A DNA stretch of 64,000 nucleotides from NCBI RefSeq assembly GCF_025717675.1, contig NZ_JAJIRT010000008.1, forward strand, positions 62,001 through 126,000. The letters run 5' to 3'. Numbering within the stretch: the stretch's first letter is position 1; the number at the start of each line of letters is the position of its first letter. The DNA is from Paucibacter sp. DJ2R-2. GTDB lineage: Bacteria > Pseudomonadota > Gammaproteobacteria > Burkholderiales > Burkholderiaceae_C. Under the pieces are notes generated by a model, which was given only the letters and a program-made list of their open reading frames with translations, had not been told where the DNA came from and searched no databases. This document shows positions 1 to 64,000 of the stretch, piece by piece. A program made the position numbers and the translations under genes.

Positions 1-1623
1 ATGGGCCAGCTCGTCGATGAAGCTGTGGAAGACCCAGGCGAACACGCAGCTGCCAGGCGCCCGCCAGGGGCCCATGGGCACGCCGCATTCCAGGGCGGTC
101 TGCTCCAGTGTGATGTTGGGCAGCCAGCGGCCGGGGAACTCGTCGGCCGACAAGCTGCCGCCACTGCCCGGCTGCAGCACCGACTGACCCTCGCGCTGGA
201 CCCGGTTGGCGAAAGTGACGAAGTGGTTGTGCCAGGCGCTGACCCGGCCTTGCGCATCGACCGCGCCGCGCAGGTGGTGGAAGCCGCCCGGGCGGAAATG
301 GTCGTGGCGCAGATCGTCTTCGCGGCTCCAGCAGAGCTTGACCGGCGCGGCCACGCGCTGGGCGATGGAGGCCGCCTCGACGATGAAATCCGAGCTCAGG
401 CGCCGGCCGAAGCCGCCGCCGCTGCGCGTGATGTGCAGGCTGATTTTTTCCTTGGGAATGTTCAGGGTGTTGGCCACCAGGTTCTGACCCGAGGCCGGGT
501 TCTGGGTTGGCGCCCAGAGTTCCAGGCTGGCGCTCTCTGGTTTCCACCAGGCCGTGCAGTTCTGCGGCTCCATGCTGGCATGCGAGATGAAGGGGTAGCT
601 GTAGCTGGCCTCTACCACCTTGGCACCGCTGGCCCGCAGGGCCTGCTCGACATCACCGTCCTTTCGCAGGTTGCTCGTGCCGGCTTTGCCGCGCAGGGCC
701 GCAGCCTGGGTGGCAAAGCCGTCCCAGCTCTGCGTGGCCACGGCGCCCTCATCCCACTGCACGCGCAGCTGCTTGCGGGCGCTGAAGGCCGCCCAGGTCG
801 ATTCGGCCACGATGGCCACGCCGGGCATCAGGCCGTTGAGATTGCTGGTGCCCTCGATCACAAAGGCATCGCGCACGCCGGGCAGCGCCTTGACCGCGGC
901 CAGATTGGCGCTGAGCACCTTGCCGCCGAAGGCCGGGCATTTCTCGTACACCGCGTAGAGCATGCCGGGCAGCTTGACGTCGATGCCGAACAGCGGCGCG
1001 CCGCGCACCAGCACAGCGTTGTCGACGCCACCGATGCGCTGGCCCAGCAGCTGGTAGTCCTTGGGGTCCTTGAGCTGCACGCTGGCAGCATCGGGCAGTG
1101 GCAGCGTGGCGGCCAAGCTGGCCAGCTCGCCATAGCCCAGCTTGCGGCCTGTGGGGCGGTGGTGGACGAAGGAGTCGCGTGCCTGGCAGTCAGCAGCCGG
1201 CACGCCCCAGCGCTGCGCCGCCGCTTGAACCAAGAGCGTGCGGGCGGTGGCGCCCAGGCGCAGGAAGTCCTGGTAATTGGTGGGCGTGGAAGTGGAGCCG
1301 CCCGCGCCCTGGCTGCCGTAGGCCGGGTCCAGATCACCTTGCACGATCTTCACATCGCGCCAGTTCACCGACAGCTCTTCGGCGATCACCATGGGCAGCG
1401 AGGTCTTGATGCCCTGGCCGATCTCGGGCTGCTTGGAGATGAGCGTCACCACGCCCTCGGGCGAGATGCTGATGAACGCGCTGGGCTTGAAAGCCTGGGC
1501 CGCTGCGGGCTTGACGCTTTGAGCCAGGGCCACGGTCGAGCCGCTGAGCGCCAGCACCAGGCCGGCGCCGCTGTGGCCGAGAAAACGGCGGCGGCTGGGG
1601 TTCACAAGGGCGGCGCGGCTCAT
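1..1623 (-). CDS. iorB: Mo-hydroxylase large subunit, isoquinoline 1-oxidoreductase beta type (partial)
   Basis: Molybdopterin-binding subunit of a xanthine oxidase family hydroxylase; with the 2Fe-2S subunit encoded just upstream it would hydroxylate an N-heterocycle or aldehyde in the periplasm. The 541 visible residues open with a twin-arginine signal ([10 protein letters not shown], about residues 10-19) and an Ala-rich core, followed by the family's N-terminal domain. The GGGFGRR motif typical of this clade lies around residue 400. The start ATG overlaps the stop of the small-subunit gene by 4 bp (ATGA), so the two are translationally coupled. The C-terminal part is missing because the gene runs off the left edge. 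The substrate cannot be read from sequence; isoquinoline is only the name of the characterised relative. Confidence 0.85.
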
Positions 1624-2150
1624 ACGCCCTCCTTCGCTTGCGGTTTGGCCTTGCGGGACACGGGCGCTTTGACCGCCACGGCGGCAGCTTGGGCCGAGAT
1701 TTCGGCGGCACGGTGAATGCCCGCGCGAATGCGCAGATAGGTAGCACAGCGGCAAAGGTTGCCGGACATGGCGCCGTCAATGTCAGCATCACTCGGTTTG
1801 GGGTTTTCTTTCAGCAAGGCGGCGGCCGTCATGATCTGGCCGGCCTGGCAGTAGCCGCATTGCGGCACGTCCAGCTCCACCCAGGCTTGCTGCAGGGGAT
1901 GGCTGGCCTGGGCGTCCAGGCCTTCGATGGTCAGCACTTTCTTGAGGCCGACGGTGGCCACCGGGGTCATGCAAGACCGGGTGGGCACGCCGTTGAGGTG
2001 CACGGTGCAGGCACCGCAAGCGCCGACGCCGCAGCCGTATTTGGTGCCGGCCAGGTCCAGACTGTCACGCAGGACCCAGAGCAGAGGTGTATCGGGCGCG
2101 GCCTCGACCTGACGGATCTGGCCATTGATATGCAGGCGGTACAAGCTCAT
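1620..2150 (-). CDS. iorA: 2Fe-2S small subunit of Mo-hydroxylase, isoquinoline 1-oxidoreductase alpha type
   Basis: Electron-transfer subunit (176 aa) carrying two [2Fe-2S] clusters that pass electrons from the Mo centre of the IorB-type partner. The plant-ferredoxin-like cluster is seen as C40, C45, C48 and C60, and the second cluster as C98/C101 (CGYC) and C133/C135 (CRC), the standard layout for xanthine oxidase family small subunits. The ATG at 2150 was chosen over an upstream in-frame start at 2198 because conserved sequence begins at [10 protein letters not shown]. The tail after residue 150 is Ala/Lys-rich and longer than usual. It is first gene of a two-gene operon with a 4-bp overlap. 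Confidence 0.9.
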
Positions 2151-2247
2151 GGTGCGGGCTTTCCAAGAAAGGCTGGAGGGCGCGGCGCAGCATAGCAAGA
2201 AGCCGCCGGCCGCGCTGAGGCCGCGCCAGCCCGCAGGAAAGCACGGC

Positions 2248-2781
2248 TCAGTCGTTGAGCAACAGCTGCAGGATCACGCCGGTGGCAATAGCGACCAGCA
2301 GGTAGTCACCGCCCGATTGCACCCAGTGGTAGCCGCGTGGCGGCGCACTCAGGCGGTGGCCGCGCCAGTCGTCCACCACATAGCGGGTGCCGCGGTAGGC
2401 CGGAGGCAGACGGCCGCCGCGGTAATAGGCGTGATCAGGCCCGCCACCGCGCCGGTCATCGGCCCGGCGCTGGCCATCGTTGTAGGCAGGAGTGCGGTAG
2501 GGCCCGCCGCCGTGTCGCTCGTCCTGGGCGCGCGAGGGCGAACGGTTGCGCTCCGGGCCGCGGTCGCCGTAACGATCACCTTCCCGATCACGCTCCCGAT
2601 CGCGGTCTCGGTCTCGGTCCGAGCTGCGTTCTTGCTCATGGCTGCGCGCATCGCGCTCGCGCGCGCCGCGCCTTTCGCTGCCGGGCTGGGCCAGCGCCGG
2701 AGTGATCGTCGCCGCGACGGCCGACATCAGGGTCAGGATTCTTGCCCAGCGCCACAGGCGGACGGGTCGTGCTGCGTTCAT
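2248..2781 (-). CDS. RcnB-like periplasmic protein
   Basis: 177-aa exported protein. A signal peptide spans roughly residues 1-31 (hydrophobic core then ALAQ). Residues 35-110 are a highly charged Arg/Asp/Glu region with repeated DRDRDR-type runs, followed by a conserved C-terminal domain of about 60 residues with the [12 protein letters not shown]...YHWVQ signature of the RcnB family and a final hydrophobic segment. Escherichia coli RcnB is a periplasmic protein affecting nickel/cobalt homeostasis; many homologues with this architecture have no tested function, so the metal role is an inference. It stands alone between iorA and dps on the same strand. Confidence 0.75.
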
Positions 2782-2811
2782 GAGCTGCTCCTCAGGTGAA
2801 GGGCCGTGGGT

Positions 2812-3360
2812 TCAATGGCCGCTGCTGTCGCTGGGGCGGCCCGACTCGAACAAGAACCAGGTGCGGCGCTCACCCTCGTCGATCCAGACCTCGATCAAGC
2901 TGGCCGTGGCCAAGTCGCGGTGTTCGGCGCACAAGCCATGGGCCTGGCGCAACATTTGAGCCAAGGTCTTGTTGTCCTCGCAGAGCTCGGCCAGCATATC
3001 GGCCGGCTCCACGAAAGCGGCGTCGTTGTCGAGCAGACGCTGGCTGCGCGAGATATGGCCGATCGAACGCAGGGTCGAGCCGCCGACCTTGCGGATGCGT
3101 TCGGCCAGCGGGTCCGTCATGGCCAAGAGCTCACCCGACTGATCGTCCAGCATCAAGTGGTAGTCGCGGAAATGCGGCCCGCTCATATGCCAGTGGAAGT
3201 TCTTGGTCTTCATGTAAAGCGCGAAGACGTCGGCCAAGATGCCGTTCAGGCTGGCCGATATGTCACGCGTGGCATTGGCCTGCAGATCGGTCGGTGTTCT
3301 CAACGCGCCACTGCGGCGCGCCAGGGCATTGGGGGCGGTTTGGAGTTGGGTGGTGGACAT
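2812..3360 (-). CDS. dps: Dps family DNA-protection/ferritin-like protein
   Basis: 182-aa Dps miniferritin: a dodecameric shell that binds DNA, oxidises Fe(II) with peroxide and stores iron during starvation. The family signature FHWHMSGPHF...YHLMLDDQ (residues 55-74) supplies the ferroxidase His/Asp ligands at the subunit interface. The N-terminal 20 residues contain Arg-rich positions that could contact DNA. A run of nine heptanucleotide repeats lies 27-89 bp upstream of the start codon, where it may affect promoter spacing. Neighbours are stress and signalling genes, which fits the role. Confidence 0.92.
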   Translation of the reverse strand: MSTTQLQTAPNALARRSGALRTPTDLQANATRDISASLNGILADVFALYMKTKNFHWHMSGPHFRDYHLMLDDQSGELLAMTDPLAERIRKVGGSTLRSIGHISRSQRLLDNDAAFVEPADMLAELCEDNKTLAQMLRQAHGLCAEHRDLATASLIEVWIDEGERRTWFLFESGRPSDSSGH

Positions 3361-3386
3361 GGGGGCCTTGGGTGGTGGTGGGATTG

Positions 3387-3449
3387 GTGAATCGTGAATC
3401 GTGAATCGTGAATCGTGAGTCGTGAGTCGTGAATCGCGAGTCGTGAGTC
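3387..3449. repeat. Heptanucleotide microsatellite, nine units
   Basis: Nine head-to-tail 7-bp units, mostly GTGAATC with GTGAGTC and GCGAGTC variants, upstream of dps. The reverse complement, GATTCAC, recurs near 19.93 kb and 21.43 kb. Short ATTCACC copies continue around 3476-3495 just beyond. Seven base pairs is not a multiple of three, and the tract is intergenic, so unit gain or loss would change promoter spacing rather than protein sequence. Confidence 0.95.
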
Positions 3450-3492
3450 GGGCTTAGGTTGGGGAGAGGCAAGACCATTCACCATTCACCAT

Positions 3493-4494
3493 TCACTCCT
3501 CACTTCCCCCCAACATACCCCCGCCCCCCTCTTCGCTCGGTGCGCTGTCGCACAGGTCCGCCGCAAACACCGAGCCGCATTGCAGGCGCTTGGCCTGGTA
3601 CATGGCGCGGTCCGCTTGCAGCAGCAGGGCTTCGGCGCTGCGGCCGTCGGCAGGCCAGCATGCGATGCCGATGCTGGGGCGCATCTGCACGAGTTGACCC
3701 TGCAGTTGCACCTGCGCCGACACGGCATCAAATAGCTTGCGGGCGAGGCGCTCCAGGGCCTCGCGGCCCAGACCCTCGGTGCGCAGGCAGGCAAACTCGT
3801 CACCGCCCCAGCGCGCCACCAAGTCGCCTGAGCGCAAGGCCCGGGCCTGGCGCAGGGCGACGATCTTGAGCAACTCATCGCCGGCCGCATGGCCCAGCAC
3901 ATCGTTGATGGCCTTGAAACCGTCCAGATCGAGAAACAGCACGGCCAGCCCCGTCTCTTTGCCCGGCTGCGTGCTGCTTGGCAAGGCACGCTCAAGCTGC
4001 GTCAAGCTCATCGCCAAGCGTTCGCGGAAGTAGCGCCGGTTGGGCAAGCCGGTCAGGCTGTCGCGCCGCGCCAGCACCTGGGCCTGGCGTGCGGCCTGGT
4101 GCGCATGGTCCAGCTCTTGCCGCACCTGCTGCAGGTCATCCAAGGCCTGCTCGGCGTCCTGCTCCAAGCGGGCGCGCCGTTCCAACTCATGACGCAAGGT
4201 CAGCTGAAGCTGATCCAGGGCCTCCACGCAGTCGGACACGCAAGCATCCGGCGCCTGCCCGGGCAGGCGCTCGGCGCCGTCCAGACTCTGCAGTCGCTGC
4301 TTGACGGCCGTGAACAGCAGCTCCCAGTCCTGCACGGCCACGCCGCCGCGCCCGCGGGCCGCCAGCGCGGTACCCGCCTCGGCCACGGGCGCCGCCAGCG
4401 GCTCTGACATCGGCTCTTGCATCGGCGTATCGGCAGCCCCCGGCGGCGGGGACTGCGCTTGGCCCGCACTGGCGGGGCGAAACTCAGCGGCCAT
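3493..4494 (-). CDS. GGDEF diguanylate cyclase
   Basis: 333-aa soluble protein predicted to make cyclic di-GMP. The N-terminal 100 residues are Ala/Pro-rich and unassigned; residues about 90-145 look like a coiled coil rich in Leu, Glu, Gln and Arg; the GGDEF domain begins at DSLTGLPNRR and has an intact GGDEF active-site loop at residues 230-234. No RxxD inhibitory site was seen at the usual position. An upstream TTG at 4515 is possible, but the ATG at 4494 is preferred. The start overlaps the end of the upstream Crp/Fnr gene by 11 bp, implying coexpression and a signalling module. The input signal is unknown. Confidence 0.88.
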   Translation of the reverse strand: MAAEFRPASAGQAQSPPPGAADTPMQEPMSEPLAAPVAEAGTALAARGRGGVAVQDWELLFTAVKQRLQSLDGAERLPGQAPDACVSDCVEALDQLQLTLRHELERRARLEQDAEQALDDLQQVRQELDHAHQAARQAQVLARRDSLTGLPNRRYFRERLAMSLTQLERALPSSTQPGKETGLAVLFLDLDGFKAINDVLGHAAGDELLKIVALRQARALRSGDLVARWGGDEFACLRTEGLGREALERLARKLFDAVSAQVQLQGQLVQMRPSIGIACWPADGRSAEALLLQADRAMYQAKRLQCGSVFAADLCDSAPSEEGGGGMLGGSEE

Positions 4495-5332
4495 GCACGA
4501 CCCGGCGCGGCACAAAGGCCGCGCGCTTCAAGCCGCTCCTGCGCAAGGTGGGCTGCAGCTGGGGGCTGGGGAACTGATCTGCATAATTTGCAAGGTCAGC
4601 GGCATAGCAACTGCAGGCGGCGGCTTCCAGGCCGCTGCGGTCGAGCACGGTCAGCTCGCCGCGGTGGTATTCGATCAGGCCGCTGCGCTGCATGGCGCCG
4701 GCAGCCTGGGTCACACCGACCCGGCGCACCCCCAGCATATAGGCGAGAAACTCATGGGTGACGGCCAGCTGCGGCGCGCGCGCGCGGTCCTGGCTCATCA
4801 GCAACCAGCGCGCCAGGCGCGGACCGATCTGATGGAAACGCAGACAACCGGCGGCACAGGCCAGATGGGCCAGGCGAACATAGAGGTAGCGCTGCAAGAC
4901 CGCCTGCAAGGGCTTGCTACGCGCCAGCTCGGCCACAAACACCGGAGCGGCACAGCGCCAGGCCTGGCCGTCGCCCTGCACCAAGGCGCGCAAGGGCGCC
5001 CGGTTGACGCCCAAGCTCAGCTGAATGCCCAACATGCCCTCGCGGCCGATCATGCCCATCTCCAGGCTCGGGTGCTCGTCGATGCGAGCCAGCAGGGAGA
5101 TGAAGGCGTCCGTGGGGAAGTAGACATGGCGGGTGTCCTCGCCAGCCTCGCACAAAGTCTCTGAAAGGCTCAGCTGTACCGGCTCACAAAGCGCCAGCAA
5201 ACTGTTGCGTGCCGCCGCCGGCAGGGCGGCGATCAAGCGATTTTGCAGCGCCGCCGCAAGGGCCGGCATGGAGGGAGGGGCTCTGCCGCTGGCACCGCTC
5301 GGGGTGCTGCATGAAAGTCGGAGTTCGCTCAC
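4484..5332 (-). CDS. Crp/Fnr family transcriptional regulator (paralogue A)
   Basis: About 282 aa: N-terminal cyclic-nucleotide-binding-like beta-roll (from about residue 35), dimerisation helix, and a C-terminal winged helix (LAYMLGVRRVGVTQAAGAM) with a Cys-containing tail (ACSCYA). The VGVT recognition-helix sequence differs from the ExxSR of FNR/DNR proteins, so it should not bind TTGA-type sites. The start is uncertain: GTG at 5332 has an AAAGGA seven bases upstream; ATG at 5269 is the first ATG near the conserved domain. It is adjacent to a diverged paralogue (5469-6188) in the same direction and overlaps the diguanylate cyclase. Such proteins are common in environmental Burkholderiales and usually of unknown ligand. 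Confidence 0.82.
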   Translation of the reverse strand: MSELRLSCSTPSGASGRAPPSMPALAAALQNRLIAALPAAARNSLLALCEPVQLSLSETLCEAGEDTRHVYFPTDAFISLLARIDEHPSLEMGMIGREGMLGIQLSLGVNRAPLRALVQGDGQAWRCAAPVFVAELARSKPLQAVLQRYLYVRLAHLACAAGCLRFHQIGPRLARWLLMSQDRARAPQLAVTHEFLAYMLGVRRVGVTQAAGAMQRSGLIEYHRGELTVLDRSGLEAAACSCYAADLANYADQFPSPQLQPTLRRSGLKRAAFVPRRVVHGR

Positions 5333-5468
5333 TGCAGAATCCTTTGTGCGCCTCAGGACAAGAGGCGCTTGCGGTCCAAGCATGAGGGCATCGTCGGGTG
5401 CTAACTGTCTGGCAGCACACACAGACGACGCCTGCTGGTCGGTTCGGGTCGCGGCGCAAACCAGCAGT

Positions 5469-6188
5469 TCAAACCGCCAGCATGTCCGGCAGCAGTCGGT
5501 CGTACTCTTTTTTCACCACGCCGTAACACTCGCAGCTGCGTGCTTCCAGGCCCAGGCGATCAAGCACCGAGATATGGCCACGGGCATAGCGGATCAGACC
5601 CTGCTTCTGCAGCTTCAGCGCGGCCTCGGTCACACCCTCGCGGCGCACGCCCAACATATTGGCGATCAGCTCCTGCGTCATGATCAGCTCATCGCCCTGC
5701 AGGCGATCCAGACTCAGCAGCAGCCAGCGGCAAAGCTGCTGATCGAGGCTGTGGTGGCGGTTGCAGGCGGCGGTCTGCGCCATCTGCGTGATCAAGGCCT
5801 GGGTGTAGCGCAGCAGCAGGTGCATCAGCGGGCCGCTGCGATTGAACTCCTCGCTCATGGCGTTGGCGCGCATGCGATAGCCCTGGCCGGCGCTCTGCAC
5901 CACGGCCCGGCTCGGTGTCGAGCCCCCCCCCATGAAGAGCGAGATGCCGACGAGGCCCTCTTTGCCGACCACGGCGATCTCGGCCGAGGCGCCGTTCTCC
6001 ATCACGAACAGCAGCGAGACGATGGAATTGCAAGGGAAGTAGACATGGCTCATCGGCCGGCCCGACTCATACAAGACCTGGCCGAGCGGCATCTCCACCG
6101 GCTCCAGAAAGCCGCGGCAGCGCTGCCACTCGGCTTCGGGCAAAGCGGCGAGCAAGAGGTTCTTCTTCGGATCGATGGTGTGCGCCAT
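5469..6188 (-). CDS. Crp/Fnr family transcriptional regulator (paralogue B)
   Basis: 239-aa homologue of the preceding regulator, with the same plan: beta-roll sensor domain, long dimer helix, winged helix (IANMLGVRREGVTEAALKL) and the same terminal Cys pair (SCECYGVVKKEYDRLLP). A good ribosome-binding site (GGGAG) precedes the ATG. It lacks the four cysteines needed for an FNR-type [4Fe-4S] cluster. The upstream divergent region carries a perfect 16-bp palindrome (6289-6304) that is a candidate autoregulatory operator. Its function is not known; the close pairing with paralogue A and the GGDEF gene suggests joint control of a stress or surface programme. Confidence 0.87.
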   Translation of the reverse strand: MAHTIDPKKNLLLAALPEAEWQRCRGFLEPVEMPLGQVLYESGRPMSHVYFPCNSIVSLLFVMENGASAEIAVVGKEGLVGISLFMGGGSTPSRAVVQSAGQGYRMRANAMSEEFNRSGPLMHLLLRYTQALITQMAQTAACNRHHSLDQQLCRWLLLSLDRLQGDELIMTQELIANMLGVRREGVTEAALKLQKQGLIRYARGHISVLDRLGLEARSCECYGVVKKEYDRLLPDMLAV

Positions 6189-6288
6189 TTAACAAACTCC
6201 CTGTACTGTCTTCAATGGGAGGGAAGCCTCCCTGCCGGCCTGACAAGACCTTGGCGATCTGACTATAGGTTTGCACGGTATCGGGGTC

Positions 6289-6304
6289 TGTTCGCTAGCG
6301 AACA
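6289..6304. promoter_or_regulatory. Perfect 16-bp palindrome, candidate Crp/Fnr operator
   Basis: TGTTCGCTAGCGAACA lies between the divergent Crp/Fnr paralogue B and the fatty acid hydroxylase gene. The core GTTCGCTAGCGAAC has two relatives in other divergent promoters here: GTGCGTTAGAGAAC at 19374-19387 and GTGCGCTGGCGAAC at 23811-23824. Binding by the neighbouring regulators is an inference. Confidence 0.55.
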
Positions 6305-6465
6305 TACCTGAAAAGTGCTGCGGCACGCCAGATGGCCCTAGTTCCGCAGGGCATCAGCGTTCGTCAGCGCACAGACCCTGGACCCTCCCCCCCCTACCTT
6401 GAACTTTCCACGGACCCGCTGAATGCGGCTGGGTCTGCGTCTGTTCCTGCTGCCCGAGGCCACCC

Positions 6466-7044
6466 ATGACCCTGATCTCCCTGCGCCATAGTTTGCGCGC
6501 CTGCTATCTCGACTTTGCGGTCTACGCCCTGCTGATATTTGGTCTGGGCAGCAGCCTGGCGCCGCCGCAGACCCCGCGCGAGGCGGCCGGCCTGCTGGTT
6601 CTGGCACTTGTGGGCCTGGCCTTGTGGTCGCTGATCGAATACCTGACCCACCGCTTCGTGCTGCACGGCATCCAGCCCTTCCAGGGCTGGCACAGCGAGC
6701 ACCATGCCCATCCGCGCGAGCACCTGGGCCTGCCGACCTGGCTCAGTCTGGCCCTGTTCACAGCCCTGGTCTACCTGCCGCTGCGGGCCATGCTCGGCGC
6801 GGCAAGCGCCGGCCCGCTGATGATCGGAGTGCTGGCCGGCTACCTGATCTACTCCATGGCGCACCACGCCAGCCACCACTGGCCGGCACGCGGCATGTGG
6901 ATGGAGCGGCGCAAACGCTGGCATGCCCTGCACCACCAAGCCGGCCAAGCCCGCTGCTACGGCGTCAGCACCACCTTCTGGGACCGCGCCTTGGGCAGCC
7001 ACCTGCGCCAGCGCGGCCTCAGCGAGCGCAGCCGCAGCCCCTGA
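6466..7044 (+). CDS. Fatty acid hydroxylase / sterol desaturase family membrane protein
   Basis: 192-aa integral membrane protein with hydrophobic segments near residues 12-32, 40-56, 85-105 and 110-135. The di-iron His clusters of the family are all present: HRFVLH (about 62-67), HSEHHAH (about 76-82), HHASHH (about 130-135) and WHALHH (about 148-153). The family uses O2 and a di-iron site to hydroxylate or desaturate lipids. The protein is short but holds the complete histidine set. It is transcribed divergently from Crp/Fnr paralogue B across a region with a palindrome. The lipid substrate is unknown. Confidence 0.85.
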   Translation: MTLISLRHSLRACYLDFAVYALLIFGLGSSLAPPQTPREAAGLLVLALVGLALWSLIEYLTHRFVLHGIQPFQGWHSEHHAHPREHLGLPTWLSLALFTALVYLPLRAMLGAASAGPLMIGVLAGYLIYSMAHHASHHWPARGMWMERRKRWHALHHQAGQARCYGVSTTFWDRALGSHLRQRGLSERSRSP

Positions 7045-7193
7045 GCCCGCAAAACAACAGCGCCCGGCCGGTACGCCAACGCACAGACCGGGGCTGCTGT
7101 ATCCGCTGAAACTGAAAGTTCGCTACCGGCCCCTGGCCGAACCTCACAGGGCTCATCGGGAATCCGGTCCTATTGCCGTTCACAAGGATGACC

Positions 7194-8450
7194 ATGAACA
7201 AGCGTTCCAATCACCAGCCCTCGCCGACCCCGGCCTCATCTTCTTCTTCATCATCATCACTCTGCGCCCGGCCTCGCCCGCTGCAGCGCCTGGCTTGGCT
7301 GAGCATGGCCGGCGTGTTGCCGCTGCTGTGCGGCTCGGTGCTCGCCCAGGAGCCCTATGTCTACGGCGGCTTCGGCGCCGGGCAGTCACGCGCCAAGCTG
7401 GACGCCGAGCGGGCCTTGGGCATCGTGCTACCGGCCGGCGTCAGCGCCCAGGACATCAGCCGCGACGAACGCGACACCGCCTACAAGGCCTTTCTCGGCT
7501 ACCAGATGAACCGCAACTGGGCCATCGAAGCGGGCTATTTCCAGCTGGGCCGCTTCAATGTGGGCGCCCAGACCACGCCGATCGGTGCAGTCGCCGGGCG
7601 CTTTGACCTCAAGGGCATCAACCTCGACCTGGTCGGCAGCGTGCCCATGAGCGAGAGCTGGTCGCTGCTGGGCCGCATCGGCACGCAGTTCAACCGCACC
7701 CGCACCCATTTCGAAGGCTCGGGCGCTGCGGCCTCCGCCACCTCCGACCCCAGCCGGCGCGACACCAACATCAAGCTTGGCGCCGGCCTGCAGTACCAGA
7801 TGGGCGGCATGGCCCTGCGTGCCGAGGCCGAGCGCTACCGAGTTCGCAATGGCCTGGGCTATCACATCCCGGTCAATATGGTGTCGCTGAGCCTGGTCTT
7901 CCCCTTCGGCCGTTCGCCCGCGCCGGCACCGCGTGTCAGCGCCGTGCAGCAAGCTCAGCCGGTGATGATGGCCGCCGCGCCAGCACCGGCCGCGCCCATG
8001 CCCGAGCTCGTGCCTGTGCCCCTGCCGCCGCCGGCGGCTGGCATTCCGATCCCGCCGCGCCGCATGAGCTTCTCGGCGGAGTCGCTGTTCAGCTTTGACG
8101 AGGCCGCCATCCAGCCGGCCGGCGCCCGGGCACTAGACGCCCTAGCCCAGGAGCTCAAGGGCACGGACTTCCAGCTGATCATGGTGGAGGGCCACACCGA
8201 CCGCCTGGGCAGCAGTGAGTACAACCAGACCCTGTCACAGCAACGCGCCGAGGCGGTCAAGAACTACCTGGTCAACACCGGCGGCATCGCCGCCAACAAG
8301 ATCAGCGCGGTCGGCAAGAGCGAGTCCATGCCGGTGACTCGGCCGGAAGACTGCAAGGGTCAGAACAAGACCGCGGCCCTGATCAGCTGCCTGAAGGCGG
8401 ACCGCCGCGTCGAGGTCGAAGTGCAGGCCGAAATCAGCGCGCAACGCTGA
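7194..8450 (+). CDS. OmpA family outer-membrane protein
   Basis: 418-aa protein: a Ser/Pro-rich N-terminus (residues 8-25), signal peptide to about residue 45 (SVLAQ), an eight-strand OmpA-like beta-barrel (about 48-240, starting YVYGGFGAG), a Pro/Ala-rich linker (about 240-290) and a C-terminal OmpA/MotB peptidoglycan-binding domain from about 293 (FSAESLFSFDEAAI...EGHTDRLGS). ATG 7194 is preferred because AAGG sits six bases upstream; 7188 and a TTG at 7173 are alternatives. A C-terminal Cys pair (DCKGQN...SCLKADRR), common in beta-proteobacterial OmpA, is present. It links the outer membrane to the wall and is probably stress-regulated with its neighbours. Confidence 0.92.
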   Translation: MNKRSNHQPSPTPASSSSSSSSLCARPRPLQRLAWLSMAGVLPLLCGSVLAQEPYVYGGFGAGQSRAKLDAERALGIVLPAGVSAQDISRDERDTAYKAFLGYQMNRNWAIEAGYFQLGRFNVGAQTTPIGAVAGRFDLKGINLDLVGSVPMSESWSLLGRIGTQFNRTRTHFEGSGAAASATSDPSRRDTNIKLGAGLQYQMGGMALRAEAERYRVRNGLGYHIPVNMVSLSLVFPFGRSPAPAPRVSAVQQAQPVMMAAAPAPAAPMPELVPVPLPPPAAGIPIPPRRMSFSAESLFSFDEAAIQPAGARALDALAQELKGTDFQLIMVEGHTDRLGSSEYNQTLSQQRAEAVKNYLVNTGGIAANKISAVGKSESMPVTRPEDCKGQNKTAALISCLKADRRVEVEVQAEISAQR

Positions 8451-8463
8451 AGCCCAGCGGCTT

Positions 8464-8518
8464 GTCCTACAGCGCCGGGCCGGACTGTCTGACAGACAGC
8501 ACCGCCCGGCGTTTCTAC
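8464..8518 (+). promoter_or_regulatory. Candidate promoter motif pair and hairpin upstream of the small membrane protein gene
   Basis: GTCCTACAGC at 8464-8473 is followed 51 bp later by CTAC (8515). The same 10-mer and the same 51-bp offset occur upstream of the BON gene (19419/19470). Between them is a dyad, GCCGGGC (8474-8480) with GCCCGGC (8504-8510), enclosing CTGTCTG-A-CAGACAG (8485-8499). It could be a promoter/operator, or the hairpin could end ompA transcription; no T-run follows. Confidence 0.35.
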
Positions 8519-8544
8519 GCTAAGAGCAGACAAGGAGCTTCCTC

Positions 8545-8796
8545 ATGAACCCCAGCAAGACCTTCACCACCGGGCCCTGGAGCACCGCCGCATTCGCACC
8601 CGAATCGGGCTCAGCCGAGCCGGCCGCAAACAGTGGCCTGGGCGAACACCTGATCGCCTGCCTGCGCCTGCGCGGCCCCTTGTTCGCCCTGCGCTGCAGC
8701 GCCGATGCCCTGCGCAGCTTTGTCGGTGCGCACCTGGTCACCAGCGTTCTGGTCCTGCTGCTGGCCGGCGGTCTCTTGGCCTTGTGCCTGCTCTGA
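8545..8796 (+). CDS. Small single-span membrane protein, unknown
   Basis: 83 aa with a strong ribosome-binding site (AAGGAG) upstream. The first 30 residues are polar with a Ser/Ala/Gly-rich stretch, the middle (LIACLRLRGPLFALRCSAD) is amphipathic and basic, and residues about 62-83 form one hydrophobic membrane segment reaching the C-terminus. No family recognised. It ends 3 bp before the start of the cyclic glucan synthase gene, so the two are almost certainly cotranscribed and perhaps translationally coupled. A role as a leader or partner of the synthase is a guess from position only. Confidence 0.6.
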   Translation: MNPSKTFTTGPWSTAAFAPESGSAEPAANSGLGEHLIACLRLRGPLFALRCSADALRSFVGAHLVTSVLVLLLAGGLLALCLL

Positions 8797-8799
8797 ACC

Positions 8800-11700
8800 A
8801 TGGGCCGACTGCATCGCTTGAACGTCGGGACCTGGCTGGCCCGGCATGTCGGCCCGGCTTTCTTCTTCCTGACCGCCGCCGAGCCGGAAGCACCGGCTCT
8901 GCTCAACGACATGCTGGACCCGCAAGAGGGCCCGGTGCTGGCACCGATACGTTCCGAAATCTTCGGCCAGCAGCGCTTTGCCCAGCATGGCCGCAGCCTG
9001 GCGGCCACGCACCGGGTGCTCGCGGTGCACGAGCAAGGCCGCGGCCAGACCTTCTTCCCGCGCCTGCGCAGCAATGTCGCGAGCCTGCGCCGGGCCCACC
9101 GTTTTCTCGCCGCCCAAGCCAGCACCGGCTTTGACATCAGCCCGGCCGCCGAATGGCTGCTGGACAATTTCCATCTGATCGAGGCCCAGCTCAAGGAAGT
9201 CCACGAGGGCTTGCCGCGCCGCTATTTCCGCGCCCTGCCGGTGCTGCAAGACCCGCCTCTGGCGGGACTGCCGCGCGTCTACGGGGTGGCCTGGGCATTT
9301 GTGGCCCACACCGACGGTGCCTTTGACGAAGAGCTGCTGGTGCACTTTCTGTGTGCCTACCAAGAGGTGCGGCCGCTCAATCTGGGTGAGATGTGGGCGC
9401 TGCCGACCACGCTGCGCGTGGTTTTGATCGAGAACCTGCGCCGCCTGGCCGAACGCGTGGCCGGCCAGAAGGCCGCACGCGAGCTGGCCAACCAATGCTG
9501 CGATCGCATCGAGCGCCTGGGCCTGGCCGAGCTCGACCAGCAGCTCGCCGGCCTGCGCCAGCGCGGCCTGGACCAGGCCTTTCTGGCGCAGATGGCGCAG
9601 CGCCTCTTGCACCGCGCGGGCAACAGCAACCCGGTCGCCGACACGCCCTTGCAGCAGGCCGGTGCCGAGCTGCGCCGTGCCTGGCTGCTGCAGGCCCTGC
9701 CCGACCCGGCCGGCGCGCAGCTGCAACAGGCCGCCGAGCAAACCGCCGACAACCTCAGCGTCAGCAATGCCGTCAGCTCGCTGCGTGTGATCGGCGAGGC
9801 CGACTGGCCCGAGATCGTGGCGCGCAGCAGCCCGCTGATGCAGCTGCTCTTGAACTGCGACAGCTTTGCCGCCGAACACAGCCGCACCCGCGACCAAACC
9901 CTGCACGGCATCGAGACCCTGGCGCGGCGCTGCGGCCGCAGCGAGCTTGGCGTGGCGCAGGTGCTGATCGACGTGATGCTATGCCCGCACGCCGGCGGCG
10001 CGCCCGTGCCGCCCCATGCCCAGACCGCCGGCCACTGGCTGCAGGGCGAAGGCCGCCCCGCCCTGCTGCAGGCCCTGGGCTTGCAGGAATCGGCCAGCCT
10101 GCTTTGGCGGGCCGCCCTGCGCCGCCATGCCCTGGTCCTTTATCTGGGCGGCTTGGGCCTGGGCTGCGCCGCTTTGCTGGCCGGTCTGGCTCGCTTCGAT
10201 CCCGCCCTGGCCGCGGCCCCCTGGCCCTGGCTGCTGGCCTGCCTGGCGCTGATGCTGCTGCCGGCCTCGGAAGCCTGGCTGGCCTTGATGAACCGCCTGC
10301 TCAGCGAATCGCTGCGGCCGGCCCAGCTGCCGCGCCTGGCCCTGGCCGAGGGCATTGCGCCGACCCAGCGCGTGCTGGTGGTGATGCCGGTGCTGCTCAG
10401 CGACGCCGCCACCATTGCCGAGCTGGCCCACCGCCTGCAGCTGCACCAGCTGGCCAACCCGGAAGCACAAGCCCAGTTCGCCCTGCTCAGCGACTGGGCC
10501 GATGCCGACAGCGCCAGCCTGCCCGGCGATCAAGCCCTGCTCGACGCCGCCGTCGCCGCGATCCGTGCCCTCAATCTGGCCACACCGGTGGCCGCGGGCG
10601 CCCCGGCGCGCTTTCTGCTGCTGCACCGGCAGCGCCGCTTCAGCGACAGCGAGCAACGCTGGATCGGCTGGGAGCGCAAGCGCGGCAAGCTGGAGCAGCT
10701 GGTGGAAGCGCTGGCGCAAGGCGAAAACAGTGGCCTGGCTTTTGCCGACCTGGGCCCGCTGTCCCAGACCGCGCCGCACACCCGCTATCTGCTGACCCTG
10801 GACAGCGACACCCAGATGCCACCGGGCCGCCTGCGCGAGCTGGTGGGCGTGGCCGCACACCCACGCAACGAGCCACGCCTGAGCCCGGCCGATGCGGCCG
10901 GCCAGGCCGGGCCGCGCCGGGTGGTGGCCGGCTATGCCATCTTGCAGCCGCGGGTGGTCACGCCGCTGCCGGCGCGCGGCGACTTCACGCCCTACCACTG
11001 GCTGTTCGCCGGCCAGTGCGGCCTCGACCCCTATGGTTCGGCAAGCTCCGAGACCTACCAAGACCTGTTCGACGAAGGCAGCTTCACCGGCAAGGGCTTG
11101 CTCCATGTGCAGGCCCTGCAAGCGGTGCTGAACGGCCGCCTGCCCGAGGGTCAGGTCTTGAGCCATGATCTGCTGGAAGGCGCCCTGGCCCGCTGCGCCG
11201 CCGTCAGCGACATCAGCCTGGTCGAGGACGCACCGTTTCACGCCGATGTGGCCGCCTCGCGCGTGCACCGCTGGATCCGTGGCGACTGGCAGCTGCTGCC
11301 TTTCTTGCTGCCGCGCCGCTGGAGCCAGCAGGCCCTGCGCCTGGGCGCGCTGAACCGCTGGAAGCTGCTCGACAACTTGCGCCGTTCCCTGGTGGCGCCC
11401 GCCTCCCTGCTGCTCTTGCTGCTGTCCCTGGCCTTGCCCGCGGGCCTGTGGCTGGCGCCGGGGCTGGCCCTGGCCCTGGTGCTGGCCGCCCATCTCGCCG
11501 GGCCCTTGCTGGGCGCCCTGGCCGGCTTGCTGCCCAGCCACGGCGGTTTTGCGCCGGGCCATTTCTGGCTGCGCGGTCTGACCGAGCTGGCGCGCGCCCT
11601 GCTGGGCAGCTTGTGGCAGCTGGCCCTCTTGCTGGAACAAAGCGCCTTGGCCCTGGACGCCATCGTGCGCGCGCTCTGGCGCAGCGGCCACAGCCACCGG

Positions 11701-14700
11701 CTGCTGCTGCAATGGACCACGGCCGCGGCCGCACAGGCCGCAGCCGCGCGCAGCTGGCCGGCCGTGTTCGCCCGCCACCGCCGCGCCAGCCTGGGCGGCT
11801 TGCTGGCCCTGGCCGGCCTCTTGCTGGCCGGCACCGAGGCGGCGGCTCTGGCCACGGCCTTGTGCCTGCTCTGGGCCGCCACACCGCTCTGGGTCGGCTG
11901 GGCCAGCCGGCCGCAAGGCCTGATCGGCGGCCGCCGGTCCGAGCGCGTCAGCCTGCAAGAGCGCGCCTATTTGCGCGGCATCGCACGCGACACCTGGCGC
12001 TTCTTCGAGCGCTGCGTCGGCCCGCAAGACCGCCACCTGCCTCCCGACAATCTGCAGATGCTGCCGCAGGAGATGCTGGCCCATCGCAGCTCGCCGACCA
12101 ATATCGGCCTCTATCTGCTCAGCGTGGCCTGCGCACGCCAGTTCGGCTGGATAGGCACGGAAGAATTGATGCGCCGCCTGCAGGCCACGCTGGACAGCCT
12201 GGGCACGCTGGAGCGCCACCGCGGCCACTGGCTGAACTGGTACGACACCGAAACCGGCGCCGCCCTGCTGCCACGTTATGTCTCCACCGTGGACAGCGGC
12301 AACCTCTGTGGTCACCTGCTGGCGGTGGCCCAGGCCTGCCGCGCTTTGGCCTTGGCACCCTATGCCGCCGAGCCGGCCGCCGCTGCGGTACAGGATTCGC
12401 TGCAGCGCCTGCGCGAGCTGGCACCGCTGTGGCCGGAGCAGCCGCAAATCATGCTCAATCAGGGTTTGATGCGCCTGCTGCTGATCGAAAACCCCTTGCA
12501 GGAAGCGCGCCGCGCGCCGCAAGCTTTTGAGCAGCTGCTGCGCGAGGCCGCCGAGGGCATGGACGCGCTGAACCGGCTCGGGCCAGGCATCGATCCAAGC
12601 TCGGCGCGCCAGCGCCTGGCCTGGCTGCTGATCGATCACCTGAACACCTTGCGCTCGGCCCTGGAGGACCAGCTGGCGGCTTGCTTGCCCGCTGCGCAGC
12701 AAGCCGCCAGCGCTCGCCTGCTGGCCCTGGCGCAGCGCTGCGAGGCCCATGCCGGCGAACCCGACTTCGCCTTCCTCTACCACCCCAAGCGCCATTTGCT
12801 GCACATCGGCCTGCGCGTCGCCGAGCAGGAACTCGATGCCGGCTTCTACGACTTGCTGGCCTCGGAGTCGCGCCTGACCAGCCTTTGGGCCATGGCCAAG
12901 GGCGATGTGCCGGTGCGCCATTGGGCGGCGCTGGGCCGGCCCTTCTTCGCCGTCGGCCTGGCCGCAGGCCTGCGTTCCTGGTCGGGTTCCATGTTCGAGT
13001 ACCTGATGCCCAGCCTGATGCTGGACGAGCCGGTGGGCAGCGCCCTGCGCGAAGCCTGCCGCGCCGCCATCGAAGAGCAGATCGCGTTCACGGCCGCGGC
13101 TGGCCTGCCCTGGGGCATTTCGGAGTCGGCCTATGCTGGGCGCGACCACAGCCTGGCCTATCAGTACGCGCCCCAGGGCGTGCCCCGCCTGAGCCTGCGT
13201 CGCACGCCGCCCGACGAGTTGGTGATCGCGCCCTACGCCACCGCCCTGGCCGCGCAGCTGGAGCCACAACGGGCCTGCCGCAACTTCGAACGCCTGGAAG
13301 CGCTGGCGGCGCGCGGCCGCTACGGTTTCATCGAGGCCCTGGACTTCAGCCCGGCCCGCCAGGGCCAAGAGCAAGGTCCGGGCCTGCCCCAGGCCGGTCC
13401 GGCCGGCCATGTGCCGGTGGCCACCTTCATGGCCCACCACCAGGGCATGAGCATCGCCGCCCTGGCCAATGTGCTGCTGGCCGGCCAGGTACAGCGTTGG
13501 GGCATGGCCTGCGCGCCGCTGGAGGCGGTGGCCTCGCTGCTGCATGAGCGCTCGCCGCGCGAGATTTCGCGCCTCTACCAGGCGCCCGCGCTGCTGCCGG
13601 CCCAGGTTTTCGAGCGCCGCGCGGGCGGCCTGCTGCGCGAGGTCCACCCGGGCATGGCGGCGATCGAGCCGAGCCAGCTGCTGTCCAACGGCCGCTACCA
13701 GCTGAGCCTGCGCCCCAATGGCGCGGGTGCGTCGAACCTGGGCGCCATGGGCCTGAGCCGGCGCCGCGACGACGCCTTGCGCGACGAGTACGGCAGCTTC
13801 TTCTTCCTGCGCGGCCTGGACGCCGCGGCGCCGCAGCGCCTGGTCTCGCTGACCCAGCATCCGGCGCCCGATGCGGCCGCCCATTACCGCTGCAGCTTTC
13901 ACCCGGACCGGGTCTGCCTGAGCGCGCGCTGGCCGGGTCTGAGCAGCCAGCTGACCGTCTGGATCAGCCCCGAAGACGACATCGAGTTCCGCCAGGTGGA
14001 GCTGCACAACCTCGGCGAGCAGGACTTGGAACTGGAGCTGATCTCCGCCTTCGAGCCGACCCTGGCCGAGCCGCGCGCGGACGAGGCCCACCCGGCCTTC
14101 AGCAACCTGTTTCTGCGCGCCGAATGGAACCCGCAGCAACAAGCCCTGCTCTGGCAGCGCAAGGCACGCCTGCCCGGCGAGCCGGAGCTGCACCTGGCGC
14201 ATTTCCTGACCGAGCTGGTGCTCAGCGAAGACAGTGACGCGCCAGCCGAGCGCGGCTCGCTGCTCGGCCTAGCCGTGCAGACCGACCGCCAGCGCTGGCG
14301 TGGCCGGCTGCGGCCTGCCAGCCAGCCGCTGGGGCAGCTGCGTGCCGTGCCCGGCGGCCGGGAGTCGGTGACCCTGGACACCGGCCTCGATCCGGTCTGC
14401 GTGCTGGCCACCCGCCTGCGCATTGCCCCAGGCGCCAAGCTGACCCTGACCTTTGCCACGGCGGCCAGCCATCTGCCCGGCCTGCTCCATGCGGTGATCG
14501 ACAAATACCGCCAGGCCGCCCATGTGCAGCGCGCCTCGCTGATGTCGGCCACGCTGACCGGCATCCGTCTGCGCAGCCTGCGCATCAGCCCGGCCAATCT
14601 GGCCGCCGCCCAGACCCTGAGCACCGCCTTGCTGATGAGTTTGAGCCGGCCGCATCTGGCCCAGGCGGGCGCTGCCGGCTCCGGCACGGCACCGGATGCC

Positions 14701-17700
14701 TGCGACCGCAGCCTGCTCTGGCGTTTCGGCATCTCCGGGGACCAGCCCATCGTGCTGGTGCAAGCCGGCGTGATCGAAGGACTGGGCCTGCTGCGCAGCT
14801 TGGCGCAGGCCATGCGGATCTGGGCCTGGGCCGGTGTGGCCTGTGATCTGGTGGTGGTCAATGGCGAGGCTGCGTCCTACCAGATGAGCTTGCAGCGCGA
14901 GATCGCGGCCTTGCGCGAGCGCCATCTGGCCGAGTGCAGTGCGCAAGCGCAAATGCAGCAGCCCCCAGGCCAGCCCAGCCGCAGCGGCTTTCATCTGCTG
15001 CGCGCCGAGGAACTGAGCGCTGCCGAGTTCGCCAGCCTGCGCAGCCTCGCCTGCATCACCCTGGACGCCGACGGCCGCCCCCTGCACCACCATGTGCAGG
15101 CCTGGGCCGAACAGTTCGAGACGGCCTGCGCGCTGCGCCAGGACGGCGGAGCACTGAGCGTGCAGCTGCGCCCCATGCCGACACAGCAGCAGGCCGCGCC
15201 AGGCCAGTTCAATGCCGACGGCAGTCACTTTGAATTCGAGGTCAGCCCCCGGGAGCGGCCCGATCGACCCTGGATCAATGTGCTGGCGAATGCCGGCTTC
15301 GGCTGCCAGGTCTCCGACAGCGGCGCGGGCTACAGCTGGGCGGTCAACAGCCGCCTGCATCAGCTGACGGCCTGGTCCAACGACCCGGTGGCCGACACGC
15401 CGTCCGAATGGTGCCTGCTGCAAGACGAGCGCAGCCAGGAGACCTGGAGCTTGTGCCCCTCGGCCTGGGGCGACGGCGGGCCGGCCCAGGTGCGCCACGG
15501 CCAGGGCTGGAGCGAGATCAGCCAGCAGCGCGGCAGCCTGAGCTGGACCCTGGGCTGGTGCGTGGACAGCCGCCTGGCGATCAAGCAGCTGCAGATCAGC
15601 CTGCACAACAGCGGCGAGCGCGAGCGCCATCTGCGCCTGATTGGCCTGACGGAGTGGCTGATGGGGGCCAGCCGCAACGAGCGCATGAGCAGCCGCTGCA
15701 GCCATCTCCAGCAAGGCGGCGCCACCGCCCTCTTGTGCACCCAGAACGAAGCCTCGGCCGGCTTCGGCCAGAGCACGGCCTTCCTGGCCCTGCTGCCCAA
15801 GCTGACGGGGGCAGCCGGGGTGGCGGACCAAGGCTTTGAGGGTGAACGACTGGACTGGACCTGCGACCGGCGCGAGCTCTTCGACGCCCGCGGCCGCCTG
15901 CAGCTCCCTGACCATGGCGGCGAGGTCAGCGGCGCCGGCCTGGACCCTTGCGCCATGATCAGCCGCCGCTGGACCCTGGCCGCCGGTCAGCGCTGCGAGC
16001 ACAGCTTTCTGCTCGGCCACGCCGACAGCCCGGCAGCGGCCCAAGCCCTGCTCGCTCAGGCCCTGCAGCAGCCACCGTCCGCCCGGCTGCAAGCGGCCCG
16101 CGCCAGCTGGGACGAGCTGCTGAGCGCCACCGAGGTGCGAACGCCCGACCCCTTGTTTGACGCCATGGTCAACCGCTGGCTGCTGTACCAGACGCTGGCC
16201 TGCCGGCTCTGGGCCAAGGCGGGCTTCTACCAGGCCGGCGGCGCCAGCGGCTTCCGCGACCATCTGCAGGACGCCATGGCCCTGGCCTGGGCGGCGCCGG
16301 AGCTGCTGCGCGCGCAGATCCTGGAGGCCGCCGGGCGGCAGTTTGCCGAGGGCGATGTCCAGCACTGGTGGCATGCGCCGCTGGGCGCCGGCGTGCGCAC
16401 CCATTGCTCGGACGACCTGCTCTGGCTGCCCCTGGCCTGCCTGCACCATCTGCGCGCCAGCGGCGACGCCGGCCTGCTCAAGGAGGAGCTGCCCTTTCTC
16501 GACGGCGTGGCCATCCCCGAGCACGGCGAAGACCGCTATGCCCGGCCGGGGATCAGTTCCCAGAGCGCAAGCGTCTACGAACACGCGGCGCTGTGCATCG
16601 ACCACAGCCTGCGTGTCGGCGCCCATGGCCTGCCCCTGATCGGCACGGGCGACTGGAACGACGGCATGAACCTGGTCGGCCCGCAAGGCCGCGGCGAGTC
16701 GGTCTGGCTGGGCTGGTTTCTGTGCCGCCTGGTGGCCGACTTCGCGCCGCTGGCGATCGAACGCGGCCAGGACGAGCGGGCGCAGCGCTGGCTCAGCGCC
16801 GCTGAGGGCTGGCGGCACGCTCTGCTGGACCAGGCCTGGGACGGCGCCTGGTACCGGCGCGCTTTCTTCGACGAGGGCCAGGCCCTGGGCAGCCACGCCA
16901 ATGCGCAGGCCCGCATCGATTTGATCGCGCAGGCCTGGAGTGTGCTGTCGGGCGTGGCACCGCTGGCGCGGCAGCAAGAAGCGCTGGCCTCCATGGACGC
17001 GCTGCTGGTGGACGGCGAGGCGGGGCTGATACGCCTGCTGGACCCGCCCTTCCAGGACGCGAACCCGGAGTCAGCCCCCAAAAGCAAGACCGAGACCGAG
17101 ACCGAGGCCGAGCCCGCACCCAACCCGGGCTACATCCAGGCCTACCCGCCCGGCGTGCGCGAGAACGGCGGCCAGTACACCCACGCGGGCGTCTGGGCCC
17201 TGATGGCGCAGGCCGGCCTGGCTCTGCAATTGCACGAGGCCGCTGCAGGCGATCCAGAGGCAGCCGCGGCGCTGCGGCAACAGGCCGATGCGGCCGGCGA
17301 GCAGGTGTACCGTTACTTCCGCTACCTGTGTCCGGCGCATCGGGCCAGCGACCCCGGGCAAGGCTCGGTCTACGGCACCGAGCCCTATGCGGTGGCGGGC
17401 GATGTGTACAGCGCCCCGCCTTACACCGGGCGTGGCGGCTGGAGCTGGTACACCGGCTCGGCCGCCTGGCTGCACCGCGCGGCCATCGAGTCCATATTCG
17501 GCCTGCGCCTGAGCGCCCGCAGCCTGATGCTGCAGCCCTGCCTGCCCGCGGCCTGGCCGCGCGCCGAGCTGAGCCTGCGCCGCCACGGTCGCCTGATGCA
17601 CTTCACCTTGCTGCGCGGGGGCCAGGCGGCGGCCCAGGAGCTGGCTCAGGCCCAAGGTGCCCGGCTGCTGCAGCCAGGCGAGGCGCTGGACTGGCTGGGC

Positions 17701-17736
17701 CTGCCGCAGGAGGCGCACTTCGTGCTGCCGATCTGA
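8800..17736 (+). CDS. ndvB: Cyclic beta-1,2-glucan synthase (NdvB/Cgs type)
   Basis: 2978-aa inner-membrane enzyme that builds and cyclises beta-1,2-glucan from UDP-glucose; the product acts in the periplasm in osmotic adaptation and host interaction. Hydrophobic segments cluster near residues 445-510 and 865-1050. The GT84 glycosyltransferase region has DSDTQ (D668, D670), SHDLLEG (from 788) and HRWIRGDW (about 823), matching DxD and Q/RxxRW elements. Next come a glycoamylase-like domain, carbohydrate-binding repeats, and a C-terminal GH94 phosphorylase-like domain with DWNDG at about 2618-2622, the general-acid motif that sets chain length. All regions are present in one frame, so it looks complete. 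A low-complexity (K/T)E-rich stretch sits near 2760. It ends at a strong terminator. Confidence 0.93.
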   Translation: MGRLHRLNVGTWLARHVGPAFFFLTAAEPEAPALLNDMLDPQEGPVLAPIRSEIFGQQRFAQHGRSLAATHRVLAVHEQGRGQTFFPRLRSNVASLRRAHRFLAAQASTGFDISPAAEWLLDNFHLIEAQLKEVHEGLPRRYFRALPVLQDPPLAGLPRVYGVAWAFVAHTDGAFDEELLVHFLCAYQEVRPLNLGEMWALPTTLRVVLIENLRRLAERVAGQKAARELANQCCDRIERLGLAELDQQLAGLRQRGLDQAFLAQMAQRLLHRAGNSNPVADTPLQQAGAELRRAWLLQALPDPAGAQLQQAAEQTADNLSVSNAVSSLRVIGEADWPEIVARSSPLMQLLLNCDSFAAEHSRTRDQTLHGIETLARRCGRSELGVAQVLIDVMLCPHAGGAPVPPHAQTAGHWLQGEGRPALLQALGLQESASLLWRAALRRHALVLYLGGLGLGCAALLAGLARFDPALAAAPWPWLLACLALMLLPASEAWLALMNRLLSESLRPAQLPRLALAEGIAPTQRVLVVMPVLLSDAATIAELAHRLQLHQLANPEAQAQFALLSDWADADSASLPGDQALLDAAVAAIRALNLATPVAAGAPARFLLLHRQRRFSDSEQRWIGWERKRGKLEQLVEALAQGENSGLAFADLGPLSQTAPHTRYLLTLDSDTQMPPGRLRELVGVAAHPRNEPRLSPADAAGQAGPRRVVAGYAILQPRVVTPLPARGDFTPYHWLFAGQCGLDPYGSASSETYQDLFDEGSFTGKGLLHVQALQAVLNGRLPEGQVLSHDLLEGALARCAAVSDISLVEDAPFHADVAASRVHRWIRGDWQLLPFLLPRRWSQQALRLGALNRWKLLDNLRRSLVAPASLLLLLLSLALPAGLWLAPGLALALVLAAHLAGPLLGALAGLLPSHGGFAPGHFWLRGLTELARALLGSLWQLALLLEQSALALDAIVRALWRSGHSHRLLLQWTTAAAAQAAAARSWPAVFARHRRASLGGLLALAGLLLAGTEAAALATALCLLWAATPLWVGWASRPQGLIGGRRSERVSLQERAYLRGIARDTWRFFERCVGPQDRHLPPDNLQMLPQEMLAHRSSPTNIGLYLLSVACARQFGWIGTEELMRRLQATLDSLGTLERHRGHWLNWYDTETGAALLPRYVSTVDSGNLCGHLLAVAQACRALALAPYAAEPAAAAVQDSLQRLRELAPLWPEQPQIMLNQGLMRLLLIENPLQEARRAPQAFEQLLREAAEGMDALNRLGPGIDPSSARQRLAWLLIDHLNTLRSALEDQLAACLPAAQQAASARLLALAQRCEAHAGEPDFAFLYHPKRHLLHIGLRVAEQELDAGFYDLLASESRLTSLWAMAKGDVPVRHWAALGRPFFAVGLAAGLRSWSGSMFEYLMPSLMLDEPVGSALREACRAAIEEQIAFTAAAGLPWGISESAYAGRDHSLAYQYAPQGVPRLSLRRTPPDELVIAPYATALAAQLEPQRACRNFERLEALAARGRYGFIEALDFSPARQGQEQGPGLPQAGPAGHVPVATFMAHHQGMSIAALANVLLAGQVQRWGMACAPLEAVASLLHERSPREISRLYQAPALLPAQVFERRAGGLLREVHPGMAAIEPSQLLSNGRYQLSLRPNGAGASNLGAMGLSRRRDDALRDEYGSFFFLRGLDAAAPQRLVSLTQHPAPDAAAHYRCSFHPDRVCLSARWPGLSSQLTVWISPEDDIEFRQVELHNLGEQDLELELISAFEPTLAEPRADEAHPAFSNLFLRAEWNPQQQALLWQRKARLPGEPELHLAHFLTELVLSEDSDAPAERGSLLGLAVQTDRQRWRGRLRPASQPLGQLRAVPGGRESVTLDTGLDPVCVLATRLRIAPGAKLTLTFATAASHLPGLLHAVIDKYRQAAHVQRASLMSATLTGIRLRSLRISPANLAAAQTLSTALLMSLSRPHLAQAGAAGSGTAPDACDRSLLWRFGISGDQPIVLVQAGVIEGLGLLRSLAQAMRIWAWAGVACDLVVVNGEAASYQMSLQREIAALRERHLAECSAQAQMQQPPGQPSRSGFHLLRAEELSAAEFASLRSLACITLDADGRPLHHHVQAWAEQFETACALRQDGGALSVQLRPMPTQQQAAPGQFNADGSHFEFEVSPRERPDRPWINVLANAGFGCQVSDSGAGYSWAVNSRLHQLTAWSNDPVADTPSEWCLLQDERSQETWSLCPSAWGDGGPAQVRHGQGWSEISQQRGSLSWTLGWCVDSRLAIKQLQISLHNSGERERHLRLIGLTEWLMGASRNERMSSRCSHLQQGGATALLCTQNEASAGFGQSTAFLALLPKLTGAAGVADQGFEGERLDWTCDRRELFDARGRLQLPDHGGEVSGAGLDPCAMISRRWTLAAGQRCEHSFLLGHADSPAAAQALLAQALQQPPSARLQAARASWDELLSATEVRTPDPLFDAMVNRWLLYQTLACRLWAKAGFYQAGGASGFRDHLQDAMALAWAAPELLRAQILEAAGRQFAEGDVQHWWHAPLGAGVRTHCSDDLLWLPLACLHHLRASGDAGLLKEELPFLDGVAIPEHGEDRYARPGISSQSASVYEHAALCIDHSLRVGAHGLPLIGTGDWNDGMNLVGPQGRGESVWLGWFLCRLVADFAPLAIERGQDERAQRWLSAAEGWRHALLDQAWDGAWYRRAFFDEGQALGSHANAQARIDLIAQAWSVLSGVAPLARQQEALASMDALLVDGEAGLIRLLDPPFQDANPESAPKSKTETETEAEPAPNPGYIQAYPPGVRENGGQYTHAGVWALMAQAGLALQLHEAAAGDPEAAAALRQQADAAGEQVYRYFRYLCPAHRASDPGQGSVYGTEPYAVAGDVYSAPPYTGRGGWSWYTGSAAWLHRAAIESIFGLRLSARSLMLQPCLPAAWPRAELSLRRHGRLMHFTLLRGGQAAAQELAQAQGARLLQPGEALDWLGLPQEAHFVLPI

Positions 17737-17784
17737 GGGCTGGAGCGGCTTTTCACTGCAAGGAAAAACAGACAGACCCAAAAG

Positions 17785-17810
17785 AAAAAGCGGCCGAGGC
17801 CGCTTTTTTG
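17785..17810. terminator. Bidirectional rho-independent terminator
   Basis: A-run, then stem AGCGGC/GCCGCT with a CGAG loop, then six T (17804-17809). It lies between the convergent cyclic glucan synthase and OmpA-lipoprotein genes, and its A and T flanks let it work in both directions. Confidence 0.92.
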
Positions 17811-17832
17811 TCATGCCTGCAAGGCTCGCTCC

Positions 17833-18777
17833 TCAACGTGCGGCGATCACTCCACTGTCATCGGACAGCACGATCTCGACCCGGCGGTTCAGCTGGCGAC
17901 CGGCGGCATTGTCATTGCTGGCCACCGGATGCGATTCGCCGAAGGACTGGCTGAGCAGCTGCTGGCCGTCCACGCCCTGAGCGATCAGAGCATTGCGCAC
18001 GGCGGCCGCGCGGCGCGAAGACAAGGATTCGTTGCTGGCATCGCTGCCGACGCTGTCGGTATAGCCCTCGATCTGGGCGCGGCGCTGCGGGTAGGCCTTC
18101 AAAAAGCTAGCCAGCTTGTCCAGGCTGCGCTGAGCGCCGCTCTTGAATTCAGCGCGGTTGGTGTCGAACAGCACATCGCCGATGGTGATGACCAAGCCGC
18201 GCTCGGTCTGCTTGGCGTTGAGCTCGCGGATTTGCGTCTCCAGCTGGTAGGTGCGGATGCGCGCGTCCTCGGCCTGCATCTGGGCCTGCTGTTGCACAGC
18301 CGCCGTCTGCGCCTGCGCGTTCAGGCTGTCCTGCTGCGACTGGGCCGCTTGAGCCTGCGCCTGGCCGGCCTTGCGGCTGGCCCGATCGGCCTCTTCGGTG
18401 CGGGCCTGCAAACGGATCTGGTCGCGCCGCACATTGGCGCTGCCGATGGCTGCCTCGGCCACCTTCTGGCGGGTTGCCTCTTGGGCGATGGCGACCTGCT
18501 GCTTGGCCAGATAGGCCAGGTGGTTGACCTTGGCCACTTCGTCTTGCTGGGCCCAGGCGGCATCGGCGCGGCCGAGCGCGTCAGCGGCCAGCTTCATCTC
18601 GCCCGCTGCCATGGACTGGGTTTGCGGGTTGTCCTGGGCGGCGCGGTAGTCGCTGCGGGCTTCATCGAGCATGGCGTTGTTGCTGGGCAGGCTGCTGCAG
18701 CCGATCAGGCTGGCCGAGACCGCCAGCAACGCGGCGCTGACCAGGGACAGGGAATGGATACGACGTGGGATCTTCAT
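17833..18777 (-). CDS. OmpA family lipoprotein with coiled-coil/DUF4398 region
   Basis: 314-aa predicted lipoprotein: signal sequence with lipobox LIGC near residue 27, a DUF4398-like helical region then a long Ala/Gln-rich coiled coil (about 45-190), and a C-terminal OmpA peptidoglycan-binding domain (ITIGDVLFDTNRAEF...IEGYTDSVGS...LNRRVEIVL). ATG 18777 is chosen because the signal peptide starts there; the open frame continues upstream to 18867 without signal character. It follows a DUF4398 lipoprotein gene by 86 bp on the same strand and probably forms an operon that tethers the outer membrane to the cell wall. Confidence 0.88.
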   Translation of the reverse strand: MKIPRRIHSLSLVSAALLAVSASLIGCSSLPSNNAMLDEARSDYRAAQDNPQTQSMAAGEMKLAADALGRADAAWAQQDEVAKVNHLAYLAKQQVAIAQEATRQKVAEAAIGSANVRRDQIRLQARTEEADRASRKAGQAQAQAAQSQQDSLNAQAQTAAVQQQAQMQAEDARIRTYQLETQIRELNAKQTERGLVITIGDVLFDTNRAEFKSGAQRSLDKLASFLKAYPQRRAQIEGYTDSVGSDASNESLSSRRAAAVRNALIAQGVDGQQLLSQSFGESHPVASNDNAAGRQLNRRVEIVLSDDSGVIAAR

Positions 18778-18863
18778 GGGAGCTGCCTTTCGAAATTGAA
18801 GGGAGGGCCGGCCGGAGCGCGGCGCCGCGAGCGCGGGAAAAGAGGGCAAGGCGGTCGCCGGCC

Positions 18864-19313
18864 TCATGGGCGCTTGCGGCTCAGTTCTTCGCTGAGCACG
18901 CGGCTGGACTCGGCCAACTCTTCGGCGGCCTTGCGCGCCTTGCCGGCACCGGCCTTCTTCTCGGCCAGCTGGGCATTGGCCTGAGCGTCCTGGGCCAGCC
19001 AGAGCGCGCGCTCGTAGTCCTTGTCGTTCATGGCCAGGCGGGCGCGGTCGAGCTTATCCTGGGCGCTGCGCATGTCTTGCGGTGCCCACTGCACACCCCC
19101 GGCTGCCGTGGCACTGTTCAGGGCAGCGGCCGACACGGCCATCTGCTCGGTCGGCGGCGGCATGCTGGCGCAAGCGCCCAGCAAGCTGGCGCCGAGCAGC
19201 GCCAGGCTCAAGGTCACTGCAAACAAGGGCGAACGCGGGGCGCCCCGCGCTGGTGCGGCTGCTCGCCCGATGGACCCGGGCAGCGAATCGGGTCTTGCAT
19301 GGAACTTCAACAT
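18864..19313 (-). CDS. DUF4398 domain lipoprotein
   Basis: 149 aa. An N-terminal basic region precedes a hydrophobic signal ending in lipobox LLGAC (about residue 37), then a helical DUF4398 domain (about 45-125) of the type QDMRSAQDKLDRARLAMNDKDYERALWLAQDAQANAQLAE, with a basic C-terminus. The ATG at 19313 has GGAG about eight bases upstream; an upstream in-frame start (19346) would give an odd N-terminus. No biochemical function is established for DUF4398. It is first gene of a two-gene operon with the OmpA lipoprotein and divergent from the BON gene. Confidence 0.8.
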   Translation of the reverse strand: MLKFHARPDSLPGSIGRAAAPARGAPRSPLFAVTLSLALLGASLLGACASMPPPTEQMAVSAAALNSATAAGGVQWAPQDMRSAQDKLDRARLAMNDKDYERALWLAQDAQANAQLAEKKAGAGKARKAAEELAESSRVLSEELSRKRP

Positions 19314-19373
19314 GATGCGGTCTCCAAGGGTTTCGTAGACCTGCAAGCCTGGCGGCTGCCATGCGCTCGGTCG

Positions 19374-19387
19374 GTGCGTTAGAGAAC
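19374..19387. promoter_or_regulatory. Degenerate palindrome related to GTTCGCTAGCGAAC
   Basis: GTGCGTTAGAGAAC differs at three of 14 positions from the palindrome core at 6290-6303. It lies in the divergent region between the DUF4398 lipoprotein and BON genes, 130 bp upstream of the BON start. The shared position in divergent stress-gene promoters supports it; it is weak on its own. Confidence 0.4.
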
Positions 19388-19418
19388 ACAGGCGAGTCGG
19401 TGGGTGCGACGGCGTTTC

Positions 19419-19473
19419 GTCCTACAGCAGCCTCGCCTGCAGGCCTATTCGCAGGCCGCGGGCGGCTGCCTAC
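19419..19473 (+). promoter_or_regulatory. Candidate promoter motif pair upstream of BON gene
   Basis: GTCCTACAGC (19419-19428) and CTAC (19470-19473) repeat exactly the 10-mer and the 51-bp offset seen at 8464/8515. No standard sigma-70 -35/-10 pair is obvious. An alternative sigma factor or activator site is possible but unproven. Confidence 0.35.
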
Positions 19474-19517
19474 ATTGAATCGGACCTCTCGCTTCCTTCA
19501 CCCAACGAAAGCCACCC

Positions 19518-19835
19518 ATGAAGAACTTGCGCACCCTCAGCTGGACCGTTCTCTGCGCCGGCCTGCTGCTCATCGGCAGCGGCTGCGCTGTCACCCGCGG
19601 CCAGGAAACCGTCGGCGCTTATCTGGACGACAGCGCCATCACCACGGCCGTCAAGGGCCGCTTTGTCGACAACAAGGACGTGGACGCCTCGGCCATCAGC
19701 GTGGAGACGCTCAATGGCACGGTGATGCTGTCCGGCTTCGCCAAGAGCGGCCGCGAAAAGACCACGGCCGAAACGCTGGCCTGGAAAGTGGTCGGCGTGA
19801 AGGCGGTCAAGAACGAGATCGCTGTACGGCCGTGA
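19518..19835 (+). CDS. BON domain lipoprotein (OsmY-like)
   Basis: 105-aa exported protein. The signal sequence ends in a lipobox-like IGSGC (C23), followed by one BON domain (about residues 38-103: DDSAITTAVKGRFVDN...VETLNGTVMLSGFAKS...VVGVKAVKNEIAV). BON domains bind phospholipid surfaces; OsmY-type proteins are induced by osmotic and envelope stress. Followed after a microsatellite by csbD on the same strand, the usual pairing of stress genes in this group of bacteria. Confidence 0.88.
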   Translation: MKNLRTLSWTVLCAGLLLIGSGCAVTRGQETVGAYLDDSAITTAVKGRFVDNKDVDASAISVETLNGTVMLSGFAKSGREKTTAETLAWKVVGVKAVKNEIAVRP

Positions 19836-19928
19836 CATAGGGGGGTGGTGAATGGCGATTCGTGACTGGTGATTCGTGGGCAGCTGTTGGCTCAGCACCC
19901 CGAATCACCCACCCCGTTCACCCACCCC

Positions 19929-19956
19929 GATTCACGATTCACGATTCACGATTCAC
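19929..19956. repeat. Heptanucleotide microsatellite, four GATTCAC units
   Basis: Four exact GATTCAC units just upstream of csbD, within a 150-bp gap that also holds near-copies (GATTCGTG near 19857 and 19871; CACCCACCCCG twice). It belongs to the same repeat family as 3387-3449 (reverse complement) and 21432-21480. Confidence 0.93.
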
Positions 19957-19988
19957 CAATCACCCATCACCACCCAAAGGACCCCCTC

Positions 19989-20246
19989 ATGAACTGGGAT
20001 CGCATTCAAGGCAATTGGAAACAAGCTTCTGGCAAAGCCAAGGAGCAATGGGGCAAGCTCAGCGATGACGACCTCAACATCGTCGCAGGTCGGCGCGAAC
20101 AGATGGCTGGGCTGATCCAGGAGCGCTACGGCTTGCTCAAGGACGAGGCCGAAAAGCAGCTGGCTGCCTGGGAAGTCCGCGCCACCGATGGCTGGTTCAG
20201 CACGCCCAAGCCCAAGAGCGACGGCAAGGTGCCCGACGGCATGTAA
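19989..20246 (+). CDS. CsbD family stress protein
   Basis: 85-aa hydrophilic protein starting MNWDRIQGNWKQASGKAKE, the hallmark of the CsbD family (general-stress proteins of unknown biochemical role). The N-terminal 50 residues give the paired helices of the family; the C-terminal 30 residues (DGWFSTPKPKSDGK) are an extension. No signal peptide, so cytoplasmic. An upstream in-frame extension translates the microsatellite and is not used. Ends at a strong terminator shared with the convergent transporter gene. Confidence 0.9.
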   Translation: MNWDRIQGNWKQASGKAKEQWGKLSDDDLNIVAGRREQMAGLIQERYGLLKDEAEKQLAAWEVRATDGWFSTPKPKSDGKVPDGM

Positions 20247-20285
20247 AGCCAGCAGGGCCTAGCCCCCCTTGGGCCCTGTGCTGCG

Positions 20286-20320
20286 AGCCGGATCAGAGCA
20301 ACATCTGATCCGGCTTTTCT
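20286..20320. terminator. Strong hairpin terminator between convergent genes
   Basis: An 11-bp perfect stem AGCCGGATCAG/CTGATCCGGCT (20286-20296 with 20305-20315), an 8-nt loop and a T-rich tail (TTTTCTTT). The stop codon of the convergent AI-2E family gene (20293-20295) lies inside the stem. It terminates csbD on the + strand. Confidence 0.9.
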
Positions 20321-21363
20321 TTGTTCGCCGCCGTACGTGCGGTCCACATCTGCACCAGGGTCAGACCCACGGCCAGCATGGGTGGGCCGATGAAGACGCC
20401 GATGAAGCCGAAGGCCGCGATGCCGCCGAACACGCCGAGCACGATCAGCAGCATGGGCAGGCTGCTGTGCCGGCTGATCAGCAAGGGCTTGACCACGTTG
20501 TCGATGCTGCTGATGGCCAAAAGGCCCCAGAGCAGCATGAACACGGCCCAGCCGGTCTGACCCTGCTGGAACAACCAGATCGTGGCGCCGCCCCAGAGCA
20601 AGGGCGGCCCGACCGGCACCATTGAGAAGAAAAAGGTGGCCGCCGCCAGGGCCAGGGCGCCGGGAACACCGGCAATCCAGAAGCCGGCCAAGGCCACCGC
20701 GGCTTGCGCCAGCGCCGTGCCGAAGATGCCGTGCACGACGCCGGTCACGGTGTGGTCCACGGTCTCCAGAATCTCCTCGCCATGATCGCCCGCCAAGGTG
20801 CGCAGCATGGCGCGCAGGGCGCCGACCAGGCGCTCGCCATCGCGGTAGAAAAAGAACAGCACAAAGGCCGCGAACAGCATCTGGATCAGGCTTGAGGCCA
20901 CCGCCCGGCCGGCCACCAGCAGCACGGTCTTGGTCGGCTCGATCAAGCTCTTGAGCAGGGCCACGAACTCATCGCGGCTGTCAGCGATGCGGTGCCAGTA
21001 GCTGTCCAGGGGCTGGCCGATCAAGGGCAGCTCGCGCAGCCAGGCCGGGGGCTGCACGGGCCCGGCGTCCAGCATATGCCGCAACCACTCCACGCCATGG
21101 GTGACATCGTCGGCCAGGCTCAAGGCCAAGAGGCTGCTCGGGCCGATCACCAACACCACCAGCAAGCTCGTCATCAGCAAGGCCGCGGCCGTCTCATGGC
21201 CACCGAAGCGGCGGCGCAGCCGCGCATACAAAGGCCAGCTGGACAAGCAGGCCACGGCCGAAAACAGCAGAGCCGGAATGAAAGGCTGCAGGATCTGGAA
21301 GCAGCCGACCACCACGACAGCCAGCGCGGCAAGTTGAAGGTATTGCTGCAGCTTGGGATTCAC
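20293..21363 (-). CDS. AI-2E family transporter (PerM/UPF0118)
   Basis: 356-aa polytopic inner-membrane protein with about eight membrane segments: two hydrophobic pairs near the N-terminus, a polar central region (about residues 110-150, WLRHMLDAGPVQPPAWL), and a C-terminal block with the family-typical VPVGPPLLWGGA and FGFIGVFIGPPMLAVG. The family includes TqsA/PerM-type exporters and Na+(Li+)/H+ antiporters; the substrate here is unknown. GTG at 21363 (VNPKLQQYLQ) is preferred as the start with GGAG upstream; an in-frame start at 21438 would include microsatellite-derived sequence. Confidence 0.85.
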   Translation of the reverse strand: MNPKLQQYLQLAALAVVVVGCFQILQPFIPALLFSAVACLSSWPLYARLRRRFGGHETAAALLMTSLLVVLVIGPSSLLALSLADDVTHGVEWLRHMLDAGPVQPPAWLRELPLIGQPLDSYWHRIADSRDEFVALLKSLIEPTKTVLLVAGRAVASSLIQMLFAAFVLFFFYRDGERLVGALRAMLRTLAGDHGEEILETVDHTVTGVVHGIFGTALAQAAVALAGFWIAGVPGALALAAATFFFSMVPVGPPLLWGGATIWLFQQGQTGWAVFMLLWGLLAISSIDNVVKPLLISRHSSLPMLLIVLGVFGGIAAFGFIGVFIGPPMLAVGLTLVQMWTARTAANKEKPDQMLL

Positions 21364-21431
21364 GAAACAGGCACTCCAGACAAGACAAGAAAAAAATACA
21401 CACAGCACTTGCGCCGGAGCATACCGGCCCC

Positions 21432-21480
21432 GATTCACGATTCACGATTCACGATTCACGATTCACGACTCACCATTCAC
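21432..21480. repeat. Heptanucleotide microsatellite, five GATTCAC units plus variants
   Basis: Five exact GATTCAC units followed by GACTCAC and CATTCAC, located between the 5' end of the AI-2E family gene and the 3' end of the ABC transporter gene. Third copy of the dispersed heptad family of this window. Confidence 0.93.
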
Positions 21481-21502
21481 CCCTTCACCCATTCAACTCC
21501 CC

Positions 21503-23251
21503 TCACTCCCACCGATAGTCCGCCGCCGCACTCAGCCGCCACCCGCCGCCCTCACCGGCCAGGTCCAGCACCTGGCTGTGAAAGCCAAGCAAGGCCTCGT
21601 GATGGCTGACGCTGATCGGTGTGATGGCCAGAGCGGCCAGCTGGCCGTAGAGCAAGGCCTCGTTGCCTCGGTCCAGCGCACTGGTCGACTCATCGAGCAG
21701 AAGGTAGCGCGGCTTGGCCAGCAGCGCACGGGCGAAGGCCAGACGCTGCTGCTCGCCGACCGAGAGCACATGGGCCCAGTCCATCTCCGCCTGCAAGCCG
21801 CCGAAACGCTGGGCCAGCTGTGGCAGATTGACCCGTTCCAGCCAGAGCAGCAGCTCGGCATCGCTGATGTCACGCTCGGCCTGCGGGTAGAGCAGCTGGC
21901 TGCGCAAGTCGCCCAAAGGCAGATAGGGCTGCTGAGGCAGGAACAGCATGTCCTCGCCGCCAGGGCGCAGCACACAGCCCGAACCGGCCGTCCACAGCCC
22001 GGCCAAGGCGCGCAGCAGCGAGCTTTTGCCCGAGCCGCTGGCGCCGGCAATCAGCAAGCCGGCGCCGGGCTCGACCTGCAGACTCAGGGACTGGATCAGC
22101 AAATGCTCATGGCGCGGCGTGAACAGGGTCAGGTCTTGCAGGCCGAGCTGAAAGGCCGGCCGGCTGCTGATGCATTGCAGGGCCGGCAGGGGCGGCTCGG
22201 CCAGCGCCAGAGAAAAGGCATGCAGGCGCTCGATGCCAGCAGAGAAGCGGCTCAGGCCTTCGAAGTGCTCGACGATCAGGGTCAAGGCACTGAGGATGGC
22301 CGCAAACGCACCGGCCGCCTGCAGCGCCCGCCCGACCTCCAACCGCCCGGCCAGCACATCGTCGGCAATGATGACGCTGGGCAGCAGCAAGGTCAGAAAG
22401 CTGTGGCCATATTGGAAGAGATTGAGGCGCAGCTGCCAGCGCAAGACCTGGCGGTAGTTGTCGTAGAGCCGGCCAAACACGCGCTGCAGGGCCGAGCGCT
22501 CGCGTGCCTCGCCTTCGTGGAAGGCAATCGGCTCGGCATGCTCGCGCACCCGCACCAGGGCAAAGCGGAAGTCGGCCTCGCGCTGCAATTGCGCGAAGTT
22601 CAGGCCGATCAGGCGACGCCCGAACAGGCCGCCGGTGAAGACCGTGCCCAGCAGGGCATAGCCAAGCAGAAAGTAGACCAAGCCGCGCGAGATGGACCAC
22701 AGCACGCCGGCAAAAGCCAGCAGCTGCAGCAAGGCACCCAGCAGCACCATGGCAAAGAACAGCGACTGCTGGGTGAAGGCATTGATGTCCTCGGCGATGC
22801 GCTGGTCGGGGTTGTCGATGCCGGCCGCACCCATGCCAAGCCGGTAGTAGGCGCGGCCCTGGAAGTAGCGTCCCAAGAAATGCTCGCTCAGCCAACGCCG
22901 CCATTGCAGGGCCAGGCTGTCGCGCACGAAATAGTAGAAACCGTAGACCGGCACGGCCGCGGCCAGGACGGCCGCAAAACGCCAGATCGTGGCCCAGAAG
23001 CGCGGCCCATCGCGGGCGGCCAGGGCCGAGGTGAATTCGCCCGTCTCCTGATTGAACAGCACATTGAAGGCGGTCTGAGCCAGCAGGAGCGCGATCAAGA
23101 GACCGAGCATGGCCAAAGAGCGCCAACGGCCCTCGGCCACCCAGAACAGCCGGGCAATGACCCAGAAGCGCCGGCCCAGGCCGGGGTTGAAACCGGCGGC
23201 CAGCGGCGCAGCCGACTCGGGCGGAGTCGGCTGCGCCGGTGTGGTGCTCAA
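21503..23251 (-). CDS. ABC transporter, fused permease/ATPase (YddA/SbmA-like, ABCD type)
   Basis: 582-aa half-transporter. Residues about 20-330 form the transmembrane domain (RFWVIARLFWVAEGRW...LFNQETGEFTSAL...GIDNPDQRIAEDI), the signature of the SbmA/BacA-like and peroxisomal ABCD group. The C-terminal ATPase has Walker A GASGSGKSS (about residue 400), signature LSVGEQQRLAFARALL and Walker B YLLLDESTSALD. The TTG start at 23251 overlaps the stop of the PRC-barrel gene (TTGA), suggesting translational coupling; no in-frame ATG lies nearby without running deep into that gene. Relatives move long-chain acyl compounds, vitamins or peptides; the cargo is unknown. Confidence 0.85.
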   Translation of the reverse strand: MSTTPAQPTPPESAAPLAAGFNPGLGRRFWVIARLFWVAEGRWRSLAMLGLLIALLLAQTAFNVLFNQETGEFTSALAARDGPRFWATIWRFAAVLAAAVPVYGFYYFVRDSLALQWRRWLSEHFLGRYFQGRAYYRLGMGAAGIDNPDQRIAEDINAFTQQSLFFAMVLLGALLQLLAFAGVLWSISRGLVYFLLGYALLGTVFTGGLFGRRLIGLNFAQLQREADFRFALVRVREHAEPIAFHEGEARERSALQRVFGRLYDNYRQVLRWQLRLNLFQYGHSFLTLLLPSVIIADDVLAGRLEVGRALQAAGAFAAILSALTLIVEHFEGLSRFSAGIERLHAFSLALAEPPLPALQCISSRPAFQLGLQDLTLFTPRHEHLLIQSLSLQVEPGAGLLIAGASGSGKSSLLRALAGLWTAGSGCVLRPGGEDMLFLPQQPYLPLGDLRSQLLYPQAERDISDAELLLWLERVNLPQLAQRFGGLQAEMDWAHVLSVGEQQRLAFARALLAKPRYLLLDESTSALDRGNEALLYGQLAALAITPISVSHHEALLGFHSQVLDLAGEGGGWRLSAAADYRWE

Positions 23252-23715
23252 TGGTTCAGCGAGTCCGCACAGGGCTTGCTGCCGTAGTAGGCGTGAATGC
23301 CGCGGGCCCACTCGGAATCGGCCATATCGGGCCACTGGTCTTTGTCAAAGCCCGGGGCGTCTTGCAGGCGCTCGCGCTCGACGTTGAGCACGAAGCGCTT
23401 GTTGACCGTGTCCAGGCGCAAGGCGCTCCAGGGCACGGCGAAGAGCTTTTCGCCCATGCCCAGAAAGCCACCAAAGGCCAACACCGCGTAGGCGACATGG
23501 CCGGTCTTCATGTCCAGCATCAGCTCCTTGATGTCGCCGAGATCGTCGTCGCTGAGGCTGACCACATCGTTGCCGATCAAGGTGTCGGCACCCATCAGCT
23601 GCGGGCCGGGGCCGCCATGCTCACTCTTGCTATCGCCCAGTGCAGCCGAGCTGCGCAGCGAGGCCGAATTCATACCCTTGTACATGCCGTAGGGATCGCG
23701 TTCTTCGTAGTTCAT
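23248..23715 (-). CDS. PRC-barrel domain protein
   Basis: 155-aa soluble protein with a PRC-barrel beta domain (about residues 42-115: MGADTLIGNDVVSLSDDDLGDIKELMLDM...VAYAVLAFGG...FAVPWSALRL), the fold of the photosynthetic reaction centre H-subunit and RimM. Stand-alone forms are common in stress-gene neighbourhoods. AGGAG lies just upstream of ATG 23715. The N-terminal 40 residues are polar and Ser/Gly-rich. The stop overlaps the start of the ABC transporter gene. The divergent promoter region holds a palindrome related to the one at 6289. Confidence 0.87.
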   Translation of the reverse strand: MNYEERDPYGMYKGMNSASLRSSAALGDSKSEHGGPGPQLMGADTLIGNDVVSLSDDDLGDIKELMLDMKTGHVAYAVLAFGGFLGMGEKLFAVPWSALRLDTVNKRFVLNVERERLQDAPGFDKDQWPDMADSEWARGIHAYYGSKPCADSLNH

Positions 23716-23810
23716 GGAGGCTCCTTGATGGATCGGGTTGGGGTGCTTGCAGACTAGGGCCATACCGCTCAGCTGGTCTGTTATCCAGCGCACAAAGCCC
23801 GGCCACGCTC

Positions 23811-23824
23811 GTGCGCTGGCGAAC
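23811..23824. promoter_or_regulatory. Palindrome GTGCGCTGGCGAAC, candidate operator
   Basis: Two mismatches to GTTCGCTAGCGAAC at 6290-6303. It lies in the 171-bp divergent region between the PRC-barrel gene and the mini-gene pair. A TATAAA-containing segment at 23842-23847 downstream could be the -10 of the rightward promoter. Confidence 0.45.
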
Positions 23825-23886
23825 CGACCGGGCTGCCGGCCGGACCTATAAACAGCGGACACCCCTCCCCATGAAAGCGAGCCGCC

Positions 23887-24096
23887 ATGAAAAACCGCCC
23901 CGTCCTCAGCCTGCCCAAACGACTGCCACCCAGCCCTGCCGAAGCGCGGGTGGGCGACCTCAACCATGCTTTCGATGAAGAACGCCAGCTGCCGCCGCAA
24001 GGCCGTCATGACGAACGACCCGACACCCTGGACGTCGAACGCGAGCAGCACACGCCGGGCCGCGATCTCAGCAGCGCCACTGGCGCCTGCTCATGA
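23887..24096 (+). CDS. Small hydrophilic protein, unknown
   Basis: 69 aa, charged and Pro-rich, with no signal peptide or membrane segment. The stretch RVGDLNHAFDEERQLPPQGR is the most protein-like part. GCGAGCC precedes the ATG, a moderate ribosome-binding site. Its stop overlaps the start of the next mini-gene by ATGA, which argues that both are real and coupled. No family recognised. Confidence 0.55.
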   Translation: MKNRPVLSLPKRLPPSPAEARVGDLNHAFDEERQLPPQGRHDERPDTLDVEREQHTPGRDLSSATGACS

Positions 24097-24233
24097 GCAC
24101 GGGCTGGTGGCTGACTCTGCTGCTGATCGTGCCGACCTTCGGCATGGCGGCCTGGATGTGGTGGGTGGTGGCGCGCTTCAACCTTGACAGCCTGAGCCTG
24201 TGCGAACTGCCCGGTATGGCGCGGGAGGAGTGA
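24093..24233 (+). CDS. 46-aa single-span membrane peptide, unknown
   Basis: Begins MSTGWWLTLLLIVPTFGMAA and holds one membrane segment (residues about 5-28) with a WMWW cluster, followed by a short polar tail ending in REE. The start ATG overlaps the stop of the preceding 69-aa gene (ATGA). It is too short for family assignment. Coupling and composition support translation; the function is unknown. Confidence 0.5.
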   Translation: MSTGWWLTLLLIVPTFGMAAWMWWVVARFNLDSLSLCELPGMAREE

Positions 24234-24308
24234 GTCGGCCGGGCGGCACTGCGGCCAGGACGGTTATAAAGCTCAGCTTGATGACCATTCCCCGCGGGGA
24301 CCCCTGCA

Positions 24309-27300
24309 ATGTCCGGCTCTTCTGGTACGACCCCTATTCGGCGCGCCCACGCGCTGCCACTGCTGCTGCTCGCAATGGGCAGCTGCTTCAGCCCGCACTT
24401 GCTGGCGCAAGATGCAAACGCCGTCTCGGCGCCCTCGTTGGCCAGCGCCCAGGCCAGCCTCGCCAAGCGCGCGATCGACCATGCCGCCTATGCCGGCTGG
24501 CGCAGCATCCAGGGCACGGCACTGAGCCGCGACGGCCAATGGGCGGCCTACGCCCTGGTGGGCCAGGAAAGCGACGGCGAGCTGGTGCTGCGCCGCCTGA
24601 CGGACGGCCAGGAATGGCGCGTGCCGCGCGGCACGGCGCCGGTCTTCAGCGCCGATGGCCGCTTTGTCGCCTACGCCGTGCAGCCCAGCCGCGCCGAGCT
24701 GGACAAAGCCAAGAAGGACAAGAAAAAAGGTGAGGACGCGCCCAAGCCCGGCGCCGGCTGGCTGGACCTGAGCAGCGGCAAGCCCGAGAGCCTGGAGCGC
24801 GTCAAGCGCTTCGCCTGGGCCGAAGAAGGCGGCACCCAGCTGGCCCTGCTGTTGGAACCCGTCAAAGAGGCTGCCAAGAAAGACGAGGCCGCTAAGGCCA
24901 AGACCGACGTGGCCGATGAGGCCGATGACCAGACCGCCGCCGCCACGAGCAGCAACAGTGGAGCCAGCAAAAAGAAAGAGGCCGGCAGCGAGCTGGTGCT
25001 GATCAACGCCGCCACGGGCCATCGCCAGAGCCTGGACAAGGAAGCCAGCGATTTCGTCTGGGCCCGCTCAGGCCAGCGCCTCGCCTATGCCCTCAGCGTG
25101 AAAGAGCCCTCGGGCAAGGCCGACGCAGCCGCCACGGCCAAGGCGCGAGCGCGCGAAGGCGTCTACCTGCTGGAGCTGGGCGCGGAGAACGCCACGCCGC
25201 AAGCGCTGACCGCCGGCGCCGGCAGCTACAAGCAGCTGGCCTTTGACCGCAGCAGCCAGCAGCTGGCCTGGCTGAGCAACCGCGACCATGTGGCAGCGCA
25301 GGCCGCCAAACCGGAAGAAAAGAGCGACGCCAAAGCAGACACCAAAGCCGAGGACAAAAAGGACAAGGCGGAAGATCCGACCCCATTCAAACTCTTCCTC
25401 TGGCGCGCCGATCAGAAGGCCGCACACACCGTAGCCAGTGCCGAAACCGCCGGCCTGCCCGCCGGCTGGGGCCCGAGCGAGCATGGGCTCTTGAGCTTCA
25501 GCAAAGACGGCCAGCGCCTATTCCTAGGCACCGCGCCCCTGCCCAAGGCCGAGCCCAAGGACGCGCCCGAGCCGATCAAGGTGGACCTCTGGCACTGGAA
25601 GGACCCCGAGCTGCAATCGGTGCAAAAGGTCAAGGCCGACAAGGAGCGCCAGCGCAACTACCGCGCCGTGCTGCATCTGCCCGCGGCAGGCAGCGACAGC
25701 CCGCCGCGCCTGGTGCAGCTGGCCCGCACCGAGCTGCCCACGGTCGTGATCAACGACAACGCCCAGATCGCCCTGGGCCTGAACGACCGCCCCTATCAGA
25801 TCGAAGAATCCTGGTCCGGGCAGAAGCAGGACGCCTATGCCGTGGACCTGAACACCGGCGAGGCCAAGCTGCTGGCGCGCAAGCTCAAGTTCACGCCCAA
25901 GCTCTCGCCGACCGGCCGCTATGTACTGGGCTACCAGATCGAGGACCGCGGCTGGTGGGCCTGGGACACGCGCAGCGGCCAGGCGCATGCGCTGACCGCC
26001 AAGCTGAGCAAGAGCACCGGCTTGCGCTTCGACAACGAAGAGCGCGACACGCCCGGTCCGGCCGAACCGTATGGCTCAGCGGGCTGGACCGAGGGTGATG
26101 CCAGTGTTGTGCTCTACGACCGCTACGACCTCTGGGCCGTGCAGCTGAATGACCTGAGCGCTCGCAATCTCAGCCAGGGCTGGGGCCGCAAGAACGGCCT
26201 GCAGCTGCGCCAGATCGTGCTGGACAGCGAAGAGCCCGAGCACAAGCCCCTGCCCACTGCGGGCCTGATGCTGGGTGCCACCCACCTGCTCAAGCGCGAC
26301 ACCGGCTTCTACCAGCTGCCGCTGGCCGGCGGCCAGCCGCAGCGCCTCTTGCATGCCGACAAGCTGCTGGGCACGGTGATCAAGGCCAAGCAAGCCGACA
26401 CCCTGCTCTACACGCAGCAGAGCTTCAGCGAGTTCCCCGACCTCTGGGCCAGCACCACCGCCCTGGCTGCGCCGAAAAAGATCAGCCAGGCCAACCCGCA
26501 GCAGGCCGACTACCTCTGGGGCACGCAGGAGCTGATGGACTACACCAGCGCCGATGGCAAGAAGCTGCAAGCCCTGCTGGCCAAGCCGGCGAACTTCGAC
26601 CCGGCCAAGAAGTACCCGGTGATGGTCTACATCTACGAAAAGATGACGGACAAGCTGCACAACCATGTGGCACCGGCGCCGGGCCAGAACATCAACCCGA
26701 CGCGCTATGCCAGCCAGGGCTATCTGGTGCTGCGGCCCGATGTGGTGTTCAGTGTCGGCCACCCCGGCCAGAGCGCCATGAACACGGTGCTGCCGGCTGT
26801 GCGCGAGTTGATCAAGAAAGGCTATGCCGACCCCAAGCGCGTGGGCATCCAGGGCCACAGCTGGGGCGCCTACCAGATCAACTACATGCTGACGCGCACG
26901 AATATGTTCCGTGCCGCTGAGGCCGGCGCGTCCATGGCCAATATGGTCAGTGGCTACGGTGGCATCCGCTGGGGCACCGGCATCAGCCGTGCCGTGCAGT
27001 ACGAGCAAGGCCAAAGCCGCATCGGCGCCACGCCCTGGGACAAGCCGCAGCTCTACATCGAGAACTCGCCCATCTTCCAGATCCACAAGGTGCAAACGCC
27101 TTACCTCACCGTGCACAACGACGAGGACGATGCCGTGCCCTTCTACCAAGCCATCGAGTTCTTCACCGCCCTGCGCCGCCTGGGCAAGGAAGCCTACTGG
27201 TTCAACTACAACGGTGAGAAGCACGGCCTGCGCGAGCGCGACAACATCAAGCACTACAGCCTGCACATGACCGAGTTCTTCGACCACTACCTGCTGGACG

Positions 27301-27434
27301 CGCCGCGCCCGGGCTGGATGGACCAACCCGTGCCCTGGCTGGAACGCGGCAAGCGCGATGTATCGGAGGCCTACAAGCCCAAGGCCGCTGAAGCGGTCGG
27401 CAAGGCGGGCGCTGCGGCAGCCACGTCGCCGTAA
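24309..27434 (+). CDS. S9 family prolyl oligopeptidase-like peptidase, exported
   Basis: 1041-aa secreted serine peptidase. Signal peptide about residues 1-34 (ending LLAQ), a beta-propeller region (about 60-700) and a C-terminal alpha/beta hydrolase domain with nucleophile S851 in GHSWG, an acidic residue in the DEDDAV loop (938-941) and H972 in EKHG. Dipeptidyl- and acylaminoacyl-peptidases share this plan. It exceeds the usual 650-800 residues because of Lys/Glu/Ala-rich insertions near 195-235 and 335-360, which look like disordered charged linkers within the propeller. Ribosome-binding site weak. It probably degrades peptides in the periplasm; specificity unknown. Confidence 0.85.
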   Translation: MSGSSGTTPIRRAHALPLLLLAMGSCFSPHLLAQDANAVSAPSLASAQASLAKRAIDHAAYAGWRSIQGTALSRDGQWAAYALVGQESDGELVLRRLTDGQEWRVPRGTAPVFSADGRFVAYAVQPSRAELDKAKKDKKKGEDAPKPGAGWLDLSSGKPESLERVKRFAWAEEGGTQLALLLEPVKEAAKKDEAAKAKTDVADEADDQTAAATSSNSGASKKKEAGSELVLINAATGHRQSLDKEASDFVWARSGQRLAYALSVKEPSGKADAAATAKARAREGVYLLELGAENATPQALTAGAGSYKQLAFDRSSQQLAWLSNRDHVAAQAAKPEEKSDAKADTKAEDKKDKAEDPTPFKLFLWRADQKAAHTVASAETAGLPAGWGPSEHGLLSFSKDGQRLFLGTAPLPKAEPKDAPEPIKVDLWHWKDPELQSVQKVKADKERQRNYRAVLHLPAAGSDSPPRLVQLARTELPTVVINDNAQIALGLNDRPYQIEESWSGQKQDAYAVDLNTGEAKLLARKLKFTPKLSPTGRYVLGYQIEDRGWWAWDTRSGQAHALTAKLSKSTGLRFDNEERDTPGPAEPYGSAGWTEGDASVVLYDRYDLWAVQLNDLSARNLSQGWGRKNGLQLRQIVLDSEEPEHKPLPTAGLMLGATHLLKRDTGFYQLPLAGGQPQRLLHADKLLGTVIKAKQADTLLYTQQSFSEFPDLWASTTALAAPKKISQANPQQADYLWGTQELMDYTSADGKKLQALLAKPANFDPAKKYPVMVYIYEKMTDKLHNHVAPAPGQNINPTRYASQGYLVLRPDVVFSVGHPGQSAMNTVLPAVRELIKKGYADPKRVGIQGHSWGAYQINYMLTRTNMFRAAEAGASMANMVSGYGGIRWGTGISRAVQYEQGQSRIGATPWDKPQLYIENSPIFQIHKVQTPYLTVHNDEDDAVPFYQAIEFFTALRRLGKEAYWFNYNGEKHGLRERDNIKHYSLHMTEFFDHYLLDAPRPGWMDQPVPWLERGKRDVSEAYKPKAAEAVGKAGAAAATSP

Positions 27435-27620
27435 ACCGTTCGCTGGACGGCAGACCGGCGCCGCAAGGTGGCCGGGCTTTTTCTCGCCCACCGCAGCCAG
27501 CCATCTGTGAACTCAGGCATCGACTATGGGCATTGAAGTGCGGCCCTAGCCTCGACCTTCCAGGGCTTCGATCTCAGTTGCAACACGCAGCGCTACTTGG
27601 CAGAGTTTTAATGCAGCTTC

Positions 27621-27661
27621 CATCGGCGACCCCATCTGCGGGCCATATTGGGTCGCCGATG
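27621..27661. repeat. 12-bp inverted repeat with 17-nt spacer
   Basis: CATCGGCGACCC (27621-27632) and GGGTCGCCGATG (27650-27661) are perfect complements, in the 269-bp gap between the convergent S9 peptidase and flavocytochrome genes. It could act as a transcription barrier for both; no T-run follows. The rest of this gap holds no supported gene. Confidence 0.6.
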
Positions 27662-27703
27662 CCATCCGCCGCAAGCCTTGATCGGACTGCGATCGCTGGG
27701 GAC

Positions 27704-28960
27704 TCAGGCAAATGAGTCCGCCATCAATGCCTTGAACCATTGGTTCATGTCATCAAAATTGTCACCGTTCCAACCGGCCGAGGCACTAGCGCTGGCGGGC
27801 ACTGCCTGCATCGTCTTTGTCAGCGGGTCGTATTGAAAGACAACCGTCAACCAAGAGGCTTGCGTGCGGGTGATGGTTGAAAAGCAGGCCGAGTTCGTGA
27901 CCGGCGCCGGGTCCGGAGCCAAGCCACCGAAGTAACGCACCAACGCATCGGCGCAAATCTTGGCCTCTTGGTTGGCGATATGACCGGCCTTGGGCTGGGT
28001 GGTGGCACTGGAGTCGCCAATCACATGCACCTTGGGTGCACTCAGGCTGGCATAGCTCAGCACATCGACCGGCGCAAAGCGACCGTTGGTGGCCGTCGCC
28101 AGACCGGTTTGCTCGATCAATTTTCCGGCCCTTTGCGGCGGAATCAAGTTGATGACATCGCCATGCACCGCGCCGCCATTGGTGTAGAGCATCATCTGCT
28201 GCTCATCAACCGAGGAGATTTCGACGTTGTTGTAGTACTCGATCACGTTGGCATGCAAGCCAAAGAAGGCCTTGGAGAAATTGTCCTTCTCCACCACGAT
28301 GTCGGGGTTCGCATCCAGCACGATCAGCTTGCTGCCTGGCTTCTTGGTCTTCAGCCAGTCGGCCACCAGACAAGCTCGCTCATAAGGGCCGGGAGGGCAG
28401 CGATACGGCGTCTTGGGAATCGTCAGCAGCACCGTGCCGCCCGAGCGCATCGCAGCCAACTGCTTGGCCAACTGTTCGGTTTGCACGCCGGCCGACCAGG
28501 CATGCGGCATGCGGCTGGGATCGGTCTGGCCGGGCAGCAAATCAAAGCGCATGCCCGGAGCGAGGACAATCTTGTCCGCCAGCAGGCGCTGACCTGAGGC
28601 CAGCAAGACCGAGCCATTGACGGCATCGACTTCCAAAACCTCATCGGTGAGCAACTTGACACCGTGACGGGTCTTCAGAGCGTCATAGCCAAAGCGCAAA
28701 CTGCTCATCGAGCGCTGACCGGTCAACACCAGACTGCTCATGATGTTGGAAACATAGGCTGGGTTGCGCTCGATCAGCGTCACTTCCAAGCCACCATTGC
28801 TCCACATGCGCAGATACTTGGCCACGGTGGCGCCAGCCATGCCGCCCCCAACCACGATAACCCGGCCACCCGCACCAGCGGCACGGCTGGCCAGGGGGTG
28901 CCAAGCAGTCATGCCGGCCGCAGCGGCCATGGCCGCTTGAATGAGTTGACGTCGGTTCAT
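27704..28960 (-). CDS. fccB: Flavocytochrome c sulfide dehydrogenase, flavoprotein subunit
   Basis: 418-aa periplasmic FAD protein (also called SoxF) that oxidises sulfide and passes electrons to its cytochrome c partner. Tat-type leader (MNRRQLIQAAMAAAAG), dinucleotide fold VIVVGGGMAGATVAKYL (about 33-49), the YRCPPGPYERA segment with an active-site Cys (about 185-195), and the C-terminal SACFSTI segment with another family Cys. AAAGGAG precedes the ATG at 28960. It follows the cytochrome subunit gene by 28 bp in one operon. The divergent two-component system may regulate it. Confidence 0.9.
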   Translation of the reverse strand: MNRRQLIQAAMAAAAGMTAWHPLASRAAGAGGRVIVVGGGMAGATVAKYLRMWSNGGLEVTLIERNPAYVSNIMSSLVLTGQRSMSSLRFGYDALKTRHGVKLLTDEVLEVDAVNGSVLLASGQRLLADKIVLAPGMRFDLLPGQTDPSRMPHAWSAGVQTEQLAKQLAAMRSGGTVLLTIPKTPYRCPPGPYERACLVADWLKTKKPGSKLIVLDANPDIVVEKDNFSKAFFGLHANVIEYYNNVEISSVDEQQMMLYTNGGAVHGDVINLIPPQRAGKLIEQTGLATATNGRFAPVDVLSYASLSAPKVHVIGDSSATTQPKAGHIANQEAKICADALVRYFGGLAPDPAPVTNSACFSTITRTQASWLTVVFQYDPLTKTMQAVPASASASAGWNGDNFDDMNQWFKALMADSFA

Positions 28961-28988
28961 TGCAGACTCCTTTGGGTTCATGAGCGAC

Positions 28989-29303
28989 TCAACGCTGGGT
29001 CGACAACCATTGCGACAGTTCGCGCAACTGCGCATCGGTGTAGCCCAGTGCGTGTTTGGTCATCAAGCCCTGGCCCTCGCCACCGGCTCGCATTTCCTTG
29101 AGTTCTTTGTAGATCTCGAGGCTGGACTTGCCGGCGATGCGCTCAAAGCCAGGCCCCTTGCCATTGGTGCCATGGCACTGGAAGCAGTTCGAGGCCAGCA
29201 GACGACCGGCCGGTACCTGCGTCGTTTGCGCTTGGGCCGCTGTTGCGAGTAGAAAAGGCAGCAGCGCTGCGGCGCCGGACAGGACAAATCGCTTGCATTG
29301 CAT
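28989..29303 (-). CDS. fccA: Monohaem cytochrome c subunit of flavocytochrome c
   Basis: 104-aa periplasmic class I cytochrome c: signal peptide to about residue 25 (AAQAQ), one haem site CFQCH (C40, C43, H44), axial Met probably in GLMTKHALGY (about 79-80). Electron acceptor of the FccB flavoprotein encoded 28 bp downstream. Classical FccA of phototrophs is dihaem and about twice as long; this single-haem form resembles SoxE-type subunits. AAGGAGG lies upstream of ATG 29303. Confidence 0.88.
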   Translation of the reverse strand: MQCKRFVLSGAAALLPFLLATAAQAQTTQVPAGRLLASNCFQCHGTNGKGPGFERIAGKSSLEIYKELKEMRAGGEGQGLMTKHALGYTDAQLRELSQWLSTQR

Positions 29304-29433
29304 ACAGGCCTCCTTGCTGGATAGAGCGGTTGCGATGTAGCCAAATCTACCGAGGCGATGCTGTCGAAATCCAGTCAAAAACGTATCGTTACCAAGATGG
29401 GCTACGCGGCTTGCCTTTGATCAAGTTTGTGCG

Positions 29434-29450
29434 TTCAAAACAGCTTCAAA
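29434..29450 (+). promoter_or_regulatory. Direct repeat TTCAAA spaced by 11 bp, candidate OmpR-type site
   Basis: TTCAAA at 29434-29439 and 29445-29450, one helical turn apart, about 50-60 bp upstream of the response-regulator start and within the divergent region to fccA. OmpR/PhoB proteins typically bind such direct repeats, so autoregulation or control of fccAB is plausible. An overlapping dyad GCTTCA-AAG-TGAAGC (29443-29457) is also present. Confidence 0.4.
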
Positions 29451-29497
29451 GTGAAGCCACTTGCCTTGCCGTAAGCAAAGGCTGACAAGGTGAAGCC

Positions 29498-30211
29498 ATG
29501 CGCATCTTGCTGATTGAGGACGACTCCTGCTTAGGCGCCAGCCTGGTGGAAGCCCTGCGCCGGGAGGGCTACACCGTTGACTTGCTGGCGCAAGCGGAAC
29601 AGGTGTGCATGGCCCTGCGCGATGTTCACTATGACGCCGTGCTGCTCGACATCGGCCTGCCGGGCATGGACGGGCTGAGCCTGCTGGGCCAGCTGCGTGC
29701 TCGCGCCTGCGCTTTGCCCATCATGCTGATCACCGCGCGCGACGACTGGGAGGACAAGGTGCGCGGACTTGATCTCGGCGCCGATGACTATTTGGCCAAG
29801 CCCTTTATGTTGCCGGAGCTGCTGGCGCGCTTGCGGGCCTTGCTGCGCCGTGCCAGCGCCAACAAGCTCGCTTGCGTGCAGCTCGGCGCCCTCGCGCTGG
29901 ACATGGGCGAGCACAGCGCCAGCCTGAGCGACGAGCCTTTGCCGCTCACCCGCAAAGAGTGGGCCTTGCTGCTGGAGCTGGTCATGCAAAGTCCGCAACT
30001 GGTGCCCAAACGCAAGCTGATAGACAGCCTGGGACATTGGGACCGTGAACTCAGCGCCAATGCCCTTGAACTGCATGTCTCGCGCTTGCGACTCAAGCTC
30101 GCGGTGTCCGGTCTCAAGCTGGAAACCGTGCGCGGCTTGGGCTACCGCTTGCTGGAACAAGCGTCGGCCCGTGCGGAAGTGACGCGGGACCACCCATGCG
30201 ACGGGCCCTGA
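29498..30211 (+). CDS. OmpR/PhoB family response regulator
   Basis: 237-aa regulator: receiver domain (residues 1-115) with acidic pocket E7, D8, D9, phosphoacceptor D51 (VLLDIGLPGMDG) and Lys in LAKPF, then a winged-helix DNA-binding domain (LTRKEWALLLELV...ETVRGLGYRLL). It resembles the QseB/TctD subgroup. Its end overlaps the histidine kinase gene. It is divergent from fccAB, making that operon the first candidate target. Confidence 0.92.
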   Translation: MRILLIEDDSCLGASLVEALRREGYTVDLLAQAEQVCMALRDVHYDAVLLDIGLPGMDGLSLLGQLRARACALPIMLITARDDWEDKVRGLDLGADDYLAKPFMLPELLARLRALLRRASANKLACVQLGALALDMGEHSASLSDEPLPLTRKEWALLLELVMQSPQLVPKRKLIDSLGHWDRELSANALELHVSRLRLKLAVSGLKLETVRGLGYRLLEQASARAEVTRDHPCDGP

Positions 30212-31608
30212 TGCAGCGCCTGAATGCGGCTCTCGAGCGAGTCTCGCTGCGCACGCGATTGCTCGCCACTTTGGGTCTGTGGCTGGCATTGGTGCTGGCA
30301 GCCGCCTTGCTGCTGGATCTGCGCGGCGCCGAGCACCTGGCCGATCAGGCCTTCGATCAGGCATTGCTGAACAATGCCGTGGCCTTGGCCGCCAGAGTGG
30401 AGATCGATTCCGACAACGATTTGGATGTAGACCTACCCCGGTCGGCCCAAGCCCTGCTGCAAGCCGACCCGCTGGACGAACTTTTTTTTGCCGTCTTCGA
30501 TGGCGAGGCCAAGCTGGTTTGGGGCGATGTTCGGCTGGCCGCATTTGTCAACGCGCGGCCACCTGCCAACCAACTCAGCCTGCTCGGCCAACTCGAAGGG
30601 CACGCGGTGCGAATCGTGACTTTGCATCACCAAGGCCCCGCGAAACGGGCCAGCATCGTGGTGGCAGAGACACTGAACAAGCGCCGCGAAACCAGCTCGC
30701 AGATACGCGCCCGCTCCGAGCGCCTCGGCCTGATGCTGCTGGCGGCGGCGATGCTGGGTTTGTACTTCAGCACCCGCCGAATCCTGCAACCGCTTGAGCG
30801 CTTTGCGCAGCAGATCGAGGCGCGCCAAGCGAGTGATCTGAGCCCAGTCACGCCGCCCAGCGGCAACAGCGAATCTGCCGTCCTGGCCGCTGCGCTCAAC
30901 TCCTTGCTGACGCGGCTGCGCGAGAGCGCCGCTGCTCAACGTGAATTCATGGGTGACACCGCCCACCAACTGCGCACACCGCTTGCCGGCCTTTCGCTGC
31001 AGATAGAAATGGCCATTGAAGATCTGACCGCCGACCCAGCCGCAGCACCTGCGCAAGGAGCAAGGCTGCAACTGATGCTGAGTCTGGTCGCACGTCTGCA
31101 GCGGCTGGTGCAGCGCATCTTGAGCCTGGAAAAGGCCAGCTCGGAACCCGGCAGCGGCTTGCCTGCACAAACCCTTGATCTGACCCTGACGGTCGAGGGT
31201 TGTGCGGCCGAGTTCATCGACCGAGCGGAACGCACCGGCATCGACCTCGGCTTCGAACTAGAGCCGGCAACCATAGAAGGGTGGCCGGGCGAGTTGCATG
31301 AGCTGCTGAGCAATTTGATCGACAACGCACTCACCCACGGCCGTGGCCCCGTCGTCGTGCGCACCCGGACGACGGCAGCTGCGGTGCTGCTCGAAGTCGA
31401 AGACCAAGGCATGGGGCTGGATGCGTCGCTGCTGCCCGAACTCTTCCAACGGCATCGGCGGGGTGCTGCCAGTCAGGGCGAAGGCCTGGGTTTGTTCATC
31501 GTCAAAGCCATCGCCGATCATCACCGTGCCAGCGTCAGCCTGCTGCCTGGCAAGGGGGGTGTCGGCATGCTGGCTCAGGTCTCCTTCAACAAGCCCGGTC
31601 GCACCTGA
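30196..31608 (+). CDS. Sensor histidine kinase
   Basis: 470-aa inner-membrane kinase: first membrane segment about residues 20-42, a periplasmic domain of about 135 residues, second segment about 178-195, HAMP region, dimerisation domain with phosphoacceptor H257 (GDTAHQLRTPL), and an ATPase domain with N box (NLIDNAL), GMGLD and GEGLGLFIVK. The two-membrane-segment periplasmic sensor layout and the HQLRTPL box match the QseC/TctE group. ATG 30196 overlaps the regulator gene by 16 bp; ATG 30211 is an alternative with 1-bp overlap. Signal unknown; sulfide or sulfur compounds are a guess from the divergent fccAB. Confidence 0.9.
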   Translation: MRRALMQRLNAALERVSLRTRLLATLGLWLALVLAAALLLDLRGAEHLADQAFDQALLNNAVALAARVEIDSDNDLDVDLPRSAQALLQADPLDELFFAVFDGEAKLVWGDVRLAAFVNARPPANQLSLLGQLEGHAVRIVTLHHQGPAKRASIVVAETLNKRRETSSQIRARSERLGLMLLAAAMLGLYFSTRRILQPLERFAQQIEARQASDLSPVTPPSGNSESAVLAAALNSLLTRLRESAAAQREFMGDTAHQLRTPLAGLSLQIEMAIEDLTADPAAAPAQGARLQLMLSLVARLQRLVQRILSLEKASSEPGSGLPAQTLDLTLTVEGCAAEFIDRAERTGIDLGFELEPATIEGWPGELHELLSNLIDNALTHGRGPVVVRTRTTAAAVLLEVEDQGMGLDASLLPELFQRHRRGAASQGEGLGLFIVKAIADHHRASVSLLPGKGGVGMLAQVSFNKPGRT

Positions 31609-32004
31609 ACTCGATCGATCGCGCAAGGTTGTTGAAGGATTCTGCCCAGCAGGAAGGCAATGTTCACCAACTTGAATCAAAGCTGCGCGGCTTCTTTAGA
31701 AAGAAGTGAAGCAGCGGTCCATTGGGCTTCCAAATGACCTTGAGGAGTGCGTTGGGGAGATGCTCGTCTCTCGTGCACGGTCCCGGTGTTCCTGGGAGAC
31801 GTCAGATGGAAGACTTCATGGAAGCATGTGCATACCGGTGTGGGGGCGAGCTCAGCCTCGGCTGAGGCATTGAGTTGAAAAATTCAACTCGTCAGCTCTG
31901 GGGGAAACGGCTTCTTGCAGCGGCGATGGACGCGGCACCGCGAGGCATGACACCCAAGGTGCCCGTTGATGAAGGGCCAACGCGCAGGCCAGCGCGCAGG
32001 CCAG
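31609..32004. other. 396-bp non-coding gap with small hairpins
   Basis: No supported gene between the kinase and apbE, which converge here. The segment is less GC-rich than its surroundings and contains several short perfect hairpins: CTTCTTT/AAAGAAG (31691-31706), CTCAGCC/GGCTGAG (near 31850-31866), and GAGTTGAA/TTCAACTC with an AAA loop (31872-31890). The last could stop transcription but lacks a T-tail. Near the end GCGCAGGCCA is repeated in tandem. It may be an old insertion scar; no insertion-sequence features were recognised. Confidence 0.6.
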
Positions 32005-33051
32005 CTACACCCAAGGACGCAGGGCTCGCTGCATGTCCGACGTGGCCCACACGGTTTGGTCGGGGTAGACCAGCAAGGCCTGCAATTCAGGAGTGCGCCC
32101 CAGATAGTCGCGGCTGTAGCCGTGCCCGCCCAGCATGAAGGCCGCACCGAGGCCGTTGACCAGATCCACATCACGCGCCCACAAGCTGACGCCACAAGCG
32201 CCTTGGCTGGGGCGGCCGGAGCGGGGGCTGAGAATATGGTGCTGACGCTGGCCGTCCGCGATGAAGTAGCGCTCGTAGTCGCCACTGGCCGCCAGCACGC
32301 CCTGGCCCTGCAGATCCAGCACGCCGATCAGTTGCTGCGGCCGCCGCGGGTCGCGCAAGCCGACCCGCCAAGGGCGACCTTGGTTGCGGCCGCGGTAGAG
32401 CACATCGCCGCCGCCATTGATCAAGGCGTTCGCCACGCCCCAGTCTTGCAAGCGGCGCATGCCGGCCGCCAAGATCGGCAGCTTGGCGACACCGCCCAGA
32501 TCGAGCGCCATGCCGGGCCGCAGCAAATGGGCACGGCCTGCAGCAGGATCCAGGCGCAGGCCCGCGGCATCCACCAAGCTGCGCTCGTGCGCCAAGATGC
32601 CTTCATTCGGCACCGCCCCATGCTGACCGGCTTCGAAGCGCCAGCTCTTGAGTGCGCCGACGGTCATGTCGAACCAGCCCTCGGTTCGCCGATGCAGCGC
32701 AAGGCCGGTCTGGAGCACGGCCATCAGCTCGCTCGGAACCGCCACGGCGCTGCGCCCCGCGGCTTGGTTGATACGGCTGAGCGCGCTCTCGGGCTCGTAG
32801 CGGCTCATCATGGCGCTCAGACGAGCCATCTCGCCGAAGGCGCTGTCCATGGCCTCGGCCAGGAAGGCGGCCGAGCCGCCCTCGGCCACCATGTCCACCC
32901 GGGTGCCGAGCAGAGGGCGCGAATCGCGGCGCTGTGCGGCCATGGCTCGCGCCGGCTGTGGCAGGGCTGCCGCAGAGGCCAGCAGCGGCAAGGCCCAGGC
33001 CAAAGCGCTGCGCCGCGACAGGGCGGCGCCAGTGAGGGCCGGTCGCTTCAT
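32005..33051 (-). CDS. apbE: FAD:protein FMN transferase (ApbE/NosX)
   Basis: 348-aa exported flavin transferase that attaches FMN covalently to a Thr of target proteins using FAD. Signal sequence with a Tat-like SRRSALAWALPLLAS (residues 12-26), then the ApbE fold: LLGTRVDMVA (about 48), MSRYEPESALSRIN, DLGGVAKLPI and the INGGGDVLYRG segment, plus HHILSPRSGRP near the end. In denitrifiers the nos-linked ApbE (NosX) flavinylates NosR; here nosR lies 3 kb away and carries an intact SGAT acceptor. It is in line with the cytochrome c gene 10 bp upstream, forming a left-facing operon. Confidence 0.9.
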   Translation of the reverse strand: MKRPALTGAALSRRSALAWALPLLASAAALPQPARAMAAQRRDSRPLLGTRVDMVAEGGSAAFLAEAMDSAFGEMARLSAMMSRYEPESALSRINQAAGRSAVAVPSELMAVLQTGLALHRRTEGWFDMTVGALKSWRFEAGQHGAVPNEGILAHERSLVDAAGLRLDPAAGRAHLLRPGMALDLGGVAKLPILAAGMRRLQDWGVANALINGGGDVLYRGRNQGRPWRVGLRDPRRPQQLIGVLDLQGQGVLAASGDYERYFIADGQRQHHILSPRSGRPSQGACGVSLWARDVDLVNGLGAAFMLGGHGYSRDYLGRTPELQALLVYPDQTVWATSDMQRALRPWV

Positions 33052-33061
33052 GGTCGGATCC

Positions 33062-33466
33062 TCACTGGGACAAGGCCACCATGTGGTCGACCGCGGCCTT
33101 GACGTCCTCGTCGCTGAGCGAAGCGCCGCCGCCGCGGGCCGGCATCATGCCCTTGGCACCGGCAAAACCTTCCAGCGCATGCTTGTAGAGCAGCTCCTTG
33201 CCCTGGGCGATGCGCGGTCCCCAGTCGGCTTTGTCGCCGGGCTTGGGAGCACCGGCCACGCCGGCCGCATGGCACATGGCGCAGGTCTTGCCATAGATGC
33301 TCTTGCCGACGGTGTTCTCGGCCACGGCCGGCGCACTGGGCACCGGTGCCGCCACAACGGCGGGCGCGGGCGTTGGCGTCGGCTCGGCGGCCTCTTTCTT
33401 GCCGCAGGCGCTCAGCAGCACGAGCAGTCCGGCCAGCGCCAGTGTGGTTTTGACAAACTTGGACAT
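33062..33466 (-). CDS. Lipoprotein c-type cytochrome, cytochrome c5-like (nos-linked)
   Basis: 134-aa membrane-anchored monohaem cytochrome. Lipobox LLSAC puts lipid on C21; a Pro/Ala/Val-rich linker (residues 25-50) is followed by a small cytochrome domain with CAMCH (C62, C65, H66) and axial Met in KGMMPARGG (about 109-110). Small cytochromes next to nosZ probably deliver electrons to nitrous oxide reductase; this one is transcribed divergently from nosZ and upstream of apbE. A DNR-like box lies in the divergent region, 118-131 bp upstream of its start. Confidence 0.87.
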   Translation of the reverse strand: MSKFVKTTLALAGLLVLLSACGKKEAAEPTPTPAPAVVAAPVPSAPAVAENTVGKSIYGKTCAMCHAAGVAGAPKPGDKADWGPRIAQGKELLYKHALEGFAGAKGMMPARGGGASLSDEDVKAAVDHMVALSQ

Positions 33467-33583
33467 AACGAATCTTTCAGGTGGCACCAAAGCGGCGTTC
33501 TGCGCAGATTCTAGGAAGCGTGCAGCGCCGGGAGAAGGCCCGGCCAGCGATATCTGCAGCCAAGCCCGCTCTATTTGCTTTTC

Positions 33584-33597
33584 TTGAACCAGTTCAA
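33584..33597. promoter_or_regulatory. DNR/NNR-type box upstream of the nos operon
   Basis: TTGAACCAGTTCAA, a 14-bp dyad of the TTGA-N6-TCAA class bound by FNR/DNR/NNR regulators. It is followed by GGCGTA, exactly as in the box before napA. A GATCAT hexamer (33620-33625) is centred 32 bp from the box centre, as expected for a class II activated promoter. It lies between the divergent cytochrome c gene and the nosZ operon, so it could serve both. Confidence 0.75.
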
Positions 33598-33667
33598 GGC
33601 GTACAGCGACCCGGGTCGGGATCATCGCTGCAAGCTTTCTGATGCCCAGACCGATCCCCTCCGCCCC

Positions 33668-34051
33668 ATGTGCTTCGCTACCCCTGTCCACACCTTCAGC
33701 CGAACGCTGCGCCGCTGCGTGCTCGGCTGGCTGCTGCTGGCGATGGCGGCGGCCTGGGCGGCACCGCTGATCGAGCACGGCAGGCTGGACCTGGTCTGCT
33801 CGGGCTCCGGGCAGATGCGCCTGGTTCAGCTCGGCGATGACGACGGCGCCGGCGGCAATGCCGGCAGCCCCTCGGGCCTGGACTGCCCTAACTGCCTGCT
33901 GCTGGGGCCCTTGCCCAGCCCTGGCCTTTGGCAGCCAGGCACGCCGCTTGCCGGCCCCGGCCTGGCGGACACAAGCAGGCCGCCCGCCCCCCTCACCTTC
34001 CGCGCCGCGCCGCCCCCGGCACGCGGCCCTCCGAACCCACGATTCCACTGA
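33668..34051 (+). CDS. Small exported protein, DUF2946-like, upstream of nosZ
   Basis: 127 aa: hydrophobic signal/anchor about residues 17-32 (VLGWLLLAMAAAWAA), a short Gly/Asp-rich middle and a CPNC motif (LDCPNCLLLGPL) near residue 75, then a Pro-rich tail. Short exported proteins with a CxxC pair of the DUF2946 type occur next to copper-enzyme genes; a copper-handling role is inferred only. It sits between the DNR-like box and nosZ, 14 bp ahead of the nosZ start, so it should be the first gene of the nos operon. An in-frame TTG at 33575 lies within the box region and is unlikely. Confidence 0.55.
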   Translation: MCFATPVHTFSRTLRRCVLGWLLLAMAAAWAAPLIEHGRLDLVCSGSGQMRLVQLGDDDGAGGNAGSPSGLDCPNCLLLGPLPSPGLWQPGTPLAGPGLADTSRPPAPLTFRAAPPPARGPPNPRFH

Positions 34052-34065
34052 AGAGGACGTCCTCC

Positions 34066-36012
34066 ATGAACGACAAGAAGAGCAAGACACCGGCAGCCAT
34101 CGAACAGCCCGCACTGGGCCGCCGCCGCTTCGTCAACAGCGCCGCCTTGGCTGGCCTGACCCTCGGCGCCGTCGCTTGCAGCGACAAGCCCGGCTCAGCC
34201 GCCCCGGCGGCCGCCTCCGGCCCGGCGCCGGGTGGCCATGCTGCGGCAGGCAGCGGCGCCGCCAACGCCGCACATCTGAAGCCCGGTGAGCTGGACAGCT
34301 ACTACGGACTCTGGAGCGGCGGCCACACCGGCGACATGCGCGTGCTGGGCCTGCCCTCGGGCCGCGAGATCACCCGCATCCCCTGCTTCGTGCCCGATGC
34401 CCTGGTCGGCTGGGGCCACACCAACGAGTCCAAAAAGGTCATGGGCACCAAGGCCGACGGCAGCCTGAAGTACACCGTCGCCGACACCCACCACACCCAT
34501 GCCTCCTACAAGGACGGCAACTACGACGGCCGCTACGCCTGGATCAACGACAAGATCAACAGCCGCATCGCCCGCATCCGCCTGGACTACTTCGTCTGCG
34601 ACAAGATCACCGAGCTGCCCAATGTGCAGGGCTTCCACGGCATCTTCCCCGACAAGGCCGACCCGGTGGACCCGAAGATCAACTACACCACCCGCGTGTT
34701 CTGCGGCGGTGAGTTCTCCGTCCCCCTGCCCAACACGGCCGGCAACGAAGACGCGAGCACCTATCACTCGCTGTTCACCTGCGTCGATGCCGAGAGCATG
34801 GAGGTCCGTTGGCAAGTGCTGATCGACGGCAACTGCGACCTGACCGCCACCTCCTACGACGGCAAACTGGCCGCCACCAACCAGTACAACACCGAGATGG
34901 GCGCCAAGTACGAGGACATGATGTCCTCCGAGCGCGATGCCTGCCTGTTCTTCAACATCGCCCGCATCGAGGCCGCGGTCAAGGCCGGCAAGTTCAAGAC
35001 CTATGGCGACTCCAAGGTGCCGGTGGTGGACGGCACGCACGCCGCCAACAAAGACCCCAAGACCGCGCTGACCGCCTACGTCTCGGTGCCGAAGAACCCG
35101 CACGGCGTCAATGCCAGCCCGGACGCCAAGTACTTCATCTGCGCCGGCAAGCTCTCGCCCACCGGCACCGTGATCGAGCTGGCCAAGGTGCTCGATTACT
35201 TCGACGGCAAGCTGGAGTCGCCGGACAAGGCCATCGTCGCCGAGGTCGAGCTGGGCCTGGGCCCCTTGCACACCGCTTTCGACGGCCGCGGCAATGCCTA
35301 CACCACGCTCTTCCTGGACAGCCAGGTGGTCAAGTGGAATCTTGAGGCTGCCATCAAGTTCCATGCCGGCGACAAGAGCGCCAAGTACGTGGTCGACCGC
35401 ATCGATGTGCAGTACCAGCCGGGCCACCTGAACGCCAGCCAGTCGGAAACCCGCGCCGCGGACGGCAAGTACCTGGCCGTCGGTTGCAAATTCTCCAAGG
35501 ATCGCTTCCTGCCGGTCGGCCCCCTGCACCCGGAGAACGAGCAGCTGATCGACATCTCGGGCGAGAAGATGGTGCTGATGGCCGACCACCCGGTGCGCGG
35601 CGAACCGCATGACTTCATCATCTTCAAGCGCGAGTTGCTGAATCCGAAGAAGGTCTACGAACTCGACGAGTTCCCCAATGCGGTAAAAGACCCCAAGGAA
35701 TCGGGCGTGTTCCGCAAGGGCAACAAGGTCGAGGTCAAGATGACTTCGCAAGCCCCGGCCTTCAGCCTGCGCGAGTTCAAGCTGAAGAAGGGCGATGTGG
35801 TGACTCTGACCTTGACCAACTTGGACAAGATCGAGGATCTGACGCACGGCTTTGCCATCCCCAAGTACAACGTCAATTTCATCGTCAACCCGCAGGAAAC
35901 CGCCTCGGTGACTTTCGTGGCGGACAAGCCGGGCGTGTACTGGTGCTACTGCACCCACTTCTGCCATGCCCTGCACCTCGAGATGCGCACGCGGATGATT
36001 GTTGAAGCCTGA
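34066..36012 (+). CDS. nosZ: Nitrous oxide reductase (clade I, Tat-exported)
   Basis: 648-aa periplasmic multicopper enzyme reducing N2O to N2. Twin-arginine signal GRRRFVNSAALAG (about residues 18-30) places it in clade I. The beta-propeller CuZ ligands include H87 (GGHTGD) and H142/H143 (DTHHTH). The C-terminal cupredoxin CuA site is complete: H594, C629, C633, H637 and M640 (CTHFCHALHLEM). ATG 34066 follows AAGAGGA. It is preceded by a DNR-like box promoter and a small exported-protein gene and followed by nosR after 97 bp. Confidence 0.97.
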   Translation: MNDKKSKTPAAIEQPALGRRRFVNSAALAGLTLGAVACSDKPGSAAPAAASGPAPGGHAAAGSGAANAAHLKPGELDSYYGLWSGGHTGDMRVLGLPSGREITRIPCFVPDALVGWGHTNESKKVMGTKADGSLKYTVADTHHTHASYKDGNYDGRYAWINDKINSRIARIRLDYFVCDKITELPNVQGFHGIFPDKADPVDPKINYTTRVFCGGEFSVPLPNTAGNEDASTYHSLFTCVDAESMEVRWQVLIDGNCDLTATSYDGKLAATNQYNTEMGAKYEDMMSSERDACLFFNIARIEAAVKAGKFKTYGDSKVPVVDGTHAANKDPKTALTAYVSVPKNPHGVNASPDAKYFICAGKLSPTGTVIELAKVLDYFDGKLESPDKAIVAEVELGLGPLHTAFDGRGNAYTTLFLDSQVVKWNLEAAIKFHAGDKSAKYVVDRIDVQYQPGHLNASQSETRAADGKYLAVGCKFSKDRFLPVGPLHPENEQLIDISGEKMVLMADHPVRGEPHDFIIFKRELLNPKKVYELDEFPNAVKDPKESGVFRKGNKVEVKMTSQAPAFSLREFKLKKGDVVTLTLTNLDKIEDLTHGFAIPKYNVNFIVNPQETASVTFVADKPGVYWCYCTHFCHALHLEMRTRMIVEA

Positions 36013-36109
36013 GCGCGCACAGACCGGCGGACTCGAGCCCCGCCGATCTGAGCCCCGGCGCCCACCTGGACCTCAAACAGGCCAGGGCGCCGGCCCCCTG
36101 AAAGTGACC

Positions 36110-38764
36110 ATGTTCTCCCGATGCCATCTCTTGGCGGCCACACTGAAGCGCAGCTTCTGTCTGGCCGCGTTTTTGCTTGCTTTCACCGCCCTCCTCCCTG
36201 GCACCGCCAGCGCCAAGGAAGGCGCCTACGAGGCCGAGCTGCCCGCAGGCCTGGCTCAGGCCCGCGATCTCTGCGCCCTGCTGCCCTGCGCCCAGGTCTT
36301 CCCCGGCGCGCAGAGCTTTTCCGAGCGCATGGGCACGCCGCCTTATGTCGAGGCTTACGGCGCCGCCGACGCCGCCGGCAAGAAGCCGCTGCTGGGCTAT
36401 GTGATGCTGTCCACGGACATCACCGACACGCCGGCCTACTCCGGCAAGCCGGTGGTCACCCTGATCGGCATGGACCGGGCCGGGCGCTTCGTCGGCACCC
36501 AGGTGCTCAAGCATTCCGAGCCCATCCTGCTGCTGGGCATTCCCGAGTCCGCGCTGCTGAACTTCAACAAGCAGTACCTGGGCAAATCGGTGGCCGACAA
36601 GATCGAGGTCGGCCAGTCACGCCCCGATGAGGGCGTGCTGGGCCTGGATGCCATCTCCGGCGCCACCGTCACCGTGATCGCGCAGAACCAGGTCATGATG
36701 GCCTCGGGCCAGGCCGTGGCCCGCCAGGTCGGCATCCTGCCGCCCACCCTGCGCGAAGCCGCCCGCTACCAGGCCACCGAGCCCCAGGGCCGGGCGCTCA
36801 GCTGGGCGCAGCTGAAAGCGCTGGGCGCCTTGCAGCGCCTGAGCGTGCGCAGCGAGCAGCTGGGCTTGGCGCACAGCGATCAGCCCTTCATCGAACTCTG
36901 GTTCGGTGACCTCAACCACCCCGATGTCGCCCGCAGCCTGCTGGGCGAGCGCGGCAGGCAGCAGCTGCAGGCCTCGCTCAAGCCGGGCGAGCATGCCATC
37001 TTCGTGGTGCGCAGCGCCGGTGTGGAGTCCTTCAAGGGCTCGGGCTTTGTGCGCGGCGGTCTCTACGACCGGGTGCAGCTCAAGCAAGGCGCCGATGCCT
37101 TCACCTTCCGCGACCTCGACTACCTCAATCTTTACGGCCTGCAGGCCGAAGACGCGCCGGCCTTTGACGAGTCCGCCATCTTCATCGTTCGCAACAAGAG
37201 CTTCTCGCCCGCCTACCCCTGGAAGCTGGCCTTTCTGGGCAACAAGGTCGAGCGCGCCACCGGCACGCGCAGCTTCGTCAATTTCGACGCCCAGGTCTGG
37301 CTCGATGATCGCCTTCTCGTGGGCGGCCGCCCGGCCCTGCCCGAGGCCGCCGCGCCCTGGGTGCAGGTCTGGAAAAGTCGGGCGCTGGAGATCGCGCTCT
37401 TCGTCGCCCTGCTGCTGGCGGTCACCGTGGTCTATGCCCTGCGTGAGCGCTTGACCCGCCTGTCCACGCACAAGAACAAGTGGCCGGTCAATGCCTTCAA
37501 GTACACAGCCTGGGCGCTGAGCATAGTCTTCGTCGGCTTCGGCGCCATGGCCCAGCCCTCCATCACCCAGGTGCTGACCTGGTTCCATGCCTTGCTGTTC
37601 CAGTGGACCTGGTCGCTCTTCCTCAGCGACCCCTTCATCTTCTGCTTCTGGATCTTCATCATCGCCACCGTCTTCCTGTTCGGCCGTGGCCTGTTCTGCG
37701 GCTGGATGTGCCCTTTCGGCTCGCTGTCCGAAGCGCTCTACAAGATCGGCAGCAAGCTGGGCCTGAAGCGCTGGCAAGGCCATCTGCCGCAGCGCTGGCA
37801 CGACCGGCTCAAATGGCTCAAGTACGGCGTCTTCTTCGGCCTGCTGAGCGTGTCCATGTTCTCCATGGGCCTGGCCGAAAAGCTGGCCGAGGTGGAGCCG
37901 TTCAAGACCACCTTTCTGGTCGGCATCAGCCATCGCGCCTGGCCCTACGGCCTCTTCGTCTGCCTGATCCTGGGTGTCTCGCTGTTCATCGAGCGGCCCT
38001 ATTGCAAATACATCTGCCCGCTCGGCGCGGCCCTGGCCATGCCCAGCACCTTCCGCTGGTTCGGCCTCAAGCGCAAGCAGGACTGCAACAGCTGCAAGGC
38101 CTGCGCGGTTGGCTGCGGCTCGCTGGCCATCGACGCGGCCGGCCGCATCGACCACCGTGAATGCCTGCACTGCCTGGACTGCATGATTCTCTACACCGAT
38201 GCCAAGGGCTGCCCGCCCCTGGCCAAGGAACGCAAGCGGCGCGAGCGCGACGGCCTCTTGATCACGCCGATCGGCCGCGACGGCTATTTCATCCCCATCG
38301 ACTCGGTGCCGGCGATCTCGGCCAAGGTCGCCGCCGGCCCCGACCCGCGCATGCCCAGCGAAGCGGTGAGCCCCGCGCACAAGGCCGGCCGCAGCGGCCT
38401 GGCCTGGCTGGCGCGCGAGCTCTGGGACCATCTCTGGCCCTGGAACGCCGGCGCCTTCGCCAGCCAGCGGGCGCTGCAGATCGCCGGCTTTTCCCTGGCC
38501 CTGGCCGCCAGCCTGGCCTGGGTGCTGGCCGGCAGCGGCCGGCTCTCGCAGAGCGCCATCATCGCCTGGTGGTTTGGCTGGAGCGTCTACGAGGTGCTGA
38601 TCCGCCTGGCCGGCAAACGCTATGTCAAAGACGGCCCTTGGTGGCAAGCCAACTACCGCCGCGCCAGCGTGATGGACATGCTCAGCTATGTCGGCTTCAA
38701 GAACCTCTTGATCGGCGCCGTGCTCTTCCTCGCGCTCAAGTCCATGGGCGGGCTGTCGGCATGA
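36110..38764 (+). CDS. nosR: NosR, flavin and iron-sulfur membrane protein for N2O reduction
   Basis: 884-aa membrane protein that passes electrons from the quinone pool to NosZ and supports its expression. Signal peptide to about residue 35, periplasmic FMN-binding domain with acceptor motif SGAT (S183-T186, flavinylated on Thr by ApbE), several membrane segments (about 425-700), CxxxCP motifs CGWMCPFG and CKYICPLG near membrane helices, and two [4Fe-4S] cluster motifs (CNSCKACAVGC and CLHCLDC) on the cytoplasmic side. ATG 36110 is used; GTG 36104 is an alternative. Its stop overlaps nosD (ATGA). Confidence 0.96.
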   Translation: MFSRCHLLAATLKRSFCLAAFLLAFTALLPGTASAKEGAYEAELPAGLAQARDLCALLPCAQVFPGAQSFSERMGTPPYVEAYGAADAAGKKPLLGYVMLSTDITDTPAYSGKPVVTLIGMDRAGRFVGTQVLKHSEPILLLGIPESALLNFNKQYLGKSVADKIEVGQSRPDEGVLGLDAISGATVTVIAQNQVMMASGQAVARQVGILPPTLREAARYQATEPQGRALSWAQLKALGALQRLSVRSEQLGLAHSDQPFIELWFGDLNHPDVARSLLGERGRQQLQASLKPGEHAIFVVRSAGVESFKGSGFVRGGLYDRVQLKQGADAFTFRDLDYLNLYGLQAEDAPAFDESAIFIVRNKSFSPAYPWKLAFLGNKVERATGTRSFVNFDAQVWLDDRLLVGGRPALPEAAAPWVQVWKSRALEIALFVALLLAVTVVYALRERLTRLSTHKNKWPVNAFKYTAWALSIVFVGFGAMAQPSITQVLTWFHALLFQWTWSLFLSDPFIFCFWIFIIATVFLFGRGLFCGWMCPFGSLSEALYKIGSKLGLKRWQGHLPQRWHDRLKWLKYGVFFGLLSVSMFSMGLAEKLAEVEPFKTTFLVGISHRAWPYGLFVCLILGVSLFIERPYCKYICPLGAALAMPSTFRWFGLKRKQDCNSCKACAVGCGSLAIDAAGRIDHRECLHCLDCMILYTDAKGCPPLAKERKRRERDGLLITPIGRDGYFIPIDSVPAISAKVAAGPDPRMPSEAVSPAHKAGRSGLAWLARELWDHLWPWNAGAFASQRALQIAGFSLALAASLAWVLAGSGRLSQSAIIAWWFGWSVYEVLIRLAGKRYVKDGPWWQANYRRASVMDMLSYVGFKNLLIGAVLFLALKSMGGLSA

Positions 38765-40080
38765 GAGCAGCCACGGCCGCCTGGCTCTTTGCGCTGCTGC
38801 TGATCGGCGCTTCGGCAGGCGCCGCCACCGTGCGCGTGCGCCCCGGTGAATCGCTGCAGCAGGCTCTGGATGGCGCCAGCCCAGGAGACACCGTAGAAGT
38901 GGAGCCTGCCCTGCACAGGGGCAGCTTCATCATCGACAAGCCGCTGACCCTGCGCGGCATCGGCCGGCCGACCCTGAGCGGCGCCATGCAAGGCGACACG
39001 CTGCGGGTCACGGCCGCCGACGTGACCATCGAAGGCCTGATCGTGCGCGACTCGGGCGACAGCCTCAAGGACCAGAACGCCGGCATCTACCTGCGCCCCG
39101 GCGCCCACCGTGCCGTGGTGCAGAACTGCGACCTCACCTACAACCTCTTCGGCCTGTGGATCGAGAAGGCCAACGATGTGCGCATCGAGGCCAATCTGAT
39201 CACCGGCAAGCGCGAGTACAACAGCTCGCAGCGCGGCAACGGCATCCAGCTCTACAACACCACCGGCGCCCGCATCATCGGCAACAACATCGGCTTTGTG
39301 CGCGACGCGCTCTACGTCGATGTCTCGCACCACGCCGTCTTCCGCGGCAACAAGCTGCACCACAGCCGCTACGGCAGCCACTACATGAACTCTTACTACA
39401 ACCTGTGGGAGGACAACGACAGCTACTACAACCGCGGTGGCCTGGCCTTGATGGAGGTGCGCGACCAGGTGGTGCGCGGCAACCGCACCTGGGGCAATAG
39501 CGACCACGGCATCATGCTGCGCACGCTGCAGGACTCGCTGATCGAGAACAACATCATCGCCGGCAACAACCGCGGCTTCTTCATCTACGACGTCGAGTAC
39601 GCGACGCTGAAAGGCAATCTGATCGTCGACAACCATGTCGGCGTGCACCTCTCGGCCGGCTCGACCCGCAATGTGGTCGAGGGCAATGACTTCATCGCCA
39701 ACCGCGAGCAGATCCGCTACATCGGCGCGCGCGACGAGGTCTGGGGCTGCCCTCTGCCCAAAGACCGCAAGGATCGTGGCAAACCGGTCCCGCCCGAGCA
39801 GTGCGCCGGCAACCACTGGAGCAACTACCTCGGCTGGGACCGCAATGGCGACGGCCGCGGCGACGTGCCCTACGAGGCCAATGACATGGTGGACCGCCTG
39901 AGCTGGCGCTACCCCGGCCTCAAGCTGCTGCTGGCCAGCCCGGCCATCCAGGCCCTGCGCCTGGTCGGCCAGCAGTTCCCGGTGCTGCGCGTGCCCAGCG
40001 TGATCGACCCCCGCCCGCAGATGCGGGCGGCCCACAAGCAATGGAGTGAATGGCGTGACAAGCACTATCCCGGCCTCTGA
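38761..40080 (+). CDS. nosD: NosD, periplasmic copper-site assembly protein
   Basis: 439-aa exported right-handed beta-helix (CASH/carbohydrate-binding-like repeat) protein required for CuZ assembly in NosZ, working with the NosFY transporter. Signal peptide about residues 1-20 (ending GAA), then repeated turns such as NNIIAGNNRGFFIYD and GNRTWGNSDHGIMLRT, and a C-terminal NHWSNYLGWDRNGDGRGDVPY segment typical of NosD. The start overlaps nosR by 4 bp; its end overlaps nosF by 35 bp. Confidence 0.95.
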   Translation: MRAATAAWLFALLLIGASAGAATVRVRPGESLQQALDGASPGDTVEVEPALHRGSFIIDKPLTLRGIGRPTLSGAMQGDTLRVTAADVTIEGLIVRDSGDSLKDQNAGIYLRPGAHRAVVQNCDLTYNLFGLWIEKANDVRIEANLITGKREYNSSQRGNGIQLYNTTGARIIGNNIGFVRDALYVDVSHHAVFRGNKLHHSRYGSHYMNSYYNLWEDNDSYYNRGGLALMEVRDQVVRGNRTWGNSDHGIMLRTLQDSLIENNIIAGNNRGFFIYDVEYATLKGNLIVDNHVGVHLSAGSTRNVVEGNDFIANREQIRYIGARDEVWGCPLPKDRKDRGKPVPPEQCAGNHWSNYLGWDRNGDGRGDVPYEANDMVDRLSWRYPGLKLLLASPAIQALRLVGQQFPVLRVPSVIDPRPQMRAAHKQWSEWRDKHYPGL

Positions 40081-41047
40081 CAGCCCCGGCCGCGAACACG
40101 AAGGCACGGGCGGCAGCCCGGCCATTGAGCTGCGCGGCCTGAGCAAGCATTACGGCAGCCTGCGCGCGGTCGACGGCGTCGACCTGCGCGTGCAGCGCGG
40201 CGAGATCTTCGGCCTGATCGGCCACAACGGTGCCGGCAAGAGCACCTTGTTCAAGATGATGTTGGGCCTGGTCGCGCCCAGCAGCGGCGAGGTGCTGATC
40301 CAGGGCCGGCCCATCAGCGGCGGCGACTTCCGCGCCATCCGGCGCGGCCTGGGCTACCTGCCCGAAAACGTGGTGCTGTACGACAACCTCAGCGGACTGG
40401 AGACCTTGCAGTTCTTCGCCCGTCTGAAGGGCGCAGCGGCCGCGCAATGCCAGCCGCTGCTGGAGCAGGTCGGTCTGGCCGACGCCGGCCACCGGCCGCT
40501 GCGCGAGTACTCCAAAGGCATGCGCCAGCGCCTCGGCTTCGCCCAGGCCTTGCTGGGCCGGCCACAGCTGCTGTTTCTCGACGAGCCGAGCAACGGCCTG
40601 GACCCGCAAGCCATACGCGACTTCTACCGCAGCCTGCAGGCGCTGCGCGAGCAGGGCGTGACGGTGCTGATCACCTCGCACATCCTGGCCGAGCTGCAGG
40701 AGCGGGTCGACCGCCTGGCCATCATGGCGGCCGGCCGCATCCAGGCCCTGGGCACGGTGCAGTCGCTGCGCGAGCAGCAGCAGGCGCCGCTGCACATCGA
40801 GCTGAGCCTGGCCAACGAGGCCGATGTGCTGTTTGCTGGTCAGTTGTTTTCCGGACAGTTGTTGACCAGCCAAGCCCTGCCTGGCGCAGGCCAACGGCTC
40901 AGCCTGAGCTGCCCGCGCGAACACAAGATGGCCGCGCTGGCCCTTGCCACCCAGCTGGGCTCGCGCCTGCTGGACCTGAAGATTCTGGAGCCCTCGCTCG
41001 AAGACCTGTTCTTCGGCCTCGGTGACGCCGCCCGGAGGCCCGCCTGA
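40046..41047 (+). CDS. nosF: NosF, ABC transporter ATPase
   Basis: 333-aa cytoplasmic ATPase that powers NosY and delivers sulfur or another factor for the Cu4S centre of NosZ. Walker A GHNGAGKST (about residues 64-72), signature YSKGMRQRLG, Walker B LLFLDEPSNGLD and H-loop TSHILAEL are all intact. The residues after 235 form an extra C-terminal domain with a LFSGQLLTSQ repeat-like stretch. GTG 40046 lies inside nosD; GTG 40055 is an alternative. Overlaps nosY by 1 bp (TGATG). Confidence 0.93.
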   Translation: MNGVTSTIPASDSPGREHEGTGGSPAIELRGLSKHYGSLRAVDGVDLRVQRGEIFGLIGHNGAGKSTLFKMMLGLVAPSSGEVLIQGRPISGGDFRAIRRGLGYLPENVVLYDNLSGLETLQFFARLKGAAAAQCQPLLEQVGLADAGHRPLREYSKGMRQRLGFAQALLGRPQLLFLDEPSNGLDPQAIRDFYRSLQALREQGVTVLITSHILAELQERVDRLAIMAAGRIQALGTVQSLREQQQAPLHIELSLANEADVLFAGQLFSGQLLTSQALPGAGQRLSLSCPREHKMAALALATQLGSRLLDLKILEPSLEDLFFGLGDAARRPA

Positions 41048-41871
41048 TGGAAGCCGCACGACAGATCCTGACCCTGGCGGCCAAGGAGTTCCGCGAACGC
41101 ATGCGCAACCGCTGGGTGCTGGCCGTGGCCCTGGTGTTCACCTTGTTCTCGCTGGCCATCACCTACTTCGGCGGCTCCGCCCAGGGCCAGATCGGGCCGC
41201 GCTCGATCGAGTTCATCATCGCCAGCCTGGTCAGCCTGGTCATCTACCTGATCCCGCTGATCGCCTTGCTGCTGGGCTTCGACGCCGTGGTCGGCGAGCG
41301 CGAGCGTGGCAGCCTGGACCTGCTGCTGGCCCTGCCCATCACCCGGCTGGAGCTGCTGCTGGGCAAATACCTGGGCCTGGCCGCCGCTTTGAGCCTGTCC
41401 ACGCTGAGCGGCTTTGCCCTGGTGGCCGGCCTGCTCTGGCAGCAGTTCGGCTGGGCCGGGCTGTATCACTACCTGGGCTTTGTACTCAGCGCCCTGCTGC
41501 TGGGCCTGGCCTTTTTAAGCCTGGCCGTGCTGCTCTCGGTGCTGGCGCGCGAGCGCACCCGGGCCTCGGGCCTGGCCATCGCCCTCTGGTTCTTCTTCGT
41601 TCTGGTGTTCGACCTGGTGCTGCTGGGCCTGCTGGTGGCCGGCGCCGGGGGTGGCTGGCTGGCCGGCGACGCCCTGGCCTATGCCTTGCTGCTGAACCCG
41701 GCCGATGTGTTCCGCATCCTCAATATCTTTTCGCTGGAGGACATGCGCACGCTCTACGGCCTGGGCACCTTGGTGCCTCCGGCCATGGCCAAGCCCTGGT
41801 TGATGGGCCTGGTCATGGGGGTCTGGATCGTGCTGCCGCTGGCCCTGGCACGCTGGAGATTCCGTTCATGA
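41047..41871 (+). CDS. nosY: NosY, ABC transporter permease
   Basis: 274-aa inner-membrane permease with six hydrophobic segments (about residues 24-42, 55-80, 105-130, 140-165, 175-200 and 250-270). N-terminal LAAKEFRERMRNRWVLA is characteristic of the NosY/ABC-2 group. It partners with NosF and NosD in maturation of NosZ. Stop and nosL start overlap (ATGA). Confidence 0.94.
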   Translation: MEAARQILTLAAKEFRERMRNRWVLAVALVFTLFSLAITYFGGSAQGQIGPRSIEFIIASLVSLVIYLIPLIALLLGFDAVVGERERGSLDLLLALPITRLELLLGKYLGLAAALSLSTLSGFALVAGLLWQQFGWAGLYHYLGFVLSALLLGLAFLSLAVLLSVLARERTRASGLAIALWFFFVLVFDLVLLGLLVAGAGGGWLAGDALAYALLLNPADVFRILNIFSLEDMRTLYGLGTLVPPAMAKPWLMGLVMGVWIVLPLALARWRFRS

Positions 41872-42428
41872 AAACACTGCTTGATTCATCCCCCGTGCTG
41901 CCGCGCCGCAGCCTGCTGATCGCCGGCATGGCAGGACTGGCCGGCCTGGGCCTGGCCGCCTGCGGCAAATCGGCCGAGGACAGCCAGCAAGCCCTGGTCC
42001 CGGCCGAGATCGACCCGCGCAGCACCTGCGACCTCGACGGCATGCTGCTGGCAGACTACCCCGGTCCCAAGGCGCAGATCTTCTACGAGGGCACACCGCA
42101 GCCCCTGTTCTTCTGCGACACGGTGGAGCTGTTCAACACCTTGCTGCGGCCCGAGCAGGTGCGCGCCGTGCGCGCCGCCTTTGTGCAGGACATGGGCCTG
42201 GCCGACTGGGAACAGCCGCGCGGCCACTGGTTCGAAGCCAAGAAGGGCCTCTATGTGCTGGGCAGCAAACGCCATGGTTCCATGGGCCCGACCCTGGCCA
42301 GCTTCAGCCGCGAGGACCAGGCCCAGGCCTTCATCAAGAGCTGGGGCGGCCGCCTGCTGCGCTATGCCGAGATCCGCCCCGAGATGGTGGACCTCAGCGG
42401 CGGCGCTCTGCATGACAGCCGGATGTAG
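41868..42428 (+). CDS. nosL: NosL, copper chaperone lipoprotein
   Basis: 186-aa outer-membrane lipoprotein that supplies Cu(I) to NosZ. Lipobox GLAAC around residue 32, with PRRSLLIAG before it. Conserved NosL core: TCDLDGMLLADYPGPKAQIFY. Here the second position of the usual CxxCGM copper motif is Asp (CDLDGM), leaving Cys and Met as ligands; FFCDTVELFN and SFSREDQAQAF are also typical. It is followed 6 bp later by a second NosL with a full CPVCGM motif. Confidence 0.92.
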   Translation: MKTLLDSSPVLPRRSLLIAGMAGLAGLGLAACGKSAEDSQQALVPAEIDPRSTCDLDGMLLADYPGPKAQIFYEGTPQPLFFCDTVELFNTLLRPEQVRAVRAAFVQDMGLADWEQPRGHWFEAKKGLYVLGSKRHGSMGPTLASFSREDQAQAFIKSWGGRLLRYAEIRPEMVDLSGGALHDSRM

Positions 42429-42434
42429 ACATCC

Positions 42435-43064
42435 ATGAAGCGCTCGCCCTACGCGCGGCGCCGCCTGCTGGCGGCCGGCCTCGCGGCAAGCGGCCTGCTG
42501 GGCGCCGGCCTGCTCTGGGCGCGCCAGCGCTCGCCGGCCGCGGCAGCAGCCCTGCCGGTGGACGATTTCTGCGTGCTGGCACCGCCGCTGGCCTATGAGC
42601 CGAGCTCGGGCCTGGGCCTGCTGCAGGCTCGACTCATCCCGGCCGATGCGCGCTGCCCGGTCTGCGGCATGTTCCCGGCGCGTGCGCCGGAGTGGGCGGC
42701 GCAGCTGATCTTCAGCGACGGCGCTACGCAGTTCTTCGATTCGCCGGTGTCCATGCTGATCTATCTGCAGGACGTCGGCCGCTATGCGCGTGGCCGCAGT
42801 GTCACCGATGTCGTAGCACGTTATGTCCGTGACGCGGGCGGCAACCGTGCTCAGCCAGGCGCCTGGCTGGACGCCGGCCAGGCCGTCTTCGTCAGCGGCT
42901 CCGACGCTCTGGGGCCGATGCGGGCCGGCAATCTGCCGGCTTTTGCCGACCGCGCCGCGGCGCTGGCCTTCGCGCAGCGGCGCGGTGGCCAAGCGCTGCG
43001 CCTGGCCGAGGTGCCGCGTTCCCTGCTGAAGCAATTGGATCCAAGAGCCCATCTCGGGCATTGA
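42435..43064 (+). CDS. Second NosL-like protein with CPVCGM motif
   Basis: 209-aa exported protein. A Tat-like or membrane-anchor N-terminus ([20 protein letters not shown]) is followed by a NosL domain with CPVCGM (about residues 74-79), FSDGATQFFDSP and a C-terminal AALAFAQRRGG segment like NosL/NosL-type copper chaperones. It lacks a lipobox. It lies directly after nosL in the operon, so the two may act at different steps of copper delivery to NosZ, or this one may serve another enzyme. Only its family is supported by sequence. Confidence 0.8.
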   Translation: MKRSPYARRRLLAAGLAASGLLGAGLLWARQRSPAAAAALPVDDFCVLAPPLAYEPSSGLGLLQARLIPADARCPVCGMFPARAPEWAAQLIFSDGATQFFDSPVSMLIYLQDVGRYARGRSVTDVVARYVRDAGGNRAQPGAWLDAGQAVFVSGSDALGPMRAGNLPAFADRAAALAFAQRRGGQALRLAEVPRSLLKQLDPRAHLGH

Positions 43065-43096
43065 GGCGCCGGAGCGGGGGGAAGTGCAGCCCTGTC

Positions 43097-43495
43097 ATGA
43101 TGGCCGTCATGACTGTCATCCAGCAGCTGCGAAACTGGGCCCGTCGTCTCAAGCGCGATGGCCTGAGCCTGTGGTTCGCCGGCCGCCACCCGGGCACGCC
43201 CTGGCATGCCAAGGCCCTGGCCGCCCTGGTCGTGGCCTATGCCTTGAGCCCCATCGACCTGATCCCGGACTTCATCCCTGTGCTGGGCTATCTCGACGAT
43301 TTGCTGCTGTTGCCCATCCTGATCCATCTCGGCCTGCGCCTGCTGCCGCCCGAGGTGCTGGCGGACTGCCGGCGCCTGGCCGAGGACTGGCTGCGCCAGG
43401 AAAAACGCAAGCCGGTGTCCTGGCTCGGTGCGGCCCTGGTCCTGCTGGTCTGGCTGGCCGCCACGATGGCGGTCTGGCTTGCCCTGCGGCGTTGA
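43097..43495 (+). CDS. YkvA family (DUF1232) membrane protein
   Basis: 132-aa protein with the DUF1232 core ALSPIDLIPDFIPVLGYLDDLLLLP (quoted in part; about residues 55-78) and a C-terminal hydrophobic segment (about 108-128). The function of DUF1232 proteins is unknown. It follows the second nosL gene by 32 bp and precedes norC on the same strand; its link to denitrification may be only positional. Start ATG 43097 or 43100. Confidence 0.82.
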   Translation: MMAVMTVIQQLRNWARRLKRDGLSLWFAGRHPGTPWHAKALAALVVAYALSPIDLIPDFIPVLGYLDDLLLLPILIHLGLRLLPPEVLADCRRLAEDWLRQEKRKPVSWLGAALVLLVWLAATMAVWLALRR

Positions 43496-43541
43496 GCGGG
43501 GCGCGCCCCCGCCGAAAGCGCTGGTAGCAGAGCCGATTTCC

Positions 43542-43555
43542 TTGTTCCGGTTCAA
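43542..43555. promoter_or_regulatory. Degenerate DNR-type box upstream of norC
   Basis: TTGTTCCGGTTCAA keeps one good half-site (TTCAA) and a mutated one (TTGTT). A TAGTCT hexamer (43578-43583) is centred 32 bp from the box centre, in the same place as in the other promoters of the cluster. It lies 65-78 bp upstream of norC. Confidence 0.5.
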
Positions 43556-43619
43556 GGAAGCGGCTGACATAAGTCCCTAGTCTTGCGGCATCTGCAACAG
43601 ACCCTGAGGACGGACCATC

Positions 43620-44040
43620 ATGAGCCGAGGCTTCACCAGCCAGATGGCGCGCAATATCTTCTACGGAGGCACCTTGTTCTTCGTGCTGCTGTTCGCCGCG
43701 CTGATCTTCGACACCGAGCAAAGAATTCCCAAGCGGTCCAATGCCGGCGAACTGACGCCGGCCGTGGTGCGCGGCAAGCACATCTGGGAAACCCGCAACT
43801 GCATCGGCTGCCACACCCTGCTCGGCGAAGGCGCCTATTTCGCGCCCGAGCTGGGCAATGTCTACAAGCGCCGCGGCCCTGACTTCATCAAGGCCTGGAT
43901 CAAGGCCCAGCCGACCGGCGCCCCCGGCCGCCGCCAGATGCCCAACTTCCAGCTCGACGACAAGCAGCTCGATGACCTCGTTGAGTTCCTCAGGTGGACG
44001 AACGGTATCGACACTGAAAAGTGGCCGCCGAATGTCGAAG

Positions 44041-44045
<5 letters not shown>
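43620..44045 (+). CDS. norC: Nitric oxide reductase subunit C (cytochrome c)
   Basis: 141-aa membrane-anchored monohaem cytochrome that passes electrons to NorB. One N-terminal membrane segment (residues 12-30), then a periplasmic domain with haem motif CIGCH (C61, C64, H65) and axial Met in RRQMPNF (about 120). Family-typical TEQRIPKRSNAG and LLGEGAYFAPELG are present. It is first gene of the nor operon, with a DNR-like box upstream. Its stop codon lies inside the first unit of a 77-bp tandem repeat. Confidence 0.96.
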
Positions 44046-45665
<1,620 letters not shown>

Positions 45666-45667
45666 GC

Positions 45668-46477
45668 ATGGAAATGCACAGTGCCAGGCAGTTGCAACAA
45701 CTGCCCTTCTATGCGCCCCAAGGCGAGGAGTGCCGGCTCTTCGAGCAGGCCCATGCCAGCCGCCTGCCCCTGCTGATCAAGGGCCCGACCGGCTGCGGCA
45801 AGACCCGCCTGGTCGAGCATATGGCGGCCCGGCTGGGCCGGCCGCTGATCACGGTCAGCTGCCATGACGACCTCAGCGCGGCCGACCTGGTCGGCCGCCA
45901 CCTGATCCAGGGCGGCGACACGCGCTGGTGCGACGGCCCGCTGACCCGGGCCGTTCGCGAAGGCGCGATCTGCTATCTGGACGAGGTGGTCGAGGCGCGC
46001 AAGGACACCACCGTGGTCCTGCACCCGCTGGCCGATGACCGGCGCCAGCTGGCCATCGAGCGCACCGGCGAGCTGCTGCAGGCCGCGCCCGGCTTCATGC
46101 TGGTGATCAGCTACAACCCCGGCTACCAGAACCTGCTCAAGGGCCTGAAGCCCAGCACCCGCCAGCGCTTCGTCGCCCTGGGCCTGGACTACCCGGCGCC
46201 TGACATCGAGCGCGCCATCGTCGCCAGCGAAAGTGGCTGCTCCGCCGAGGTGGCCGCCCAGCTGGTCCGCCTGGCCCAGGCCCTGCGCCGGCTGACCGAG
46301 CAAGACCTGGAAGAAACCGCCAGCACCCGGCTGCTGGTGATGGCGGCGCGCCTGCATGTGGCCGGCCTGGCCCTGCTGCCCGCCTGCCGCGCGGCCATCG
46401 TCGACGCGCTGACGGACGAGGCCGACACCGGCGCCGCCCTGCACGAGGTGCTGCGCGCGGTGATCGGTGATGCCTGA
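45668..46477 (+). CDS. norQ: NorQ, MoxR-type AAA+ ATPase for NOR activation
   Basis: 269-aa AAA+ ATPase: Walker A GPTGCGKTRL (about residues 39-48), Walker B ICYLDEVVEA, sensor region ISYNPGYQ and arginine finger LKPSTRQRF. With NorD it inserts the non-haem iron into NorB, like the CbbQ/NirQ family. Starts 2 bp after the norB stop and overlaps the next gene by 8 bp. Confidence 0.94.
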   Translation: MEMHSARQLQQLPFYAPQGEECRLFEQAHASRLPLLIKGPTGCGKTRLVEHMAARLGRPLITVSCHDDLSAADLVGRHLIQGGDTRWCDGPLTRAVREGAICYLDEVVEARKDTTVVLHPLADDRRQLAIERTGELLQAAPGFMLVISYNPGYQNLLKGLKPSTRQRFVALGLDYPAPDIERAIVASESGCSAEVAAQLVRLAQALRRLTEQDLEETASTRLLVMAARLHVAGLALLPACRAAIVDALTDEADTGAALHEVLRAVIGDA

Positions 46478-47465
46478 TCCTGGCCCCGCGACGGGCTCTT
46501 CTGTTCAGCACAGCCAGCGGCTGCAGCGCCGCCGGCGCGCCACGCAGCTGGCTTTCTTCGCCCTCTTCCTGCTGGCGCCGGCGCTGAACCTGCTTCGCTT
46601 CGACCTCAACGAAACACAGCTTTGGGTCTTGGGCCAGCGCTGGAGTCTGGGCATCAGCGCCCTGCAGCGCGGCGAGGTCAGCGCCAATCAAGCGGCCCTG
46701 AGCCTGATCCTGCGCGGCATCCTGCCGGGCCTGGCCCTGGTGGCGCTCTTTCTCGGTGTGGCCTGGCGTTGGGGCCGGCTGTACTGCGGCTGGCTGTGCC
46801 CACATTTCTCGCTGGTCGAGGGCCTGAACGCCTTGCTGCACAAGGCCTGCGGCAAATTCAGCCTCTGGGACGAGCAGGCCAGCCTGCGGCCGGGCGAGAC
46901 CGCGCAGCGCCGCTGGTGGCCGGTCTATGCCTTGAGCTGCGCGGGTTTCGGCTTTCTCTGGGCCATCACCCTGCTGACCTATCTGCTGCCGCCGCAAGCG
47001 ATCTGGGGCGGCCTGCTGCAAGGCACACTGACCGTCAACCAGAGCCGCTTCATCCTGATTGCCGGCAGCGCCTTCACCCTGGAGCTTCTGTTCGCCCGCC
47101 ACCTGTTCTGCCGCTTCGGCTGCGCCATCGGCCTGTTCCAGAGCCTGGCCTGGATGGCCAACCCGCGCGCCTTGGTCGTGGTCTTCAAGCGCGAACGCGC
47201 CAGCGACTGCCGGACCTGCAGCACCGAGCGTGCGCCCGAGGGCAGCGCCTGCGACCGCGTCTGCCCGATGCGGCTGCGGCCGCGCCAGATCAAGCGCCTG
47301 ATGTTCTCCTGCGTGCAATGCGGCCGCTGCGTGGACCAATGCGCCGAGTCGCAACAGGCGCAGCCGCAGCTGCCCCAGCCCCAGCTGGAATGGACAGTGG
47401 GCGTGGACGCGCTGCGTGAGACGCTGCGTCAATCGCAAAAAAACAGCAACAGAACCGACCCTTGA
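46470..47465 (+). CDS. 4Fe-4S membrane protein inserted between norQ and norD (NapH/CcoG-like)
   Basis: 331-aa inner-membrane protein with four to five membrane segments (about residues 24-40, 70-95, 140-165, 185-205) and two CxxxCP-type sites next to them: YCGWLCPHFS and FCRFGCAIG. The C-terminal cytoplasmic part has Cys groups CRTCSTE...CDRVCP and CVQCGRCVDQC for [4Fe-4S] clusters. The plan is that of NapH/CcoG/NosR C-terminal polyferredoxins. Within a nor operon it might supply electrons or help metal insertion into NorB; this is inference. It is overlapped by norQ and 16 bp from norD. ATG 46470 is preferred to GTG 46467. Confidence 0.83.
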   Translation: MPDPGPATGSSVQHSQRLQRRRRATQLAFFALFLLAPALNLLRFDLNETQLWVLGQRWSLGISALQRGEVSANQAALSLILRGILPGLALVALFLGVAWRWGRLYCGWLCPHFSLVEGLNALLHKACGKFSLWDEQASLRPGETAQRRWWPVYALSCAGFGFLWAITLLTYLLPPQAIWGGLLQGTLTVNQSRFILIAGSAFTLELLFARHLFCRFGCAIGLFQSLAWMANPRALVVVFKRERASDCRTCSTERAPEGSACDRVCPMRLRPRQIKRLMFSCVQCGRCVDQCAESQQAQPQLPQPQLEWTVGVDALRETLRQSQKNSNRTDP

Positions 47466-47481
47466 AGTAGGAAGTTAGACC

Positions 47482-49344
47482 ATGGAAGAGTGGATCGGCG
47501 AACGCTGGCATCGCTTCATCACCGGAGCCGCCGAGCGCGGCCATGCCGGGGCCGCCGTGGCTCTGCCCGATGTGCAGCAGGCCGCCGGCCTGCTCTACCG
47601 CGCCGCCGGCGGCAGCCACAGCCTGCGCATCGTGCCCGCGGCCGATATGCGCATCGGCGGCCCGCGCCACTGGCTGCAGCGCCTGGCCGGCAGCGGCACG
47701 CGCGCCGCACTGCCACGCCTGGACACCGAGACCCTGGCCCTGCCGCCGCGCATCGCCCTGTTCGAGCAGGCGGAACTGAACCGCGACCTCTACCTCTGGC
47801 TGGCCGCCCTGGCCGCCTGCTTCGAACTCGGTGCCAGCGGCAGCTGGGCGGGCGACAACCTCGCCGCTTGCCAGTTGGCCCTGCAGCGCTGCCCGGGCCT
47901 GCGGCCGCGCTGGCTGCGCTTGCGCGAGGCCCATCTGGCCCAACGCCGCGCCGAGGCCGTGGCGCTGCGCACGCCCGAGGCGCGGGCGGCTGAGGCGCGC
48001 CTGCAAGCCCTGCTGCTGGCCGAGCCCGGGCTGGCCAGCATCGATGGCAGCTTCGATGTCGAGGCCCCGCTGCTGGCCCCGGTTTGGCTGTGGCTGCAGG
48101 CCCTGCCTGCGGCCGCGGCGGGAGCGACGGGCCAGGCACGCAGCGCGGCCGCGAGCGGTGGGTCACAAGCGCAACAAGAACAAGAGCAAGCGAAACGCCG
48201 CCGCGCCCGCCCGACCAAGCCGGCCTCGCAGAGGGCGCCGCTGCTGCTGGCCTCCAAGGCCGAGTCCCTGCGCAGCTGGAGCGAGCATGTGCCCCTGGAC
48301 CGGGCCAGCGAGGACGAGACCGACGAAGACGAGGCACGCGCCGCGGCCGACGATATGGAGGAGCTGACGCTGGCGCGCGAGGGCTCGGCCAGCGCCGCCC
48401 GCATCAAGTTCGACCTCGACCTGCCCAGCGCCAGCGCCGACGACCTGCCCCTGGGCGAGGGCGAGTCACTGCCCGAATGGGACTGGAAGCGGCAATGCCT
48501 GCTGCCCGAACATTGCTGGGTGCAGACCCTGGTGGCGCGACCGAGCGGTCCGGCGTTCTCGCCCCAAGCCGCCTTGCGCCAGACCGCACGCCGCCTGCGC
48601 CGCCGGCTCGAAACCTTGCGCAGCGCGCCGCAGTGGCAGCGCGGCTGCAACGAGGGTGAGGTGCTCGATCTCGATGCCTGGGTGCGGCATCTGGGCGGCC
48701 TGCACGCCAGCAGCAGCCCCGAGCCCCAAGTCTGGGCCCGGCGCCAGCGCAGCGAGCGCAGCCTGGCCACCTTGCTGCTGGCCGATCTGTCCCTGTCCAC
48801 CGACGCCTATGCCAACAACGAGCAGCGCGTGATCGATGTGATCCGCGATGCGCTCTATGTCTTCGGCGAGGCCTTGCATGGCTGCGGCGACCCCTTTGCC
48901 ATGCTGGGCTTCAGCTCGGTGCGGCGCAGCCAGGTGCGCATCCATCAAATCAAGGGTTTCGAGGAAGCCTGGTCCGGCCCGGTGCAAAGCCGGGTCGGCG
49001 CGATCAAGCCTGGCTACTACACCCGCATGGGCGCAGCGATTCGCCTGGCCACACGCCGGCTGCAAGAGCGCCCCGAGCGCCAGCGCCTGCTGCTGCTGCT
49101 GACCGACGGCAAGCCCAATGACCTCGATGTCTACGAGGGCCGCTGGGGCATCGAGGACACGCGCGAAGCGGTGCGCGAGGCGCGCCGCGCCGGCCTGCAG
49201 CCCTTTTGCCTGAGCATCGACGAGCAGGCCCAGGACTATCTGCCCCATCTCTTCGGCCACCAGGGCTGGGCCCGCGTGGCCCGCCCGACCGAGCTGCCGC
49301 TGCGCCTGGCCGGCGTCTACAGCCGGTTGACGCGCGGCGTTTGA
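47482..49344 (+). CDS. norD: NorD, VWA-domain NOR activation protein
   Basis: 620-aa cytoplasmic protein partnering NorQ in FeB insertion. N-terminal helical region (1-210), an Ala/Gln/Arg-rich charged linker (about 215-310), and a C-terminal von Willebrand A domain with MIDAS motif DLSLSTDAY (about 433-441), GYYTRMGAAIR and LLLTDGKPNDLD. Length and order match the NorD/CbbO family. Last gene of the nor operon; a large inverted-repeat element starts at its stop codon. Confidence 0.93.
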   Translation: MEEWIGERWHRFITGAAERGHAGAAVALPDVQQAAGLLYRAAGGSHSLRIVPAADMRIGGPRHWLQRLAGSGTRAALPRLDTETLALPPRIALFEQAELNRDLYLWLAALAACFELGASGSWAGDNLAACQLALQRCPGLRPRWLRLREAHLAQRRAEAVALRTPEARAAEARLQALLLAEPGLASIDGSFDVEAPLLAPVWLWLQALPAAAAGATGQARSAAASGGSQAQQEQEQAKRRRARPTKPASQRAPLLLASKAESLRSWSEHVPLDRASEDETDEDEARAAADDMEELTLAREGSASAARIKFDLDLPSASADDLPLGEGESLPEWDWKRQCLLPEHCWVQTLVARPSGPAFSPQAALRQTARRLRRRLETLRSAPQWQRGCNEGEVLDLDAWVRHLGGLHASSSPEPQVWARRQRSERSLATLLLADLSLSTDAYANNEQRVIDVIRDALYVFGEALHGCGDPFAMLGFSSVRRSQVRIHQIKGFEEAWSGPVQSRVGAIKPGYYTRMGAAIRLATRRLQERPERQRLLLLLTDGKPNDLDVYEGRWGIEDTREAVREARRAGLQPFCLSIDEQAQDYLPHLFGHQGWARVARPTELPLRLAGVYSRLTRGV

Positions 49345-49483
49345 GGGTGAGAGTTTTTCTACTGCGCGCTCGCCATGCGTCGTTGGTCCGGTGCTCGGAA
49401 TCCTCACGTACATTGAGTACGCTCCGGTTCCTGCGCTCCGTCCGCCTAGCCTGACAAACGCTCGCTACGAAAAACTCTCACCC
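49345..49483. repeat. 139-bp symmetric inverted-repeat element
   Basis: Ends are a perfect 14-bp inverted repeat, GGGTGAGAGTTTTT (49345-49358) and AAAAACTCTCACCC (49470-49483). The exact centre is CGTAC-ATTGA-GTACG (49407-49421). Between ends and centre the arms match only partly. It starts immediately after the norD stop codon and could terminate transcription in either direction. No open frame inside; it resembles a non-autonomous or repetitive extragenic element. The rest of the gap to 49610 carries the DNR-type box. Confidence 0.85.
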
Positions 49484-49532
49484 CTCTGTGTGCGAGCGAG
49501 CAAACCAGCACGCCGGCACCAACTCCGCGCGC

Positions 49533-49546
49533 TTGAGACAGATCAA
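49533..49546. promoter_or_regulatory. DNR/FNR-type box upstream of the first crp gene
   Basis: TTGAGACAGATCAA, a 14-bp TTGA-N6-TCAA site followed by GGCG as at nos and nap. A GACAAT hexamer (49569-49574) is centred 32 bp downstream of the box centre, giving class II geometry. It implies that the gene is activated by an FNR-like protein or by its own product. Confidence 0.78.
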
Positions 49547-49610
49547 GGCGGCGCGCCGCAGCGCTCTCGACAATGGCGGCATCTCAAGCCCCCCAGACCG
49601 GAGCCCCGTC

Positions 49611-50321
49611 ATGGACATGCGCGCCTTTGACCTTCCTCGTTACCTCTCCGTGCTGCCTTTGTTCACCGATCTCAGTGCTCCGGAGCTGGCCCGCCTGGCG
49701 CAAGGCTGCAGCCTGCGTCGTCTGACCCGCGGCGACCCGGTGTTCCGCGTTGGCCAGCCTTGCGAGGAGTTCCATGTCACCGTCACCGGGCAGGTCAAGC
49801 TCTTTGCCATCTCGCCGGCGGGCCAGGAGAAGGTGATCGAGCTGGTGGGGCCGGGAAACAGCTTCGCCGAAGCCCTCATGTTCACCGGCAGGCCCTACAT
49901 CATCAATGCCCAGGCCCTGACCGACACCTTGCTGCTCTCGGTGTCCAAGCAGGCGGTGCTGACCGAGATCGAGCATGACAGCCGCTTCGCCTTGCGCATG
50001 CTGGCGGGCATCTCACGCCGCCTGCACGGTCTGGTCCATGATGTCCAGGCCTATGCCCTGCACAGTGGCGTGCAGCGCGTGATCGGCTACCTGCTGCGCG
50101 ACCAGCTGGCCGAGGACCGCGTCAGCGGCGAGATGGTCACGGTGTCCCTGCCCGTGAGCAAAGCCACCATCGCCTCGCGCCTGAGCCTGACGCCCGAATA
50201 CTTCTCGCGCGTGCTGCATGAACTCGAAGCCGCGGGCTTGATCGAAGTGGACAAGCGCGACATCCGCATTCGAGATGTCGCCAGCCTGGCGGCCTATACC
50301 GGCGGCCAGCAAGCGGGCTGA
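49611..50321 (+). CDS. Crp/Fnr regulator, DNR/NNR type, first copy
   Basis: 236-aa regulator: beta-roll sensor domain (about residues 15-125), dimer helix and winged helix VSKATIASRLSLTPEYFSRVLHEL. The recognition helix carries E-x-x-S-R (EYFSR), the FNR/DNR signature for TTGA half-sites. It lacks the N-terminal cysteines of oxygen-sensing FNR, so NO sensing through haem, as in DNR, is likely. ATG 49611 follows GGAG by seven bases; ATG 49617 is an alternative. It is flanked by TTGA-type boxes and sits between nor and ccm/nap, so it probably controls them. Confidence 0.88.
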   Translation: MDMRAFDLPRYLSVLPLFTDLSAPELARLAQGCSLRRLTRGDPVFRVGQPCEEFHVTVTGQVKLFAISPAGQEKVIELVGPGNSFAEALMFTGRPYIINAQALTDTLLLSVSKQAVLTEIEHDSRFALRMLAGISRRLHGLVHDVQAYALHSGVQRVIGYLLRDQLAEDRVSGEMVTVSLPVSKATIASRLSLTPEYFSRVLHELEAAGLIEVDKRDIRIRDVASLAAYTGGQQAG

Positions 50322-50386
50322 TGCAAGCACCCATCGTTCGAAAGGAGTATTGACCATCGTTCCGTAGAACTACTGGATCAGGCCGC

Positions 50387-50400
50387 TTGATACAGGTCAA
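50387..50400. promoter_or_regulatory. DNR/FNR-type box upstream of the second crp gene
   Basis: TTGATACAGGTCAA, the closest match in the window to the FNR consensus TTGAT-N4-ATCAA. A CAGAAT hexamer (50422-50427) is centred 31 bp downstream of the box centre. It suggests cross-regulation or autoregulation between the two adjacent regulators. Confidence 0.8.
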
Positions 50401-50471
50401 ACGAGCACGGTCAGCGCTGAACAGAATGGCCCCCGCAAGCCCTTCTTTCCCAGCTCGACAAGGCTCAAACC

Positions 50472-51182
50472 ATGCCCACTGCCCATCGTTCTACTGCCTC
50501 TGAGTTGCCACGATACATGGCGGTTCATCCCATGTTCCAGGGCCTGAGTGAAGCGGATCTCGGCCTGATCGTGGACCAAGGCAGCAGCTTGATGCGCCTG
50601 CCTCGCGGCCAGGCCCTGTTCAGCAGCGGCGAGACCTGCGAGCACTTGATGATCATCATCACGGGGCAGGTCAAGGTGTTCGCCTTGGCCACCCATGGCG
50701 GGGAAAAGGTGCTGGAGCTGATCGGGCCCGGACAAACCATCGGTGAGTCGTCGATCTTCAACGACCAGCCCCAGGCATTCAATGCGCAGACCCTGACGGA
50801 AGCGCTGCTGCTGCGCATCCCCAAGCGCGCCATCACGGCCCAGATCAAGCGCGACCCCGGTTTTGCCTTGCGTCTGCTGGCCGACGCATCGCAACGCATC
50901 CGCGGCCTGCAGCACGATGTGGAGAGCTATTGCCTGCGCAGCGGCCTGCAGCGTGTCGTCGGTTTCCTGCTGGAAGACCAGCGGCACAGCCCCGAACGGC
51001 GCGCGCCCCACACGGTGTCGCTGCCCGTCAGCAAGGCCACGATCGCCTCGCGCCTGAGCTTGACCCCCGAGTATTTCTCACGGGTGCTGCGCGAGCTGGA
51101 GGACGAAGGCCTGATTCAAATCTCGCGGCGCGACATCCACATCCTGCAGCCCGAGGAATTGGCGAGTTACACCCTGCAATGA
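50472..51182 (+). CDS. Crp/Fnr regulator, DNR/NNR type, second copy
   Basis: 236-aa paralogue of the preceding regulator, with the same beta-roll and an almost identical winged helix (VSLPVSKATIASRLSLTP and EYFSRVLREL). The sensor halves differ far more than the DNA-binding halves, so the two probably read different signals but bind the same sites. No FNR-type cysteine set. Its stop overlaps the start of the NirF-like gene (ATGA), making the regulator the first gene of a long operon that may run into ccm. Confidence 0.88.
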   Translation: MPTAHRSTASELPRYMAVHPMFQGLSEADLGLIVDQGSSLMRLPRGQALFSSGETCEHLMIIITGQVKVFALATHGGEKVLELIGPGQTIGESSIFNDQPQAFNAQTLTEALLLRIPKRAITAQIKRDPGFALRLLADASQRIRGLQHDVESYCLRSGLQRVVGFLLEDQRHSPERRAPHTVSLPVSKATIASRLSLTPEYFSRVLRELEDEGLIQISRRDIHILQPEELASYTLQ

Positions 51183-52240
51183 GCAGCTGCTGTTTCAGCA
51201 CCGGTGCCGGTTCGCGGCTGGGCCGTGGCCTGGCCGCTTGCCTGGGTGTCCTCGCCTTGCTGCCCGGTGCATCTGCGGGCGGCGAGGCCAGCACGCTCGC
51301 CGCAGTCGAATCCAAGGCTGAGGTTCTGAACTGTGCCGACCTGCCGCCCCTGCTCGCCTCCAAGAACCGCCAGCTGGTGCTGGCATCGCGAGACGGATGG
51401 GTGGCCGTGTTTGACATGAACCCAAGCAGCCTGCGGCAGGAGCGACGGGTCGCCTCCTCACTCGAAGCCTTGGCCCTGAGCAGCGATGGCCGCTGGCTGC
51501 TGGCCAGCACCGAGCAGGCCAGCGCCTTGCAGCTCTTCGATGGACGGCTGCAGCCGGTCAAGACGATTGCCTTGCAAAGCCTGGACGGCCGGCAGCGCAC
51601 GCGCGTCGCGGCCATTCGCGACCTTCCGGAACGCCGCAGCTTTCTGGTCGCGCTGCAGGACCTGGCTGAGGTCTGGGAGATTTCATACGACCCGCTGGCA
51701 GAAGAAGTCCATGACGGTCTGGTCCATGACTACCGCATGGGCGAAGCCCTGGGCAAGCCGGGATTTCTGCATCCGCGACGCACACCGCTGGAAGCGCCCG
51801 TGATGGACTGGCTGAAGGGCACAGCCGCCCCTCACATCTGGCTCACCTTGCAGCCCAGGGCGGGCGGCGGGCTGCGGCTGCAGCTGCTCCACCTCGATGT
51901 TCGCCGCGCCATCGCCAGCATGCCGCTCAGCCGCGCCGTGAAGCTGAGCGCGGGCCTGCTCTTTGAGCGACAAGGCCATCCCGTCCTGGCCGTTCCGGCG
52001 CAGGATCAGGGTCAGGACCCGTTGGAGTTCATCGAGCTCCAGCGCCTTCACCCACCGCTTGGCCTGGACCTGCCCAGGATCGCAAACGCTGTGGGCCAGG
52101 CCCAGAGCGCGTCGCTGACTGACGCTCTGCGAAAGTTACCGTGGAGCCAGCTGAAAGGGCACTACCCCAGGCCGACCGCTGCTGCTGATGCGGCGGAACC
52201 GGCAGACCCCTGCGTAGGCGTCAATGGAGCAGAGTCATGA
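51179..52240 (+). CDS. Exported cytochrome d1/NirF-like beta-propeller protein
   Basis: 353 aa. Signal peptide about residues 12-35 (AACLGVLALLPGASA), then repeated blade-like segments such as LVLASRDGWVAVFDM, LALSSDGRWLLASTEQ and VALQDLAEVWEI. The pattern resembles the haem d1-domain proteins NirF/NirN and other propellers, but the typical haem-binding histidines of NirS cannot be assigned by eye, and no CxxCH is present. Start and stop overlap the crp gene upstream and ccmA downstream (ATGA at both ends). A role in haem d1 or denitrification is inferred from context; it may be a divergent propeller of other function. Confidence 0.6.
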   Translation: MSSCCFSTGAGSRLGRGLAACLGVLALLPGASAGGEASTLAAVESKAEVLNCADLPPLLASKNRQLVLASRDGWVAVFDMNPSSLRQERRVASSLEALALSSDGRWLLASTEQASALQLFDGRLQPVKTIALQSLDGRQRTRVAAIRDLPERRSFLVALQDLAEVWEISYDPLAEEVHDGLVHDYRMGEALGKPGFLHPRRTPLEAPVMDWLKGTAAPHIWLTLQPRAGGGLRLQLLHLDVRRAIASMPLSRAVKLSAGLLFERQGHPVLAVPAQDQGQDPLEFIELQRLHPPLGLDLPRIANAVGQAQSASLTDALRKLPWSQLKGHYPRPTAAADAAEPADPCVGVNGAES

Positions 52241-52845
52241 GCAAGGCCTCGCCCTGCTTGCTGAGCGCCGAGCTACTGAGCTGCGAGCGCGGAGGCCGCA
52301 CCCTGTTCCAAGAGCTCAGCGTGCGGCTGAACGCGGGCGACATCGTCTGGCTCCAGGGCAGCAATGGCAGCGGCAAGAGCACCTTGCTGCGCACGCTTGC
52401 GGGCCTGCGGCCGGCTGAGCGGGGCAGCATCCAGCATTCGGCGGCCTTGCGCTTTCTCGGCCACAGCAATGGCTTGAAGCCGGACCTGACCGTGCTGGAG
52501 GGCTTGCGCTTTCAGGCCCGCTGGCAAGGCCTGGCCGACGATGAGGCCAGCCTGCTGAAGGCGCTGAAGCATTTCGGGCTGGCGGCCCTGCGCAGCCGCC
52601 GCAGCGCTCAGCTCAGCCAAGGCCAGCAACGCCGCGCTGCATTGGCATCGCTGGCCCTGCCGCAGGCGGGTGCTTGCTGGCTGCTGGACGAACCCTTCGA
52701 TGCGCTGGACGACGACAGCGTGCAGCAGTTGTGCGCTCTGTTGAGCAGCCATGCGGCCGCAGGCGGCGCGGTGCTGTTCACCAGCCACCAGCATTTGCCT
52801 GGGCTGGCCAGCCGCCAGCTGCCACTGAGCGGAGGCCGCCCATGA
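52237..52845 (+). CDS. ccmA: CcmA, haem exporter ATPase
   Basis: 202-aa ATPase of the CcmABCD complex that releases holo-CcmE during cytochrome c maturation. Walker A GSNGSGKST (about residues 41-49), signature LSQGQQRRAALASL, Walker B CWLLDEPFDALD and H-loop TSHQH. It overlaps the NirF-like gene and ccmB by 4 bp each. Confidence 0.94.
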   Translation: MSKASPCLLSAELLSCERGGRTLFQELSVRLNAGDIVWLQGSNGSGKSTLLRTLAGLRPAERGSIQHSAALRFLGHSNGLKPDLTVLEGLRFQARWQGLADDEASLLKALKHFGLAALRSRRSAQLSQGQQRRAALASLALPQAGACWLLDEPFDALDDDSVQQLCALLSSHAAAGGAVLFTSHQHLPGLASRQLPLSGGRP

Positions 52846-53510
52846 CGCCCACGAGCTGGCTGCTGCTGCAGCGCGAGCTGCGCCTGGCGATGCGCCGGCC
52901 CGTCGACGCTGGCCTGCCGGTGGCCTTTTTGCTGATGGCGGCCTGCCTGTTTCCCCTCGGCCTGGGGCCCGAACCCGAGCAGCTGCGTCGCATGGCGCCG
53001 GGCGTGCTGTGGGTGCTGGCCTTGCTGGCCAGTCTCTTGTCCCTGCACAGCCTGTATGCCGCCGATGCCCAGGACGGCAGCCTGGACCAGTTGCTGCTGC
53101 CGCCGCACTCGGCCTGGCGCCTGGCCGCCGTCAAGGCCCTGGCGCACTGGCTGAGCCATGGCCTGCCCCTGCTGCTGGCCACGCCGCTGCTGGGCCTGAT
53201 GTACGGCATGCACAGCGACAGCCTCGGTCTCTTGATGCTGAGCCTGCTGCTGGGCACGCCGAGCTTGAGCTTGCTGGGCAATCTGGCCGCCGCCCTGACC
53301 CTGGGCCTGCGCAATGGCGCCTTGCTCAATCTGCTGATCGTGCTACCGCTGGCTGTGCCGGTTCTGATCTTCGGCAGCGGAGCGGTCGGCGCGCTGGAGG
53401 CCGGCCTGCCTGTTGACGGCCATCTGTCCCTGCTGGCCGCCCTGCTGATCGGCGCCCTGCTGGCCCTGCCGGCGGCCACCGCCGCGGCCCTGCGCATTGC
53501 CCTGATCTGA
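52842..53510 (+). CDS. ccmB: CcmB, haem exporter permease
   Basis: 222-aa inner-membrane protein with six hydrophobic segments and the family motif LLLQRELRLAMRRP at the N-terminus. LLLPPHSAWRLAAVK and LGTPSLSLLG are also typical of CcmB. It partners CcmA and CcmC; overlaps ccmA by 4 bp and ccmC by 1 bp (TGATG). Confidence 0.94.
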   Translation: MTPTSWLLLQRELRLAMRRPVDAGLPVAFLLMAACLFPLGLGPEPEQLRRMAPGVLWVLALLASLLSLHSLYAADAQDGSLDQLLLPPHSAWRLAAVKALAHWLSHGLPLLLATPLLGLMYGMHSDSLGLLMLSLLLGTPSLSLLGNLAAALTLGLRNGALLNLLIVLPLAVPVLIFGSGAVGALEAGLPVDGHLSLLAALLIGALLALPAATAAALRIALI

Positions 53511-54292
53511 TGGACATGCTGAGCTCGCCCCCACATCCCATGACACGCACGCACCGCTTCTACACCTATGCCGCGCCCTCGCGTTTCTACGCGCTGGCCG
53601 GCCGCCTGTTGCCGGGCCTGTGGCTGCTGGCCGCGGGGCTGGCGGCCCTGGGCCTGTACCTGGCCTTCTTCAAAGCGCCGACCGACGCCACCCAGGGCCA
53701 GGCCTATCGCATCCTCTTCATCCACGTGCCGGCGGCCTGGCTGTCCATGCTGCTCTATCTGGCCCTGGCTTTCTGGGCCGCCATCGGCTGGGCCTTCAAG
53801 GCCCGCATGGCCTCGCTGCTGGCGCGAGCGATCGCGCCGACCGGCGCCGGCTTCACCGTGATCGCCCTGCTCAGCGGTGCGCTGTGGGGCCAGCCGAGCT
53901 GGGGCAGCTGGTGGGTCTGGGACGCGCGCCTGACCTCGGAGCTGATCCTGCTGTTTCTCTATCTCGGCTATCTGGCCTTGTTGCACGCCATCGAGGACCC
54001 GCAGCGGGCCGACCCGGCCGGCGCCCTGCTGGCCCTGGTCGGCGTGGTCAATGTGCCCATCATCTATTTCAGCGTGCGCTGGTGGAACACCTTGCACCAG
54101 GGCGCCAGCATCAGCCTGACGGCCGCACCGCGCATGGCCGAGACCATGTTGCAGGCCCTGGCCGTGATGAGCCTGGCCTGCTGGGCCTATGCCTTCGCTG
54201 TCATCTTCACCCGCGCCCGCGGCCTGATCCTGGAGCGCGAACGCGACAAGGCCTGGGTGCAGGCCCTGAGCAAGAAAGGACAAGCCACATGA
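53510..54292 (+). CDS. ccmC: CcmC, haem handling protein
   Basis: 260-aa six-span membrane protein that loads haem onto CcmE. The tryptophan-rich [15 protein letters not shown] motif lies around residues 130-144, and HVPAAWLSM and [10 protein letters not shown] hold the two conserved periplasmic His residues. An N-terminal extension of about 12 residues precedes [15 protein letters not shown] 53540 (MTRTHR) could be the true start. Overlaps ccmD by 4 bp. Confidence 0.95.
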
Positions 54293-54453
54293 ACTGGCAC
54301 AGCGCCGCCGATTTCTTCCATATGGACGGCTACGGCTTTTTTGTCTGGGGCAGCTACGGCTCGGCCCTGCTCTGGATGCTGGTCGAGGTGGGCCTGGCCC
54401 GGCGCCGCCACAGCCAAGCCTTGCTGCAGCTGTCCGAGGAGGACGTCGCATGA
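54289..54453 (+). CDS. ccmD: CcmD, small haem exporter subunit
   Basis: 54-aa single-span protein missing from simple gene calls because of its size. Residues about 10-35 ([20 protein letters not shown]) match CcmD, followed by a basic tail [11 protein letters not shown]. It stabilises the CcmABC-CcmE complex. ATGA overlaps with both ccmC and ccmE. Confidence 0.93.
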
Positions 54454-54917
54454 TGATGAAAAAAACCCGCCACCGCCGCCTGCTGCTGATCGCCGCCGGC
54501 CTGCTGGCCCTGGGCGCCATCGCGGCCCTGGTCATGAATGCCTTCCGCAGCAATCTGGTCTTCTTCTACACGCCCAGCCAGGTGGCCGCGCAAGAGGCGC
54601 CGCAAGGCCGCAGCTTCCGCATCGGCGGCCTGGTGCAGCCGGGCAGCGTCCGGCGCGAAGGCGTGCAGGTGCAGTTCGTGATCAGCGACGGCAGCGAGCA
54701 CGTACCCGTCAGCTTCAGCGGTGCCCTGCCCGACTTGTTCAAAGAGGGCAAGGGCGTGGTCGCACAAGGCCAGTTGCAGGGCCGGCAGTTCCTGGCCCGC
54801 GAGGTGCTGGCCAAGCATGACGAGAACTACATGCCGCCCGAGGCCGCCGACGCGCTGCAGCGCAGCCAGCAGGCCCGCGAGCGCGCCGCCCGGACCCTGA
54901 AAGGCAGCACGCCGTGA
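54450..54917 (+). CDS. ccmE: CcmE, haem chaperone
   Basis: 155-aa periplasmic haem chaperone anchored by an N-terminal segment (residues 10-30). The OB-fold domain ends with the haem-attaching H123 in [12 protein letters not shown], where haem is bound covalently before transfer to apocytochromes. FYTPSQVA and [12 protein letters not shown] are typical. Overlaps ccmF (GTGA). Confidence 0.96.
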
Positions 54918-56875
54918 TCCCCGAACTCGGACATCTCGCCCTCTGGCTGGCCCTGGGCGTGGCCCTGCTGCTGGCCGGCCTGCCGGTGCTGGGCGCACAG
55001 CGCCAACGCGCCGACTGGATGGCGCTGGACCGGCCCTTGACCCTGGCCTTGGCCGCCCTGGTGGGCCTGGGCTATCTGGCCTTGACCCAGGCTTTTGTGG
55101 CCAGCGATTTCTCGGTCGCCTATGTGGCCCAGCACTCCAACCGCGAGCTGCCCCTGGCCTACCGCATCGCCGCGGTCTGGGGCGGGCATGAGGGCTCGAT
55201 GTTGCTGTGGGTGGCGCTGCTGGTGGCCTGGGCCCTGGCCGTCGCGGCCGCCGGCCGGCGGCTGCCGGCGCCGCTGCGCGCACGGGTGCTGGGCGTGCTG
55301 GGCGCGCTGGCGGCCGGCTTCCTGGTCTTTCTGCTCGTCACCTCCAATCCTTTTGCCCGCCTGGTGCCTGGCCTGCCCGAGGGCCGCGACCTGAACCCGC
55401 TGCTGCAGGACCCCGGCATGGTGCTGCACCCACCCATGCTGTATATGGGTTATGTCGGCTTCGCCGTGGCCTTCGCCTTCGCCATCGCGGCCTTGGCCGG
55501 CGGTGAACTCAACGCCGCCTGGGCGCGCTTCGCCCGGCCCTGGACCAGCGCCGCCTGGGCCTTTCTGACCCTGGGCATTGCCCTGGGCAGCTGGTGGGCT
55601 TACTACGAGCTCGGTTGGGGCGGCTGGTGGTTCTGGGACCCGGTCGAGAACGCCAGCTTCATGCCCTGGCTGGCCGGCACCGCCTTGCTGCACTCGCTGA
55701 CAGTCAGCGAAAAGCGCGGCGTCTTCAAGGCCTGGACGGTGCTGCTGGCCATCGTCACCTTCTCGCTGTCCCTGCTGGGCACCTTTCTGGTCCGCTCGGG
55801 CGTGCTCAGCTCGGTCCATGCATTCGCCACCGACCCGCAGCGCGGCCTGGCCATCCTGGTCTTTCTGGTGCTGGTGGTGGGCGGCTCGCTGAGCTTGTAT
55901 GCGGCACGCGCCGGCGCGGTCGGCCTGGGGGCGCGCTTCCACTGGCGCAGCCGCGAAACCACGCTGCTGGCCAACAATGTGATGCTTCTGGCCGCCTGCG
56001 GCGCGGTGCTGCTGGGCACGCTCTATCCGATGGCGCTGGATGCTGTGAGCGGGCAGAAGATCTCGGTCGGCCCGCCCTATTTCGAGGCGGTGTTCGTGCC
56101 GCTGATGGCGCCGGTGATCCTGTTGATGGGCCTGGGCCCGCTGCTGCGCTGGAAGGGCATGGACAGCGCCGAGCTGCTGCGCCGCCTGCGTTGGCCGCTG
56201 CTGCTGAGCCCGCTGGCCGCCGGCGCCCATGGCTGGGCCACGGCGCAGCTGAGCCTGGCCGCCTGGGGCGGCCTCTTGCTGGCCTGGTGGGTGCTGGTGT
56301 CGGTGGCGCTGGAACTGGGCGAACGCCTGTGGCCGAGGACAGGCCAGGGCTGGTGGGCGCGCGCGCGCGCCTTGCCGCGCTCGGCGGCCGCCATGCTGCT
56401 GGCTCATGCCGGCGTCGGCGTCTTCATCATCGGCGTCACCCTGGTCGGCAGCCTGGCCCTGAGCCAGGACCTGCCGCTGCAGCGCGGCGAGAGCGCCCGC
56501 CTGGGCGAGCACAGCTTCCGCCTGAGTGAGCTGCGGGCCGTGGACGGCCCCAACTACCGCGCCATGCGCGGCACGGTGGAGGTGACACGCGAAGGCCGGC
56601 CTGTGGCCACCCTGTACCCCGAGAAGCGGCTCTACCGCAGCCAGGAGATGCCCATGACCGAAGCCGGCATCGCCAGCGGCCTGCTGCGCGACCTTTACGT
56701 CTCGCTGAGCGAGCCGATCAATGAGCAGGCCGATGCCTGGATCGTCCACATCACCATCAAGCCCTACGTCAACTGGATCTGGGGCGGCTGCCTGCTGATG
56801 GGCCTGGGCGGCCTGCTGGCCGCCAGCGACCGGCGCTACCGCAGCAACAGCCAACGAGCGAGCGCACGCCCATGA
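54914..56875 (+). CDS. ccmF: CcmF, cytochrome c haem lyase subunit
   Basis: 653-aa membrane protein of the haem ligation complex with CcmH and CcmI. About 14-15 membrane segments; tryptophan-rich motif [19 protein letters not shown] near residues 234-252 and the adjacent [10 protein letters not shown] are diagnostic. A large periplasmic domain lies near residues 520-620. GTG start at 54914 overlaps ccmE. Confidence 0.95.
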
Positions 56876-57396
56876 AGCTCAAAGCGCTGATCCCCTTGCT
56901 GGGCTTTGCCGTGCTGGCCCTGTTCCTGGCGCGCGGCCTGCAGCTGAAGCCGCGCGAGATCCCCTCGCCGCTGATCGGCAAGCCGGTGCCGGCCTTTGTG
57001 CTGCCACCCTTGCTGGACGGCGACGCGCCGCTGCGCCAGGCCGACATGACGGGCAAAATCAGCGTGCTCAATGTCTGGGCCTCCTGGTGCGGCCCCTGCC
57101 GCGAGGAACACCCGCTGCTGCTGGACCTGGCGCGGCGTCGGCCGGAGTTGCAGCTGCTGGGCCTGAACTACAAGGACGAGCCCGCCCAGGCCACGCGCTG
57201 GCTGAAAGAGCTGGGCAACCCCTACCGCGCCATCGGCTCGGACACGCGCGGCCAGGTCGGCATCGACCTGGGCGTCTACGGCGTGCCTGAGACCTTTGTG
57301 ATCGACCGCCAGGGCCTGATTCGCTACAAGCATGTCGGCCCGCTGACGGCCGAGCTGCTGCGCGACACCCTGGAACCCTTGCTGGACCGACTATGA
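56872..57396 (+). CDS. ccmG: CcmG/DsbE thiol:disulfide interchange protein
   Basis: 174-aa membrane-anchored thioredoxin-fold protein that keeps apocytochrome c cysteines reduced for haem attachment. N-terminal anchor (residues 5-22), active site WCGPC (C73, C76), and cis-Pro loop YGVPETFVID. ATGA overlaps with ccmF and ccmH. Confidence 0.95.
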   Translation: MKLKALIPLLGFAVLALFLARGLQLKPREIPSPLIGKPVPAFVLPPLLDGDAPLRQADMTGKISVLNVWASWCGPCREEHPLLLDLARRRPELQLLGLNYKDEPAQATRWLKELGNPYRAIGSDTRGQVGIDLGVYGVPETFVIDRQGLIRYKHVGPLTAELLRDTLEPLLDRL

Positions 57397-57836
57397 GACG
57401 CCTGCCTGCGTGTCTGCTTGCTTGCCTCATGCTGCTGAGCCTCGGCGCCATGTCCTGCGCCCAGGCCGAGACCAGCGCCGCCGAGCTGGACCGCCGCGCC
57501 CAGGCCCTGGCCCAGCAGCTGCGCTGCCTGGTCTGCCAGAACCAGACCATCGCCGACTCCCATGCGCCGCTGGCCATGGACTTGAAGGCCCAGCTGCGCG
57601 AGCAGCTGCAGGCCGGCCGCCGGGACGAAGAAATCATCCACTACATGACCGAGCGCTACGGCGACTTTGTGCTTTACAAACCGCCGCTGCAAGCCAACAC
57701 CTGGCTGCTCTGGGCCGGCCCGGCCCTGCTGATGGCCGCCGCCCTGGCCGGCCTGGTGCTGAACCTGCGCCGCCGGGCACGCGAGCCCGATGAGGCCTTT
57801 GAGGCGGCGCCCGAAGAGGAGGGAGACATCCGATGA
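57393..57836 (+). CDS. ccmH: CcmH, apocytochrome c thiol reductant (N-terminal type)
   Basis: 147-aa exported protein: signal peptide to about residue 25, the conserved LRCLVCQNQTIADS motif with C45 and C48, and a C-terminal membrane anchor (about 103-123). It is the short CcmH; the TPR part is the separate ccmI gene downstream. ATGA overlap at both ends. Confidence 0.95.
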   Translation: MRRLPACLLACLMLLSLGAMSCAQAETSAAELDRRAQALAQQLRCLVCQNQTIADSHAPLAMDLKAQLREQLQAGRRDEEIIHYMTERYGDFVLYKPPLQANTWLLWAGPALLMAAALAGLVLNLRRRAREPDEAFEAAPEEEGDIR

Positions 57837-58630
57837 ACTGGCCCACGCAAGAACAGCAGCAGGATCTGCAAGCGCTGCGCCGCCAAGGCCTGGCTCTGCA
57901 AGCCCAGCTGAGCGGCAGCGCCACGGCCGGTGAATCTGCAGGCCAGGCCGCGTTGCAAGCCCGCCTGGACCGCCTGCGCCAGGAGATCGCCGACCAGGTG
58001 CTGGCGCCGCCGCCCGCGCCGCTGCCGCGTCCTTCCCATCGCCTGATCGCTGCTTGCATGAGCCTGGTGCTGCTGGTCGGCGCGGGTGGCTATGCCTGGA
58101 AGGGTCAGCCCGAGGCCATCTCGCCCGAGGCAGCACCGGACCGCACCGAGGCCATGGTCGCGGGCCTGGCTCGACGGCTGCAGCAGCAGCCCGAGGACGC
58201 CGCCGGCTGGGCCATGCTGGGCCGCTCCTACCTGGTGCTGGGCCGCAGCGAACCCTCGATCGCCGCCTACCGCCGCGCCCTGGCCCTGCGGCCCGAGGAT
58301 GCCGACCTGATGGCCGATCTGGCCGATGTCATGGCCAGCGGCCAGCAGGGCTCGCTGGAAGGCGAACCGGCGGCCCTGCTGCAGCGCGCGCTGCAGATCG
58401 CGCCAGATCACTTGAAGGCCCTGGCCCTGTCCGGCACCCGCGCCATGCGCCAGGGTGACGCAGCCGGCGCCATCCGCCATTGGCAGCGCCTGCAAGACCT
58501 GGCCCCGGCCGAGCACCCCTTGCGCGAGCTGGCGGTGCAAGGCCTGGTCGCCGCACGCGCGCAGGGGCCTCGCGCCCCGGCTGCGCCCAAATCAACCCCG
58601 GCCGGTGCAGCTTCGGCGCGCCAGCCATGA
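57833..58630 (+). CDS. ccmI: CcmI/CycH, TPR cytochrome c maturation protein
   Basis: 265-aa protein with one membrane segment (about residues 68-86) and a periplasmic TPR domain (AGWAMLGRSYLVLGR, YRRALALRPEDADLMADLADVMA) that presents apocytochrome c to the CcmF/CcmH ligase. It has only the short N-terminal arm and lacks the long form's extra C-terminal domain. Last ccm gene; napD starts 13 bp later. Confidence 0.9.
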   Translation: MNWPTQEQQQDLQALRRQGLALQAQLSGSATAGESAGQAALQARLDRLRQEIADQVLAPPPAPLPRPSHRLIAACMSLVLLVGAGGYAWKGQPEAISPEAAPDRTEAMVAGLARRLQQQPEDAAGWAMLGRSYLVLGRSEPSIAAYRRALALRPEDADLMADLADVMASGQQGSLEGEPAALLQRALQIAPDHLKALALSGTRAMRQGDAAGAIRHWQRLQDLAPAEHPLRELAVQGLVAARAQGPRAPAAPKSTPAGAASARQP

Positions 58631-58643
58631 ACAGGAGTTCCCC

Positions 58644-58955
58644 ATGAGTGTTCTCGGCGTGGTGCTGCGCATGCGGCCCGAGCATGTATCCGATGTGAGC
58701 TCTCGGCTCGCGAGCCTGCCAGGCGTGGAACTGACACAAAACCCCGGTGACGGCCGATTGGTCCTGGTGATGGAGGACTGCGAGCAGATCTCCGCCGCGG
58801 CCCAGCTCGGCGCCATCGCGCTCTGGCCCGATGTGCTGGGCACCTCCCTGGTGTTCGAGTACAGCGGCCCGGACGCCCCCGCGCCGGCCGGCCACGAGGA
58901 GCCGGCACAGGGCTGGCGGACCCGTCTCAGCGAGCTGGACAGCGCAAAAACTTGA
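58644..58955 (+). CDS. napD: NapD, NapA signal-peptide chaperone
   Basis: 103-aa cytoplasmic chaperone that binds the Tat signal of NapA. It shows the NapD plan: VLGVVLRMRPEHV, LASLPGVEL, GDGRLVLVMED and VFEYSGPD, with a longer polar tail than usual. Ribosome-binding site AGGAG precedes ATG 58644. Its TGA stop (58953-58955) lies inside the DNR-type box of the napA promoter. Confidence 0.92.
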   Translation: MSVLGVVLRMRPEHVSDVSSRLASLPGVELTQNPGDGRLVLVMEDCEQISAAAQLGAIALWPDVLGTSLVFEYSGPDAPAPAGHEEPAQGWRTRLSELDSAKT

Positions 58956-58965
58956 AGCAGTTCAA
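58952..58965. promoter_or_regulatory. DNR/NNR-type box upstream of napA
   Basis: TTGAAGCAGTTCAA followed by GGCGTA, differing at one base from the nos box over 20 bp. It overlaps the napD stop codon. A weak GACCAT hexamer (58988-58993) is 32 bp from the box centre. It gives napAGHBC its own NO- or anaerobiosis-responsive promoter inside the ccm-nap gene run. Confidence 0.75.
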
Positions 58966-59059
58966 GGCGTAAACGCGCCAATTCCAGGACCATGCTTTTC
59001 ATCTACATCTTCATTTCACGGGCGCCAGCCAAGACGGCGGGCGGCCACGGGAGCACCTC

Positions 59060-61606
59060 ATGCAAGTCGATCGTCGCGACATCCTGAAACTGCAGGCCGC
59101 TGCTGCCGCCGCTGCCGCCGCCGGCATCCCCATCACCGTCCACGGCGCGGCCGCCAAGGCGCCGACCAGCAACAGCGCCGTACGCTGGGACAAAGCACCC
59201 TGCCGCTTCTGCGGCACGGGCTGCTCCGTCGTCGTGGGCGTGCAGGACAACAAGGTGGTGGCCACCCAGGGCGATATCGAAAGCCCGGTGAACCGAGGCC
59301 TGAATTGCATCAAGGGCTACTTCCTGTCCAAGATCATGTACGGCAAGGACCGCCTGACCACGCCGCTGCTGCGCAAGAAGAACGGCGTCTACGACAAGGA
59401 AGGCGAGTTCACGCCGGTCAGCTGGGACGAAGCCCTGGACCTGATGGCCAGCAAGTGGAAAGAGGCGCTGAAGACCGACGGACCGACCGGCATCGCCATG
59501 TTCGGCTCCGGCCAGTGGACGATCTGGGAAGGCTATGCCGCCGCCAAGCTCTGGAAGGCGGGCTTCCGCTCCAACAATCTGGACCCCAATGCTCGCCACT
59601 GCATGGCCAGCGCGGTCACCGGCTTCATGCGCACCTTCGGCATCGACGAGCCCATGGGCTGCTACGACGACATCGAGCAGGCCGATGCCTTTGTGCTCTG
59701 GGGCAGCAATATGGCGGAGATGCACCCCATCCTGTGGAGCCGCATCACCGACCGACGCCTCAGCCACCCGGACACCAAGGTGGCCGTGCTCTCGACCTAT
59801 GAGCACCGCAGCTTCGACCTGGCCGACCAGCCCATCATCTTCAAGCCGCAGACCGATCTGGCGATCCTGAACTACATCGCCCACTACCTGATCAAGAACA
59901 ACAAGGTCAACAAAGAGTTCATCAAGAACCACGTCAACTTCAAGAAGGGCGCCGATGACATCGGCTACGGCCTGCGCCCGGCCCATGCGCTGGAAAAAGA
60001 CGCCAAGAGCAATGGCTACCCGGACGCCGAGGGCAAGCCCAAGGGCAACCCCAACGACGCCACGCCGATCAGCTTCGAGGAGTTCGGCAAGTTCGTCGCC
60101 GACTACACGGCCGAAAAAGTCAGCGCGCTGTCGGGCGTGCCGGTCAAGCAGCTGGAAGACCTGGCCAAGCTCTATGCCGACCCCAAGGTCAAGGTGGTGT
60201 CCTTCTGGACCATGGGCTTCAACCAGCACACCCGTGGCACCTGGGCCAACAATATGGTCTACAACATCCACTTGCTGACCGGCAAGATCAGCCAGCCCGG
60301 CAACAGCCCCTTCAGCCTGACCGGCCAGCCCAGCGCCTGCGGCACGGCGCGCGAGGTCGGCACCTTTGCCCACCGTCTGCCGGCGGACATGGTGGTCACC
60401 AACCCCGAGCACCGCAAGCACACAGAGGAAATCTGGCAGCTGCCCGACGGCACCATCCCTGACAAGGTGGGCCTGCACGCGGTGGCGCAGAGCCGCGCGC
60501 TCAAGGACGGCAAGCTCAAGTGCTACTGGGTCACGACCAACAACAATATGCAGGCCGGGCCGAACATCAACGGCGAGATCCTGCCCGGCTGGCGCAACCC
60601 CAAGGCTTTCGTGGTGGTCAGCGACCCCTACCCCACCGTCAGCGCCATGGCGGCCGACCTGATCCTGCCCGCCGCCATGTGGGTCGAGAAGGAAGGCGCT
60701 TTCGGCAACGCCGAGCGACGCACCCAGGTCTGGCGCCAGCAGGTCAGCGCACCGGGCGAGGCCAAGAGCGACCTCTGGCAGTTCATCGAGTTCAGCAAGC
60801 GCTTCAAGATGGAAGAGGTCTGGCCGGCCGAGCTGCTGGCCAAGAAGCCCGAGTACAAGGGCAAGACGATGTTCGACGTGCTCTACAAGAACGGCAAGGT
60901 CAACAAGTTCCCGCTCGCGGATGTCGGCCGCATCAACGGCAAGTACATCCCCGACTACATGAACAGCGAGTCCAAGGAGCTGGGCTTCTACCTGCAGAAG
61001 GGCCTGTTCGAGGAGTACGCCGAATTCGGCCGCGGCCACGGTCATGACCTGGCCCCCTTCGACACCTATCACGAGGTCCGCGGCCTGCGCTGGCCCGTGG
61101 TCGACGGCAAGGAAACGCTGTGGCGCTTCCGCGAGGGCTACGACCCCTATGTCAAGAAGGGCGAGGGCGTGAAGTTCTACGGCCACAAGGATGGCAAGGC
61201 GGTGATCTTCGCCTTGCCTTACCAGCCGCCGGCCGAGAGCCCGGACAAGGAGTTCGACCTCTGGCTGTGCACCGGCCGGGTGCTCGAGCACTGGCACACC
61301 GGCAGCATGACGCGGCGCGTGCCCGAGCTGCACCGTGCCGTGCCCGAGGCCCTGCTCTACATCCACCCCGACGATGCCAAGGACCGCGGCCTGCAGCGCG
61401 GCATGAAGGTCAAGGTGGCCTCGCGCCGCGGCGAGATCACTTGCGCCGTCGAGACCAAGGGCCGCAACAAGGTGCCGCGCGGCTTGGTCTTTGTGCCCTT
61501 CTTCGACGAGGGCCGCTTGGTCAACAAGCTGACCCTGGACGCCACCTGCCCGATCTCCAAGGAAACCGACTTCAAGAAGTGCGCGGTCAAGGTCGTCAAG
61601 GCCTGA
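59060..61606 (+). CDS. napA: Periplasmic nitrate reductase catalytic subunit NapA
   Basis: 848-aa Tat-exported molybdoenzyme reducing nitrate to nitrite. Signal: RRDILK followed by nine Ala. [4Fe-4S] cluster ligands C48, C51, C55 and C83 (CRFCGTGC...NCIKG). Molybdenum ligand C181 in [10 protein letters not shown]. Mo-bis-MGD binding segments such as GSNMAEMHP and [11 protein letters not shown] are intact. Cofactor-binding and length match NapA. Served by the NapD chaperone upstream; own promoter box at 58952. Confidence 0.97.
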
Positions 61607-61636
61607 ACCCGAGCTGAGCCGAGTCGGAGTGGGCAC

Positions 61637-62434
61637 ATGAACCTGAGCCGCCGTGCGCTGCTGCAAGGCGCCAGCACCACCGCCAGCGCCGGCCTTCTGG
61701 CCGGGGCGGCGGCCGTGCTCTCGCGCCCGACGCAAGCGCACCCGGCCCAGGCCCTGCGGCCGCCGGGCGCGCTGGCTGAGCCCGACTTCCTGGCCGCCTG
61801 CGTGCGCTGCGGCCTGTGCGTGCGCGCCTGCCCGCCGCACAACCTCAAGCTCAGCGAATGGGGCGCCGGCCTGGCCGCCGAGGTGGCGATCGGCACGCCT
61901 TTCTTCGAAGCGCGCGAGATCCCCTGCGAGATGTGCGAGGACATCCCCTGCGTCAAGGCCTGCCCGACCGGCGCGCTCGACCCCGGCCTGCAGGACATCG
62001 CCGAAGCCCGCATGGGCCTGGCCGTGCTGATCGACCATGAGAGCTGCCTGAACTTCCTCGGCCTGCGCTGCGATGTCTGCTACCGCGTCTGCCCGCTGAT
62101 CGACAGCGCCATTTCGCTGGAGAAACAAAGCAACCCACGCAGCGACCGCCACGCCATGCTGCTGCCCACGGTGCACGCCGATGCTTGCACCGGCTGCGGC
62201 AAGTGCGAACGCGCCTGCGTGCTGGAGCAGCCGGCCATCAAGGTGCTGCCGCGCGACTTAGCCCAGGGCGAGCTGGGCCCGCATTACCGCAAGGGCTGGG
62301 AAGACCAGAACCGCCAGGGCAAGCCCCGCTTCGCCCAGCCCGAGCAGCGACTGCCCGAAGGCGGCAGCGACATCGGCCCGCTGCGCAGCGGCGTCCAGCC
62401 CTATGCCCCAGCCTCATCGGAGCCGCAGCGATGA
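61637..62434 (+). CDS. napG: NapG, periplasmic ferredoxin-type subunit
   Basis: 265-aa Tat-exported ([13 protein letters not shown]) protein with four [4Fe-4S] cluster motifs: [43 protein letters not shown] and [11 protein letters not shown]. With NapH it forms a quinol-oxidising route to NapC/NapB and NapA. It overlaps napH by 4 bp. Confidence 0.95.
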
Positions 62435-63297
62435 GCGCGCCGAAGCACGCCACTGGACCGAGCGCTCGCAGCCCCTGGGCCGCCCAGCGCTGGCTGATCC
62501 TGCGCCGCAGCAGCCAGCTGGGCGTGATCGGCCTCTTCCTGCTCGGCCCGCTGTTCGGCCTGTGGTGGGTCAAGGGCAATCTGGCCTCCAGCCTGACCCT
62601 CGATGTGCTGCCGCTGAGCGACCCCTTTGTGCTGGCCCAGAGCCTGCTTGCGGGCCTGCGGCACGGGCTCTGGCCCGCCGCCAGCGCCCTGATCGGCGCG
62701 GCCATCGTCCTGGCTTTCTACGGCTTGTTGGCGGGACGGGCCTACTGCGCTTGGGTTTGCCCGGTCAACGCGGTGACCGATGCCGCCGCCTGGCTGCGCC
62801 GGCGCCTGAAGATCAGCAGCGGCCGTGCGCCGAGCCGCCAGCTGCGCCACGCCTTGCTGGCCTGCGTGCTGCTGGCCGCCGCAGTCTTGGGCAGCCCGGT
62901 TTGGGAGCAAGTCAACCCGGTCACGCTGACCCAGCGTGCCCTGATCTTCGGCGGCAGCCTGGCCTGGGGCGCGCTGGCCGCCGTCTTCCTGTTCGACCTG
63001 CTGGTGGCGCCGCGCGGCTGGTGTGGCCATGTCTGCCCCATGGGCGCGGCCTACGCGCTGATCGGCGCCAAACCGCTGCTGCGCGTCTCGGCCGCCCACA
63101 GCAGCCGCTGCAATGACTGCGGCGATTGCTTCGCCGTCTGCCCCGAGCCGCAGATCATCGTCGGCCCACTGAAGGCCAAGCAGGACGCCGGCCCCTTGAT
63201 CCTGGCGCCCGACTGCACGGCCTGCGGCCGCTGCATCGATGTGTGCGACAGCTCCGTTTTCCGATTCACCCACCGCTTTGACACCCGAAGGGACTGA
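62431..63297 (+). CDS. napH: NapH, membrane iron-sulfur quinol oxidase subunit
   Basis: 288-aa inner-membrane protein with four membrane segments (about residues 32-50, 85-105, 145-165, 175-200), CxxxCP motifs CAWVCPVN and CGHVCPMG, and two C-terminal [4Fe-4S] motifs [12 protein letters not shown] and [11 protein letters not shown]. Partner of NapG in quinol oxidation. ATG 62431 overlaps napG; napB begins 2 bp after the stop. Confidence 0.95.
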
Positions 63298-63299
63298 CC

Positions 63300-63767
63300 A
63301 TGAAGATCCCCCCCCTGCTTCGCCCCGCCCTGAGCCTGCTGCTGGCGTTTTCCGTGTTTGCCGCCGGGCCGGCGGGAGCTGCCGACAAGGCCGCGCCCGT
63401 GAAACTGGAAGGGCTGCGCCAAGGCACACCCCTGAACCAGGACAACCCGCCCGCCAACAACCGCCAGGAGCGCGACCACCCTGTCGGTGAGCGTGACTTC
63501 GTGCAGATGCCACCGCTGATTCCACACACCATCAGCGGCTATCAGATCACCAAGAACTTCAACAAATGCATGGACTGCCACGCCTGGCAGAAGACCAAGG
63601 AGAGTGGTGCCACCAAGATCAGCGTCACCCACTTCAAGACCCGTGACGGCATTGAGCTCGACTCCGTCAGCCCACGCCGTTACTTCTGCACCCAATGCCA
63701 TGTGCCGCAGAGTGATGCCAAGCCTTTGGTGGCCAACACCTATGAGCGTGCCAAGGGCATGAAGTGA
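63300..63767 (+). CDS. napB: NapB, dihaem cytochrome c subunit
   Basis: 155-aa periplasmic cytochrome passing electrons from NapC (or NapGH) to NapA. Signal peptide about residues 1-27 (PAGAA), two CxxCH haem motifs CMDCH (about 91-95) and CTQCH (about 131-135), and typical PPLIPHTISGYQIT and SPRRYFCTQCH segments. The haems are attached by the ccm system encoded upstream. Confidence 0.95.
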   Translation: MKIPPLLRPALSLLLAFSVFAAGPAGAADKAAPVKLEGLRQGTPLNQDNPPANNRQERDHPVGERDFVQMPPLIPHTISGYQITKNFNKCMDCHAWQKTKESGATKISVTHFKTRDGIELDSVSPRRYFCTQCHVPQSDAKPLVANTYERAKGMK

Positions 63768-63777
63768 GGAGCCCGCT

Positions 63778-64000
63778 GTGAAGAACCTGATCCGACGTGC
63801 CTGGGCTTTTGCCCACACCAAGCTGTTCTGGCTGTTGGCGCTCGCCTTCGCCGGCGGCATCATCTTCTGGGGTGGCTTCAACACCGCCATGGAGTGGACC
63901 AACCGCGAGGCCTTCTGCATCTCCTGCCATGAGATGGAGAAGAACGTCTACGTGGAGTACCGCAACACCATCCATTACCAGAACCGCACCGGCGTGCGCG
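63778..64000 (+). CDS. napC: NapC/NirT tetrahaem cytochrome c (partial)
   Basis: 74 residues of a membrane-anchored multihaem quinol dehydrogenase; the rest is beyond the right edge. GTG start at 63778 with GAGGAG ahead. One membrane anchor (about residues 14-36) and the first haem site CISCH with the following HEMEKNVYVEYRNTIHY, as in NapC/NirT. It passes electrons from quinol to NapB. Confidence 0.9.
   Translation, partial: MKNLIRRAWAFAHTKLFWLLALAFAGGIIFWGGFNTAMEWTNREAFCISCHEMEKNVYVEYRNTIHYQNRTGVR

Follow-up and report, generated by a model that had tools for sequence, protein, structure and literature searches.

A membrane polyferredoxin encoded between norQ and norD, a candidate accessory protein for iron insertion into nitric oxide reductase

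The gene that we describe here is located between norQ and norD and encodes a membrane polyferredoxin, for which we use the working name FdX (the product of the gene in the norQ-norD interval of the window, the whole stretch of 64,000 nucleotides that was analyzed). It is genetically coupled to norQ and norD, its product belongs to the same superfamily as CcoG, NapH and NosR, and all FdX sequences compared conserve the same cysteines and two histidines. The position between norQ and norD is kept in many relatives, and FdX is therefore probably a helper in preparing or delivering the iron of FeB. As a tentative proposal that may well be right, we suggest that FdX is a dedicated accessory protein of cNOR that forms part of the NorQ/NorD iron-insertion module and keeps iron ferrous for FeB insertion.

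Layout of the nor operon

The window (G000:C44:62001-126000) belongs to a host genome whose closest relatives among the matches listed are Burkholderiales of the Roseateles/Paucibacter kind. Its nor genes are all located on the forward strand and start with norC (43620..44045; Pfam Cytochrom_C), encoding the cytochrome c subunit, and norB (44223..45665; Pfam COX1), encoding the catalytic subunit, which belongs to the heme-copper oxidase superfamily. These are followed by norQ (45668..46477; Pfam AAA_5 and CbbQ_C), encoding a MoxR-type AAA+ ATPase, by the FdX gene (46470..47465), an open reading frame of 331 codons with an ATG start, and by norD (47482..49344; identified as an open reading frame and by Pfam), encoding a VWA protein that contains a DxSxS sequence, which we take to be the MIDAS signature. 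The norQ and FdX genes share coordinates 46470-46477, which confirms the position between norQ and norD and the 8-bp overlap reported by an earlier, sequence-only reading of this DNA, and a gap of 16 bp separates the FdX stop codon from the norD start. An in-frame GTG at 46467, adjacent to the ATG, is also possible as the FdX start. Upstream of norC, a nos cluster (nosZ, a gene for a NosR-like protein, nosD and nosL) runs into the nor genes, and norD is followed by two Crp-type regulators and then by cytochrome c maturation genes. A scan of window positions 43000-49700 found no sigma-70-like promoter. Other features of the window are a gene for a DUF1232 protein between nosL and norC (43061-43495), a gene (50930-52240) that lies between one for a Crp-type regulator and those for cytochrome c maturation and whose product has a segment similar to cytochrome d1 (PF02239), and an open reading frame of 2978 aa (8800-17736).

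Family placement of FdX

The sequence-only reading had described FdX as a NapH/CcoG-like protein with two CxxxC and two ferredoxin motifs. The motifs and the superfamily hold, whereas membership of the NapH or the CcoG family does not. Thus, FdX has the Fer4_5 domain (the single Pfam match above cut-off, Fer4_18 falling below it), hydropathy peaks, and both pairs of motifs, which are the features of the CcoG/NapH/NosR membrane polyferredoxin superfamily; however, it scores 51 bits against the NCBIfam model for CcoG (TIGR02745; cut-off 316.7) and 47 bits against that for NapH (TIGR02163; cut-off 213.05). Four divergent FdX relatives score 50-56 bits for CcoG and 43-72 bits for NapH, and two of the four are higher for NapH. 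Pfam gave no match in FdX to FixG_C, the C-terminal Ig-like domain, and no NosR/NirI-type periplasmic FMN-binding domain was matched in its 331 residues, in which Fer4 families alone were found.

Our main tree contained 87 proteins, including 32 FdX, 17 CcoG and 11 NapH, and was built without four entries whose picked open reading frame is NapG-like by its motifs (L209, L213, L215 and L221) and without a short NapH row (L218; 216 aa). FdX (100/100, stem 2.24), CcoG (100/100) and NapH (99/100) each formed a single clade, with FdX outside the other two. FdX, CcoG and a set of proteins that we call X grouped together (98/88), apart from NapH and NosR, and the node that bears on whether X or CcoG is the sister of FdX has a support of just 85/35. 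In a larger quick tree with 63 FdX rows, which still held the four NapG-like frames among its NapH rows, FdX and CcoG were again single clades. A tight clustering with CcoG, against which the sequence-only reading had set its own proposal, was therefore not seen; FdX forms a separate clade, to which CcoG is closer than NapH or NosR. The X proteins are CcoG-like and score below the CcoG cut-off; together with CcoG they are the nearest neighbours of FdX outside its clade. One of them has a cytochrome c gene and a short gene similar to COX1 in its vicinity (L248:3647-4972, genome G029), and two others occur in tandem (L249:3652-6387, genome G001).

Two proteins of the host genome, with scores of 512 and 491 bits, pass the family cut-off as true CcoGs, and a NapH is encoded there as well. 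Within an 80-genome CcoG sample, a CcoG over cut-off was present in all eight strong FdX carriers (G000, G006, G014, G018, G026, G037, G053 and G061), and FdX is therefore no stand-in for CcoG. The possibility that FdX is itself a CcoG orthologue was rejected: it scores below the CcoG cut-off, forms its own clade, and its host has two true CcoGs.

Conserved residues and predicted topology

The two CxxxC motifs are C106-C110 (YCGWLCPHF; 46785..46799), with His112 directly after the first CxxxC-P (CPH), and C214-C218 (RHLFCRFGCA; 47109..47123), preceded by His211. The first ferredoxin motif (C247, C250, C261 and C265; 47208..47264) reads CxxC-x10-CxxxCP, that is, with a stretched loop and then CPMRL, and this loop measures 3-13 residues in the 97 of 110 FdX sequences that fit the pattern. 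The second (C281, C284, C287 and C291; 47310..47342) has the spacing CxxCxxCxxxC. All four motifs are encoded on the forward strand, and their 12 cysteines, together with His112 and His211, are invariant in 110/110 FdX sequences, the one of the window included. The conservation of the 12 cysteines and the recurrence of the order norQ-FdX-norD in the best 80 of 557 relatives (see below) imply that the presence of this gene in the operon is not due to chance.

The two histidines differ in their distribution over related families, for which 12 NapH sequences remained after four NapH rows had been set aside as wrong open reading frames. A histidine at position 112 is absent from all other groups compared (0/17 CcoG, 0/20 X, 0/12 NapH and 0/6 NosR) and from YccM. 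A histidine at position 211 (RHLFC) is present in 20/20 X proteins, in YccM and in 4/12 NapH, and in none of the 17 CcoG or six NosR proteins.

Hydropathy analysis of FdX gives about four membrane helices and a weaker fifth peak at residues 212-230, and arginines are abundant in the N-terminus and present beside the first CxxxC motif. Together, hydropathy and arginines point to a cytoplasmic location of both CxxxC motifs and of the ferredoxin part. An AlphaFold2 model based on 47 close relatives is of moderate to low confidence (mean pLDDT 67.5, pTM 0.62), with pLDDT values around 50 or lower over a large portion of its ferredoxin region. A Foldseek search of the PDB with this low-confidence model yielded 31 matches at E <= 10, none of which reached E <= 0.001, and we base no conclusion on the model. 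A sequence search of the PDB with FdX gave a single match at chance level (E 0.14).

Several known systems resemble FdX. CcoG/FixG/RdxA, the cupric reductase for CuB of cbb3 oxidase, shares with it the membrane core and the two CxxxC and two ferredoxin motifs; it is the nearest named family to FdX in the tree and, according to the passages concerned of PMC7558416, an assembly factor of a heme-copper superfamily enzyme. FdX differs from CcoG by the lack of FixG_C, its own clade, the two histidines and its norQD setting. The quinol dehydrogenase ferredoxin subunit NapH/MauN is of similar size and also has CxxxC pairs and two ferredoxin motifs, but it falls outside the group of CcoG, X and FdX and has no CPH. 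The C-terminal domain of NosR/NirI, an accessory protein of a denitrification enzyme, has a membrane core with two CX3CP (relevant part of PMC5928378); unlike NosR/NirI, FdX has no matched periplasmic FMN domain, and it forms a separate clade. E. coli YccM, described in a section of PMC7558416 as a short CcoG homologue without an Ig domain, shares with FdX the absence of this domain and the RH before the second CxxxC, but it has no CPH, is not encoded in a nor locus and falls in the tree beside NosR, on a long branch of unsure place, apart from FdX. Finally, norE/norF and norQ/norD are, like the FdX gene, cNOR accessory genes in one operon, although their products have no Pfam family in common with FdX. 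A replacement of NorE/NorF by FdX was rejected, since FdX coexists with norE and norF.

Gene order in related loci

The sequence-only reading had pointed to the order norQ-FdX-norD as a feature to be traced across genomes, and this order indeed recurs in many relatives. In the best 80 of 557 confirmed relatives, which are the nearest ones, all Burkholderiales-like and not a random sample, the nearest recognised neighbours of FdX were norQ upstream and norD downstream, on the same strand, in 80/80 loci; genes were recognised with 23 query proteins, and an unrecognised one may therefore intervene. A further 52 loci, comprising a phylum sample, an order sample and three plasmids, contained 49 FdX matches, or 44 without five second fetches of the same genomes. 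In 36 of the 49 (32 of 44), FdX was located between norQ, or norQ plus the small gene sTM (see below), on one side and norD or a bacterioferritin gene on the other, with the longest gap between FdX and norD, up to 5.3 kb, in L182. Six matches were at a contig end or had no norD nearby; in G301, G341 and G429 there was no norD within 4.6-6.3 kb downstream of FdX.

The remaining seven (6 of 44) differ in gene order: L177, where FdX is in two pieces, G159, which was read twice, Thiothrix, Amphritea, and a second copy in G434. In Thiothrix (pTfr153) the order is norC-norB-two genes-FdX-nnrS, with no norQ or norD in the 16.7 kb covered, within about 8 kb of FdX; in Amphritea it is norC-norB-FdX-norE-norF-norQ-norD; and in G159 it is norC-norB-FdX-norD-norE-norF, with norQ on the other strand. 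The second copy of G434 is unbroken and follows norE-norF (L176:7830-8726). The G434 copy near norQD (L177:7227-8318) reads as two pieces, owing to either a broken frame or an assembly error.

In all three loci in which norCB and norQD are clearly separated, FdX stays with norQD. The two are 28 kb apart in G300 and on opposite strands in G317, and in G278 norCB is on another contig, the 6 kb upstream of norQ being free of recognised nor genes. Two more genomes were not counted as clear splits: G306, which agrees, with norCB fragments at contig ends and norE-norF-norQ-sTM-FdX-norD on another contig, and G394, in which the short contig with FdX allows no judgement. A comparison of mirror distances over 76 loci did not support norQD over norCB as the partner of FdX: the correlations with norB (r 0.90), norQ (0.87) and norD (0.87) were similar, and the partial correlations favoured norB (0.52, versus 0.23 for norQ and 0.18 for norD).

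The interval between norQ and norD may contain further genes. In G275 the order is norQ-sTM-FdX-bfr-norD, with gaps of 14 bp between FdX and the bacterioferritin gene bfr and of 11 bp between bfr and norD. G314, which belongs to this genus too, has norQ-sTM-bfr-norD and no FdX match. These bacterioferritin genes (L184:5188-5655 in G275 and L150:11501-11968 in G314) encode a product that matches Pfam Ferritin (E 2.7e-35). Of the five genomes of the family that were searched, G354 has FdX without a bacterioferritin gene, and two others have loci cut by contig ends; the link is thus seen in a single genus and may go back to a single event. G159 also has a bacterioferritin-like gene, located 1.2 kb upstream of norC, but a gene on the opposite strand intervenes and we did not count it.

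The sTM gene encodes a membrane protein of about 130 aa and lies between norQ and FdX in many loci, including L169-L174, L177, L178, L182-L186 and L188. It also occurs between norQ and norD in three FdX-free loci (L150, L151 and L153), and the operon of the window does not contain it. One of the two copies scanned was faintly similar to DUF4870, below the cut-off.

Distribution of FdX

A search of 249 Pseudomonadota genomes with FdX gave matches at E <= 1e-8 in 39 genomes, mostly remote ones to CcoG-like proteins or NapH. Ten genomes had a strong match (E <= 1e-60), and in all ten norB shares at least 67% identity with that of the window. A norB of this kind was present in 16 of the 249 genomes, six of which do not have FdX, and FdX was found in none of the 18 genomes with a norB of 54-61% identity. 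Among 300 Burkholderiales genomes, FdX (E <= 1e-40) was present in 31, of which 30 have a window-type norB (at least 62% identity); the exception is G385, whose genome is fragmented and has FdX next to sTM, norQ and norE. A window-type norB occurs in 52 of the 300 genomes and is without FdX in 22 of them, and FdX was found in 0/22 of the Burkholderiales genomes with a lower-identity norB. The co-occurrence of FdX and norB in the 300 genomes (Fisher p ~4e-26) is uncorrected for relatedness, these figures being species counts and not independent events. FdX is thus not general to the NOR type of the window, and FdX-free lineages manage without it.

Discussion

The sequence-only reading had proposed a role for FdX in NOR assembly, FeB insertion or electron supply. 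A dedicated link with NOR is supported by our results; of the roles, assembly and FeB insertion are favoured because FdX stays with norQD in the clear splits, because its redox centres are predicted to be cytoplasmic and because of the bacterioferritin gene in the interval (one genus), and electron supply is disfavoured.

NorQD is needed for FeB insertion, and in published models it opens cNOR (PMC9976466 and PMC13036017, in the parts that concern NorQD). The 2023 model proposes cytosolic Fe2+ or chaperones/ferritin as the source of the FeB iron (PMC9976466, same part). CcoG, for its part, supports assembly of CuB of cbb3 oxidase (PMC7558416, relevant passages). From these two roles we therefore propose FdX as the FeB counterpart of CcoG, that is, as a cytoplasm-facing iron-sulfur reductase or carrier. 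The ferredoxin clusters and CxxxC pairs of FdX would be on the cytoplasmic side, which is where NorQD acts. Electrons from quinol or from a soluble donor would enter the clusters and reach iron that is held close to the CxxxC pairs and to His112 and His211. The iron would be kept ferrous in this way, or freed from a ferric store, and Fe(II) would be ready when NorQD opens NorB for FeB loading. FdX would then play for the FeB of cNOR the part that the cupric reductase CcoG plays for the CuB of cbb3 oxidase. Both the contact between FdX and NorQD and iron as the substrate of FdX are steps that we infer. It is possible, though we consider it doubtful, that the parallel goes further and that there are related assembly reductases specific for each metal of the binuclear centre, with CcoG serving CuB, and FdX, an iron reductase or carrier with His112 as its own residue and with a His211 that CcoG lacks, providing the missing iron-supply step for FeB.

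Several observations count against the proposed role in FeB insertion. Firstly, according to the passages on its activity in PMC7558416, CcoG acts as a reductase on Cu(II) but not on Fe(III). Secondly, the six-gene P. denitrificans norCBQDEF gives active cNOR in E. coli, and the passages of PMC9976466 that describe this operon name no FdX-like gene in it. Thirdly, 22 of the 52 Burkholderiales with the same NOR type do not have FdX, gene order has exceptions, the partial correlations favour norB, two of four divergent relatives are nearer to NapH by score, and the bacterioferritin gene is confined to one genus. Many relatives are without FdX, and its benefit is therefore probably conditional, for example on low iron, oxygen or NO stress.

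An alternative that we regard as unlikely is that FdX is a NapH-like quinol oxidase that supplies electrons to cNOR, or to the cytochromes that act with it, by a route around the bc1 complex. NapH and NosR share this membrane core, and electron transfer in the direction of periplasmic reductases is the role proposed for them (PMC5928378, part on these proteins). FdX is sometimes nearer to norCB than to norQD (Thiothrix, Amphritea and G159), norB matches the mirror distances no worse than norQD does, with the partial correlations on the side of norB, and the higher NapH scores of two divergent relatives would also fit. However, NorC is periplasmic, whereas the clusters of FdX are predicted to lie on the cytoplasmic side; neither in the window nor in the three annotated plasmid loci is FdX directly flanked by a NapG-like gene; FdX leaves norCB in the three clear splits; and the tree groups it with CcoG, not with NapH.

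Less likely still is a role of FdX in the maturation of NOR, general or on the heme side (heme b3 or NorC), or in sensing of NO or iron-sulfur stress. The FdX gene also occurs beside norE-norF and nnrS, whose roles are loosely defined, which would agree with such a role, but no heme or sensor domain was found in FdX, the Pfam matches being to Fer4 families only.

The enzyme cNOR is not known to contain copper, which argues against the view that FdX is a CcoG paralogue serving the copper enzymes of denitrification or respiration, placed in the nor operon for co-regulation only. We consider this view improbable, also because the host already has two true CcoGs over cut-off, FixG_C was not found in FdX, and FdX is located between norQ and norD in all of the best 80 of 557 loci; on the other hand, FdX groups with CcoG in the tree, a nos cluster adjoins the nor genes in the window, and CcoG has the copper specificity mentioned above (PMC7558416, same passages). 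Least probable of all is that FdX reduces an ATP-site disulfide that switches NorQ off: a C46-C68 disulfide inactivates NorQ of P. denitrificans (PMC13036017, part on NorQ) and the pair C43-C65 of the NorQ of the window has the same spacing, but the idea is weakened by the observation that the NorQ cysteine pair does not track FdX, being present in 96 of 104 FdX loci, and so missing from eight, versus 15 of 17 FdX-free loci.

Among the matches listed in a full-text literature search, from which subscription papers are mostly absent, no published description of the FdX gene was found. A Dechloromonas genome paper, in the part that lists these genes, names norD, norQ, norE, norB and norC and gives two unnamed locus numbers between norD and norQ. 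By our reading, and not that of the paper, this pair would fit sTM-FdX.

The three annotated plasmid records name the FdX product "4Fe-4S binding protein", and because records say just this, a model of the FdX family would improve annotation. For the step by which iron reaches FeB of nitric oxide reductase, an enzyme that forms N2O, FdX is now a named candidate. The role proposed for FdX in the NorQ/NorD module makes the iron supply of FeB directly testable, by the addition of one gene to the expression of norCBQD in E. coli.
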